From Austropuccinia psidii (lineage: Eukaryota > Basidiomycota > Pucciniomycetes > Pucciniales > Sphaerophragmiaceae), in NCBI GenBank assembly GCA_023105745.1, contig JALGQZ010000007.1:2897592-2961591 (forward strand): 64,000 bases of DNA, written 5' to 3'. Under the pieces are notes generated by a model that was not told where the DNA came from, did no database searches, and worked only from the letters and a program-made list of their open reading frames with translations. Position numbers and translations under genes: made by a program. Of the stretch, positions 1 to 64,000 are shown in pieces (within the stretch, counting starts at the first letter, position 1; every line of letters starts with the position of its first letter).

Positions 1-2813
1 AAGTTGAAGTCACAACTCCAGTGATCATTACTTGGCATAATGACAAGTCAAGAATGGTTGGTGATTTTAGAGCACTGAATACCTACACTATTCCAGATAG
101 GTATCCAATCCCTAGAATTCATGAGACTTTGACTCAATTATCCAAAGCAAGATTTATTACTTCTATGGATGCTCTTAAAGGCTTCCATCAGAATGTTTTA
201 ACAGCTCATGCTAGGAAATTATTGAGAATAATTGCTCATTGTGGTATTTATGAATATTTGAGGATGCCTTTTGGTATTAAAAATGCACCCTCTCATTATC
301 AGAGAATGATGAATACCATCTTCCCACATGAATTATCAGAGGGATGGTTAATCATTTATATTGATGACATTATCATTTGTTCAGAAACCTGGCAATTACA
401 TTTAGAGAGACTTTCATTAGTACTTAAGAAAATCTTACAAGTGAACATGAAAATTTCTCTTAAAAAGTGTAATTTTGGATTTCATGAGTTAAAAGCTCTA
501 GGACATGTAGTCTCAGGACTGAGCCTTGGTGTTGATAAAAACAAAGTGGCTGCAGTTTTACTGAAACAAATGCCCCAGAACAAAAAAGAAATGATGTCTT
601 TCTTAGGGTTTGCCAGTTATTACAGGCAACACCTTAAAGATTTTGCAATCCATGCCAGATCATTATACAGAATTTGTGATCAACAAACTGTTTTTGAAAT
701 GACTCAGGAGAGAATTCAAGAATATGATAGAATCAAGTATGCCTTAACCAATGCACCATTATTACTGATGCCAGACTGGAAACTTCCTTTCAAGCTGTAT
801 ATTGATGCATGTGGTGATGGTTTAGGAGCTGCTCTTCATCAAGTTCAAATTGTCAATGACAAGCCTTATGAGGGTCCAATTTGTTTTATTTCAAGACAAA
901 TTAAACCTACTGAGGCCAGATATGGAGCTAGCCAAATGGAGTGCCTTTGCCTTGTTTGGGCTCTGGAAAAACTTCATTACTATCTTGATGGTAGTGTGTT
1001 TGAAGTAATTACTGATTGTAATGCAGTAAAATCACTTCTTAACATGAAAACTCCAAACAGACACATGTTAAGATTGCAGATTGCTATACAGGAGTATAGA
1101 GGAAATATGACCATAGTACATAAAGCTGGAAATATTCACAAGAATGCTGATGGCTTGAGTAGATGGGCATTACCCAATACACCTGACAATCCTGCCTATG
1201 TTCCTACAAGTGCAGAACCTCAAATTCCAATTGAAGGAATTAATATCACAGATGTTGGAACAGAATTCTTTGATGAAGTTAGAGAAAGCTATAAGCAAGA
1301 TAAAAATTGCCATATACTTACTTCTCTACTTGACAAAGATTGCAAAGATGCAGCATTGGCTAATTCTCTGGATGATATTTGGAAAACATCTTATGACAAC
1401 GGAAGATTCCATTTATTTGATGGTATATTATACCATAGGTCTAAACACACATGTGTCATGGTCCTATGTAGTAGAATGTTGATTAACACAATACTACTAG
1501 AATGCCATGATAACATTTATTCTGGACATCTGTCTGAAGACAGAACAATGGAAAGAATTAAGACATGTGCCTGGTGGCCATCTTGGAGAAAAGATGTCAT
1601 TGAGTACTGCCACAGTTGTGATAGATGCCAGAAAGCCAATAAAGCTACTGGTAAAAGATTTGGTTTAATGATCCATATTCAAGAACCAAGTACCCCATGG
1701 GAAGTGGTTCACATGGATTGGGTAACTGCCTTACCACCTGGAGGTGATAAAAGTTACAATGCATGTCTTGTTATTGTAGACAGATACAGCAAAACACCAA
1801 TCTTTTTACCATGTCATAAGGATGACACAGCTATGGATACAGCTCTTTTAATTTGGAACAGAGTCATATCCCATACTGGTCTCTTTAAAAACATCATTAG
1901 TGATAGGGACCCAAAATTTACATCAGCCTTATGGACTAATTTACATAAGCTTTTGGGTACAAAATTATAATTCTCAACAGCATACCATCCACAAACAGAT
2001 GGGTTAGCAGAAAGAATGATTCAAACCCTTGAGGACATGATCAGAAGATTTTGTGCTTATGGCCTGGAGTTTAAAGATTCTGACGGCTTTACCCATGATT
2101 GGTGTACTCTTATACCAGCATTAGAATTAGCCTATAAGACCTCCATCCATGCTTCCACAGGCAAGACTCCTGCAATGTTGGAAAAAGGATGGAACCCCAA
2201 ACTTCCAGTTGATACTTTGAAGAAAGATCTAGTTGATATTCATCCAACTACTTCAAGCTTTAAATTGTTGCTTGATAAAGTGAGGCACCATGCAAATCAA
2301 AGCATGAATGATGCCTTTGAATATGCTAAACACAAATGGGATAAAAGTCATAAAACCCCAGAATTCAAAGTAGGGGACTTAATACTAGTTTCAACCTTGA
2401 ACTTTAATAATATCAAAGGTCCAAAGAAATTGAAAGATTCCTTTGCAGGACCATTTATTATCAAAGCCCTTCATGGGACAAATGCAGTACAAGTGGAACT
2501 GTCAGGAGAGTTAGGAAATAAGCATCCAACTTTTCCTGTCAGTCTTGTAAAGCATTACACTTCAAGTGATAAGGAATTATTTCCTTTAAGAAATGAAACA
2601 CCCTTAGAGGTACCCCCACTTGAACCAAGTGAGGAAAAGAAAGTACTGAAGGTCTTAAAAGAAAGAAGACTTAGGGGCAAAAATGAAAGAGAATACTTAT
2701 TCAGGTACAGAAATCCACAACATGAAGATGAGTGGATTGAAGAAAGTAAAATACCTGATTCCCAAAAGTTTCTCAGAAGATTCAGACATGAGAGAAGACC
2801 AATTCCTCAGTAA
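1..2813 (+). pseudogene. Ty3/gypsy pol, 3' part: RT, RNase H, integrase, chromodomain-like end (A-type element)
   Basis: The frame enters from the left edge and encodes the replication and integration enzymes of an LTR retrotransposon. Visible in order are the RT palm (MPFGIKNAP, then YIDDII at about 357-374), RNase H (LYIDAC, catalytic Asp at about 804), the integrase HHCC zinc finger (His pair near 1506-1530, then CHSCDRC near 1610-1630), the integrase core ([17 protein letters not shown]) and a C-terminal chromodomain-like stretch (about 2640-2790) typical of chromoviruses. One in-frame TAA at 1968-1970 lies in the integrase core. The frame resumes at once and stays open to 2813, so this is one polyprotein with a single nonsense codon. 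Gag and protease lie outside the window. The 3' LTR follows 135 bp after the stop. The element is probably recently inactivated. Confidence 0.93.
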
Positions 2814-2874
2814 AAAGTTTGAATTGTGTGCTTTACATACTTGAAAGTATAAGTGAAGAGGTTGGACAGTGGAT

Positions 2875-2903
2875 TATACCCCCCCAAATAACTTGGGGGT
2901 ATA
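2875..2903 (+). other. Hairpin in the 3' untranslated region of the A-type gypsy element
   Basis: TATACCCCC and GGGGGTATA form a perfect 9-bp stem around a short loop, about 60 bp after the pol stop and 45 bp before the LTR. It would be present in element RNA. A role in termination, packaging or stability is only a guess. Confidence 0.5.
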
Positions 2904-2948
2904 CTACAAAGAAAAATTGTGGTACAATTTTTTTTTGGTGGTAGGGAA

Positions 2949-5132
2949 TGTGAGCCTGTGAGGTATGTATAACATACCCATAAGGCCACAAATGATTTTA
3001 CAGACAGTTAATTTTATCTTGAACAGACTTTTTAGTTGAATTTAAAATAAAAAATAACAAAAAATAAGTATAACATTTTTTTGGATAAACAAAGTTATAA
3101 TTATTATGTCATTTTTGGATTCTACACCAAAAATAACATAGGGTACACCCATAGGGTGTTATACCCAAAAACACTTATTTCTTGTGTTATTGGAAGATTT
3201 AAGAATCTCACAGTACTAATGTAGCTTTTTTAACATTTTTTTAAAATTGTTAAATTTAAGCTTAATTAAGCTTAAATTTAAAGTTACATAAGGTTTATGC
3301 AACTTTACCAAAATTTTAGTTAAAATTGAGGTGTTGTGTATATTTACTGAATTGGCTAAGGATTTGCCATACAGAATGTAAATCCTGCGTGAGCTCAATT
3401 TAAAAGGGTTTAAGGCCATAGTATGGCTTTAAATAAATAAAAGGGCAAAATCCACGCAAAAAGGTGGGACAAAGGAAAAAGACCAAATAGAGCTGGGGTT
3501 CCCAACTTTTTGGATCTGCAAGGACTCAATTAAGGTTGTCCACCTGTATTGGAGGATTTTCAACCTTATTTAAACTTTAAGATTAGACTTTGATCCAACC
3601 TTAAGGTTTAAACTGGTTTTATCCCAATTTGGACAGGAATTTCAAGCTGCCAAAGGGTAAATCCCAATATGCAGGCTTGAAATCAAGGTTTTAAGAACTG
3701 TCAGAGCTTAATTAAGCTTAAAAACCTTAAATAAGCTTAAAACTTTAAAGTTTCAAACATTAAAACCTTATCAAAACTTAAGGTTTGGTGTGTATTGCTA
3801 TCTTACGTGGAAAAATAGCAATAACTTCAAAAATTCATTAAAAATCCAATTCTTAATGGATTTGCTTGAAAATTTCACACAACTTAGAATTTAATATTAT
3901 CAATATATAAATTAAATTTTAAGTATCTTTTATAAATAAGTTTCCTGGGTAATTAGCCTGGAAATTTACTCTTTTAATTAAGCTTAAAGAAAATTATGAT
4001 TTCTTTAAAAATTAATTAAAAATTGAGTTTAAAAGATTTCTGCTTGAAACTCTAATTTTAAGTTGTTCATGTGATGAACTTTAATATAAATAAACTTATT
4101 TCATATTAACTTAAAATAATTACACTAAATGAGGATTAAAGTTACTTGGAGTTAAGAATAACACTGGTAACTTTAAATTGGAAGTAAAAATAAGTTGCCT
4201 TAAGTTAAGAACTCTATTTTTAAGCATGGTTTTTCAGTTTTGACCTGAGCACGCCCTCTACATTCATTATGAATCATGAGAGCTGCCCTGAAGACATAAA
4301 AAGAGTCTTTTCATCACTGTTTTTGTCCATCATTCATCATCAATCCAATCATATTAGTAATTTAAACAGGTAAAGTTTTATTAAATATAAAATCTTATTA
4401 TTAAAAGTAATTATTAAGTTATTTTTATTCTTTATTTATTGAAATTAAAGAATTGAAGTCATAGAATTTAGATTATTGTTGTAATCACCAATAATATATT
4501 TTATTATATAAAATTATCATTTTAAATATCTTTTAAAATCCACAAATTCCTCTCAAAAAGCTCTTAAATCATTATTTTTATTATTAAAAGTTGTTTATCT
4601 TTAAATTTATTGATTTTTGACGTGTTTTTAACTTATAATTATTATTTAATATTATAACTGTTGTATTTTGACTTATTATATTAAATAAATCTTATAAGTA
4701 AGTTTTCTCTAGAATTCTATATTTTTTTTTATCTAGTATTAGTTTTTTTATATAGAATTTTTATTCTAAAAGAATTATTTCTGCACAGTGTGTGTTTAAT
4801 TCTTTTTATAAATAATATTTATATTATTTATAAGTGGTTAATATTCATATTTTCCACGTGTAATTGTCTCATTAAGAGCTTTACACTTCTTATTGTTATA
4901 ACTGTCAGTGACTATAACAATAATAGAATAATTATAATTTATTATAATTATTATTTTTTTTATTATTATATTATTATAATAATAATTAAATTTATTTTAT
5001 ATAATTATTTTTAATAATTATATTTAAATTTGTGGTTATAATATTTTATTATATTATATTTTTCTACTTAGGACAGTCATAGTACTCTTGATATTGCTAC
5101 TATTATCAAGAGTTTCATAGACAAACCTTACA
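2949..5132 (+). repeat. 3' LTR of the A-type gypsy element (2184 bp)
   Basis: The repeat starts TGTGAGCC and ends CCTTACA. It lies directly downstream of pol and is preceded by a short purine-rich stretch (GGTAGGGAA). The start matches the starts of the LTRs at 10058, 14407 and 57074. The last 0.7 kb matches 21872-22569, which also ends ACAAACCTTACA. It abuts Copia coding sequence at 5133, so the element inserted into an older Copia element. The target duplication cannot be tested because the 5' LTR is outside the window. The body is very AT-rich and has no convincing gene. Confidence 0.85.
4295..4303 (+). promoter_or_regulatory. Candidate TATA-like promoter element in the A-type LTR
   Basis: CATAAAAAG is followed by a TCATCACTG segment. 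It lies in the 3' half of the LTR, where LTR promoters usually sit. This is a motif-level call only. Confidence 0.3.
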
Positions 5133-5875
5133 AAAGCCACTTCACCGACTCCCTGTTGGATCTTTATGGCTTAAGTCATTGCAAGAGTGTTGCTACTCCA
5201 CTGGAACCAAATGTTCATCTTCAGCCGGCGAATGATGAAGAGGTGGAAAGGTTTCTCAGTCTAGGGGTCAACTATCGAAGCGCAATCGGTAGTATCAACT
5301 ATTTAAGTACCTCCACTCGCCCTGATCTGTCTCACGCGGTGAGCTCACTTTCACAGTTCCTCGAGCGCCCTGGCATTTGTCATTGGAACGGTTTCCTTCA
5401 CGTTCTGGGTTATCTGAAGGGGACTCAAAACGTCGGGTTGGTTTACTCTCAAGGGCTATAGCAATGCCGACTGGGGGAATTGTAGGGCCACTCGTAGGTT
5501 GGTAACAGGCTTTCTTGCACTTTTTTCTGGAAGACTCGCAAGCAACCTTCCGTCTCAATCTCAAACGCTGAAGCTGAGTATAAAGCATTATGTGATCTGG
5601 TTTCAGAACTCCTCTGGCTCAGGCAATGGTCTCGTGAATGTCATCTTCTGCCTCTTAATTCAGCCATTCCGGTTCATGAGGACAATCAGTCCTGCATCAA
5701 CACTGCTAATGGGGACTGCAATCTCAATAACAAAAGGATGAAGCACGTCGACATTCAGCTTCATTTCATCAAGGAGGCTGTTAAGGGCTCAATCATTAAT
5801 CTTATTTATACCCCTACCTCTTTAATGTTGGCCGACTTCTTAACTAAATCTGTTTGTAGGCCGATTCTTTCTTGA
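5133..5875 (+). pseudogene. Ty1/Copia pol remnant: end of RT and RNase H
   Basis: The conceptual protein contains the Copia hallmarks YGLSHCKSVATPL and STRPDLSHAVSSLSQF from the end of RT. RNase H motifs follow: SNADWGNC, EAEYKAL, LLWLRQW, EDNQSCI, KHVDIQLHFI and LADFLTK. The coding signal changes frame near 5455 (after VYSQG) and again near 5525, so at least two frameshifts disable it. Everything 5' of this piece was separated by the A-type gypsy insertion that ends at 5132. The terminal TGA at 5873-5875 is followed by a polypurine tract and the Copia LTR, as expected for the true 3' end of such an element. The base composition is clearly less AT-rich than the flanking gypsy DNA. Confidence 0.9.
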
Positions 5876-5908
5876 TCAATGAACGCCTTGCGGATTGTTG
5901 AGCTAGGA

Positions 5909-5919
5909 GTGAGGGGGGA
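5909..5919 (+). other. Polypurine tract of the Copia element
   Basis: GTGAGGGGGGA lies immediately before the LTR start, the canonical position of the plus-strand primer in an LTR retrotransposon. Confidence 0.65.
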
Positions 5920-6511
5920 TGTTGAAAATCACGATCCAGACCAAGAAAATCGTCAATGTACCACTCCTAGATCAACAAACTCTCAACCGCCACTATTTGA
6001 AAATCAACCAAATAATGATCAGCATGCGCAGATCACTGCGCATGATTGAACATTCTCGAAGATATAAACCCTAATTTAATAACCTGAATCAATTGGATCT
6101 CCAATCACCTCCTCTCTTCTTTCCGATTCATTACTTCTACTCACTCCTTTCTCTCTTGTCTTCTCTTTCTTTATTCCTTTCTCTTTTTCTTCTCACTCTT
6201 TTATTCTCACCTTTCTTCAATCGTCTCTCATTCTCTCCTTTTTCTTTACTCTTGGTTCCTCCATTTATTGATTATTCCTGCTTGATTCAGGTATTGTTGT
6301 TTCTCAAAAACCAATAGATTTTGACCTTCATGCTAACTAATTCTTCACTGTTTAAGCAGATCAATTCCTTTCTGTACCCTACGTTGCTACTGCCTCTTTA
6401 TTATCATAGCTATTTGTAGTCCACCATTTAGGTATAATCCTTTCTTATTAAAACTTGTCTATTGCTACACTCATTAACGCAATGTCATTCATTTAGTTTT
6501 GATCTCTAACA
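5920..6511 (+). repeat. 3' LTR of the Copia element (592 bp)
   Basis: It starts TGTTGAAAATC and ends CTCTAACA, giving short inverted ends (TGTT...AACA). It directly follows the polypurine tract and Copia RNase H. ATATT (6512-6516) is the likely target-site copy on this side; the 5' partner is not in the window. The interior has C/T-rich runs (about 6100-6250); an open frame there is low-complexity and not called a gene. Confidence 0.75.
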
Positions 6512-7464
6512 ATATTTATATTACTGAATAAATCAAATAATATCAATTTTATTATAAAAAATAATATAATAAGAATAAATATATTAATATTTGATAATGA
6601 ATATATTTATGGCACTTTATTATTGCTACAAACAAATAATAAAGGAATGAAAAATTGGTTGTGAATAATAAAAAGCAATTTATAACATAAATATTACCAA
6701 TATTAAAGTGATACTTAAATATGAATTCTATTTATATTAATAAAAGAATTATTAAAGTAATAATAAAGAGAAAATTATTATAAAAGCTGAAAATAACCTA
6801 CTTTTGACACTTGATATAATAATTTCAGATAAATTTATGCCTAGAAATGTTAATAAAACTTATTTAAATTTTATTTACAATGAAAAATAGAAGAAATTAC
6901 AAATTCTCTTTTTTTACATGGAAGTAAAGATTTTTAGAGAGAATTGAACAAAAACAGAAAAATATTGAATGAATCATGTAAATTCTAGTGATAATAATAA
7001 ATATGATCTTTGGTCTTTAATATTATAATAGATTTATATATAAAGAATAAAGATATTACCTTTGATTTATTGTTTTTATTGTTTTTGGAATCCTCTGAGG
7101 GGGAAATAGAGGTAAAAAGAGCTCTATATATTGTAAAATTGTCCCTCCTAGAATACAGAAGTCTTCTAGTAGAAGCTTAATGATGATATCCACTGGAATT
7201 GGTCAGTATTTCAAGGTTTAGTAATGATGAAATCATAATTAAACCCTGTTATCTCATCATTATGCCATTATTTAGAGTTATCACAGTAATTCTAAGTCTT
7301 CTCACATCATAGGCTTGGAAGAAAACTAATATTCATGTATTTTATTATTCTTAATTGTAATAAACTAGTATTAACCACTCTCATCACTTATATGACTGTT
7401 AAACTTAAATTAAGATTACAGTGAGTGATCATAAATGATCAATTTTAAGCTTAAACTTTGATCA
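6512..7464 (-). repeat. Minus-strand gypsy LTR, low-coordinate part, split by an insertion
   Basis: From about 6530 the sequence aligns by eye with 19690-20690, including the shared stretches TTTATTATTGCTAC and AACTTAAATTAAG. It continues at 9109 after a 1644-bp insertion. On the minus strand the whole LTR starts near 10018 (TGTGGGCC) and ends near here. The exact low-coordinate boundary and its target duplication could not be fixed. No gene is seen. Confidence 0.65.
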
Positions 7465-9108
7465 TGTCACAGGGGCTCTTATGGAAGCAAGAGTGGCCTG
7501 GCACTCAGGAATCAAGAACTCACTTGGAGGGCTCCAAAGGATATAAGAAATAATAAAGATTTTATTTCTTTAAAGAAGAAGAAGGGAAAAGACAAGTATG
7601 CCAAAGATAAAAGAAAAGATAAGAAGCCAAAGGCCAAAGATAATAAAAGAAGCCAAAGGCCAAGAAGCCAACCAAGTGAATCCTCAATTCACTGTTTCAA
7701 CCTGCCAGAAAATGGAATGGAATTAGTAAAGGATATTACCACCAATATCCACTGACAGGCAAGGAAGAAAAGAGAAAAGGTGCTGAATGACTGACTTAAG
7801 ATTATCAGTATTAACTTTAATAAAGTAAAAGAAAATAAAGATAAAACTAAATCCAATATATTAATTAAATGGGGAAAAAGTCCCCAGGTTCTGCAAGGTG
7901 GCCAGTATATGTGAAAAGCTGAAAGACTGATCCTGGAAGGTGATTCACCGGCTGTATTGTCTGAATTGGGTCAATAAAGATCTGGCCATCTTAAAATTTG
8001 AACTGTGTGACTGAATTCCCACAGTGGAATATGAATTGGCCCAATTGGGCCAAGTACATACAGGTTGATTGATTGATGCCTGTATGGTACAATTGAGTTG
8101 TCCAAGGAGTAGTGAAATACTTGATGCCTTGAAAACTGATTGAAATGATGTATAACCTCTGAGAATGGCCCTTGGAATAATCCTGAATGAAATTGCCAAC
8201 CCAAATCCTGCAGGGTTAGGTGGTTGGGATCCTTGAATGGTCTTCTGATTGCCGCCATGGATTGCTAGACTGATGAGTTAAGAAATCCTCCTTCGAGATG
8301 GGTTTTGGATTTCGAGACATTGATTTGGCAAGATGGAATTGGGTCCTGAAAACATCACCATTGAATTGCTGAGCAAAAATGGTGCATAATGGTATATAAT
8401 ACCATATATGCACCACTCCTGCAACCTTGAGTACGGGGTGCATGGAGGAATGGAAGAATTCCCCTTAAGGTGAGGGGAAAGATTGAGCTGAGCTGATCTG
8501 GTGGCCTCTGATGGTTACCAGAGGCCATGGGCTGAAAAATGGTCCATGGTGGTTATTGGCCAAAATTGGGTCCTGAGGTCTTTATGATCATTTTGGGGTT
8601 TGATGGAATTTGGGGCCATGACTGGCTCAGGTGGGCCCAATTGTGGTTTGAGACCCACCTGGCCTTGGGGGCTAATGGACTGCCCCCTTTGGCCAAAAGG
8701 GGCCTAAATCACGTGGCCCACACACCGTAGAAGCCGTAGGGGGCCTAAATGGCCCTAGACCCCCTAATTAAAGGGGGTGACCCTGGAACAATGATGAGGG
8801 CTAGGGGTCCCAGAACCCCCTAGGAGACAGAGAGACCCTCCAGGCGCAAAACAAAGATAGAAGCCTGGGGGTTGGGGATATGAGAATTGGCCAAGGAGGC
8901 TAATGATGGCAGGATATGGCCTGAGGCCATAAATGATGATTGGGGCCATAAAAGTCCAGGGAATAGTGATATGGCCAAAGTGCCATAGAGCACCAGAAGG
9001 GTCCAAATTGGCCATGAAGATATGGTGTGGCCAATTGGCCCCAACCTGGTCCCATGTTGGAATTTCCGCAACACCAATGGAGGAGGGTCATTCTTCATGG
9101 TTGTGACA
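7465..9108. repeat. 1644-bp solo LTR-like insertion with 5-bp target duplication GATCA
   Basis: The insert starts TGTCACAGGGG and ends TTGTGACA, so its ends are inverted TGTCACA/TGTGACA with TG...CA termini. GATCA occurs on both sides (7460-7464 and 9109-9113). Comparison with the uninterrupted relative near 20683 shows the insert is absent there. TG...CA ends, a 5-bp duplication and lack of coding sequence fit a solo LTR. It has an A/G-rich block (about 7550-7680) and a G/C-rich block (about 8540-9070). Short open frames in the latter have no recognisable domain. Orientation is undetermined. Confidence 0.75.
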
Positions 9109-10018
9109 GATCATTAATAACTTTTGAGTTATGCACACTATAGTGATTCAAAGAGAAAATTCTGATATTTTGGAATTTCATTAATGAAATTAAAAGAGAA
9201 TTTTATTACATCATCAAAACTTTATTTTTGATGATTTTTCTTGTAACACATCTTTTCTGTCAAAATTAACTATTTGAAACTTCAAACCATGATTTCAAGG
9301 GGTTATACCTTAAATATAATGACAAGTATTACATAATTCTTCATTTATGAACTAGTAGAATCTGAATATCTACTTTGTTTTAAGTTTGGACGACTTTCAC
9401 AACAAAGTGGTCAACATCTATAAGAATTCTTCTCAATAAATGCCTAGAAGTTATAACCTTGTTTTTAATTTGTAAAATAGAGCTGAATGTCTTATTCATA
9501 AAGTACTTATGTGGTAACCTCATTTTTTCTTAAACTCTCTATCATGTACATTTCAAGAGATATGAGCTAAAAACCATGAATATATGTGCTGATGATAAAA
9601 GTCCATATATTAAGCTTATTTTCTTAATTATTGACTTTACAGATATTAAATACAAAATTGAATGTTTAATTTTGATTGGGAATCCAATGGTTCAGTTTTT
9701 TTCACATGTTTCTGCATTGGTTTCTGAGATGAACAACAATTTATGCATTTTTATGGCATTTTTGCTTACTACTCAGTAAGTATTATCTTTACAGATACAA
9801 AATCAAAATTTATATGTGTATTTTACAATGGGGAATCTAATGGTGCAATTTGTTTCTCTTTTTTGTTCATTAGATTCTGAGGTAATCAAGAATTTATGCC
9901 TATTTATGGCAATTTTCCACATTTTAAGATAATATTTTTAATTCTTATTATTCAAATAATTATTGAGAAGTTATTTTGTGATCTTTTTGGATATGTGGTC
10001 ATATTTCAAAGGCCCACA
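9109..10018 (-). repeat. Minus-strand gypsy LTR, high-coordinate part
   Basis: This continues the split LTR and aligns by eye with about 20685-21622. Shared words include TGATGATTTTTCTTGTAAC, ACTTTCACAACAAAGTGG and TATGTGGTCATAT. On the minus strand it begins TGTGGGCCTTTGAAATATG, the same terminal pattern as the other gypsy LTRs here. The open frame at 9576-9779 is an AT-rich chance frame. The next 39 bp (10019-10057) are an unidentified spacer. Confidence 0.7.
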
Positions 10019-10889
10019 TCACCTAAAAACACAAAATATTTTACTGCAATCTGGTATTGTGAGCCTTAGAGGTATTTTCATATACCCAAAAGACCACAAA
10101 TAACAAAATAAGAAATAAATATAAATAAGATAAATTTATTTAAATTATCAAAATAAAAATTAAAGTAGAAATACAAACTTATATACAAAAAAAAATTTAC
10201 TTATAATTCAAAATAAAAATTACATTAAATTTTAAAAATTGTGAAATTGCATTTTTACTTGAAAAAATTGAGTAAAAATGAATTTTTAATTAAATTAATG
10301 AAATTAAAATATTTTTGGTAAAAAGTTACATAAAATATATTTTAGCTTTTTATCCAATAAATAAACTTCAGAAAATTATTTCAGCATTGGATTCCTCATA
10401 AAAAATAAAGTGGGGTCACCTCTGGGTAAAATTTCTGTAACTCAACTCTAAATAAGCTTGAATTAAGTTTTTAGTATTTTCTGTAGAAAATTTGAAAATT
10501 CTCAAAGCCTTAATTTAATTAAAACCACATGTGGTGTTAACCATCAATTGTTGTGTTAAAATTGAGGTGTTGTGTGTAGTTTAGAATTTATGAGGCATTG
10601 AAGTATTTTCAATTGAAATGTCAAAATGTGCACGTGTATTACATAAGTGAACTGCAATTTACATATGAGGTATCAATTATTCCAGTTGTGTACCGTAAAA
10701 CTGAATTGAATTGTATGTGTAAATTACAAGTGTATTACATTATGAGGAATTAAAGAAAAAATAAATTGGAAAGATTAATTCTGGGGGGGAGAGGTACTCT
10801 AGCTGCAAAGGGGAGCCAGACCCCCAAATTCCTTGCTGACAGGCGTGGGATGTCAAAATACATGCAAATTCTCATCACTTTTGGCCTGG

Positions 10890-10918
10890 AATTGAGTCAC
10901 AGGGTCTGTGACTCAATT
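10890..10918 (+). promoter_or_regulatory. Perfect inverted repeat in the B-type LTR with paired TGAGTCA/TGACTCA boxes
   Basis: Arms AATTGAGTCACAG and CTGTGACTCAATT flank a 3-bp spacer. Each arm contains a consensus AP-1/Gcn4-type bZIP site. The related LTRs near 15246 and 57910 have degenerate versions (TGAGTTA, GGACTCA). The symmetry is seen directly; bZIP binding is inference. Confidence 0.45.
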
Positions 10919-11256
10919 GATGATGAGGTTTCAATACCAACCAGGAAAGTTTTAACTGTTGCCAAGAGGGTAAAACTACCCTTAAGTTAAAACAATCTTA
11001 GTAAAAACGGTTTTAACTGGTTTCTATGTCTCTTACACACTTTCTGAGGTGTTTTGAAGGCTCTAGACTACCTATTACTATAGTAATGGCTGATTCAAGG
11101 GTCTAAAATAGCTAAAAATAGCAAAAAATGGCTAAAACCAGCCTTTTTTGGTCTAAACCAGGGTTCAATAATGCCATAATTGGCTTTTATGTTTTCAGAG
11201 TGTTTTCCATGACTGAAAAGAGTAAAATTTACTTTTGGAGTAAGAAAATTGATGGC

Positions 11257-11264
11257 TATAAAAG
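11257..11264 (+). promoter_or_regulatory. TATA box candidate of the B-type LTR
   Basis: TATAAAAG followed by AATTTCTTCTTTGCCCC is conserved at the same place in the LTRs at 15613 and 58268, making it the likely core promoter. Confidence 0.5.
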
Positions 11265-11928
11265 AATTTCTTCTTTGCCCCGCTTTTTTCTTCATGTTAG
11301 AATCTTTTCCTTGTATAGGTAGTTTAAACACTGCTAAGCCAATCAATAAAAGATTCTAACCACCCTTTTTATATCATTTTGAGCCTTCTAACCACGTAAA
11401 AAAATCATTATAATCATTTTTTGTAACTCTTATAATAATTTTTACCCCTTGAACCAGCCAAAAAGTGAATTAGAGCATCTTTCATCACTGTTAGCTTTGT
11501 CACTTTGTCTCCAAATTCATTCTGGTCACTCTTGGGGGTTTTTTCTCTTTGAATATATTTATATAGACTTTGTTCTCTAATTAGTTGCTTGCAGTTGTTT
11601 TCTCAATAAATTCCAATTGAAATTGACTTGAAGAAATTTCTTTTGTAGCCTTAAATATCTCTTGTAGAGTATTTTTGGATAAATCTTTATTGTTGGTAAA
11701 ACAAAAAATGTTTACAATATTGATGTTTCATACTTATAAAGTTAAAAAAATAAAGTTGGTGTTTTTTCTCTTAAAAATACTATTTCATACTATTTTAAAT
11801 CATTTTTTACCTTATACAAATTTTGCGGAAATTTTCAATCTTTTTCTTATATTGAAAAATTTAAAAACATATAAAAAATACTTATAATTTAAAAAATCCA
11901 CAAAAAAATAACTTCTTTCATATTATAA

Positions 11929-14406
11929 GTGAGGCTTTATTTTTTTCATTTCTCTCTTGAAAAAATCCTTTTTTTACTCAATCAATTGGCTTTTTCCTTA
12001 ATTTTAGTGTCTGACAATGTGGTAAGACAAGAAAATATTGAAACAGCCTCAACAGTAACAAGAATTATTCCTGCAAGTACTGTGAATTCTGACCATAATA
12101 GTACAGTTATTATAACTCAGAATAATCAACCTGAACCAATTTCCTCTGAATTAATTAACTTGGATATAAGTAATACCCTTAAGAAAGCAAAGAATTTGGC
12201 AAATAGTAAGTTTTTTTACCTAAAATTACTATTTTAAGCTTTTTAATCATAAATTATGCCTTCAATCAGATCAGGAGACAGCTATAACCCCTCAAGAAGC
12301 TCCCAAAAAGGTCATAGACATGATTATGGCAGAAGCCAATCAGATACAGAAAGACAAGGGTCAGTTGATGACCTCCAAATTAATAAATTATGTCATTCTA
12401 AAGCTGATAATACTATTTTACCTTCAAACAGAGCTTACACCGCCACAAGAAGCCTCAGTGGACATCTACAAAGCTAGCCAGAAGGCTTACAACAATGTGT
12501 TGCAGCACAAAGAGTACCAGATCCCTGCAGATCTGTGGAAAAACTGCATGAATTCTTACCTGAATGTGAGAAATTTCTGGGCCATTCCAACACTTGCAAG
12601 TTACTCAATGGATGGCATCAATTGATGGAAAAGAAGAACATGCTGCTTTTAACAGCAGAATGGAGGGAAAACAACCCTCCACCACCCAAGCAACTGCCAA
12701 AAACAGCCCCAATAGGCAGAAGCAGGAATTTCAAGGTGAAAAATCAGCCACAAGCTCAAAAAAAGGGCAAAGGCAAGGCACCAACCACAAAGACTTACAG
12801 CCAGGGCTACAGGATCCCAAAGATTCAGCAGGATTCCATGGAAAATGTACTTCAGATGGCCAGAAAAATGATGGAATTCAAGTAAAAGGAGGAAGCCAGA
12901 TTAAAATATCAGAATTTATTTCTGACATTTTTGATTTGATCCCAGAGTTTTATGAAGCTATAAATGACGTAAAAACTCATTTTTCTGATGAAAATTCATC
13001 CATTTGTAACAATCTTAAAACAAACAACCTAAGTCTGAGGCAAATAAATGAAACACTTATGTGTTTTGAAAAGGTTTTAAGAAAAATTAAAACTTCCAAT
13101 AATGAAAATTCATTTGGAAATAAATTAAATGAACAATCTGCCATTATTAAAGAATTGACAGACAAATACTCCAAATTCAATATTGATGACATAATTGAAA
13201 AAATAATAAAACAAGCCATAAGTACTATCAAAGAAGAGAATAAAAGTGTTGTTGAGAATATTTCAAAATCATTTACTGAAGTAAAGACATATACAATTGC
13301 CTTTAAAAAGTGTTTTGACACCTCACAAGAGTAAATATCAAAGTTAACAATGAAGTTGAATCAGATCACCTCTGATAATACTAGACAAACAGAACAATGG
13401 CAATTGTTAACACAAACAGGAGATAATAATAAGAATAATGTAATAAATTCAATATAAAGTTTACAACATGAATTCCGAGATTCCCAAAGGTGTAACAATA
13501 GTAAAATGAAGGATATTGAAAAATTAATTCACAATCCACAAGTATTGAATGTTGAAAACTCATAGTTAAAAAATGAATTTTCCACTTTTTTTCATAACTT
13601 GGAACCATCAATGGGCTAAGCACTCCTAAAAGAAGTACCAAAACTTAAGAATGGGCTCACTTCAGTGGTGAAGGAGAATATGACCATATGGAATTCATCA
13701 GAGGTCTTGACATGATTAAAGAAGATTTTGAATTACTAGACAGATTGGTAACAGCAAGATTTGATACCTTATTTACCAGATCAGCTCACAGATGGTACAT
13801 CAAAATAAGAAACGTACATGGACACCAAAGTTGGACTTGGTGGAAAGAACAAATTATCAAGAAATGGGCCAATGATTCTTGAAGGTTCAAAGTGCAAACA
13901 TCCTTTGACTCTGCCAAATTTAATGCTGATAAAGACAAAGCTTTACCATGCTTTTTCCAACAAAAAGACAGATTAACAGCATTGTATCCTGACATGTCAG
14001 AATTTATGATCCACAGAAAGATTCTGAGACAATGTGGGGGTGACTTAGACCATGCTGTCAAAAGCAGGACTACTGAAAAATCTTCATCAGAAGATATTAT
14101 TAATATATTAGAAGAAGAAACCACCAGAACCATAATTGGTTCTAGTAGGGTGAATCTCAAAACAAGGTTTAAGACACCTTGGAAAGATTCTGTGGACAAA
14201 AGCTTCAAAGGAAATTCTAATAATGTTAAGTAGAAATCTGCAGATATCATCAGAAAGTGCCATATTTTCCAAAGCACCACCCACTTAGCCAATACATGTC
14301 CAAAGAGGGGGAAAATAAATGAAATGAACATTGAAAAGAAACCTGATGTTGAAAAAGAGGATAATATAATTGAAGAAAATTCAGATGATAAGTCATCAAT
14401 ATTTTC
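11929..14406 (+). pseudogene. Gag region of the B-type gypsy element, spliced leader and several frameshifts
   Basis: The first coding block (to 12205) ends in a GTAAG donor. A probable 64-bp intron (12206-12269, TCAATCAG acceptor) joins it to a second block, matching the arrangement at 59282-59345. The frame then breaks near 12570, where one base is missing relative to the 59 kb copy (CKLLNGWH continues in another frame). Further shifts or stops occur around 13335, 13640 and 13880. Recognisable gag pieces include [51 protein letters not shown] and [13 protein letters not shown]. The zinc-knuckle segment near 14250 reads [15 protein letters not shown], with Phe replacing one Cys. A solo LTR interrupts the coding sequence at 14407. 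Confidence 0.85.
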
Positions 14407-16237
14407 TGTGAGCCTTAGAGGTAATTTCATATACCCAAAAGACCACAAATACAAAAATAACATATTAATATAAATAAAATTTATATTATTAAAATAAAAA
14501 TAAAAATATAAATATAAAATTATATTAAGAATAAAAAAATTAATTACAATTTAAAAATAAAAATACATTAAATTTTGTAAGTATGAAATTACATTTATAC
14601 TTGAAAAATTTAAGTAAAAATGAAATTTTAACAAAATTGTGAAAAAATAAAATTGTTTTTGGAAAAAAGTTAAATAAAAACTATTTTAACTTTTTATCCA
14701 TCAAAAAAACATATAAAAATTGTTTCACCATTGGATTCCTCATAAAAAATTAGGTGGGGTCACCTCTGAGTGAAATTCTTGTAACTCAACTCTAAATAAG
14801 CTTAAATTAAGTTTTTAGTATTTTCAATACAAAAGTTGAAAATCCTCAAAACCTTAATTTAATTCACACCACATGTGGTGTTAACCATCAATTTTTGTGT
14901 TAAAATTGAGGTGTTGTGTTTAGTTTAGAAGTTATGAGGAATTGAAGTATTTTCAATTGAATTCAATTGAAATGTCAGAATGTGCGCATGTATTACATAA
15001 GTGAACTTTGATTTACATATGAGGTGTCAATTATTACTGTATTGTACTTTACAATTGAATTGAATTACATATGTAAATTATAAGTATAATACATGATGAG
15101 GAATTAAAGGAAAAATAAATTGGAAAGATTAAATTTGGGGGGGAAACGGAACTCCAGCTCTAAGGGAGAGATAGACCCCCAAAATCCTTGCTGACAGGCG
15201 TGGGATGTCAAAATTCACGCAAAAGTTCATCACTTTTGGCCTGGAATTGAGTTACAGGGTCTGTGGACTCAATTGATGATGAGGTTTTGATACCAACTGG
15301 GGTAGTTTTAGCTGTTGCCAAGAGGGTAAAACTACCCTTAAGATAAAACAATCATAGTAAAAACAGTTTTAACTGGTTGCTACGCCTCTGACACACATTC
15401 TGACGTGGTTTGAAGGCTCTAGGCCTGGTATTGCTATAGTAATGGCTGATTTAAGGGTCTAAAATGGCTAAAAATGGCTCAAAATGGCTTAAACCAGCCC
15501 TTTTTGGTCTAAACCAGGCTTCAATGATGCCATAATTGGCTTTTCTGTTGTCAGACTGTTTTTCACGACTAAAAAGAGTAAATTTTACTTTTGGAGTAAG
15601 AGAATTGATTGCTATAAAAGAATGTCTTCTTTGCCCCACTTTTCTCTTCATGTTAGAATCTTTTCCTTTGATAATTAGTTTAAACATTGTTAAACCAATC
15701 AATAAGAGATTCCAACCACCTTTATTAAATCATTTTAAACCTTTTAACCACGTGAAAAAATCATTATAATCATTGTTTGTAACTTTTATAATCATTTTTA
15801 CCCCTGAACCACCCCAAAAGTGAATTAAAGCATCTTTCATCACTGTAAACTTTGTCACTCTGTTTCCAAATTCACTCTGGTCACTTTTGGGCGTGTTTTC
15901 TCTTTAATATTCTTTTTAAAGACTCTGTTCTTTAATTAATTGCTTGCAGTTCTTTGCTCAATTAATTCCAATTAAAATTGCTCTTGAGGAAGTTTCTTTT
16001 GTAGCCTTAAAATATCTCTTGTAGAGTATTTTTCGGATAAATTTTTATTGTTGGTAAAACAATAAAATTTTATAATATTATTGTTTTATACTAATAAAGT
16101 TATAAACAATAAAATTGGCGTGTTTTCTCTTAAAAATACTATTTCTTACTATTTTTAATTGAATTTTACCTTATACAAATTTTGAGGACAGGAAAAGTAC
16201 TTGATTTTTAATCAAAGTTTCATATCCACACCTTAAA
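14407..16237 (+). repeat. Solo B-type LTR (1831 bp) inserted in gag-pol, target duplication TTTTC
   Basis: It starts TGTGAGCCTTAGAGG and ends CCTTAAA (the 57 kb relative ends CCTTACA). TTTTC is present on both sides (14402-14406 and 16238-16242). In the 59-64 kb element the flanking sequences are contiguous around 61530 (...ATATTTTCTGAATC...), which shows the empty site. Such structures arise by recombination between the two LTRs of a full element. It retains a TATA box. Confidence 0.9.
15613..15620 (+). promoter_or_regulatory. TATA box candidate of the solo B-type LTR
   Basis: TATAAAAG, positionally equivalent to the boxes at 11257 and 58268. It could in principle still drive transcription into the downstream pol remnant. 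Confidence 0.45.
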
Positions 16238-19200
16238 TTTTCTGAATCTTTAAAAGATATAGAAAATGTCAATGCCACTTTTGACATCATGGAATCTTAT
16301 TCCCACTTGCCACAATTAAGCAATGGTCAACTTTATTTGTCAAAAATTCAAGATACACAACTTATGAAAACTAAACCAAACAGGGGAAAAGGTTATACAG
16401 CTGGTAACTCCTGTATAACAGAAGTGGTCATTGACAACAAACCCATAAGCCTTCACTTGACCCAGGAGCCTTCTGCTCTTGTGTTGGAAAATATTTTCTT
16501 AATACTTGTGTACCACATTTTGAAGATAAATTGTTACCAATTGATGGCATAAAATTCAATAGTGCAAGTAATACAATGAAAGGATTGGGAATCTTTGAGA
16601 AAAATGTCATATTTCCACATATTTTTGGAAATTTAAGAATCACTGTTGAAATTGTTGTGATGGAAAATTTCTCTAGTAACCATTTTATATTAGGAAATGA
16701 CTATTTGATTTTGTATGGAATAGACTTGCATAACAGCAAAGACAGATAATTTACTATTGGAGACGATAAGCATCAAAAATATCACTTTTTACCATTTAAA
16801 AGACAAATTACAGTAAGAAAAGTAGCACCAGTAAGCTTATAGTTGGAAAGATTCAAATATGAACAGTTAAATGAAGCTGAAATAAGCCATCATCCGACTG
16901 ATAATCAGGAAAATTAACTTTCTGCCCTTTTATATGACCACAGAGAGGAGCATTTGCATAAGACAAAGAACCTTTGGGGGCAATTATTTGTCATGAAGTT
17001 GACATAATCCTTAATATTGAGAGACCTTATTCGCCACTCTTAAGAAGACCTGCATATCCAGCAAGTCCTAAATCAAGAGAAGCTCTGGAAATTCATACTA
17101 AAGAACTTCTAGACTTTGGTTTAATAAGAAAGGTTGGCCATAATGAGGAAGTAGAAATACCTACACCAGTCATAGTGGCATGGCATAATGGAAAAGTCAG
17201 AATGGCTGGGCTCTGAACACTCACACTGTTCCAGACAGGTACCCAATACCAAAAATATAAATTTCCCTTACCCAGATATCTCAAGGAGTGTATATAACCA
17301 CTATGGATGCCCTTAAGGGAGTTCACCAGAATGTAGTGACACCAAGGGCAAGAAAATCCTTGAGAATTATTGTTCTTTGTGGAGTACATGAATATTTGAG
17401 GATGCCTTTTGTTATCAAGAATGCACCTTCACACTTCCAAAGAATGATGAATGAAATCTTCCCTGAAGAAATTTCAGAAGGATTGTTAATCATTTACATT
17501 GATGATATTATTGTATGTTCCAAAACTTGGGAAGAACATATGTACAGATGATCCAGAGTTTTCACAAAAATACAATCTGTTAACATGAAAATTTCTTGAA
17601 AGAAATGCCATTTTGGAATTTAAAGAATTCAAAGCAGTGGGACATGTAGTATCTGGTTTATCCCTTGGAATTGACAAAAACAAGGTTGCAGCAGTATTGC
17701 TGAAACCCATGCCTCAGAACAAGAAAGAAATTTAGTCATTTTTGGGGTTTGCAGGATATTACAGGCAACATATTAAGGATTTTGCATCCATAGCAAGACC
17801 TCTTTATAAATTATGTGACAAGGAAACAGTATTTGAGATGACTATTGACAGAGTCAAATCCTTTGATTCTTTGAGAAAAGCCTTGACCACTGCTCCACTC
17901 TTACTGATGCTTTAAGCTGCCTTTTAAGCTTTTTATTGATGCATCAGGGGATGGGCTTGGTGCTGCACTTCACCAAGTTCAGATTATCAATGATAAACCT
18001 GTGGAGGGACCCATATGCTTCATATCCAGGCAAATCAAACCATCTGAAGCCAGATATGGAGCCAGTCAAATGGAGTGCTTATGCCTTGTCTGGGCCTTGG
18101 AAAAGCTAAATTACATTCTGGTAGGATGTGGTTTTGGAGTAATAACATATTGTAACACTTTTAGGTCACTTTCAAACATGAAGACTCCTAACTGGCATAT
18201 GCTCAGATGGCAAATAGCCATACAAGATTATAGGGGCAATATGACCATTGTTCATAAAGATGGGAATATTCAAAAAAATGCAGATGGACTGATCAGATGG
18301 CCATTACCAAATAATATTGATAATCCTGCTTATGTTCCAGAGGAAGCTTCCACACAAATCCCCATAGAAGGAATCAGTGCTACAGACCTGAACACCACTT
18401 TCTTTGAGGAGGTAAGGAACAGTTATACTCAGGATAAAAACTGTAGCATTTTATGCCAATTACTTACTCAGGACTGTAAAGAAAATTCTTTGATACATGC
18501 CTTAGAGGAGATATGAAGAAAATCATATGATGAAGGAAGATTCCACTTACTGGATGGTATAGTTTACCACAGAACTAAGCATACATGTGTCATGAAAGTT
18601 GTGGACAGGTCCTTAATCAATCTTGTACTTAAAGAATGCCATGACAGCCCTTTCTCAGGACATCTGTAGAAGGAAAGGACAAGAGAAAAAATAAAAACCT
18701 GCATATGGTGGCCAGTGCGGCAGAAAGATGTTCCAGAGTATTTCAAAACCTGTGACAGATGTCAAAAGGCAAACAAATCCACTGGAAAAAGGCTTGAAGA
18801 TATGATCAAGATACAAGAACACAGAAGACCTTGTGAAATTGTCCATATGGATTGGGTAACTGGCCTGCCACCAGGGGGTGACAGAAGCTATAATGCTTTC
18901 ATAGTGATTGTTTACAGATTTAGTAAGACTCCAATCTTTCTACCATGTCACGAGGATGATACAGCCATGGATACAGCTCTTCTGATATGGAATAGAGTAG
19001 TATCATGTACTGGCATATTCACAAACATCATTAGTGACAGAGATCCCAAATTCACTTCAGCACTATGGACAAATATTCACCAACTATTTGAGACAAATTT
19101 ATCCTTCTCTACAGCCTACCACCAACAAACTGATGGTTTGGCTGAAAGGATGATCCAGACCTTGGAAGATGTGGTAAGACAATTTTGTGCATATGGCCTT

Positions 19201-19485
19201 GAATTTAAAGATGATGATGGATTCACTCATGATTGTTGTACTCTTTTACCAGCACTAGAATTGGCATATAAGAAATCTGTTTATTCTAGTACCAATCAAA
19301 TTCCTGCTATTCTAGAAAAGGGATGGAATCCCAAATTACCTCAAGATTCCTTGAGCAAAGAATTGGTTGAAATACATCCTACAGCCGCTAGGTTCAAAGG
19401 AATGCTAGACAAAGCTACAAAGAATGCAGTGAGGTGCATGGAAGACTCTTTTGCATATGCTAAGGACCAATGGGACAATGCCATG
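16238..19485 (+). pseudogene. Protease, RT, RNase H and integrase remnant of the B-type gypsy element
   Basis: The sequence continues the gag-pol interrupted at 14406 and follows the intact 61530-64000 frame. Landmarks are a protease-like region (about 16290-16750), [21 protein letters not shown], the RT palm YIDDIIV near 17500, RNase H (LLVDA-type block near 17930, then [20 protein letters not shown]) and the integrase zinc finger and core ([44 protein letters not shown]). Many stops and frameshifts break it, for example near 16550, 17215, 17550, 17735, 17915, 18516 and 18668. The similarity ends at about 19485 in the integrase C-terminal region, where sequence from another gypsy gag begins. 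The chromodomain end and 3' LTR are missing. Confidence 0.88.
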
Positions 19486-19644
19486 GAAGACATCACAACC
19501 AGTCCAAGAATTGGAAGGAATTAGTATACACCCCTAATGGACAACAAGAACAGTGGGAAACCAATTCCAAAACACAATAAACCACATGACAAAGCTCCTT
19601 TGAAATTTGTAAGGTTTGACTATGAAACAATAAGTAAAAATTAC
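19486..19644 (+). pseudogene. Gag fragment of a second gypsy element, 5' of a minus-strand LTR
   Basis: Translation gives MEDITTSPRIGRN, then after a stop YTPLMDNKNSGKPIPKHN. This resembles the gag linker before the zinc knuckle in the 59-64 kb element ([15 protein letters not shown]...). It continues after the LTR at 21623 with a zinc knuckle. The fragment is fused directly to integrase of the B-type element, so a recombination or deletion junction lies near 19485. Confidence 0.5.
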
Positions 19645-21622
19645 TAATTTATTACTTATTGTACTCTGAATGTCCTTATAATTGAAATAAATAATAATAA
19701 TAATAAAGAAATATTATTATTATGGCGTAAAAATATTATATTATTAAATAAATATAATAATATAATTAATATTATATGAAATTATAATATTATAAATAAT
19801 ATATTAATATAAAATAATTAATATATTATAAAGCTCTTTATTATTGTTACCAACAAATAATAAAGGCGTAAAAAACTGTTTTTTATAAATAAAAAACAAT
19901 TAATAACAATAATATTACTAATATTAAAGTTATATATTAATATAAATACTATTTATATTAAATAAGAATTATTAAGAGTAATAATAAGAGAGAAATTATT
20001 ATAATAAGATGAAATAACCTACTTTTAACACTTAAAATAATAATTTTGAGATATTTTACGCCAAAAGAATATAATACAACTTTTTCAAATTGTATTTACA
20101 ATAAAAAATGAAGAAAATTACTAAAATTCTTTATTTTACGTGGAAATGAGTTTATAGAGAGATTTATGACAAAAACAATTAAAGATTTGATTTAATCACG
20201 TAAAAAATAGTGATTAATATTAAGATGGTCTTTGGTCTTTAATAATATAAGAGTTTTATATATAAAGAATAAAGAAATTACCTTTTATTTAATTGATTTA
20301 ATGTTTTTGATGCGTCTGAGGGGAAAATAGAGTAAAAAGAGCTCTATTTATAGTAAATACCTCCCTCCTAGAGTCCAACAGGCTTCTAGTAGACGTGTAC
20401 TGATCATATCCACTGGAATTGATCAATATTTTAAGGTTTGAGGGTGATTACATCATGATCAAACCATATTACATCATTATTACACCATTATTTAGAGTTA
20501 TCACTATAACTCTAAGTTTGATGACATCAGAGGCTTGGCAGAACCCCAAATTTCGTGGATTTTATTATTTTTAATCATAAACTAATAGTATTCACCAATT
20601 TTATCACTCTTAAGACTGTTAAACTTAAATTAAGGTTACAGTATGTGATCATAACTGCTCAGATTAAGCTCAAACTTTGATCCTCAATAACTTTTAAGAT
20701 TTACACGCTACAGCAATTCAAAGAGTGAATTCTGATAGCCTGACATAACCTCATTATGCTGCCAAGAGCTTTTCATTACATCATCAAAACTCTAATTTTG
20801 ATGATTTTTCTTGTAACCCATCTTTTCTGTCGAAATTCAACATTTTAAACTTCAAACATTGATTTCAGGGGGTTATACCCTGAATTTAATAATAAGAATT
20901 ACATCATTCTTCACGAATGAACTAGTAGAATCCAACTGTATACTTTTTTTTAAGTTTGGAGCACTTTCACAACAAAGTGGTCAACAGCTCTGTTGATTTT
21001 TATCAATATTTATTCATAGGTTTTAACCTTGTTTATAACTTGTAAAATAAAGTTCATATCTGTGTTCTTACAGTAATTACGTGGTAACTTTATTTTTGGT
21101 TCATCATTCTATCATGTATATTTTAGGAGATATTAGCTATGATCCTTGAATATATGCGTTGACCAAAAAAGTGCATATATTCAGGATAATTCTTTAAGTA
21201 TTAACTTTGGGAATTAGCTTATTAATTGTTTTATGTGTGGATTTTCATGGGGAATCCACTGGTACAATTTATTTCACATGTTGTTTCATGAGTTCTTGAG
21301 ATAAATAAGGTTTTATGGTTTTTATAAGGTATTTTACCTTATAATTCCTTAAATATTGACTTTACAGATATGCCATAAAAATGGTATATGTGTATTTTTC
21401 CATGGGGAATCCAATGGTATAATTTATTTTACATGTTGATTCATTGGTTTTTGAGTTAAACCAATTTTTGTACCAATTTATGGTATTTTTTGTATATTTA
21501 AGTAATTATTTTCAAGGTATAATTATTCTAAGTAATTTTAATATAATTATATTAAAGGTATAATCATTATTAATCTTTTTTGTGACCTTATTGGGTATGT
21601 GGTCATATCTCAAAGGCTCACA
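19645..21622 (-). repeat. Minus-strand gypsy LTR (about 1.95 kb) inserted in a gag remnant
   Basis: On the minus strand it begins TGTGAGCCTTTGAGATATG at 21622 and aligns by eye with the split LTR at 6512-10018. Gag sequence lies on both sides (19486-19644 and 21623-21871), so it is an insertion and probably a solo LTR. The low-coordinate boundary is uncertain by a few tens of bases and I could not confirm the target duplication. The interior is AT-rich and non-coding. Confidence 0.7.
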
Positions 21623-21871
21623 AAATTTCATAAATGTGGAAGTACATCTCATTTGGCAAACACTTGTCGCAAAAAGACAAGAATAAAGGAGATAGAAATA
21701 GATAAAGTTCAAGTCACAAAAGAAACAAAAAATGTATCTTTACATGAAAGTGATTCTGAGCCTTCTGAAGAAGAGGACATACCAGATGAACTTATTATAG
21801 GAAATATTAATGTTTCCTTTGAAGTCACAGAAGTACATACTCACTTAACACAGTACAATGATGAATGTATA
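21623..21871 (+). pseudogene. Gypsy gag remnant with a degenerate zinc knuckle
   Basis: The frame encodes KFHKCGSTSHLANTC followed by an acidic tail (SDSEPSEEEDIPDELI). It matches the order zinc knuckle, acidic linker in the 59-64 kb gag ([14 protein letters not shown]...). The first knuckle cysteine is Phe here. Homology stops at about 21871, where LTR sequence begins, so protease and pol were lost by deletion. Confidence 0.7.
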
Positions 21872-22569
21872 TAAAGTCGTATTATTAAAGTATTTCTTAT
21901 GTATTTTATTCTTTATAAATTATAAATTAAACAATTGAAATCATAAAGATTAGATTATTGTTGTAATCACCTATAATATATTTTATTTTATAAAATTATT
22001 GTCTTTAAAATACCTTTTAAAATCCACAAATTCCTCTCAAAAATTCTTTAATCATATTTCTTATTATAAAACGTTGTTTGATCTTATAAAATACTGATTT
22101 TTGGTGTGTTTTGAACTCATAATAATTATTCAACATATTAACTGTTGTTGTTTGACTTGTTGTATTAAATTTATATTCTAAGTAAGCTTTCTCTGAAATA
22201 CTATACCTTTTTTATCTATTATTAGTTTTTTTATATACAGTTTTTTTATAAGAATTATTTCTGCACAATGTGGGTCTTAATTCTTTTATAAATAATTTTT
22301 ATATATTATTTATAAGTGGTTAAATATTTATATTTTCCACATGTAATTGTCTTATTAAGAGCTTTACATTTCTTATTTTTATAATTGTCAGTGACTATAA
22401 CAATAATAGAATAATTATAATTTGTTATAATTATTATATTTTTTTATTATTATTTTATATAATAATAATTCATTTTATTTTTTTATTATATTATATTTTT
22501 CTACTGAGGACAGTCATAGTACTCTTGATATTTTTAGTATTATCAAGAGTTTAATAGACAAACCTTACA
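21872..22569 (+). repeat. 3' segment of an A-type LTR
   Basis: It aligns by eye with about 4420-5132, sharing TTAGATTATTGTTGTAATCACC, ATAATTATAATTT and the end ACAAACCTTACA. Only the last 0.7 kb of the LTR is present, joined directly to gag, consistent with an internal deletion in an A-type element. Confidence 0.75.
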
Positions 22570-24578
22570 ATTACACACCATGCTTTTGTATCAGCATTTT
22601 TTAGTAAGCTAGGTTTAAATTGGTGTAGCTTGATTTTAATTGAACTCTAATAAAGTTCAATTAAAGTAAAAATTCTTAAAAATTCTAAATTTTTCACTAA
22701 AATACCATTTTGGCCTTTGTAGGTCAAAATATTGATTTTATGATGAAACACCCTATGGTATGATGCTAGGCACAATTGGATGGAGAATTCAATGGTACAA
22801 AAAAATTGTGAAATTAATTTATTTTGCAAAAATTTCTTTAAATATTGTTACATTTAAATTTATTTTCAAATTAATCATTTTTAATTACAGGTAAAAAAAC
22901 TTCCTGTAATTGATCTTGTCAGTCCTTTAGGAATGTAAAAAATTGCTCAGGGCTCACATTAACACTGGAAAAATCAGATTCATTTGAAAGAAATTATATA
23001 TAGGAGAGACAAGTTTGGAAACCAATATTTGATGAAAGGTAAGTTTATATTAACATTTCATGAATTGTCCAAAAAAAGCCTATAGAACCATTAGAAGAAC
23101 TTTCTTTGTGTAAGAAAATCTTTGAATATGAAAACAAGTTAAATAACTTCACAGTTAGGGTATTCATAGATATAGATTATATTACTCATTATTATTCATA
23201 TATTAAAGGAGTATCTCATTGAAAATCAATGGAGATTCAATTTTAGGGAAGAGGGAAGATCTAACTATGCTGTGAGGTTTTCAATCTTATTCAAAATCTA
23301 AAGATATGCAGCTCAGTTCTGGTATATTGTGGATAACTTTCTACTTATGTGGTAGTGGATGAAGTTAAAATTTTAAATAATGATGATGATGTAATAGAGA
23401 TATACTCAATAGCAAGTCAAACTTCTATTGCAAAGAATTGGAGTCTTTGTGTGGAATTGAGTTCAATAAAGATTAAAGCTGAAGGTGCAAAGCTCTTTAT
23501 ATTTAGAAATTTCTTTATATTCATTCAAGGAGAACTTAAGGAGATTTCAAAAATTAATATTGAATGTGGCTTACCTTAGTATAGTTCTACTAATAAGGAA
23601 TGAGGTTTTATTTTCAAATATGCCCTATGTTACTTTGGAATTGTATAGTTTGTCTAAACATTATTATGAATCAGTTGCATTGATAAAATTATATTATGTT
23701 AATCTTGGCATTTCAAGTTATTTTATAATATACTTGTATGAATTTGAAACCACATGATTTCCAAACAGAAGAAATAAAATTATTAATCCTTAATTCTTTC
23801 CTTACAAAACCCAGTCTTTTGTGGCTGAGAAAAAGACCAAAAGTTGTAGGGTGGAACCCATTTTGACCCATGTTTGATTTATAATGGTACTTTTGTTGAG
23901 ACCAGTGTTGAATCTGCAGCACTTTCCCCAAGGGTATTCATTTTTTCATGGCAAATATATTTAGCTGTGTCAATTTGCAATATTCTCATTTTTTCCTTTT
24001 CTTTTTTTATTTATATTGGAGGTTTCATATTCTAGAAGCCCATTAAAGCTCAGCTAAAATTAACTTCATGATATTTTTATTTTATGAGATAACCTGAAAT
24101 AAAAATATTGTGGAAATATCTATGGATTTGAAAACCCAAACCATTTTTCCCACTTGATAATACACTAGGTCCCCAGGACTATGCAATGTTAATGCCTCAG
24201 CCAACATATAATTAACTTGGGGATATCCTCAACAAGAGCATGGGACATCTGACTACGGCCAAATTCATTGATTAACTTAGTCTCACAAACGCCGTTTCTG
24301 TAGGGGAGTGTTGTGGCTGAACTTCACATCCCAACACACAGATTGAATATTCAATGAAGGAAACAGCCAACCTCATTGATGCCAAAACATTAGGGGAATT
24401 CACTCTCTTTATTAAATGAAATTCTATTTTGGAAAAATCAGACTTTCTGATTGAGCATTTATGGTTTGTCTAATTTGGACAAATCCCACGCTAATCATGC
24501 TCAATTCTCATGCCAATATAAATAAAATAAAAACTCTCTGAACCAACCAAAAAGGGTTTTTCAGCCTGAACTTTACAA
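22570..24578. other. No recognisable gene; AT-rich spacer
   Basis: I see only short open frames with no recognisable domain (23349-23579, 23485-23757) and no terminal-repeat structure. It could be old decayed transposon DNA. Confidence 0.5.
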
Positions 24579-25847
24579 ATGTTTCCCCACAGACCATTCC
24601 CCATCAACAGCAAGATTATTGATTTTATAAATTTTACCTCATATATTTTAATGCCTAAACAATTGGACTGCGTTAATTTCATACAAGAACTGGTTAAAAC
24701 AAAATTCAAGCTTTGTGAAGAGACATTGGATTCGTGGATATATATTTTAGTTTCCCCAGGTTTACCAACAATTTGCTCAATCTTGGCGGGTGATTTGGCT
24801 TTGATGGCAATGATGATAGAGTGGGTTATGAGCTCTGAGGATGATGTGCAAGATATACTGCAGAGGGTGAGTTGCTCAAGGTGAGTTGTGTCTTCATCAG
24901 TTTGAATAAAATTTAAGAGCCAACATTTACATGTTTTTTGTGGCAGGTACTTAACGTCTTGTCAATCTCTGGAATCACACAAAGAATTTGGCTTGGCCAC
25001 CTTGCTTGGGATGAATCCAAATTATTTCAAACAAGTTTTTTGCACAAGCCAGGAGGGATTTGTCTATATGATTTGATAAAAGACAATCCTGTCTTCCATA
25101 ATAATAGCTACTGTATGAAATTAGACTTGTGTCAGCAATTGGCTTTGGCACTCAAACGCTTTGGAAGCCATGGAAATGGGGTCTCTGTTGGCTGTCTTGC
25201 AAGGTCCTACAAGATAAGTTGGGGTAGTGTAATCATAGCAACAAGGCGGGTCATAGATGCATTGTGTTCAATTGGTCGCAACTATCTCCAGTGGCCTGAT
25301 GAGGGCAAACGTCAAGCTATATCATCCTTTATGACATCTGAAGGTTTCCCTGGGTGTGTAGGATTTCTCAATGGTACAACAATCCCCCTATTTCAACGCC
25401 CTGGAATTGATGGGGAGGTATTCTATGATAGAAAAAGTTGTTACTCACTGAATGTTCAAATTGTGTGTGACCACCACAAAAGAATCATAGCGCTTTTGAG
25501 TGGGTGGCCAGGGTCATGTGCAGATGGAGGAATGTATAGAAAGATGGGGCTTTATAAACATCCAAACAAGTTCTTCAGCCCAGGTGAGTTGTTTGATAAT
25601 GACTAATAAATTTCACAAATTAATTTTATGAGTAATTTGTTTATGATTAGGCGAGTACATTCTGACAGACTCTGCCTATCCCCTTGGGATCAATTGTATC
25701 CCATGCTATAAAGGTGCAGAAGCCAACAACTATCACAGTTGGCAATTCGGCTACTACATAGCTCAATCATGGTTCGGGAACTCATTTTGTTTTGGGATAA
25801 ATAATAGGAAGTACCTTGGGGGGAAATTATTGGTGAGTCTGTTTTGA
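24579..25847 (+). pseudogene. PIF/Harbinger-type transposase (DDE_4 / HARBI1-like), truncated
   Basis: Three exons are predicted. The first ends ...DVQDILQR before a GTGAGT donor at 24867. The second runs 24947-25583. A 67-bp intron ends TTATGATTAG at 25650, and the third exon encodes EYILTDSAYPLGINCIP. Core motifs are GFPGCVGFLNGTTIPL, YDRKSCYSLNVQIVCD, LSGWPGSCADGGMYR and LTDSAYP, characteristic of HARBI1/ALP1-like DDE nucleases. The first catalytic position, usually Asp in GxxDGT, is Asn here, and the frame stops before a third acidic region can be recognised. No terminal inverted repeats were identified. This copy is very likely inactive. Confidence 0.82.
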
Positions 25848-26767
25848 ACTTCAGAATGAGCCAATAACCATGGGTGCTAAGGTGTATTAGCTGCCCCTCT
25901 AAATATACTGAAAAAGATACCCTTTTTGATGAGATCACAAATCAATTATTTTGTTTTGTGGCTTTTCAATTAGAGAATTTTCTTCAGCAGTCTCTATCAG
26001 TCTGTCAATAAAAGATCACTATGATAATAATGGTAATAGTTAATAATTTTTTTAATAATTTAGGTTTGCTTAACTTTCTTGTTATTGATTATAATTCTTT
26101 TTAATTAATTCTTCTAGTATTCCTTCTTTCAATACCTGAGATATTTTAAAGAATACTGTTTAAGATCACTATTAATATTAATAATAATCTTGATAGCTAG
26201 CTAATACTTTTAAAGGTGATTTAATAATACTATAAATAAGGCTATAATAATTTAAGGGTAATATAATTCTCTAAGGGTGGTTTTGTTTAATATAAAGGTA
26301 AGATATAAATGATATAATAGTAATATAATACTATGAGGATCAATATAAATAGAATCCAATATACCTAAAAGGCTTATGATATAAGGTATAAGGGTAAGAT
26401 GATATCCCTTCTATAAATAAGGGTTATTGATAAATTAGATAAGACCACTAATGATAATATCTTCAAACACTACTTCAACACCACTACTATAATGGTAAGA
26501 CTATTAAATAATATTAAACTCTTTCATTAATATGATAAATATCTTTCATCAATTAATCATAAATAATACTATAAGATACTGATCCTTGCTACTGATCTTT
26601 TTCAATATAAATACTAGATTATCCTACTAGAGAAGGGATGGATTGATCCTCAAGATTATTGTCTGAATCAGAAGCATGGGGGAAAAACAGGGAGAGAGGC
26701 CCTTTATTTATACCTTTTGGGCCCTCCATAGAGCCTTCCAAAAACAAGGGACTTAGAACAAATTCCA
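25848..26767. other. No recognisable gene; AT-rich spacer
   Basis: The stretch is rich in ATAATA/TTATTA words, without long open frames or obvious repeats. It precedes the 138-bp tandem array. Confidence 0.5.
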
Positions 26768-27300
26768 CCTTGAGACATTTTTGCTGGTGGGTAAATTAAA
26801 AATGGTGTCATTTGATCAAGATATTGCACCATATGTTTGACTGATTGCACCATTCTGAACCTTATTATTGTCAGTGCACAGCCTTGAGACATTTTTGCTA
26901 GTGGTTAAATTTGGAATGGTGTCATTTGTTCAGGATATTGCACCATATGTTTGGTTGATTGCACCATACTTTTTGAATTATACTCTTATTTTAACTAAAC
27001 TTTATTCTTATTAAGCACAGCCTTGAGACATTTGTGCTAGTGGTTAAATTTGGAATGGTTTCATTTGATACAGATATTTCACCATATGTTTGGTTGATTG
27101 CACCATTTTAAAAAACTGTATTCTTATCTCTGCTAACCTTATTTTTCTTATTCACAGCCTTGAGACATTTTTGCTGGTGGTTAAATCTGGATTGGTGTCA
27201 TTTGGTATAGATATTGCACCATGTGTTTGGTTGATTGCACCATTTTTTTAAAAAACTGCATTCTTATCTCTACTAACCTTATTTTTCTTCTTCACAGCCT
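26768..27300 (+). repeat. Tandem repeat, about four units of about 138 bp
   Basis: Units start CCTTGAGACATTTTTGCT at 26768, 26882, 27021 and 27158, with a truncated fifth start at 27298. Spacings are 114, 139, 137 and 140 bp. Each unit carries GGTGTCATTTG and CACCATATGTTTG...ATTGCACCAT. Units differ by scattered substitutions and small indels. No coding frame spans the array. Confidence 0.85.
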
Positions 27301-27939
27301 TGATCTGTATTTAGTTGAGTACTTCTCTATGTAAAATTTAATTTGTAAATAATACCTGTAATGTTTGGTTATGGGAGTTTAAGTGGGGATTGAGTAATAT
27401 AACACTATGGTAACTTATATGTAAGTGTTCTTTTTATGTCAAGACATGTAACACATGATGTTGTAAGAGTAATGGTATCACTTATGTAATATTACACATG
27501 TTTATTCATATTGAATATTTAGAAAAGCTGCATTATCTTTAAGCATATTCTTGTACCTAGTATAGAGTGTATAGTATAATCTCTCTTATTTAATCCATGA
27601 TATCTAGAAAATTATTGACATTATGGGGTTGAGGCAATATGTGACTATAGGTAAAAATTTGATGTAGATTCCAGTGGAATACTTATTTTTGTTATTTTAA
27701 TATAATTATCTTCCTATTTCTTGCAAATTCCTTTTTTACTTTTATCTTTCACTTTTTATCTTTATTTTCTTTATATATATATATATATTATTATTATTGA
27801 TCAAAGTTTTAGCTTTGAAATTGTGGATTTGAACCTTGGAAGAACTGGTATGGAATACCACATCCCCCTCTCCATTTAATGCTGTCCCCAGCATTCAAGG
27901 TGATAATCCACTTACTTTTTTAAAAAAAACAATCAAACA
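27301..27939 (-). other. AT-rich spacer, possibly LTR of the minus-strand gypsy element
   Basis: No gene is visible. On the minus strand, TGTTTGATTG starts at 27939 directly after a purine run (plus-strand TTTCCCCCCTTTTTTTTG at 27940-27957), the layout of polypurine tract then LTR. I could not find a matching 5' copy beyond 51830, so the LTR call is tentative. An (AT)n run lies at about 27774-27789. Confidence 0.4.
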
Positions 27940-27971
27940 TTTCCCCCCTTTTTTTTGAATAAAAGGATTTT

Positions 27972-29979
27972 TTATTTATCAAAGTACTCTTCATCTTTGA
28001 ATTGAGATTCATCTTCAACATCCTCTTCTCCTTCTTCCTCTTCTTCCTCTGAGTCCAACTCTTTTCCTCTTGGATAGAACTTTTTTATTTGACTTGCTGC
28101 AAAGGTTATTGCTAGCTTTGTAACATCTAATTCTTCCAGCTCATATGGACCATTGTTTATTTGTCTCACAGCTCTATAGGGTCCATCCCATCTATTCTTG
28201 AACAATAATCCCCATTTTGACTCTAATGATTTATTGTATACAAGAACCATTTCACCTGGATGAATTGGCTTTCTTATTTGATGGGCTAATTTCCTGTCCT
28301 AATATTTTACTGAATACTCCATGGCCTTTTTTAATTTCTCTTTTGCCCTTTTTCTTATTTCTTCCTTTCCTGATAGCTGTTCAGCTCTTGCTTCCAATAA
28401 ACTTTCTTTTGATTGGAATTTGTGCCCTTCAATTGATAAGTATGTTTTTGCTTCAATGTCTATTGGTAGTACTGCCTTTTGACCAAATTGAAGCTCAAAT
28501 GGGGAGTAACCTGTTGTTCTTTTGATTAATATTCTGTCAGCCAATGTAACCAAAGGTAAGTATTGTTTCCATTTTGAACCATTTTCACCACACATCTTCA
28601 CCAATGCATCCTTCAATTGTTTATGCCCCCTTTCTACCATTCCTTGTGACTCAGGGTAGTAGGGTGTTGTTACCCTTATCTTTGAGCCTGCTTTTTTTAC
28701 TGCATCTTGTAATTCCTTTCCAAACTCAGGCCCTCAATCTACTGTAACCTCGTTTGGGGCTCCATACCTGCAAATCCATTCAGAAGTGAACCATTCTGAT
28801 ACTGACATTGCTGTAAGCTTTACTAAACCAATTGTCTCTAGCCATCCTGAGAAATCATCCCTGGCCACTACTAAATGCTTCCATCTTCCTGCTTTTACAT
28901 GTACTGTATCTATACTGACTCTTTCAAATAATGTTGAGGTGAATGAGATTCTTCCTTCCTCTTTTTGGTTATAATGACTTCTCTTTTGACAAGCTTTACA
29001 AGATTTGACCCATTTTTTGACTATTGTCTTCATTCCTTCCCACCAAAATCTTTCTTTAACTCTTCTGTATGTTTCATTTTCTCCTCTGTGTCCCATTTCT
29101 TCATGTAATGATTTTAATCGTCTTCTTTGAGAACTCTGACTTGACACAACTACTTGTGGATGTGGTGTATTTCTTCTTTTGAGTTGGCCTTCCTCCAGAA
29201 AGAAATTTGATGACTTCCTTTTAATTTTTTTGAAGTCATCCTCTTTACTACCAAAGGGCCTTTTCAATGTATTTAAGTATTCCACCATTCTTTTCCAAAA
29301 TCCTTCTTGCTTTGATGGTAGCTTTATTCCTGCCAATTTTACTATATGTTTATGTTTTACCTCAAACCCTGGGTGTGTTTTTATCCATTCTTATTCTTCA
29401 TCAAAATCAGATTTTTCTTTTTCTTCATCTTCTGACTGAGGTCTTCTTGACAGCCCATATGGCATTGTGAAGGTCTTCCCTGGCTTATGAACTAAGTCAA
29501 AAGAAAACAATTGAATAAATGCAACCCATCTGGTCATTTGGGCATTTGGCAAACAGGGTGAGTTTATCATTTCAATTAAGGCTTTTGCATCTACTTGTAG
29601 CTCAAAATGCTGTCACCAAAGTACTGTTTGGAGTTTCTTGAGAATTTTGGCCACTCCACATAGCTCCAGCTTTGGCTGTGAGTATTTTGATTCCAATCTT
29701 GAGAATGTTATTGATTCATAAAGAGCTGGTCTGTCCTTTCATTCTTTGTCTTCTTGAGTAAGTACTGCTCCTGCAGCTCTATAGCTTGAGTCTACTGCAA
29801 ATTTAATCTTCCCTGCTCCCTTTTCATAATTCAAATTTTTTAATGTTATTTCCTCCCCCACAATTTTTCTTAACTTTTCAAATGCTTCATCACATTTAGT
29901 ATTCCATTCTCATTCTTCATCATCTCTTGTTAATCCTCTTAGTGGTGATGCAATCTGAGAGAAATTTTGAATGAACATT
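27972..29979 (-). pseudogene. Ty3/gypsy RNase H and integrase, 3' half of a pol split by the 20.7-kb transposon
   Basis: Reading leftwards from 29979, the protein has the RT connection (FIQNFSQIASPLRGL), RNase H (KFAVDSSYRAAGAVLTQ; SQPKLELCGVAKIL) and the integrase zinc finger (HEEMGHRG...CKACQKRS). The integrase core follows (SIDTVHVKAGRW; RYGAPNEVTVD, then GHKQLKDALVKMCGENG) and an acidic C terminus (DSEEEEEEGEEDVEDE). Nonsense codons interrupt it. TGA codons at Trp-like positions lie near 29910, 29739 and 29613, another TGA is near 28731 and a TAG is near 28299. Most are explained by C-to-T changes on the plus strand. The 5' half is at 50701-51830, and the two halves join in frame across the transposon. 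It belongs to a different gypsy lineage from the A and B types. Confidence 0.88.
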
Positions 29980-30025
29980 CACCAGGGCAAATCTCGCGTC
30001 AATCGTTGGCAATTGACTTCACATC
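29980..30025 (+). repeat. Left terminal inverted repeat
   Basis: It begins CACCAGGGCAAATCTCG and pairs with 50652-50697. Four differences were counted over 46 bp, each CpG in the right arm versus TpG or CpA here, or the reverse. Confidence 0.92.
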
Positions 30026-30165
30026 GCACCGCAGTCAGTATAAAATCTTGCTTCAGTCGTGTTAGTGTCACTTTATAGTCACTGGATTTAGTGGGTCACG
30101 TCACGTCAGCGTCAAGACAACGTCAATCATCACATGTGTCACATGAGAATGTCACTCAAAGCCCA
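30026..30165 (+). repeat. Left subterminal region with ACGTCA-type motifs
   Basis: Several copies of GTCAC, ACGTCA and ACGTCAA occur (for example near 30098-30130), mirroring ACGTCAAG-type words at the right end. Clustered subterminal motifs are typical transposase-binding sites in CACTA elements; that role is inferred. Confidence 0.5.
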
Positions 30166-30342
30166 AACCCATTTCAACACTATGCGCAACGTTCGTGTAA
30201 TTTCACCTCATTGGCTTCCGCCTCCCCGACGCTTAGCATGCTTACGCACCCGCACCGCCATCCATCCAGATGAGACTCCGACACTGCCCGCCCCTCTCCG
30301 TCCTCACCACTCCTTACGCTTTCACACCCCCGCCCCTACCAT

Positions 30343-30790
30343 CCTTACGCTTGTGTAGTACCCTCCCGACATGCCTCCGACAACGCTTACCATCCTTACG
30401 CTCATGAAGTGCCCTCCCGACATGCCTCCGACACCACTTATGACCCTTACGCTTGTGTAGTGCCCTCCCGACATGCCTCCGACACAGCTTACCATTCTTA
30501 TGCTTGTGTAGTGCCCTCCCGACATGCCTCCGACAACGCTTACCATCCTTACGCTCATGTAGTGCCCTCCCGACATGCCCCCGCCAACAGTTACCCTCCC
30601 TCCCAACATTCTCCCGACACTGCTTACCATCCTTACGCTCATGTAGTGCCCTCCCGACATGCCTCTGACAACAGTTACCCTCCCTCCCGACATTCTCCCG
30701 ACACTGCTTACCATCCTTACGCTCATGTAGTGCCCTCCCGACATTCCTCCGACAACGCTTACCCTCCTCACGCTTCCGTATTACATCCAT
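30343..30790 (+). repeat. Minisatellite of 51-bp units with 84-bp variants
   Basis: CCCTCCCGACATGCCTCCGA recurs at 30361, 30412, 30463, 30514 and 30565 (51-bp spacing), then in variant form at 30649 and 30733 (84-bp spacing). Because 51 and 84 are multiples of three, long open frames appear on both strands (about 30314-30904); these are repeat artefacts. The core CCTTACGCTTGTGTAG resembles the 40-bp array at 35.6-36.2 kb. Confidence 0.88.
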
Positions 30791-30798
30791 AGTGTACA

Positions 30799-30808
30799 GT
30801 ACGGTGGC
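30799..30808 (+). promoter_or_regulatory. Half-site of the 24-bp palindrome upstream of the 31.3-kb gene
   Basis: GTACGGTGGC matches the left arm of the palindrome found at 33676, 35589, 40486 and 46384. It lies about 0.5 kb before the predicted start at 31321; the right arm is not conserved. Confidence 0.35.
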
Positions 30809-31320
30809 TTGTTGGCGTTCACGATGAACGCAATTGCCGAAATATGCTGAGTGGCCTTCTCTGCCAACAGGACCTAAGGGGATATTGGTCAGTATATTCA
30901 CCATGTTGTGGTTAGGGTTTGAATCATGAGACTCACAAATTAAAACCTAATAAGTGGACTATTTAAGACAAGAATTGTGTCTCCTGTTTTGCCGACAAAA
31001 CCATTTTATTTCATATCAATCAAATGAACACTTTGCTTAGTCCTTACCTCATGAGCGTTGAATAGTTCAAAAGTTGACTTTAGTAGGTTTCTCACTAGTA
31101 AACTTTATTCAATGTCTCACAGGGAAGTGATTTCATTTGCATGATATGAAATAATTTGCAAAACATCGCCTCCTTCAATTTCCCGACAAATTGCATTTTG
31201 CAAATGCGATTATTTTACTTGCACCTTTTTTCTTCAATTTGGATCTTTTTATTCAAAAATTTTCAAACAAGTTATCAATCAACTCGTCACCATCTATTTG
31301 CTTAATAAACTACCTCCGCT

Positions 31321-33557
31321 ATGGCCCAAACCCCGGGAAATTCAACTCAATTCAATGAATGACCAACTTCAGCCCCAGAGAGTGGAAGTGAAATCTCTGA
31401 TATTGCCAGTAGTCGTGAATTAGGCATTGAAGTAGAGAGCCAGTCACATGAAGATAATCAAGATCCACCAGTTCTTCCGGAATGTGAGTATGCATCCATC
31501 TTGAATATTTCAAATCTCTCAAAACCTGATATTGTGTCATAGCCTTTATTTCAGGGCAGCCTCCAAGCTCTCAGAAACCGAATTTTAAAAGTTATGAGAA
31601 GGAAAAGACTGTTGAACCTTGTGCACCGACAGAAGATGATGGGCAAGATGATGTAATTTTCAGTGGGGAGGTGGAAATTATATCCAAGGAACAATTTGTC
31701 TCCAACATTGCTCAGACAATCCCAAGGCTTGAAAAAATTCAAAATGATAGTAAAATTCCTGATTATGTGCGTCAAAAGATTGCTGAAGCCATGAGCCTGC
31801 TCAAAATGGATTTGAACCGTAAGTCCATTAATAACTCAAATCAAAATTGATAAAAATAGCTGCTTACAATGTATGGGCAGGTGTGGAGGTGGGAGAATCT
31901 CTACCTGAAGCATCTTGAGTCGTAATTGGATTTCCAGGCAAAGGATTAGGAAAAAGACCAAATATACATGCGACCAAAAAAACAAACAAAAAACGCCGTA
32001 CCTTTGAAGCCGCAAACGATTCTCGCGATCAAGGTCATGAAATTATCAATGTTGAAGGGGACCATATTGATAATCAACCTCCGCATACTGAACCCCCCCC
32101 AATACTCAATGAAACAATCCATGATGAAGCTCCACATACTGAAAGCCCCCCGATACCCAATGAAACAATGCATGATGCAACCCCTCCCGCCTCTCCTTGG
32201 AATATTCAAGCCTTTCAAGCAAGCGAAACAATTAAACATGATACAATGGCACGAGATATGACTGATATAGTTCCCAACGCTGAGCCCGAAGTGTCATCCG
32301 CTGCGAATTTTCAAGGAATATTTTTATCCCGCATGGAAGAGTTTGCAGGCATTTTGAATTATCATTCCAATATTTCTCAACAATAATGGAAAAGGGGGCT
32401 TGATAATATCAATAGGATTTACAAAAATAGATGGGACAATTTACCAACAAAGGATGCTCATACATTCCTTCCTGTTGGTATTAAGTTGATCAGTAACCGA
32501 GAGCTTAAAATGTCGGCCTGGCTGGAAGACCTTGAGATGGCAGGTGAGTTTTATCTTTGTGCATGATACATGATTATTGGCTGTTGACTGGTGATATAAA
32601 TTGCAATATACAGGGTTAGATTTTTTTAAGCCAACCGAAACAGAAGCGTTTTTTGATCACAACATTTGGAATCTCAAATTGATGAAGGAATCAGCTAAAC
32701 CTCCAGATAATCTCCCAAAATCCGAACACTCCTTCTTCAAAATGGTTCAGAGCCTTCTTTACCCCGCCAATCCAGTTAAACATATTTGGGCAAATGTCAT
32801 GTTTGAATCCATTAGTTTAGTCTCATACGATGTGATTGCACCCAAACCATATGTTGCACCAACATCAAATTCGACCGATCCTCTTGGACTCGAACGCGGA
32901 GCAGTTGAATACCTTGCCTCCTGCTTGAGTAAATCGAAGCAACGTGCAACCCCACTCAGCATTGAAGGTGGCGGGGCTGACAATGAGATATCCACAAAGC
33001 GGCACAAGAACCTGGAGGATCTAATGGATACAGTTATCCATTTGATGATTGCGTACAACATGGTACGTGCACATACAAAGGTCGAAGTTAATGGCATCAA
33101 AGGAAAACTCACAAACTCAAAAAAAAATGAGGCCATCAAAGATCTTTTGACGTGTCACAAGAATCTCGGAATAAATCGAATTTGCTATGGTATATTAGCG
33201 GCATTCTGTGCGGCGGGGGTTCGTGGTTTGATGGTATGCTCAGATGACTGGAGAACAAGCTCAGTTAAAGGGGCTTTATCACTAATTGACATTTCCGCAA
33301 AACTTTCAGAGGGTAAAAATCTAGTGGAGCCAGTGTGGCTACGTACTAATAAGTATATATGTAATTTACTGAATAAAAGTTTCTTCTCATCAGAGTCTTT
33401 TAACCCCGCTGTACCTCTTAGATTTGAATTTGCACGATGCTTAGTATTAGACTTTGGTGATGCCTGGGTGGCGAAACGCGGGCTTGGTTCAAGTGATGAG
33501 GTCACCTTGACGGTACCCAGGTCAGCTAAACTCACAACCAGGATTGACCCGTTTTAG
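31321..33557 (+). pseudogene. Uncharacterised transposon-borne protein, five-exon gene with three nonsense codons
   Basis: I do not recognise the family. From ATG 31321 (MAQTPGNSTQF) I infer exons 31321-31483, 31555-31818, 31881-32543 and 32614-33557, joined by GT-AG introns of 62-71 bp; an additional intron would be needed for five exons but is not seen, so four exons are supported. Stops within exons are TGA 31360-31362, TGA 31916-31918 and TAA 32384-32386, all derivable by one C-to-T change from CGA or CAA. The N-terminal half is acidic and low-complexity with a basic patch (KKTNKKRRTF). The C-terminal block (32614-33557) is uninterrupted, with GLDFFKPTETEAFFDHNIWN, CHKNLGINRICYGILAAFC and ARCLVLDFGDAWVAKRGLG. 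No membrane segment is clear. Conservation of the last exon suggests recent function, possibly a transposition accessory protein. Confidence 0.65.
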
Positions 33558-34133
33558 ATTAGCTTTGTACTAGATAGATTGTAATTGAATTTTGCAAAGT
33601 TATTTATGAATTTAATAATCATGACTTCCTATCCTACTACTGCCCGGATGCCACAGTCTGAGTACCAATAGTAATTGTACGGCGGCATGCCTCCGTACAT
33701 CATTGCAAAGACTCCGACAAGACGCAAGCTGAGTCAGGCGATGTGCCCGCGATAAGCACACGCGGGTGCATTGCGGGAAGTCGCGTTTATCACTTCCCGC
33801 CAGCCCATAATAGTCCAAATGTTCCTGTGTCTTTCAAGAGGACTAGGATAGCTAGGGATCCGCAGCAGGATGCATATTGCATTTGCGTGTGCTTGCAAGA
33901 TTCCAAATGGTTGGATTGGAAAGTGATTGCATGGGAACATCAATGTGTAAAATTGAATAATGCACTATCCACTGCCATTTTCAGGTTCAGGTATTTGAGC
34001 TCGTGAATTTGCCAAGGTCAGGCGTGAGCTTTATTTTTAGCCGCAATTAGAAAAGATTCATCCACCACAATCCAATTTAGGTGATATTAAGAAATCAGTA
34101 ATCATTCGGTTTCATTTCATTTTCTGCTGAAAG
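33558..34133. other. Intergenic region between the 31-kb gene and the TET/JBP gene
   Basis: No gene is supported. It contains the palindrome copy at 33676-33699 and CpG-rich DNA to about 33880; open frames on both strands lack domains. Confidence 0.5.
33676..33699. promoter_or_regulatory. 24-bp near-palindrome, copy 1
   Basis: Left arm TGTACGGCGGCA; the right arm read in reverse complement is TGTACGGAGGCA (one mismatch). It lies about 0.43 kb upstream of the TET/JBP start and is a candidate operator or transposase site. Confidence 0.6.
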
Positions 34134-35463
34134 CATGCCATTCACGAAAAAAGGAAAAGAGGGTAAAAGGGAACTCGCGAGAAAGCGTTGGGCTGAGGAA
34201 GGAAAGTGTGAGTTACTCGCTTAATCTCAGTGTATATATGCTTCCACATTTATGTGGCACCCTCATTGGGCCCCACGGAAGAACATTGGCTTTAGTCGGT
34301 TCAGATTGTGCCAATGTCATGTGGGCTCCAACAGGGAAGTCAAAGGATGTGTGCCGAAGAAAGCTCCTTGGCAGTATCTGATATCTTGTGTGCTTCAACA
34401 CATAGTGATCCCTCAACCACTCGGGAATAGTAGCAGATCCCAAAAGACAAATGAGCGCAAAACGACCCGAATGAATAGGTTGTTTTCCTCCTCTCTCCCA
34501 ACAGCACAAATATCAATGCCAGTTTCAGCAAATATCACCCCAAGTGAAATTCGGAGGGTTGTGGATGTCAATCAGATCAAACGCATTCACTTTGGGCGTG
34601 TGGCAATTTTCTCTTCAACCGGATTACTCATTGCCCTTGTCGAATTCCGACCATTCACAACAATGAGTGAAGTCGAGGTCGATCAATGGGATGAATTATC
34701 ACAATTCCTATTTCGCGAAAAGAGATTCACCGACCCGATTGCAACCAATGGAGCATTACTGGAGGGATTTATGTTCGCGATTGGGTGGTGCAAATGCAGC
34801 ACCAAGAATGAACAATTTGGTCTGTATGGAAGTGTTGGGAAAATTGGAAACGCAAAAGATGAATGGCAGAACCGAGGTCCCAATCTTAGCTCGGTGGGTT
34901 GCATTCTAGGTCAATCCTTACGATATGTTGGGGATAATTTATTTGAGAGGATTCAAAATTGCTACAATTCATTGGGGGTTCCATCTTTTGATCAAGTCAA
35001 CTATGAAGGCGATATTCCGGCAAATCAGGGTGCATTCGAGTTCGCTTCCGCACTCACTTTCACCATGAATGGATTCAAAAACGCACCTCATGTTGATAAG
35101 GATGCATCGCTGTATGCTTCGCGATGGTGGTTTCAAGCTGATAAGCGGACCGGCCAAATTCAAAGAGATGCGTCAAAGCGGTGTACAGGTGGAAAATTGA
35201 TTTTCCCAAATGAGCATTTTTGGATTGATCTATCCGCATGTCATGGGCTAATTCAGGTAGTGTGGGCCAGTAGTACATTTGTTCATTATACTGATCCAGC
35301 ACAGGACAACGAAAGCACAACACTAGTGGGTATGTCCGCACAATGCTCAAGCAGGTTAGCAAAAACAATGCGGCAAAAAAGCCATGGCTATTATGAGATT
35401 GGCAAGAGAGCGGGCTACCAGATCAGGGATGGTAATACAATCTCATGCCGATTCAAAGAATGA
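34134..35463 (+). CDS. TET/JBP-family 2-oxoglutarate/Fe(II) dioxygenase
   Basis: TET/JBP enzymes oxidise 5-methylpyrimidines in DNA in the nucleus. The main open frame is 34252-35463. Within it, NAPHVDKDA supplies the iron-binding HxD pair (His at 35089, Asp at 35095). GGKLIFPN and then FVHYTDP supply the distal His (35284). The order HxD, GGxxxxP, distal His and the spacing fit fungal TET/JBP domains. A basic first exon from ATG 34134 (MPFTKKGKEGKRELARKRWAEEGK in part) ending at a GTGAGT donor near 34209 is plausible, but its acceptor is unclear; internal Met 34471 is another possible start. I do not see a clear 2-oxoglutarate-binding Arg at the expected place after the distal His (VGMSAQCSSRL), so activity needs an alignment. 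There is no nonsense codon in the domain. Confidence 0.75.
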
Positions 35464-35588
35464 GGAGGTTTGCATGTGTGTTGGGTAAGTAATGGTGGGG
35501 TAAGGCAGAGGACAATATACATGAGGATTGGATGGATTCTAGTGCGGGAGATGGGGTTTATGACATGAAAAAGGGGTGAAGTGGATTA

Positions 35589-35612
35589 TTTACGGTGGCA
35601 TGCCATCGTACA
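35589..35612. promoter_or_regulatory. 24-bp near-palindrome, copy 2
   Basis: Left arm TTTACGGTGGCA and right arm TGCCATCGTACA, with two mismatches between arms. It lies 126 bp after the TET/JBP stop and just before the 40-bp minisatellite. Confidence 0.6.
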
Positions 35613-35624
35613 TCTGTCCTGGTT

Positions 35625-36205
35625 TGTTGCTATTGTCCAGGATGCCGATGCTTCACACGCGAATCCTTATGCTTGTGCAGGTTCCGCAAACGCTAAATGT
35701 TCCTTACGCCTATGGGGGGTGCCGACGCTACACACGCCAATCCTTACGCCTGTGCAGGCTCCCAAAAATTTACACGCCAATCCTTACGCCTTTACAGGCT
35801 TTCGACAATTCACACGCCAATTCTTACGCTTGTGACGCTTCCCCACAATGCTGAAATTTTCTTGGTCTGTGCAGGATCCCAAGAATTCACACGCCAATTC
35901 TTACGCCTGTGCAGGCTCCCAACAATTCACACGCCAATGCTTATGCTTGTGAAGGGTCCCAAAAGTGCTAAAATTCCTTACGCCTGTACAGGCTTCCGAC
36001 GATTCACACGCCAATCCTTACGCTTGGGAAGGTTGCCAACAATGCTGACAAGTTCTTACGCCTGTGCAGGCTCCCAACAAGTCACACGCCAATCCTTATG
36101 CCTGTGCAGGCTCCCAACAATTCACACACCAATCCTTACGCCTGTGCAGCCTCCCGACAAGTCACACGCCAATCCTTACGCTTGTGAAGATTCCAGACAA
36201 TTTAA
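35625..36205 (+). repeat. Minisatellite of about 40-bp units
   Basis: CACACGCCAATCCTTACGCC followed by TGTGCAGGCTCCCAACAA recurs, for example at 35888, 35928, 36083, 36123 and 36163 (40-bp spacing), with diverged units from about 35625. Open frames through it (35576-35854, 35697-36221) are repeat-driven and not called genes. Confidence 0.85.
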
Positions 36206-36620
36206 ACAATTCAATACATGAGTAAGATTAATAGCGTGTGACCATAGGAAAGGCCATGTTTCACAAATCTGGAGTGGATTGCTCACATACGGGAACCTCC
36301 CGCTGTTTTACAGTTAAGAATGGATATGGCTCTAAACCATGGAAGAAGAAAATATAGGAGACGGTAATGGCAACTATTGGCACATTTTGGGAAAAAGAGG
36401 TTCACAAAAACAAATACTCACTCAAACTCTTGGTGGGGCACTTACAAAAATAATTCTCACGCAATCAGGGTTTTTCTCTAAGGAGGAAATAAATAATTTT
36501 TACGTGAACAAAGAATGTAATAGAAATTGAACATAAAAATGATTGAATACAAATAACTTATTTAAAATAAAGTATTACAAAAGATAAAAAGTGGAAATAA
36601 TGAGATTTTTTTTTAAATTT
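36206..36620. other. Spacer between the minisatellite and the minus-strand cysteine-cluster gene
   Basis: It contains a short open frame (36339-36530) without recognisable features. AT content rises towards 36600, which would form the 3' region of the minus-strand gene. Confidence 0.4.
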
Positions 36621-37987
36621 TTATTTTTCTAAGTATTTTGAGACTATTCCGGTAATGTCCTCCTTTGGATAAGCCTCCAGTGCCTGGGCAAGGAGGGAGT
36701 TTAGTTCCTCCCGGAATTCCAGGTGCATCTCATTTCGATGAGTTGCATCCACGAAAGGAATCATGTGGAGCAAGCGACGATGCTCCAACAAGATTCGGTT
36801 GATCGAATCGTGGACGATGGCTCGAGGAATCATTAGGGTTGGTTGCAGGTCGGTGAATTCCTGGCGAGCGTCATCGTGGGAATGAGACGAGGTTGGCACC
36901 GGGGGGGAGGAGGCGTTGGGGTTCTCGGGGGCACTGGAAGGGATCTCTGGGGAGGGAACCGGGGTTGGAGTGGAGGGGGGGGAATGGAAGGGGAAGGTGG
37001 GCGAGTCGGGTAAGAAGAGGGGGGGGGAGGGGGATGGGGAATTGGGGATCCCATGGGCGTATTGTCGATGATGATTATCGAGCGAGGAGTGGCGGGACGA
37101 TCTGGAGACGGTCAAAGAAAAAATGAGGAAAAGAGGGTATGGATCGAAGAGAAAGAAGGGGTGACTTACCATAAGCTTCCTCCGTGGATTGCGTAGGAGT
37201 CACCTCAGGTTCTGGCTCACGAGTCGTATCGTCCTCAGGTTGTTGGGACGTTGGACTTGGGCCAGGAATAGGTGGCTCTTTGGTTCGGGAGGGTTCTAAA
37301 AAAGGAGGAAGAGTCAGTTCACTCGACTCGAAAGTGAAAGTGAAAATGCAATGAAACTTTGGCTGCTTACCGCGGAATAATTCCTCAGACCATCGGGTGC
37401 CACTCGGGCCTGGAGTTGTTTGCCGGGGGGTTTGCTCGCGAGGCAAACTAGGAACGGGAGAGTCTTGTCGGGGGGGATTCGGGGGGTTTTGTTCTATGAG
37501 AAATGGAAAAAAGTCAGTATTATTGCGTGAAGATAAATGAGAGAAGGAGGAGAAAGAAAACTTACTTTGGCGTTTGAATCCCATCGGTGACAAGACATGG
37601 TGACGATCAGCCCAAGCTCGAATGTCCTCTTGCCATCGCCATCCTTCATCGGCCGGATAATCACTTCGCTCCGGTTGAGGAGTGAAGTGACCATTGGATG
37701 GTGGCCTAGGAGGGGGAGGGGACAGGGCTAATTGTCCGGAATCGTTCCCATTGGCCTGTTTGGGGGCCCGGCGTCCATTCACGCTCGGAAATGGTTTCAT
37801 CATTGTCGACCACAAAGGAGTCCTCGCGAGGGCGTCTTGGGCGAGAACTCTTCTGGCCTCGTGGTCGGAAGGGGTGGACAACGAACGAACATTTCTTGTG
37901 TGCTTGTCGGCAAGCATCACAAGCGTCGTTCGTCGTCGAGGAACGAATGCAGGGGATACCCCGCTTGGTGCATAAAGTGCACAACAT
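36621..37987 (-). pseudogene. Cysteine-cluster protein, four exons with two apparent frameshifts
   Basis: The N terminus, MLCTLCTKRGIPC followed by ACDACRQAHKKCSF, is a six-cysteine pattern resembling fungal Zn2Cys6 DNA-binding clusters but with altered spacing. Predicted exons (minus) are 37987-37566, 37493-37371, 37295-37170 and 37101-36621, with clear GTAAG donors and CAG/TAG acceptors. The middle is Pro/Ser-rich and disordered. The C terminus is helical in character (HDSINRILLEHRRLLHM; REELNSLLAQALEAYPKED). Following the coding signal requires a frame change near 37770 in a C/G run and another near 37020 in a G run. These may be real mutations or homopolymer sequencing errors. A role as a DNA-binding regulator is inferred from the cysteine pattern alone. 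Confidence 0.6.
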
Positions 37988-38568
37988 CTAAAACAAAACA
38001 ATTAAGGTTAGTAACTGCATACAACGTAAACAATCAAGAAAGAAAATGAAGGCGTACGATGAATTATATAAATTTAAAACGGAATCAAATTAAAAACGCT
38101 CTAGTCGGAAGTTTTTAAAAGTCTGGAAGGAAGTCATGAAGAAAGAAAAATATTAATATCGGTACATAATGTTGACAAAAGTTAAAAAAAGAGGTAACGC
38201 ACAAGGTGGATAGAAGGGAGGTTCTGAACGGATCAGAAGAATAAACAAACAGGCAAAAGGAAGGGAAGTGGGTTTAGTGGAGTGCAAAAGACAAAAATAG
38301 AAAGGCAGGAAGACGAAGGGGAATACGCACAAGAAGGACAAACGCGGGTGAGGTTGAACGAAGTGGAGCGGGTGAGAAAGAAAGTGAAGTGCGTGTCGTG
38401 TGAAGATGGTCTTTTATACCATGGTGAAGCTGAGACGATCTCAGCAGTTGCAGCACCCGCAAAAGTCTCAGCTTCAAGGCGTGTGGGCAAAATTGAAGCT
38501 GAGTCTCAGCGAATGCTGCAACTGAGAAGTGAAATGCTCGCGTGAGGCAGAAGAACAATGGGGGTCTG
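37988..38568 (-). other. Upstream region of the cysteine-cluster gene
   Basis: No gene is supported. It contains the inverted repeat GCTGAGA-CGA-TCTCAGC near 38428-38444 and further CTGAG/CTCAG words to 38520, which could be regulatory for the minus-strand gene. Confidence 0.4.
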
Positions 38569-39268
38569 GCTGAGTATTGCAATTTATTGAATTGTCAAGC
38601 TGAGTCAAATCCCCTTTGTTTCCTTAAATTGCCACCCGATCACCCAGGAGGGTGGTTGTGAGGCCCTTATTGAATGTGCATTGTGGGTGCAATGCACAAG
38701 TGACCGCGGCAAGATCACCGGCCTTATGGCCTGGTGATAGGCTTTGAACAAAGGGGGGGCTGTAAGACAAGTGAATACAGCATGAGCTTGCCTCGACCCA
38801 TTGCTCAGGTTTGCTTTCAGGTCATAATTGAAATGCTCAGTGGCTGAACATTTTAATTGCACAGTAATTGAACAATTGATATAACAATATCAAATGGACA
38901 GCTGAGTATTGCAATTTATTAAATTGTGAAGCTGAGTCAAATCCCCTTTCTTTCCTTAAATAGCCACCCAATCACCCAGGAGGGTGGTCGTGAGGCCCTT
39001 GTTGAATGTGCATTGTGGGTGGAATGCACAAGTGACCCATGCAGAAATGCACCCGGTGCATTTGGTCACAAGTGACCGCGGCAATATTACCAGCCGTATG
39101 GCCTGGTAATAGTATGTGAACAAAGCGGGGGGGTGTAACACAAGTGAATACAGCATGAGCTTGCCTTGACCCATTGCTCAGGTTTGCTTTCGGGTCATAA
39201 TTGAAATGCTCAGTGGCTGAACATTTTAATGGCACAGTGATTGAACTATTGATATAAAAATATCAAAT
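38569..39268 (+). repeat. Direct duplication, two units of about 332 and 368 bp
   Basis: GCTGAGTATTGCAATTTATT begins both units (38569 and 38901), and both end in GATATAA-AATATCAAATG. Unit 2 has about 36 extra bases near 39031-39070. Each contains an inverted repeat around CCTTATGGCCTGGT. It is non-coding as far as I can see. Confidence 0.85.
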
Positions 39269-41016
39269 GCACCATGCTGAGCCATTGCTCAGTCTTTTTT
39301 GTATGCCCACAATCTGAGCATTTGGCACAGCAGCGGGTGACATTTCAGCCAGCTGGAGCATTTCACACGCTTTGGTGAAGTGCTCCAAACTGAGCCTTCC
39401 AAAGAACTATTGCAAAAATAGTTCATTCCATGGCTTTACTGAGCACTTTCACACGGTGCTTTTGACCATGATATGCTCAGCTTGCGTGTGAAAATTGGGT
39501 GAAACGCAATGCTGAGCATGTGGCACATGAGCTACGTATATGCAAACAATCAGAAGGTGCATGCACATTCGCTATATGCATGCAGGCTCAAGTAGTATAA
39601 CACCTTCCTGATCTGTACAGTACAGCCAACACTGTAGTACGCAGTACACCTGTGTAAATGTATGCTGCGGGGCAGAGCAAAAGCTGTTCAGCAATGTAAC
39701 ATGAAAATCACGTCAGGCCATTGAGTCATATATCTCAACTGCATCCCTTTGGTGCACCTTTTTGCAGAGCTCTGCCTAACAATGGCATAGACACGGGTGT
39801 AATCCGAGTTAATGAAAGTGGGTCATAATGGGATGACTCATTATTTGGGTAATACACAAACAGTGGATTCACTCCGGTGCCATTGTCGGGGCCAACAATG
39901 ACTGGCCCTGCTTGTTCATTGCGCGTGCTCATTGTCGGGCAGCCACATGCTTTCATACGCACCCCCCAACGGGTCATACACAGGCAACTTTAACACGCCT
40001 GGAAGACATTTTACTGCCAGTGTTCCGACCGGCTAGTTTCTTGGTCGGGTGGTCAGCTTGACTGCAGACGCTCACCTGCTCGTGCGTGGAAACCTGAGGC
40101 CAATCAGTGTGGATTTGCTTCAGCCTCATCCCCATCAGAATAATCCCAGCCTATGATTGCTGTGACTGGTTATGTTTGCGTGGGTATCTCCCACCGCGGG
40201 TAATTTTCTTCACGTTCTCACACGCCCCGCGCAAGTTGTGGCACCTGGCTTGCAGCCAGAAATTCCCTTGGGTGGGTGACCTCTTTCTCCGGAGTTTTGT
40301 ACACGCGTGAGGCAAAGACCGTGATCCCAATCTCTGGGGAATAGTAGCCTCCTCAAACGCAATAGGGGTGAATGTAGATGTGGATCATGCCTCACGGTCG
40401 GTGCCCCGTTTGATCATGCCACACTTCCCCCCCTGAAGCCTAGTTGGAATCAGTCATCAAAAACCTTCATGCAAAACCAAAGTCATGTTCGGTGGCATGC
40501 CACCAAACATATCTCACCCGCCCACACACAAACATCCCCACAGTGAGATTGCCCTTTGAAACGGCCAACATTGCCCAGTAGGTCCCTGTGCTACAATTAA
40601 CATGGGGAAGATATATATGCATCCATGTTCACTGTCACACCAGCAAACATGACTGCATGCCTCTGATATGCCCTCCACAATAAGTTGCTACAACCCACCC
40701 AATTTCGGATATGCTAATGTCAACCTTGTTCCACCAAGGGTTTTGTACCTTGCTGCAGATCCAGCAGTCATATCGGTGCACCCACATTTTGGCCACCTTG
40801 CCTTGATATATGCCCCAAATCAAAAATGAAAATTATGAGCCCAAGAGGCCCATCCCCATCAAGACCATGCACGTAACCACAGGCCATCCCCCCTTGACCC
40901 CATTGCTGCCACTCATATAAGTTCCCCATCTGCGCCTATTTGTCTTCATTCCGTTTAGCTAACCCTTCCCGATCATATAATTCCCAACTGTCCCCAAATA
41001 ATTTAACATAGCCATC
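39269..41016. other. Non-coding region upstream of the SNF2 gene
   Basis: From 39270 to 39530 there are repeated TGCTGAGC/TGCTCAG words. Further on are CpG-rich segments and the palindrome copy at 40486-40509. Short open frames on both strands lack domains. Confidence 0.5.
40486..40509. promoter_or_regulatory. 24-bp near-palindrome, copy 3
   Basis: Left arm TGTTCGGTGGCA and right arm TGCCACCAAACA, one mismatch between arms, with the symmetry extending one base each side. It lies 0.5 kb upstream of the SNF2 start. Confidence 0.6.
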
Positions 41017-43583
41017 ATGTCAACCCCTTCACAACCACTTTGCATTGGGATGATTAATATTCGTATTCAAATAAATAGTGATATAACCTTAAAGCCTGAG
41101 AATTCCAACTTAGGTTCTTGGATTATCCTATGGCACAATCAACACAACATATTCGTATATCTCCCCAATCACCAGCATGCTATTGGCTCTCTCCCGGGAA
41201 CCCTTTCCCAAACGTTGATACCATTCCTTGGGGCACCAAAAACGTTCATGCACTGTGGTCCTGGTGGGGCATGGATTGAAAATTGCCAAACCAATCCTAC
41301 TCAAATATTATTTGTTGAGGGAGTATTTATGACTGATTCAAATGATCCCTCCTCATCTCAGAAACCCAATATAGCATTGATGTTCTTCACATGGTATCCA
41401 AACATTCTATTCATAATGGAAACCTTTCGAACACAAGATTTCAAGCTTAAAATGCCCAAAGAATATGACTGTACTACTCATTGTCAATGTCAACTCTTTA
41501 CTCCGACATTTCCCACTTCAAACTCGACGCCTGCTTCATATCCTGCTGTTTCATCATTGATTTCCAAGCAAAAACTGATACAATTACCCAGTGGATCAGA
41601 CCTCCCCATGATGACCCCGCCCCATGCCATTATTCAAACCCCCCTCCTCCCTCATCAAAAGACCGGACTAGCTTTTCTCTGGGATCGAGAAATCCCCAAT
41701 GGCCAATCAGCCCGTAACCTTTGGGCCACCTCACCCCCAGGATCCACTTTCAATGCCAGGCACATCATTACAAACAAGGTCGTTAGCTCATTCAAATCCC
41801 TTTCGACCAATAGACCTCTTGGAGGACTGCTTGCGGATGATATGGGATTAGGTAAAACCATTCAGGCCATTGCTCTAATTGGTACCTCCAAGGAGCGGAT
41901 GATTGCAAACCCCCATCGCTCCACGCCCACCATGATCATCTGCCCCCCTCGCTTAATTACCAACTGGCAATCAGAAATATCCAAGCATGCTCAGGCTGGA
42001 GCGCTGCATTCCAAAATCTACCATGGTCCCACTCGTCACTCATTATCCAAAGACAACATCTTAGAATATGATATCATCATCACTTCTTACAATACTATCA
42101 CCCAACAATTTAAGCAAACCAATCCCTCTACATCAATCATTTTTCAAATCAATTGGCATCGTATAATTTTGGATGAATCACAGTGAGTGTCTGATCTTAA
42201 ATGATTCAAATTACCTTTTATATCCAATAACCCTTGCCCCATCTTATAGCTATATTCGCTCTCAATACACTGCCACTCACCGTGCCATTAATAGCCTCCT
42301 TTAATCCCGCCGAATATGTTTAACGGGCACACCTATTCACAACACCATTTATGACCTTTTGGGCATAATATCCTTCATCACTCAACCCCAGAGCGCCGAT
42401 CAAGATAACTGGTCACCATTCATCCTGAGTAGTCTTTCCAAAGGTTGCAATGATATCTTGCATTTGGCATTGCGGCATTTAAGTTTGCGCCGCACCAAAA
42501 CCACACATCTCGAATCCCTCCCCACTATTAGCCATCATTATGAGCTGCTCCCACTCAACCCGACCATGCAGCAAGAATATTCCATATTATATGAAGAATT
42601 CCTATCATCCAAAAGCAAAGGACCAGGAGAATTTTTCAGAAATATTAATAAGCTGCGAATATGTTATAACCATCACATCATGCTTAACACAATTGCGGAG
42701 GCGGATTTGGAAGACCCCGAGGGCAGGAGCACTCAGGATAACTCGCCAACAATCACACAAACTATTGTGGATGTGGAAACATGCATGATGAGTAGTAAAA
42801 TTACACACCTCCTACAAAGCTTAATGAAGAACAAACAAACAAGGTGTGGTCCAACCAAATCGGTGGTTTACTCCCAATGGACCCAATTTCTAGATTTATG
42901 CGTTAATTCTAATATGCATCCATTACCAATTGAATCTATCTGACTTTTTTATATTGTAGAATTGGTATTGCCCTTGCCTATCACTCTATCCTTTCAGCAC
43001 GAATTGATGGAACAATTACAGCACGAGCACAGGAGAAGGCACTGGAGAATTTCTTCAATAATCCTGAATGTGAAGTACTGATTGCATCCATTGCCGCAGC
43101 TGGAACTGGCCTCAATATAACTTGTGCTAATATGGTCTATTTAATGGTGAGGGGACCCCCAAAATTCTGCCCTGATTTGCGGCCCCTGACATCCACATTT
43201 CCAGGAGCCCAATTGGAACCCAGCCATTGAGGCTCAGGCTGTTGATTGACTCCATCGTATTGGCCAACAACAACCTGTAAAGGTCATCCACTATATCACT
43301 CCTCATTCAGTTGAGGTCAACATGCGGAAGGTACCTTTCAAGATCATCTTTCACTTGATTGTATTACTATTCTGAAATCCTTCCTTATGGGAATGCCATA
43401 TTCCAATCACCAATAGGTCCAAGAAAAGAAAAAATCATTAACTGCGTGAGCCTTACTGATATTATATAATTTGTCTTTGACCAAGTTGATAACTCTTGTT
43501 TACCCTGGCATAGGTCCACAATTCTGAACACCATGAGTTGGATCGAACTCCTTCAATATTTTCTCAATGAAAATGAGCAATAG
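41017..43583 (+). pseudogene. SNF2-family DNA-dependent ATPase, Rad5/Rad16/HLTF-like, with two nonsense codons
   Basis: SNF2 ATPases translocate on DNA and remodel chromatin in the nucleus. The N-terminal 200 or so residues are unassigned. LLPHQKTGLAFLWDRE (Q-motif-like) precedes the Walker A block ADDMGLGKT (Lys-Thr at about 41854-41859) and IICPPRLITNW. The first intron (42183-42249) completes motif II across the splice as DESH. LTGTPIHN (motif III region), VVYSQWTQFLDL, RIDGTITARAQEKAL, AAAGTGLNITCANMV (motif V) and HRIGQQQPVKVIHY (motif VI) follow. Later introns are 43147-43204, 43331-43416 and 43446-43513; the junction near 42900-42960 is not resolved. TAA at 42302-42304 and TGA at 43247-43249, just before HRIGQ, break the frame, and both fit C-to-T change. 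The gene is otherwise well preserved. Confidence 0.85.
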
Positions 43584-43738
43584 AGTCTTATTTCTAAGGG
43601 AGACGGTGATACAGTCCAACTCATATTGTCTATATTCTGACATATTTAGCAAGTTTCATCTTTAAGGATTAATACTCAGATTGTATTACACCTGCACAAA
43701 TAATTCACAAAATGATAATTTGTAACGGTGCTATACAT

Positions 43739-45810
43739 TTATATTACTAAGTTATTGCAGAGCATCACCATTTGGCCTAATAACTGGCATGTCAAGTATC
43801 TTGAGGGCGCTAGTCTGCATCTTACTACAGCCTTTGAGCCAATCTTGATCAAATACCTGAAATGATAAGCCTTCCGGAATATCACCATCATCTGTCGATC
43901 GTAATTCTGGCAATCTATCAATAGTTTTTTTACCCTTTTTTTAATGCGATTATAAAACTCTATGTCTCGATCAATTTTTAATACCAATTCATTAAATAAC
44001 TGGGAGCGCCAGCGTAATCCCACTTTCCGGTAAACTTGACGGCCATTTTCCAGTACCTCCTCAGTATCTGAACATACTCGAGGGTCATTGAATTGTGATG
44101 CTAGAATGGGAAATTTAGCCATATCACACCATTCACAACGGCGCTCACAGGTCTGCACATAATGAAGTAGATCATCATCAGTCTTTGCTCACAATGAAGA
44201 AGAGATACATTAACTAACCCTTTGACGAATCTTTGCGAGCTTTTGATTCTCCTTCTTTTTAACCAAATACTCGGCATCCTTTTGAATAGACTTCCATTCT
44301 CTTTTCAAATAAGTGAAATATCGCTCCATTAAAGCCGCCACGACCCCATAGTTATTATGATCCTTGTTCCAACAGTAATGATGATACTTGGTGCTGACCA
44401 GTGCAAGACGGAATGTACGGTAAAACACCATAGACATCAGCTCATTGAACGGATGTTGCCATGAGCTCTCCCAGTCCCAAGTGAATCGCTTTAGTCCTAA
44501 CTTGTGGAGCTCATTTTCGCAGTAGCTTTGGAAACCCTGAGACTGAACCTGTGTTGATGGCTCATTGAAAACATCCTCGGGGACATATCCGAGATGACCA
44601 GCCACTTGAATTGCAATTTCATGCTCTTCTGTGCTTGGTGGTGCTGGTAGTGAGGAAAAATCCTTATCCCTAACTTTGAGTAGGAACAGGCAATGTGCAT
44701 GTACTGCTGATCTCATTCCATGGACATTCTCTGGAAGTTCTGCTTTCAGCCATTTTTGTTGCTCCTTCTGGCTTGCACGTTTTGCCACATTGTAAGCTTT
44801 ACGAGCCTGGTTCCTTTGCTGTCTGACCTCGGATTGTTCAAGCATACTCTGGGCAAGGCCCATTTGAGGATGGGTGAACTCATTATTTGACTGAGTGCCT
44901 TGCTCATGCGCCGTAAAATTGTCACTCCTTGGTTCCTCATTTGTTTCCATTTGAGTTGGAGACATGTTCTCATCCTCATCATCCACAATTCTTTCTCTTG
45001 ATGAACTGGCATGAGATGTTCTTGGTTTGGAGGCATATGGATGATGACGTCCAATGACTTTCTCTTTATGGACCAGAGGTGAAGATGCATAAAGTTCATC
45101 ACCTGCCATGCACATCATTAGTTAACACATCAAAAAATTAATGAACACTGGTCACTCACAATCTTCAATTGGCTCCTGAGATCGGACTGACTTGCCTTTA
45201 GGTGCCATATCTAACCCATGAAACAAACATATCAAATGGTGAAAAAGGTTATACTCCGAAATTAAAATGACTTACTTTGATGAAGCGTCAATCCTGGATT
45301 TCCCTCCGACAGACCACTCCAAGTTACATTCTCCAATGGTCTTTTTCGTCGCCCCCCATCCACGCGCCTTTCATCACCCACATGAACCTGAGATCCTGAT
45401 GGAATATTGAGGGTTGGCTGTTTACTTTGGCCAAAGGGATCCTGGGATGCGACTGGATTCCGACCGGGATTAAGGAGGAACTCACGTGGAAATTTTGATT
45501 GGGGATTAGTGTGTGATGAGATTTGAGGTGTGCCTTCTGGCCCCTGAGACACATGCGTTTGTGTATTAGTGGGATTCGGGGGAATTGGAGTGACGGAAAT
45601 ATTTGGGATCGACCAAGTGCTTGAAGTTGGAGCCTTTGGATTGCCCACATCAATGTTAAGACCTGATACATTCATTGAGGATGCGATAGGGGTTGTGAGA
45701 GGAATGTTGGGACTCAATGGTGACTGTGTTTGAACATATTCTATGCTAGATTCACTATTTGAGTCATGAACAGAACCTGAACGGGATTTATGTGACTTGA
45801 AAGATGACAT
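43739..45810 (-). CDS. Uncharacterised transposon-borne protein, intact four-exon gene
   Basis: I do not recognise the family. Exons (minus) are 45810-45276, 45210-45160, 45102-44219 and 44182-43739. All introns are GT-AG and the joined frame has no stop, about 640 residues. The N-terminal third is Ser/Pro-rich and probably disordered (MSSFKSHKSRSGSVH). A basic alanine/glutamine-rich helix (QQRNQARKAYNVAKRASQKE) follows. The central domain contains ENELHKLGLKRFTWDWE and NELMSMVFYRTFRLAL. The C-terminal exon has a cysteine group (CERRCEWC) and many Arg/Lys. It is divergent from the transposase gene, 0.96 kb away. This is the best-preserved gene in the transposon, so a function in transposition or DNA binding is a reasonable guess, no more. 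Confidence 0.65.
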
Positions 45811-46771
45811 AAGGGCCGAAAAAGTACAGTAATATTTTTAACTAGATAAAACACCTCAGTATTATGATAAAATAGAGTGATATGAGATGAAATCTTTTCA
45901 AATTTAGAATAGAGAAATTCTATGAATAGTTGGAACTAAGTGTTGCGTGAAAGTCCAATAAGCCTCTTTTTAGGAGAATCCTCCCTGCCTCCTCTTGAGC
46001 TCTTCCGCTTTTATCGGAAACCACCCAGCATGGCCTACCACCCCATAATGTAATATTTCCTTGATCTCAAAGGGGACCCATCATCCATAAGTAATCATAT
46101 TTGGTAACATTTCCGCCTCCCCATTGTCACATTTTGTGAATTATCCAAACTGCCAATATAAGCATTGAAATTACACAGCATTGTACATCTGTAAAGGGGT
46201 ATATTGATGAAGGATTTACCCACAAAAGAGACATCACCTTTTCAAGAAAGGCGAGACAATCCAACTCACATTCCAACCGATTAAAAGCCTGCTGCACTCA
46301 AACCAAATACCAAGACTTTAGCTGCACTCCAACCCCTTATGTAATAGAGTTATATCGTTATGTCTGTAATAAGGTTTAAGCCATGTACAATGGCGTGCCA
46401 GCGTACATGGTTTGAATGTCAATCCCCTCAAATCAATGTTGACACATCCCTATTGAAACACCCCTCAAGGGTCAAAACCGCAGTATCGCCATGTGTAAAT
46501 AAAATAGAATATGTATGAGCATTGAGCAGCATGGCATTTTACCCAATTAAACTCCTAACCAATTCCGCCATCCAGATGGGACATGTTACACTCCATCAGC
46601 TGCAGCTCACGCACCATTACAAATGGGATAAAATTCTCAGATGGCTCAAATCATCTCCCCCTTCATAAACAATCACTCAATTTTTTTTCCAATTAATAAC
46701 ACTCCTAAACACTTTCACATCAGCCATAGATATTTATACACAAACCAACCATACTCCCAATTCCTGCAACA
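45811..46771. other. Divergent intergenic region between the 43.7-45.8-kb gene and the transposase gene
   Basis: It is AT-rich, without a supported gene. It holds palindrome copy 4 (46384-46407), positioned to act on both divergent genes. Confidence 0.5.
46384..46407. promoter_or_regulatory. 24-bp near-palindrome, copy 4
   Basis: Left arm TGTACAATGGCG and right arm TGCCAGCGTACA. The arms match at 9 of 12 positions, and the symmetry continues outward (CCATGTAC...GTACATGG). It lies 0.37 kb upstream of the transposase start. Confidence 0.55.
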
Positions 46772-49700
46772 ATGACAACCCGCCGCTATTCCTCAATGCG
46801 TATATGCATGTGTCAACACTGCTCAACTCAAACACACTCTTCCCCTGAGGGTGATAGGCCTGGAGTTGCCTTCACACCTTTCCAATAGAAACAGCACATT
46901 AAAAAGCTCAAATCAAGCATTGCACCCAAATCTCTTCCAAACATCCCTACTTCTGCATCAGGATCTGAGTGCCCACAACTTCTTTTGGATCAAATATTCC
47001 CAGCTGATTATTCACCATTGACCCAAAGCACCTTCTCCACAGCACCGGGGCTCAATTCAATTGCACAGAAACCATACAGCAGCAGTCAAACCCTTCCTCC
47101 ACAAGACCTTGGAATGATAATATCTGCCATTCTATCATTAAGGTATAATATACCCCGCCGGGCTTCACGCATTCTCAACCCCGCCCTAAACCTGCTGATC
47201 AAGTCCAGCATCTCAAGCTCCGGTGGTCCCCCCATTCCTGCATTCCATATACATCAAGATCTGAGTACCATATTTGAACATCTCCAATTGGAGCCAGTGA
47301 TTCAAAACTATATATGTTGTCCTCAATGTTTCTCTCTTAATGGCCTTACTGAATCAGTCACAACTGACCAACCCCACTGTCAACGCCATAATGACCCAAA
47401 TGATCATGATCCCCCTTGCACACAATCATTAGGCAAATTCATCTATTCATCTGCCCCCCACACCCAAAACACAACCAACATGAAGCAAAAATTTATACCA
47501 ACAAAACATTTCATTTATCAACCATTCAAAAATTGGCTTGCCAGATTTCTCCAGCGGGCTGGAATTATGGACATTCTGCATCAACATCAACAATCCCAAA
47601 CTCCCGAAGATTCCCCAAAATGTGACGTCTGGGATGGATTGGTCTGGAGACGCTTCACTGGCACTAGAAATATCCATGACCCCCCATTCATGTCCATTCC
47701 TGGTGCATTGGCCTTCTCCATTTATGTGGACTGGTTTAATGCACATGGAAAGTCAACCCGGTTGGCCAGCATTGGACCTATCATGCTTATTTGTCTTAAT
47801 CTCCCCCCCAGTGAAAGATTGAAGCCAGAGAATGTCTATGTTGCAGGAATCATCCCTGGTCCGAAGGAGCCAACTTCCCTTCAATTGAATTATTTATTAA
47901 TGCCACTCATCAAGGAGCTCAAAGAGCTATGGCAAGGTTACCATTTTTCACCCACCTCAACAGGTCCTTCAGGATCCTTTATCCATGTTGCCATTCTCAC
48001 AGCCATTGCGGATGTGGTTGCCATGCGCAAGCTTACTGGATTTATTTCCCATTCAGGCAACCACTTTTGTAATTTTTGCACCATTCACAAAGCTCAAATT
48101 GAAGAAATTGGTCCTCAATTTCACTACACACGCTCATATCAAAATCATAAATCAACCATTTCCAAATGGCTTCGGGCAACCCCACAACAAAGACAAGCAA
48201 TTTTCTCTGAGTATGGAGTGCGATATTCAATTTTAGAAGACCTTCTGTATTGGGATGCAACCAGAATGGTTAATCTTGACATAATGCATAATTTAATACT
48301 TGGAATTTTGAAGGATCATGCAACTTTCAAATTGTGCATTCCAGAGTCCAAATCAAAAATTTACCTCAGGTCCGGCAGGAAATCCAATGACACCAACAGT
48401 TCAGACTCAGATTCCATGACCTCCAACAGCTCTCTTGAAAAAATCACATTGAGAGAGGCCCGCTCCCTGAGAAGAGACGCAGCAAAAATAATAAATGAGC
48501 CACTCCCCACTATTTCCACCCGAAAAAACTACTTCCCAATGCGCACCCCTCACACGGAACATCCATCTAGTGGTTCTGCGGAGATTCCTTCATTTGATGC
48601 GGATTACATCCCCACTTCTGAAATCCCCTCTGAATTGGATATCACTGCACTGAGTGATCACCAGATCAAGGGTGAGGCTCTGGAGCATCTCTGAGACGAT
48701 AATTCCCTCATCATGGACAAGAGTACCTCGCAACATGGGTTCCCCCTCTCATGGTAGCTTAAAAGCCGCTGAATGGGCTCTCTTATATAAGGTCTATATT
48801 CCATTTTTAATGCTCAGTCAACAGATGTCATTAGATGTACACCAATCCGCAAACATTCAAAGAAAAATGGGTCAGTCAGAAGAACTTGCAAATGAACTAA
48901 CCAAGAATACATTCCATTTGATTAGTGCTATCAACATTGCCACAAGTTGGACTGTTTCAATAGGAGATGCGACTGCATTTGCTGAGCATTGGAAAAAATT
49001 CCGCCTTTCCAATCAACTCCTGTTCCCAAAACAGAAAAGTAAACCAAATCATCATTTTGCTGATCATATTCCGGAACTCTTCCAACGTTGGGGCCCTGCA
49101 CAAGCCTCAGCCACATGGGGTTATGAGCGCTTGATTGGAGTATTTGCAAAAATGCCAACAAATAACAAAATATGTACGTCAATTAATAAGATCAATATAT
49201 TCACATTGATTAAACACCTGAACTGAATAAGATTAACTTCTTGCAACTCTGAATAGATGATATAGATAAAACCTTACTTCAACATATCTGTCAATGTTCC
49301 AACCTTTCCGTTCTCCTGAAATCCCCATCCGTGCCATGTGAAATAAAACAGCTTTTCGAATCACAGCCACCTGCCCTGTTCAATGACCATAAATATAACA
49401 AACCATCCCGCCATGACCAAGAAAATTATGATTGCCTGGTTGAGTACTTACAGAATTTTCATGCAACAAGGGAAATAGTTGATTGGATCAGCTTAGACAC
49501 TACCGTGCAACCCACAAGTCCTCCCACTTCAAGAATTGTCTCACCTTGGTATTTTCCAGTTTCAAACATTAATATTGGGAACAATATATTTTCAACTGAA
49601 TCCAAAAATGTCAGCAACAGTGTGATATGTTTTCTGAGGGGCAACTCACGACGATTTGGTATTATTAATAGCATTTTTAAAGTCTCTGAGCCATCTAGCA

Positions 49701-49918
49701 TACTGAAGAATAACTTTCTGATCTTAAAAACTTTGAAGATTGATGTTAATTTCTTACCAGATTGGCCGCATCTGAATATTTATAAAGCTGTTGGTTTTGA
49801 TGATGGACACTTGATTATATCTGAAGAAGAAATAGAAGGTAACTGTGGATTGTATGATAACAAAGTTCTGTCATGTGGACTGCTTGTAATGATAAAGCCG
49901 TTATTTCATGAAATTTAG
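46772..49918 (+). pseudogene. Tnp2/CACTA-type (CMC) DDE transposase, one stop and one frameshift
   Basis: It catalyses cut-and-paste transposition of this element by binding its ends. From ATG 46772 an N-terminal cysteine patch (CMCQHC) is followed by TAG 46886-46888, then a long frame to 48694. Domain signatures include YICCPQCFSL, the Tnp2-like core FSIYVDWFNAHGKS, SIGPIMLICLNLPP, AGIIPGPKEP, AIADVVAMRKLTGF, HFCNFCTIHK and MVNLDIMHNLILGIL. A frameshift near 48668 moves the signal to another frame (VPRNMGSPSHGSLKAAEW; HHFADHIPELFQRWGPA; WGYERLIGVFAKM). Probable catalytic acids are the Asp in YVDW or a neighbour, the Asp in AIADVVA and the Glu in YERL. An intron (49174-49256) precedes the last exon, which ends at 49918. 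The stop fits a C-to-T change (CAG to TAG). Confidence 0.85.
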
Positions 49919-50184
49919 TCTACAGAAATGCAAATCTCTCAGATTCATTAGCAATTTGGCTAGTGAAATAACTGCCTCAAAATTTAGTGACAGAGACATG
50001 CCATTGTGACAAGCAAAGCCCATTATTTCACATTGCCACAAAGAACTTACTATTTTGACATTGGGTACAGTGTGAATAAGCCAATTTCAATGATCAAATG
50101 ACCCACACACTCACCTTTCACAGCATCCGAAATTTCTAACTGCGCCATCATCATGTTGGAAGGGGAAGCGGCCCTTGCGCACCT
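49919..50184. other. Spacer after the transposase gene
   Basis: No gene or repeat is recognised between the transposase stop and the CA-rich minisatellite. Confidence 0.4.
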
Positions 50185-50302
50185 GCACGCGCACACGCCA
50201 ATGCACACACAAGCGCACCCGCACACGCCAATGCACACGCAAGCGCACCCGCACCCACACACGCCAATGCACATGCAAGCGCACCCGCACCCGCACACGC
50301 GG
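50185..50302 (+). repeat. Short minisatellite of CGCACACGCCAATGCACACG-type units
   Basis: About four units of roughly 26-36 bp (CACACGCCAATGCACACGCA, then AGCGCACCCG) run in tandem. The alternating purine-pyrimidine CGCACA composition could favour Z-DNA. Open frames on both strands here are repeat artefacts. Confidence 0.8.
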
Positions 50303-50559
50303 TTATGTGCGGCGGGCTCTACCAGTGTCACCTGCAAAACAACAATCCCGCTCAGGCGGAGTCCTTTTATGGATGACCTGGTGAAGTCAAACCCCCCGCC
50401 TACATCAAGACTGGCTGAAGGACCTCTTTGATGTGTGTTTGTGCAAACAGGCGGGTCTTGTGTAATTTTTACCAACCATTGGACGGTTGCGGGATGATCA
50501 GGTGGTGAGGAATCTGATTTGAAGGCACAGGGGAACCAATATTGGTGGATGTCACAGGA

Positions 50560-50651
50560 TTTGGTGTAAGACAAGAGTGTGACGTGTGCTCGACGTTCGC
50601 TTGATTTTTGCTTGACGTGAGCTCGACTTTTATCCTGCTTGACGTTTGCTT
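50560..50651 (-). repeat. Right subterminal repeats CTTGACGT / CTCGACGT
   Basis: At least five variants of GCTTGACGT, GCTCGACGT or GCTTGATTT occur at about 10-25-bp spacing just inside the right terminal repeat. They mirror ACGTCAA words at the left end and are likely transposase-binding sites by analogy with CACTA elements. Confidence 0.65.
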
Positions 50652-50697
50652 GACGTGAAGTCAATCGCCGACGATTGACACGAGATTTGCCCTGGTG
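50652..50697 (-). repeat. Right terminal inverted repeat
   Basis: It is the reverse complement of 29980-30025 apart from four CpG-type transitions; the outer end reads CCCTGGTG on the plus strand and is followed by the duplicated ATT. Confidence 0.92.
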
Positions 50698-50700
50698 ATT

Positions 50701-51830
50701 CTAACATATGCACAAAGTCCCAAACAGCCTCTTACTTCCTTTTTATTGAGGGGCTTTGGCCAACTTTATATTTTATTAATCTTCTTCTTTGAGATTTTTC
50801 TTCCATTCAGAGAAACTACATTCCCTACTATGTCCAATGCTGGCACACAACATGCAAATTTGATACCTGATATGGTAAGTCCTGCCTCTTCAATTCTGAA
50901 TAATATTCTCTCTAATGTAACTGCATATTCCCAAATGAATCTTCTTATCAAATTATTTTCTTGTAAAGTTTCTTTATTATATGTTGATCTTGGACCTTTT
51001 ATCCCTCCATCATAAATAAAAATTCCTACATTCTCTGGTATTTCTTCTTGAAGTATCCAAGTCATTTGGGCTTGATAAACTGCAACAGAATTGGTTGCTC
51101 CTTGTGGTAATCTTGTGAGCTGTAGCCTTCCAAGTGGTGTTTCAAATGTAGTTAAGGGTCTTGTAGAAATGTCTAATTCTCTTTCATCATACCCTCCCAT
51201 TATGTCACCAAGTCCATAACAAGCTCTCCATGAAAAGGAATCTACAAATTCTTCAATATGTGGTGGTAATCCTGCATCTTTAATTGTTACCTTATTAAGA
51301 TACTGTAAGTCATGGACAATTCTAAGTTTTCCATTTGACTTTGCAACACAAAATACTGGACTTGTATAGCTGGAGGTAGACTGCTCATACAAGCCTGTTC
51401 TAATCCTTTCCCTTACAAACTCAATAAACTGGGGTATTATGGGCTTTGGTATTGGTATTGGCTTCTTTTGCCAAGGTGTATGTGGTATTACTGGTATTTT
51501 GTAGGGTTTTCCATATGAATGTTTCAGTAAACCCCTTTCCTCTGCACTGAATGCAATTTCTTTTTCTGTTAAAACTATGACACTCATCAGAAGACTCATT
51601 TCTTCTTCTGAAAGCCATCCAGGTGGTCCAAAATTTATCAATTAAAATCTTTCTTGTGTTATTTTTGATGTGACCATGAATTTAGGTTGTTTTGGTGATA
51701 GTGGTGTATTATAAGGGTCTCTTGATAATGGTGGCCTTCCTAAAGGAGGATTTATGTCTTGTGGCATAGGTTCATTAACTGGTTTGACTTTCTTGAGTAC
51801 TTATTTGTATTTTGCTGCACTATTTTGGTA
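50701..51830 (-). pseudogene. Ty3/gypsy RT domain, 5' half of the pol split by the 20.7-kb transposon
   Basis: Reading leftwards the protein shows a Pro-rich linker (DINPPLGRPPLSRDP), a TAA near 51642-51644, then RT: SYGKPYKIPVIPHTPW, SSYTSPVFCVAKSNGKLRIV, LPPHIEEFVDSFSWRACYGLG, TTFETPLGRLQLTRLPQGATNSV and IFIYDGGIKGP. The catalytic motif of this family should carry two adjacent Asp residues; here the first is Tyr (codon TAT), so RT activity is probably lost. Further stops occur near 50766. The frame reaches the transposon boundary in YVR and continues at 29979 on the other side. Upstream gag is not recognised, so the element is probably truncated or decayed at its 5' end. Confidence 0.88.
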
Positions 51831-54400
51831 ATCCATTTTGTAATATCACTGAAATGATTCTGTTTTTCTCTTTGATATATATATATTTAAAACTGGTTAA
51901 GTTGAAATCAATATAATATCAATTCTTCTATTTTCTTTATTTCTTCTCCTTATTTTAATAATTTCTTAAATTAAATAAATTTTCACTTGTTTTATTATTT
52001 TCTGTCCATATATTTGAGGTTGCAGTTTTAGGTCATACAGAACCCTACAACTCAGGTGTGCAGACCCTGTATATTAGGTATACAAAATCCTGCCCTTTTA
52101 TGTCATACAAGGACAATAAGACCCCTTGTCCATTTCTTCACAAGGGAGCAGTTTCATGTCATGCTGCGGACCTCCTGGTCTTCAATTTGACTTGATCCAA
52201 GGGCAGTTTTTTTTCTTTTCTTTTCTTTAAGCTGAAAGATTCCTTATACTAATATCAACTTGAGCTACCTTGAGGCTTAATAATTCAAAAAATGTTTGGG
52301 TTGATAGATATTTCTTTCTTCTTTTCAGTCATTACCAATCCCCTTGCATATCTCAATTCTACATCTTTGTCCTTCTTTCTTCAATATTTTATTCTTTGGC
52401 CAATTTATCACATATATTTGAGGATTTTATTTGAACCATTTGAAATCTGACCTCTTCCTTCTTCACATCATTTCTTTAATACCACTACTTCCTTCATAGA
52501 CTACAATAAAGAAATAGATTATCAGCCCTCAGGTGTGCCACCCCTGTAGTTTTAAGTCATACAAGGACTTAACATTCCACTACTCCCTTCATGGATTCAT
52601 TAAATTTCCAATTTTATATATTGAAAGAAATTCTCATAATTTTAGAGTTGAATATGCCTTCAGGATGTTTTGATCATGAGTTTAAAAGAAAAACAGTCTA
52701 TATTTATCATCTTTCATTCATTCCTATGAAAATTCTTCATATAAGGATTGAGCTTTCAAGATACTATTAATATATCTTTTTTTTATTCTTCTTTCTTCTT
52801 TCTATCTGTAATATTAATCTTCAGGTGTGGGATAAGACCCCCTCTTCATTTAAATTTTTGTAGTTGGTTTCTCTACTTTATTTGTATTTTGTTTTTCATT
52901 CTTGTAATATGTTCTTGCCAAATTTTGAACTTTTAGCTTTATTATTATTATTTTGAGTCTTATTCATACTAAGATGAGGGTTTAATTTCTGTGGTGGCCT
53001 GACACTATATAGTGGCAGTCCAAAAGGCTATATCTCTAATCAACTCAGAGATATTTCTCCTCATCAGACCAGGTATGACCTTGGCTGCTCAGTGTATATG
53101 CATTTTTTAAGTACATAAAGACCAGTTGTCCAAGTGCCACCTAGAGCAGGAAGACCATTAAAGCATCTCTTTTCTGAATGAGATTTTCTTAACAATAATA
53201 TTAATAATAACCATCATATTTCTAATCTTTAAGTGATTGATAATTCTTATGTTTTCTTCTTTTTTCTTTGTTGAGTATATATATATATATATCCATTTAT
53301 ATATATATATTTGACTTTTTCATATATAATCTTTTATAGTATTAATATTTTAATATTTCCAGTTTAAGATCATGGTGGACTCATATAATTGAATGTTCAT
53401 TTATTTGAAAATGATAAATAAAAAAGTTCCATTTTATTGTCTTGGTGGACTTTATTCTTTTTAAAATTAATTTTAAATTAAATAATTAGATATTAATTAT
53501 CAAGATATTTTGAAATTGAAATTGATATTAAAAATGAGTATTCCAATACTCTTTAATTTTTTTTGCTATATATTCTATATGGCTAACATATACTATTAAA
53601 AAATAAGATAAATCTCCAGTTTTATTTTCCAGTTTAGGGTCATAGAGGACCACCCTGTTTTAAAGGACCTTTTTTTGGAAAAAAAATGAATATGGAAGAT
53701 AAATAATGATATATATTTAGTTAATTAAGAAATAATATATTAAGCTAAGTGGAAATATATCAAAATATTTATTAAGATAGTTACTAAATAAATATTGAAA
53801 AAAGAATAATTCATGATAATCCAAAAATAAAAATAAATTCAGTTTAAGGTCATAGAGGACCTACTTTAAAATAATTTTTTTTGAATAAAAAAATTCAAAT
53901 ATAAATAATATTTATCAAGTTTTTTGTTTAATTAATTATTAAAATGTATCTGGGAATCAATATTAAAATAAATATTTATTTATTTTTTTTGATAAGAATT
54001 TTTTTGAAGAAAAATAATAATAAGAATAATCTAGTTTAGGGTCATAGAGGACCTATAAGAAAAAAATATCTTATAATTCTACTAAATAATCCAGTTTTAG
54101 GTCATGGTGGACCTATGAAAAAAATCTTATAATTCTACAGTTTTAGGTCATGGTGGACCTATAAGAAATCAACATATCCTATAAGTCTACTAATCATCAT
54201 CATAATAAATTTTATAATTGATGTAGTGATGATTATATTTATAGAATACTCAATAATTGAAAAATCAACAATTAACTAAAATGAATAATGAGTAGAGGAA
54301 TAGCTTTCCAGTTTTAGGTCATGGGGGACCCCTTTTTTTGTATTTTGCTCACTATTATTATTAGTTTTTTTTTAAATATAATTGATTTTTTTGTATTTAT
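51831..54400. repeat. AT-rich region with dispersed CAGTTTWRGGTCATRGWGGACC-like motif
   Basis: Copies or variants of GGTCATGGTGGACC / GGTCATAGAGGACC preceded by CAGTTTT or CAGTTTA occur near 53360, 53628, 53838, 54031, 54089, 54139 and 54308. More diverged forms lie at 52023, 52148 and 53435. All are in the same orientation, separated by AT-rich spacers of 50-280 bp. There is no open frame of note. The family is not recognised. Confidence 0.6.
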
Positions 54401-54949
54401 GTGATGATATTAATCTTCATATTACCCAAATATTTATATATTTATATACTTATATATTTATATATTTATATATTTATATATTTATTGCTTTATAATATTT
54501 ATGACCACATGTTATTATTTATTTTATTTTTAATATCTGATTGTAATATATCAACTGAATAATGATTGAATTTGAGTTTTAACTATAATCAATGGATAGA
54601 TTTTACAATTTAATTATTGTTTCTTTTGTTATTATGATTTTATTGTCACTATTACTATATGATTTATTTTGAATTCCTTTTTTTTTCAAAAAAAAAACAG
54701 ACATTATTGAATTATTTCATTCTAAATTATAATTATTTTTCATTGATTATATTATTATTATACTTCTTTAAGCTTTATCTTCTTATTTAAGTTGTATATT
54801 ATTTAGTGAATATATCTTAATTTTTTTTTCTTAACAAAAATAGAGAATAAAAATAATATTTTATTTTATTTTTAAAAAAAGAAAAATTATTTTATGATGC
54901 ACCTTTATTATTTGTGAATAACTATAATTTTTGTTTTATTATTCATTCT
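54401..54949. other. AT-rich spacer without features
   Basis: It contains a short TATTTATA run (about 54430-54490) and otherwise no gene or distinct repeat. Confidence 0.4.
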
Positions 54950-55800
54950 ATTGTTGATTTGATTGCTTTAGGACTAGCACTTAGTGTAAATTACACTACA
55001 GTACAGTACATCATTGTAGCTTTGTACTTTTTATTGCATTTTTTTTTCTATTGTGCACATTCTTCAAAAAAAAAATTAACATTATGATTTATTTCTTTTT
55101 TTTATTATCTTTTATTTTCAGTCTTTTTATTATATTAATTCTTTTTTTTTATTTGATCGCAGTAGCAATCTTTCTTTTTTTTTTTAATTACTACATTACT
55201 ATACAGAAACTTTAAAGCACATTACTGTAAAGTTTACATTGGAGCTTTACATTACAGTACACAGTTTTGTATTGTAATGTAGTTTATTTTATATTGTGAT
55301 TTTTATTTTTATTTTTTTAATATGATGATGTTTTTTTTTTTACAGGTACCAGTGAATAACTCTATAGTACGGTAACACACTGTACTCTTTTATTTTTAAT
55401 CATGAACATTATTGTTTTTTTTATATTATTTATTTTATTGATTGTTCTTTTTTTTTTTTTTAAAGAAAATAGTTTATAGCTAATTTCTACTTTAAGTCAC
55501 GTTCTGTTTTTTTTTTAATAATTTTTAATATTCATTTATTTAATTTTTTTATTTGATCGCATGAGCAATCTGTTTTCCTTTTTTTTATTCTTAGAGTACA
55601 GTACAGTACATCTGTACAGAAGTATTTTATTATTATTATTTTATAATTCATTTGTTTATTTTTATTTTTTTTATATTATGTTTTATTTTTGGTACAGTAA
55701 GGTACTTCTCTGTACTCTTTTTTTTTAATTGCATATAGTTTTTTTTATTAATTTCTTTTCAATTTGATTTCTTGAGCAATCTTCTTTTTTTTATTTATTT
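54950..55800 (+). repeat. Degenerate repeats with TTTGATCGC..AGCAATC and GTACAGTA motifs
   Basis: TTTGAT-(CGC/TTC)-..AGCAATCT occurs near 55156, 55553 and 55758, with a weaker relative near 54957. In the first intervals these are followed by clusters of GTACAGTA/TACTGTAC words (about 55000, 55250, 55365, 55600, 55695). The pattern suggests a decayed tandem array with units of roughly 200-400 bp. Confidence 0.5.
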
Positions 55801-56609
55801 ATTCATGTTTATATATATTTATATTTATATTGATATATTAATTTACTTACTTAGTTAAGTTATTATTAATTTGTATTTCCATGCATTTATGTTTATTTAT
55901 ATTTGATTATAATTTATTTATACTTATCTGATTGTATTTATTTAATTATATTTATTTTTGTATATATTTATTTATATTCATTTGTATTTATATATATTTA
56001 TTTATATAAATTTACATTTATTTATATTTAGATATCTTTATTTATATATATTTATCTTAATTTATATTTATATTTGTATATATTTATTTACATTTATTTG
56101 TACTTATTTATTTTGATTTATATAAATTTATATTTATTTGTATTTATATATATTTCTATATATTTATTTGTATTTATGTATTTTTATTTGTTTATTTTTA
56201 TCTTTATTTATTCTTATTTATTTATATTTATATTTGTATATATTTATTTATATTTATATATATATATTTGTTTGTTTGTTTAGTTGAGTTTTTATTTATT
56301 TATATTTATATTTATTTCTTTAATCATATTTATATTTATTTATATAAATCTACATTTTTTTATATTTACTTGTATTTATATATATTTATCTATGTAAATT
56401 TATATTTATTTGTATTTTCATATATATATCTATATATATATATTAATTTTTATTGATATTTCTATATATTTATTTATAGAAATTTACTTTTATTTATATT
56501 TTTTTGTATTGATGTATGTTTATTTATATAAATTTATATTTGTTTGTATTTTTTTTTGTATATATTTACATTTATATATATTAATCTTTTGTTTATATTT
56601 GTTTCTTTC

Positions 56610-56642
<33 letters not shown>

Positions 56643-56680
56643 TAATTTGTATATATTATATATATTTGTATGTGCTTAGA
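55801..56680. repeat. Low-complexity (TATTTATAT)n-like DNA
   Basis: Nearly 0.9 kb is composed of TATTTATATTTATTTGTATTTA-type words and an (AT)n run near 56620-56645. Open frames here (56074-56679) encode only Ile/Tyr/Phe/Leu and are compositional artefacts. Confidence 0.85.
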
Positions 56681-57073
56681 TAGAAAAATTTAAATCAAGA
56701 TAAATTAAATGTTAAAATTAATAAAAAAAATTCCAAAGAAACAAATAGTTGACTTGATTTCTAATGTTATGATGGTCAATTTGTGGGTGAGCCAAAAGCA
56801 CTTCTCTTTAATATAAAAGGAGCTGCTTTTCATCCTATTCTCCCATTCTTTTCATAATAATTTTTTGAAAGTAATTTTTTTTAAAAATATTCTCAATTTT
56901 TGTTATGCTCTAAACAAAGTGAGGTTAAAAAAATAAATTATGTAGGGTCAACCTGGCCAGTTGCCTCTGTAAATTTATCTTTTGAATAACCTTGATAATA
57001 TTTATCATTATATATATTTGAGGGTTAAAATTATATGCTAAATATTATAATGTTAAATCAATAAGATTACTTT
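56681..57073. other. Spacer before the B-type LTR
   Basis: A TATAAAAGGAGCTGCTTTTC segment near 56812 looks promoter-like, but no gene follows before the LTR. Nothing else is recognised. Confidence 0.35.
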
Positions 57074-58893
57074 TGTGAGCCTTAGAGGTAATTTCATATA
57101 CCCAAAAGACCACAAATACAAAAATAACATATTAATATAAATAAAATTTATATTATTGAAATAAAAATCAAAATATGAATATAAAATTATATTAAAAATA
57201 AAAAAATTAATTACAATTTAAAAATAAAAATACATTAAATTTTGTAAGTATGAAATTACATTTATACTTGAAAAATTTAAGTAAAAATGAAATTTTAACA
57301 AAATTGTGAAAAAATAAAAAAATTTGGAAAAAAGTTAAATAAAAATTATTATAACTTTTTATCCATTAAATAAACATATAAAAATTGTTTCACCATTGGA
57401 TTCCTCATAAAAAATTAGGTGGGGTCACCTCTGAGTGAAATTCTTGTAACTCAACTCTAAATAAGCTTAAATTAAGTTTTTAGTATTTTCAATAAAAAGG
57501 TTGAAAATCCTCAAAACCTTAATTTAATTCACACCACATGTGGTGTTAACCATCAATTTTTGTGTTAAAATTGAGGTGTTGTGTTTAGTTTAGAAGTTAT
57601 GAGGAATTGAAGTATTTTCAATTGAATTCAATTGAAATGTCAAAATGTGCACGTGTATTACATAAGTGAACTTTGATTTACATATGAGGTGTCAATTATT
57701 ACTGTATTGTACTGTACAATTGAATTGAATTACATATGTAAATTATAAGTATAATACATGATGAGGAATTAAAGGAAAAATAAATTGGAAAGATTAAATT
57801 TGGGGGGGAAAAGGAACTCCAGCTCTAAGGGGGAGCTAGACCCCCAAACTCCTTGCTGACAGGCATGGGATGTCAAAATTCACGCAAAATTTCATCACTT
57901 TTGGCGTGGAATTGAGTTACAGGGTCTGTGGACTCAATTGATGATGAGGTTTTGATACCAACTGGGGTAGTTTTAGCTGTTGCCAAGAGGGTAAAGCTAC
58001 CCTTAAGATAAAACAATCATAGTAAAAACAGTTTTAACTGGCTTCTACGCCTCTGACACACATTCTGACGTGTTTTGAAGGCTCTAGGCCTGGTATTGCT
58101 ATAGTAATGGCTGATTTAAGGGTTTAAAATGGCTAAAAATGGCTTAAACCAGCCCTTTTTGGTCTAAACCAGGGTTCAATGATGCCATAATTGGCTTGTC
58201 TGTTGTCAGACTGTTTTTCACGACTGACAAGAGTAAATTTTACTTTTGGAGTAAGAGAATTGATTGCTATAAAAGAATGTCTTCTTTGCCCCACTTTTCT
58301 CTTCATGACAGAATCTTTTCCTTTTATTAATTAGTTTAAACACTGTTAAACCAATCAATCAAAGATTCAAACCACCATTTTTAAATCATTTTAATCCTTT
58401 CAACCACGTGAAAAAATCATTATAATCATTGTTTGTAACTCTTATAATCATTTTTACCCCTGAACCACCCCAAAAGTGAATTAAAGCATCTTTCATCACT
58501 GAAAACTTTGTCACTTTGTTTCCAAATTCACTCTGGTCACTTTTGGGCATGTTTTCTCTTCAATATTCTTTTTAAAGACTTTGTTCTTTAATTAATTGCT
58601 TGCAGTTCTTTGCTCAATTAATTCCAATTGAAATTGCTCTTGAAGAAATTTCTTTTGTAGCCTTAAAATATCTCTTGTAGAGTATTTTTTGGATAAAATT
58701 TTATTGTTGGTAAAACAATAAATTTTATAATATTATTGTTTTATACTAATAAAGTTATAAACAATAAAATTGGCGTGTTTTCTCTTAAAAATAATATTTC
58801 ATACTATTTTTTAACTGAATTTTACGTTATACAAATTTTGAGGACAGGAAAAGTACTTGATTTTTAATCAAAGTTTCATATCCACACCTTACA
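57074..58893 (+). repeat. 5' LTR of a B-type gypsy element (1820 bp)
   Basis: It starts TGTGAGCCTTAGAGG and ends CCACACCTTACA, aligning along its length with 14407-16237 and 10058-11830. It is immediately followed by a candidate primer-binding site and then gag. It contains the TATA box at 58268. The 3' LTR would lie beyond the window. Confidence 0.92.
58268..58275 (+). promoter_or_regulatory. TATA box candidate driving the 57-64-kb gypsy element
   Basis: TATAAAAG, conserved with the boxes at 11257 and 15613 and followed by a conserved CTTCTTTGCCCC stretch. Confidence 0.5.
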
Positions 58894-58895
58894 TT

Positions 58896-58913
58896 TGGGG
58901 GCCCAGCCATGAT
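58896..58913 (+). other. Candidate minus-strand primer-binding site
   Basis: TGGGGGCCCAGCCATGAT begins with TGG two bases after the LTR end, as expected for pairing to a tRNA 3' CCA end. The tRNA was not identified. Confidence 0.4.
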
Positions 58914-59109
58914 ATTTTACCTGTGACATATTTTTTTACTCTTTTTAAATCTTTTTTCTTATATTGAAAAATTTAAAAACATTTAAAAAAAACTTATAAT
59001 TCAAAAAAATCCATAAAAAATAACTTTTTTTTGCATATTATAAGTGAGGCTTTTTATTTCTTTTTTGAAATATCTTTTTTTAACTTAATTAAATGGTTTT
59101 TTCATTAAT

Positions 59110-62100
59110 AATATTGAAACAGCCTCAACAGTCACCATCATTATTCCTGCAAGCACTATTAATTCAGACCATAATAGTACTGTTATTGTGACTCAAAATA
59201 ATCAACCTGAACCAATATCTTCTGAGTTGATTAACTTGGACATAAGTAATACCCTTCAGAAAGCTAAAAATTTGGCCAATAGTAAGTTTTTGACGTAAAA
59301 ATACTATTTTAAACGTTTTTAAACCATAATTATGCCTTCAACCAGGTCAGGAGCCAGCTACAACCCCTCAAGCAGCTCCCAAAAAGGTAATAGACGTGAT
59401 TATGGCAGAGGACAATCAGGTACAGAAGGAAAAGGGTCAGTTGATGACTTCCAAACAACTAAAATGGGTCATTCTGAAGCTGATAATACTATTTTACCTT
59501 CAAAAAGAGCTGACACCGCCACAACAAGCCTCTGTGGACATATACAAAGCCAGCCACAGTGCATACAAAAATGCACTTCAATTCAAGGAGTACCAGATCC
59601 TTGCAGACCTGTGGAAGAATTGCATGAATTCTTACCTGACAGTAAGAAAATTCCTGGGCCATCCCAACACTTGCAAATTGCTCAATGGATGGCATCCATT
59701 GATGGAGAAGAAAAACATGATACTTTTGACACTGGAATGGAGGAAAAACAACCCTCCACCACCCAAACCAGTGCCAAAGACAGCCCCAGTGGCCAGCACC
59801 AGCAATTCCAACGTGAAAAAGCAGCCACAAACTTCAAACAAGGGCAAAAGGGAAGGCACCAGCCCCAAAACCTTACAGCCAGGGCTACAGAATCCCAAAG
59901 ATTCAACAGGATGCCATGGAAAATGCATTTTAGATGGCCAGAACCATGATGAAATTACAGAAGAAGGAGGAAGCCAGATTAAGATTCCAGAAATGATTTC
60001 TGATATATTTGATTCCATCCCAGAGTTGTATGATGCTATAAATGACGTGAAAAAACATCTTTCTGATAAAAATGAAACCATTTGTAACAAAATTAAAACA
60101 AACAACCTGAGTCTGTGCCAAATTAATGAAACACTTATGTGTTTTGAAAAAGCTTTAAGACCAATTAAAAATTCCAATAATTATAATTCTTCTAGCAATA
60201 AAATAAATGAACAATCTGCCATTATTAAAGAATTAACAGATAAATCTTCTAAATTCAATATTGATGACATAATTGAAACAAGAATTAAACAAGCCATAAA
60301 TATTATCAAAACAGATAACAAGAAAGTCCTTGATGACATTTCAAATTCATTTACTGAAGTAAAGACATATACCATTGCCTTGAAAAAGTGTTTTGATTCT
60401 TCACAAGAAGAAGTATCAAAATTATCAATGAAATTTAATAAAGTCACTGCTGATAATACAAGACAGACAGAGTTATGGCAAGAACTGACACATAAAGAAG
60501 ACATGTATAAAATTGAAGTCATAAATTTAATACAAATCTTCCAACATGAATACAGAAATTCCCAAAGGTGTAGCAACAGTAAAATGAATGACATTGAACA
60601 AATACTGAACACCTTACCAAGAATGTCTACACCTCTGAATCAAAATGAGGGCACAAGAATTTCAAATCCACAAGTATTGGATCCTGATAATTCACAATTA
60701 AAAAATGAATTATCCACTTCTTTTCATAACTTGGAACCATCAATGGGCCAAGCACTCTTGAAAGAAGTTCCAAAACTTAAAGAATGGCCTCACTTCAGTG
60801 GTGAAGGAGAGTATGACCATATGGAATTCATTAGAGGTATTGACATGATCAAAGAGGATTTTGAATTACCAGACAGATTGGTAACAGCCAGGTTTAACAC
60901 CTTGTTTACCAGATCAGCTCACAGATGGTACATCAAAATAAGACAAGCACATGGACACCAGAGTTGGACTTGGTGGAAAACCCAAATCATCAACAAATGG
61001 GAAAATGATGCTTGGAGGTTGAAAGTTGAAACAGCCTTTGAATCTGCCAAATTTAATGCTGATAAAGACAAAGCTTTACCATGGTTTTGCCAACAAAAAG
61101 ACAGATTAACAGCATTATATCCTGACATGTCAGAATTTATGATCCATAGAAATATTCTGAGACAATGTGGAGGTGACTTAGAGCATGCTGTCAAAAGCAG
61201 AACTACTGAACAATCTTCAGCAGAGGATATTATCAATATACTAGAAGAAGTAACCACCAGAACCAAAATTGGTTCAAGTAGGGTGAATCTCAAAACAAGG
61301 TTTAATACACCTTGGAAAGATTCTGTGGACAAAAACCCCAAAGGAAATTCTAGAAATATTAAGTATAAATCTGCAGATACAGTCAGAAAGTGCCATATTT
61401 GCGAAAGCACCACCCATTTAGCCAATACATGTCCAAAAAGGCGGAAAATCAATGAAATTGACATTGAAAAGGAACCAGATGTTGAAAAAGAAGACATAAT
61501 TGAAGACAATTCAGATGATAAGTCATCCATATTTTCTGAATCTTCAAAAGATATAGAAAATATCAATGCCACTTTTGACATCATGGAATCTTATTCCCAC
61601 TTGCCACAATTGAGCAATGGTCAAGTTTATTTATCAAAAGTTCAAGATGCACAACGTATGAAGACAAAACCAAACAGAGGGAAAGGTTATACAGCTGGTA
61701 ACTCCTGTATAACAGAAGTGGTGATTGACAACAAGCCCACCAAACGTTTGCTTGACCCAGGAGCCTTCTGCTCTTGTGTTGGAAAATCCTTTCTTAAGAC
61801 TTGTGTACCAAATTTTGAAGACCAATTGTTACCAATTGATGGTATAAAATTCAACAGTGCAAGTAACCCAATGAAAGCATTAGGAATCTTTGAGACCAAT
61901 GTCATATTCCCACACATAAATGGGAATTTAAGGATCACAGTTGAATTTGTTGTTATGGAAAATTGCTCTAGTACCCATTTTATATTGGGAAATGACTATT
62001 TAATCATGTATGGGATAGATTTACATAATAACAAAGACAGATACTTTACTATTGGAGACAATAAGCGCCAAAAATTTGCCTTTTTACCATTTAAAAGACA

Positions 62101-64000
62101 AATTACAGTAAAAAAAGTATCACCAGTCAACTTAGAGTTAGAGAAATTCAAGTCTGAACAGTTAAATGAGGCTGAGATAAGCCTTCATCTGACTGATAAA
62201 CAAGAAAATGAACTTTCTTCCCTTTTGTATGACCACAGAGGAGCATTTGCTACAGACAAAGAACCTCTGGGAGCAATTATTGGTCATGAAGTTGACATCA
62301 TTCTTAACATTGAAAGACCTTATCCACCACTCTTAAGAAGACCTGCTTATCCAGCAAGTCCAAAATCAAGAGAAGCTCTAGAAATTCATATCAAAGAGCT
62401 TCTGGACCTTGGTGTAATAAGAAAAGTGGGCCACAATGAGGAAGTAGAAATAACTACACCAGTCATAGTGGCGTGGCATAATGGAAAATCCAGAATGGTT
62501 GGGGTCTTTAGAGCTCTGAACACTTACACTGTTCCAGACAGATACCCAATACCAAAAATCCAAATTGCCCTTACTCAAATATCTCAAGCAGTGTATATAA
62601 CCACTATGGATGCCCTTAAAGGATTCCATCAAAATGTGGTAACACCAAGAGCAAGAAAATACTTGAGAATTATTGTTCATTGTGGAGTGTATGAATACTT
62701 AAGGATGCCCTTTGGTATCAAAAATGCACCTTCACACTTCCAAAGAATGATGAATGAAATCTTCCCTGAAGAACTCTCAGAGGGATGGTTAATCATTTAT
62801 ATTGATGACATTATTGTCTGTTCCAAGACTTGGGTAGAGCACATATACAGATTGTCCAGAGTTTTGACAAAAATTCAATCAGTCAACATGAAAATCTCCT
62901 TGAAGAAATGCCATTTTGGATTTAAAGAACTTAAAGCACTAGGACATGTTGTATCTGGTTTGTCCCTTGGAATTGACAAAAACAAAGTTGCAGCAGTATT
63001 GTTAAAACCCATGCCTCACAATAAGAAGGAAATTCAGTCATTCTTAGGTTTTGCAGGATATTACAGGCAACACATTAAAGATTTTTCATCCATAGCAAGA
63101 CCACTTTATAAGTTGTGTGACAAAGACACATTGTTTGAGATGACTGTTGACAGAGTCAAAGCTTTTGAGTCTCTAAGAGAAGCATTGACCACTGCTCCAC
63201 TCTTACTGATGCCAGACTTTAAATTGCCTTTCAAACTGTATATTGATGCATCAGGGGATGTACTGGGTGGTGCACTTCACCAAGTTCAGATCATAAATGA
63301 TAAGCCTGTAGAAGGACCCATATGTTTCATATCCAGGCAAATCAAACCAACTGAAGCCAGATATGGAGCAAGTCAAATGGAATGTCTATGCCTTGTCTGG
63401 GCCTTGGAAAAATTGAACTACTTTTTAGAGGGATGTGTTTTTGAAGTGATAACAGATTGTACAGCTGTCAAATCACTTTTTAACATGAAAACACCCAACA
63501 GACACATGCTCAGATGGCAAATAGCCATACAAGAATACAGAGGCAATATGACTATTGTTCATAAGGATGGGAATATTCATAATAATGCAGATGGACTAAG
63601 CAGATGGTCATTACCAAATAATATTGATAATCCTGCTTATGTGCCAGAAGAACCTTCACCACAAATTCCAATAGAAGGAATAAGTGTTACAGACTTGAAC
63701 ACCACCTTCTTTGAAGAAGTCAGAAGTAGCTACACTCAAGATAAGAATTGTAGCATCTTATGCCAATTACTTAACAAAGACTATAAAGACAACTCTCTAA
63801 TACATGCCTTGCATGAAGTATGGAGAAAATCTTATGATGAAGGAAGATTTCACCTACTGGATGGTATAATTTACCACAGAACCAAGCACACATGTGTCAT
63901 GACAGTTGTAGACAGGTCATTAATCAATCTTGTACTGAAAGAATGCCATGATAGTCCTTTTTCAGGACATCTGTCTGAAGACAGAACAAGAGAAAAAGTA
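59110..64000 (+). CDS. Gag-pol polyprotein of a B-type Ty3/gypsy element, spliced, open to the window end
   Basis: A first coding block ([13 protein letters not shown]; [13 protein letters not shown]) ends at 59281. A probable 64-bp intron (59282 GTAAGT to 59345 CAG) joins it to a frame that I read as uninterrupted from 59346 to 64000 (about 1550 codons). Gag has coiled or helical segments, a capsid-like block ([33 protein letters not shown]) and a CX2CX4HX4C zinc knuckle from 61391. The protease region reads LLDPGAFCS (Asp at 61754), with Pro where Ser or Thr is usual. RT has YIDD at 62798-62809, RNase H has its Asp at 63245, and the integrase zinc finger begins near 63950. The true start is unclear: an in-frame ATG upstream is not evident and about 30 bp present in the 12-kb copy are missing here near 59108. 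Confidence 0.85.
59282..59345 (+). other. Probable 64-bp intron in gag
   Basis: GTAAGT donor and TTCAACCAG acceptor. The same structure and length are at 12206-12269 in the other B-type copy. Without splicing the first block hits a stop (TAA at 59293-59295). Confidence 0.6.

What the first reader, a model, noticed from the sequence alone, without database searches (positions are those of the whole stretch)
34134..43583. TET/JBP dioxygenase and SNF2 ATPase carried together by one DNA transposon
The transposon encodes a likely 5-methylpyrimidine oxidase (HxD, distal His) and a Rad5/Rad16-type SNF2 protein 5.5 kb apart. In trypanosomatid JBP2 these two activities are fused in one protein. Expanded basidiomycete TET/JBP genes have been linked to KDZ transposons; here the transposase looks Tnp2/CACTA-type instead. 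A self-derepression or mark-editing module that opens methylated chromatin around the element is my hypothesis.
Basis: partly seen in the sequence, partly recalled or inferred. Interest (0 to 1): 0.9.

Follow-up and report, generated by a model that had tools for sequence, protein, structure and literature searches.

The report
Transposon carrying TET and SNF2 genes
A 20.7-kb jumping gene of the myrtle rust fungus carries, besides its transposase, a TET-like DNA-demethylation-type enzyme and a DNA-motor (SNF2) gene that both look selected for, so it probably helps the element escape the fungus's DNA-methylation silencing.

Summary
Confirmed, with corrections. The genes lie inside one 20,718-bp EnSpm/CACTA-type transposon (29980-50697; TIRs CACCAGGGC..GCCCTGGTG, 3-bp duplication ATT) inserted in a Ty3/gypsy element of the myrtle rust Austropuccinia psidii. 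The 34-kb protein is a Tet-like 2OG-Fe(II) oxygenase (PF20515, 142.6 bits, HxD plus distal His), not a PF12851 match. The 41-43.6-kb gene has six exons and encodes a 741-aa SNF2 ATPase closest to Rad5, without RING or HIRAN. The window's SNF2 copy is dead (two in-frame stops, one lost splice donor); one of six copies reads intact. TET is open in 14 of 18 copies. The pair co-occurs in most copies tested, and variants shared between copies show a deficit of amino-acid changes in TET, SNF2 and transposase and no nonsense changes (0 of 230; 10.5 expected). Transitions at CpG are about 16 times commoner per site than at other C/G, the scar of 5mCpG. TET on rust EnSpm transposons is already published (Kojima 2025); SNF2 is not mentioned in that main text. 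I favour a two-component anti-silencing cargo, a split analogue of trypanosomatid JBP2. Catalysis and cooperation are untested.

The parts
29980..50697 (+). EnSpm/CACTA-type transposon, 20,718 bp, TIR CACCAGGGC..GCCCTGGTG
   Evidence: TIR pair; window and 4 of 6 fetched copies show identical 3-bp duplications at both ends
29977..29979 (.). target site duplication ATT, left (right copy 50698-50700)
   Evidence: joined flanks continue the gypsy reading frame
30286..30812 (+). left subterminal array of about 51-bp CpG-bearing repeats (CCTTACGC motif)
31321..33557 (+). U1, gene of unknown function (start by eye; exon ORFs incl. 31919-32386 and 32595-33557)
   Evidence: ORFs; no Pfam match over cut-off for these two ORFs; merged with TET in two MF-1 predictions, P0200 and P0229 (by eye)
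34252..35463 (+). TET-like 2OG-Fe(II) dioxygenase, 403 aa from first Met; 5' end uncertain
   Evidence: PF20515 142.6 bits; open in 14 of 18 full-length copies; selection
35654..36241 (+). internal array of about 40-bp repeats just downstream of TET, sharing motifs with both subterminal arrays
36621..38001 (-). U2, putative fast-evolving gene, unknown
   Evidence: ORFs; copies 92.9-95.7% identical, against 96.4-98.4% over the other gene regions where matched in full or nearly so
41017..43583 (+). SNF2 (Rad5-like) gene, exons 41017-42182, 42250-42897, 42960-43146, 43205-43330, 43417-43445, 43514-43583; broken in this copy
   Evidence: (gene model; 741 aa intact in copy c3a)
43742..45810 (-). 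U3, unknown protein; its 303- and 191-aa ORFs are uninterrupted in all 6 copies (window included) where this region was read
46772..49918 (+). Tnp2-type (EnSpm/Plavaka-like) transposase gene, broken in this copy; 837-aa main ORF whole in 1 of 6 copies (c13)
   Evidence: PF02992 56.5 bits; c13 copy 56.0 bits and Plavaka 26.5 bits
50192..50268 (+). right subterminal array, motif CACACGCCAAT

Best explanation
A young, high-copy EnSpm/CACTA family of Austropuccinia psidii carries a TET-like dioxygenase (presumably Kojima's PU type; not tested by tree) and a Rad5-like SNF2 translocase as cargo besides its transposase. Most likely mechanism (inferred): the host methylates new copies at CpG; the SNF2 motor opens nucleosome-packed or protein-bound element DNA, perhaps guided by an element protein bound to the CpG-bearing repeat arrays, and the dioxygenase oxidises 5mC there, which blocks maintenance methylation or leads to removal. 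This re-activates transcription and exposes the ends for the transposase. Proteins may act in trans, since the window and all six fetched copies have at least one broken gene. Shown: the element, gene content, co-inheritance, constraint, CpG decay. Inferred: catalysis, targeting, cooperation.
For: Discrete element with identical 3-bp duplications in the window and 4 of 6 other copies. TET match and metal-site conservation. Intact 741-aa SNF2 with motifs incl. DEAH, AAGTGLN and DRLHRIGQ and five GT-AG introns in copy c3a. Co-occurrence: TET in 9 of 10 SNF2-picked copies, 7 of them (near) full length; SNF2 across the whole stretch read in 5 of 10 TET-picked copies, over 880 nt in 1, at the edge of the stretch in 1; SNF2 region present in 5 of 6 fully fetched copies. 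Shared variants: N/S relative to neutral 0.64 TET (P 0.036), 0.53 and 0.44 SNF2 exons 1 and 2 (P 0.013, 0.042), 0.35 transposase exon 1 (P 0.00065); shared nonsense 0 of 230 against 10.5 expected, summed over 8 segments. CpG transitions 176 variants at 416 CpG C/G sites against 86 at 3,263 other C/G sites, summed. Published: TEs hypermethylated at CpG in A. psidii, younger families more (PMC12774611). Precedents: mutating JBP2's SNF2 residues inhibits its de novo base J synthesis (PMC10057400); Spm TnpA activates Spm with demethylation (PMC10398659).
Against: No catalysis, expression or methylation data of my own. PF12851 not matched, and both fold predictions failed (pLDDT 38.7 and 39.6). The window's SNF2 is dead and only 1 of 6 copies intact, whereas TET is open in 14 of 18, so they may not depend on each other now (TET is also the shorter gene). 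Three of ten TET-picked copies show no SNF2 where expected; one is an internal deletion. The P values for TET and SNF2 are nominal among eight segments; U1, U3 and transposase exon 2 show no significant deficit; TET singletons show a similar deficit (0.62, P 0.032), so the shared/single contrast is not clean for TET. Shared CpG variants can be parallel changes. The element is itself CpG-decayed, so any protection is incomplete. Linkage in diverged families was not tested (genome search did not complete); neighbouring gene tags in strain MF-1 were no better than chance for SNF2-TET (4 against 1.76, max 7).
Confidence: 0.55

Rival explanations
1. Two independent cargo genes: TET counters methylation, while the Rad5-like motor serves replication or repair of transposition gaps, or strips the transposase complex, and has nothing to do with methylation.
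For: Closest solved relative is Rad5, a DNA-repair protein (205.7 bits against 152.9 for the next). The genes lie 5.5 kb apart with opposite-strand ORFs between. A copy with TET but SNF2 deleted exists.
Against: No RING or HIRAN match, so the ubiquitin-ligase part of Rad5 (recalled) is missing; co-carriage with TET repeats the JBP2 pairing.
Confidence: 0.25
2. The SNF2 protein is a decoy or competitor of the host DNMT5 maintenance methyltransferase, whose SNF2 part is of the Rad8 (Rad5-like) group; it blocks remethylation while TET oxidises.
For: DNMT5's SNF2 is described as related to fungal Rad8 (PMC13297926, passage); the element's SNF2 is Rad5-like.
Against: No entry named DNMT5 or Rad8 among the 60 shown of 82 PDB matches or the 60 shown of 66; an intact ATPase motif set suggests an active motor rather than a mere decoy.
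Confidence: 0.1
3. Passengers: both genes are chance captures carried by a successful element, without function.
For: Broken in 4 of 18 (TET) and 5 of 6 (SNF2) copies; singleton variants look neutral in SNF2 (1.22 and 1.00).
Against: Deficit of amino-acid changes and absence of nonsense among variants shared by copies; conserved splice sites and catalytic residues.
Confidence: 0.1

Closest known systems
TET+ EnSpm DNA transposons of rust fungi (Kojima 2025, PMC12730594)
   Same: 3-bp TSD, CAC..GTG ends, EnSpm/Plavaka-like transposase, TET-like gene; related EnSpm families are reported from A. psidii, and Austropuccinia TET clusters A1-A4 are described
   Different: SNF2 does not occur in the main text; the three TET+ EnSpm families it describes for rusts are from P. 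striiformis; Table S1 and data files could not be read here
Trypanosomatid JBP2
   Same: pairs a TET/JBP dioxygenase with a SWI2/SNF2 motor needed for de novo modification (PMC10057400, passages)
   Different: one fused protein acting on thymine; here two separate genes on a transposon, substrate unknown, sequences not compared
Maize Spm TnpA; Arabidopsis VANC; maize MuDR MURA
   Same: transposon-encoded proteins that lower methylation of their own family (PMC10398659, passages and abstract)
   Different: not described there as dioxygenases; here a predicted oxidase plus a motor
KDZ (Kyakuja, Dileera, Zisupton) TET+ transposons
   Same: basidiomycete transposons with a TET gene
   Different: other transposase class, 7-8 bp TSD (PMC12730594)

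Membership tests
EnSpm/CACTA (CMCT) DNA transposon | CA(C)..(G)TG termini with TIRs and a short TSD (2-5 bp in the clade, 3 bp here) | tested here: met
EnSpm/CACTA (CMCT) DNA transposon | Tnp2/EnSpm-type transposase | tested here: met
   PF02992 56 bits, cut-off 28.6; Plavaka 26.5, cut-off 26.3, in copy c13
EnSpm/CACTA (CMCT) DNA transposon | DDE residues with C(2)C and H(3-4)H between second D and E | not tested
   no alignment made
TET/JBP dioxygenase | Pfam PF12851 Tet_JBP | tested here: not met
   not listed at E<=10; rang in no control genome and is uninformative
TET-like dioxygenase (PF20515) | match over curated cut-off | tested here: met
   142.6 bits, cut-off 27
TET-like dioxygenase (PF20515) | HxD and distal His | tested here: met
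TET-like dioxygenase (PF20515) | DSBH fold like CcTET or NgTET | tested here: inconclusive
   models unusable, pLDDT 38.7 and 39.6; no meaningful PDB sequence match
TET-like dioxygenase (PF20515) | oxidises 5-methylcytosine | not testable with these tools
   needs an assay
SNF2 family ATPase | PF00176 plus Helicase_C | tested here: met
   177.8 and 58.4 bits, copy c3a; motifs read by eye
Rad5/Rad16/HLTF | best-scoring relative Rad5 | tested here: met
   (PDB only; no tree)
Rad5/Rad16/HLTF | RING insertion and HIRAN (recalled as features) | tested here: not met
   no such Pfam match at E<=1
KDZ transposon | KDZ transposase, 7-8 bp TSD | tested here: not met
JBP2-like fused protein | dioxygenase and SNF2 in one polypeptide | tested here: not met
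   separate genes 5.5 kb apart

The most novel reading that the evidence does not exclude
A eukaryotic transposon family carries a two-protein anti-silencing kit, an oxidase of methylated DNA and its own chromatin motor, aimed at CpG-bearing repeats in the element: a split, mobile counterpart of JBP2 that drove amplification of CACTA elements in a gigabase rust genome.
Probability: 0.4. Interest if true: 0.8.

Novelty: new variant of a known kind. Interest (0 to 1): 0.62.

Why it matters
Transposon-borne TET genes are known in fungi, but their function has not been shown experimentally (PMC12730594 says so). An SNF2 gene kept beside one under constraint suggests that oxidation in packed chromatin needs a motor, as in JBP2, and gives a testable system: A. 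psidii has published 5mC data and many near-identical copies, some lacking one gene. CACTA elements are its second most abundant TE class (PMC12774611), so an anti-silencing cargo could bear on how rust genomes swelled.

Tried and rejected
KDZ or Plavaka membership as main label: rejected on ends, TSD and PF02992 score, though Plavaka exceeds its cut-off by 0.2 bits in copy c13. Fold check of the TET protein: two AlphaFold jobs failed, so no fold search was run. PDB sequence search for TET relatives: two insignificant endolysin hits, none with the profile. Gene-tag adjacency in strain MF-1: SNF2-TET 4 pairs against 1.76 by rotation (max 7), SNF2-U3 6 against 1.62 (max 5), TET-U3 4 against 1.80 (max 7); not used as evidence. 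That call used the listed 120 each of 273, 208 and 423 hits; one SNF2 and one U3 row without a tag were left out (119, 120 and 119 tags). Copy survey: one SNF2-picked copy has no element DNA in 6.7 kb where TET should lie; of TET-picked copies one carries an internal deletion of 40306-49303, one leaves the element at 39398, one shows no element DNA in the 6.5 kb fetched; one (L042) shows the start of SNF2 at the edge of the stretch, the rest was not fetched; one (L039) breaks off after 880 nt. TET intactness: two of 20 copies dropped as partial. Pooled pN/pS of TET without a mutation model was 0.49. Literature: all three terms SNF2, transposon and TET JBP gave 0 papers; of searches I saw listings only (15 of 61, 20 of 25, 15 of 52, 3 of 3), none with a title or abstract start on this. 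Iyer et al. 2014 is not held; supplements could not be read.

Full report
Host and setting. The window lies in an unnamed 1.015-Gb, 84-contig genome. The flanks hold Ty3/gypsy genes. CpG observed/expected is 0.16 and 0.09 in the flanks and 0.60 in the element, which has 44% GC.

The element. Inverted ends at 29979-30025 and 50652-50698 resolve to CACCAGGGC..GCCCTGGTG flanked by ATT/ATT. Four of six other copies show both ends with their own identical 3-bp duplication (ATT, AAT, CAG, AGT); in two the right end was not found in the DNA fetched. Joining the flanks minus one ATT lets the gypsy reading frame run through the junction in the frame of its RT and integrase ORFs, though that gypsy copy has stops elsewhere. 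The TET gene DNA gave 40 near-full-length places, window included, at 98-100% identity, and the SNF2 DNA 40 at 97-100%; each list stops at the 40 scored of over 3,000 candidates, so the copy number is only bounded below.

Genes. Left to right: U1 (+, unknown), TET-like dioxygenase (+), U2 (-, unknown), SNF2 (+), U3 (-, unknown), transposase (+). The dioxygenase matches PF20515 (142.6 bits). The transposase matches PF02992 tnp2 (56 bits) with weaker Plavaka similarity. Kojima classes rust transposons with these ends, TSD and Plavaka-like transposase as EnSpm (PMC12730594; I read parts 1-5 of 7 of the text, and a term search).

SNF2. The gene model has six exons. Donors and acceptors are GT and AG at all five introns in five of six copies; the window lacks one donor. 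Copy c3a reads 741 aa without interruption; the other five carry stops or frame-shifting deletions. PDB search ranks Rad5 first by a clear margin over the whole protein (205.7 against 152.9 bits) and a smaller one over the N-lobe (97.9 against 88.2). Only PF00176 and PF00271 match, so the RING and HIRAN of Rad5/HLTF (features recalled) are not seen.

Co-carriage. Of six copies picked by TET and fetched whole, five have the SNF2 region end to end (two of these with small deletions) and one is broken about 600 nt into it. Of ten further SNF2-picked copies nine have TET: seven from at latest base 10 of the query, one lacking its first 148 nt, one cut by the stretch. Of ten TET-picked copies five show SNF2 across the whole 1.5-kb stretch, one over 880 nt, one only at the edge of the stretch (upstream insertion; the rest was not fetched), three none. 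Extra DNA around the four copies without a match showed an internal deletion in one, a break-off at 39398 in one, and no element DNA in two. So both genes are normal content, with broken derivatives. Whether diverged families keep the pair is untested.

Selection and methylation scar. Variants were scored against the majority letter of each gene segment, with a neutral expectation that respects CpG and other mutation classes. Copies per segment were 20 (TET), 12 (SNF2), 11 (U1) and 6 (others). Variants found in two or more copies show N/S below neutral in TET, both SNF2 exons and transposase exon 1; U1, U3 and transposase exon 2 show no significant deficit. No shared variant is a nonsense change (0 of 230; 10.5 expected), while singletons have 26 of 428 (19.8 expected; sums). 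Transitions hit CpG about 16 times more per site than other C/G (176 distinct variants at 416 sites against 86 at 3,263; sums). CpG methylation and its decay in A. psidii TEs are published (PMC12774611 passages and section 20; PMC8063080 passages).

Repeat arrays. The octamer CCTTACGC occurs 14 times in the window, in the left subterminal array (7) and just downstream of TET (7), against 0.21 expected. CACACGCCAAT joins the internal array (7 exact) to the right subterminal array (3 exact). They look like CACTA subterminal binding sites (inference).

Mechanism. JBP2 shows that a TET/JBP oxidase can need an SNF2 motor (PMC10057400, passages), and Spm's TnpA that a CACTA element can lower its own methylation (PMC10398659, passages). 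I infer a two-protein anti-silencing cargo. Steps shown: anatomy, co-inheritance, constraint, methylation scar. Steps inferred: 5mC oxidation, remodelling, targeting, cooperation.

Novelty. TET on rust EnSpm elements is known. In the held library one search for SNF2, transposon and TET JBP together gave no paper, and the capped listings of four looser ones showed no title on an SNF2 partner; Kojima's supplement and Iyer 2014 were not readable, so priority is not settled. I rate it a new variant of a known kind.

Noticed in passing
window 43742-45810 (-): U3, an unknown protein whose 303- and 191-aa ORFs are uninterrupted in all 6 copies read there (a seventh, c2, is broken before it) and which has 423 database relatives; the 120 listed are all from A. 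psidii. Possibly a TnpA-like DNA-binding partner.
   Followed up: partly
window 36621-38001 (-): U2 region evolves faster than the rest of the element (92.9-95.7% identity between copies), with 53% GC and CpG O/E 0.92.
   Followed up: no
window 30286-30812, 35654-36241, 50192-50268: Three repeat arrays with shared CpG-bearing motifs, candidate binding sites of an element protein.
   Followed up: partly
window about 33790-34010 (+): An open frame upstream of TET resembles the N-terminus of MF-1 protein P0140 (by eye), suggesting a further 5' exon of the dioxygenase gene.
   Followed up: no
G000 C13 about 16.65 Mb (L041, L053, L054): An internally deleted element (40306-49303 missing) lies directly against a second partial copy that carries its own TET region.
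   Followed up: no
window 24917-25606 (+): Remnant of a DDE_Tnp_4 transposase (PF13359).
   Followed up: no
window 55862-56460: Long AT-rich tandem array with about 10-bp period.
   Followed up: no
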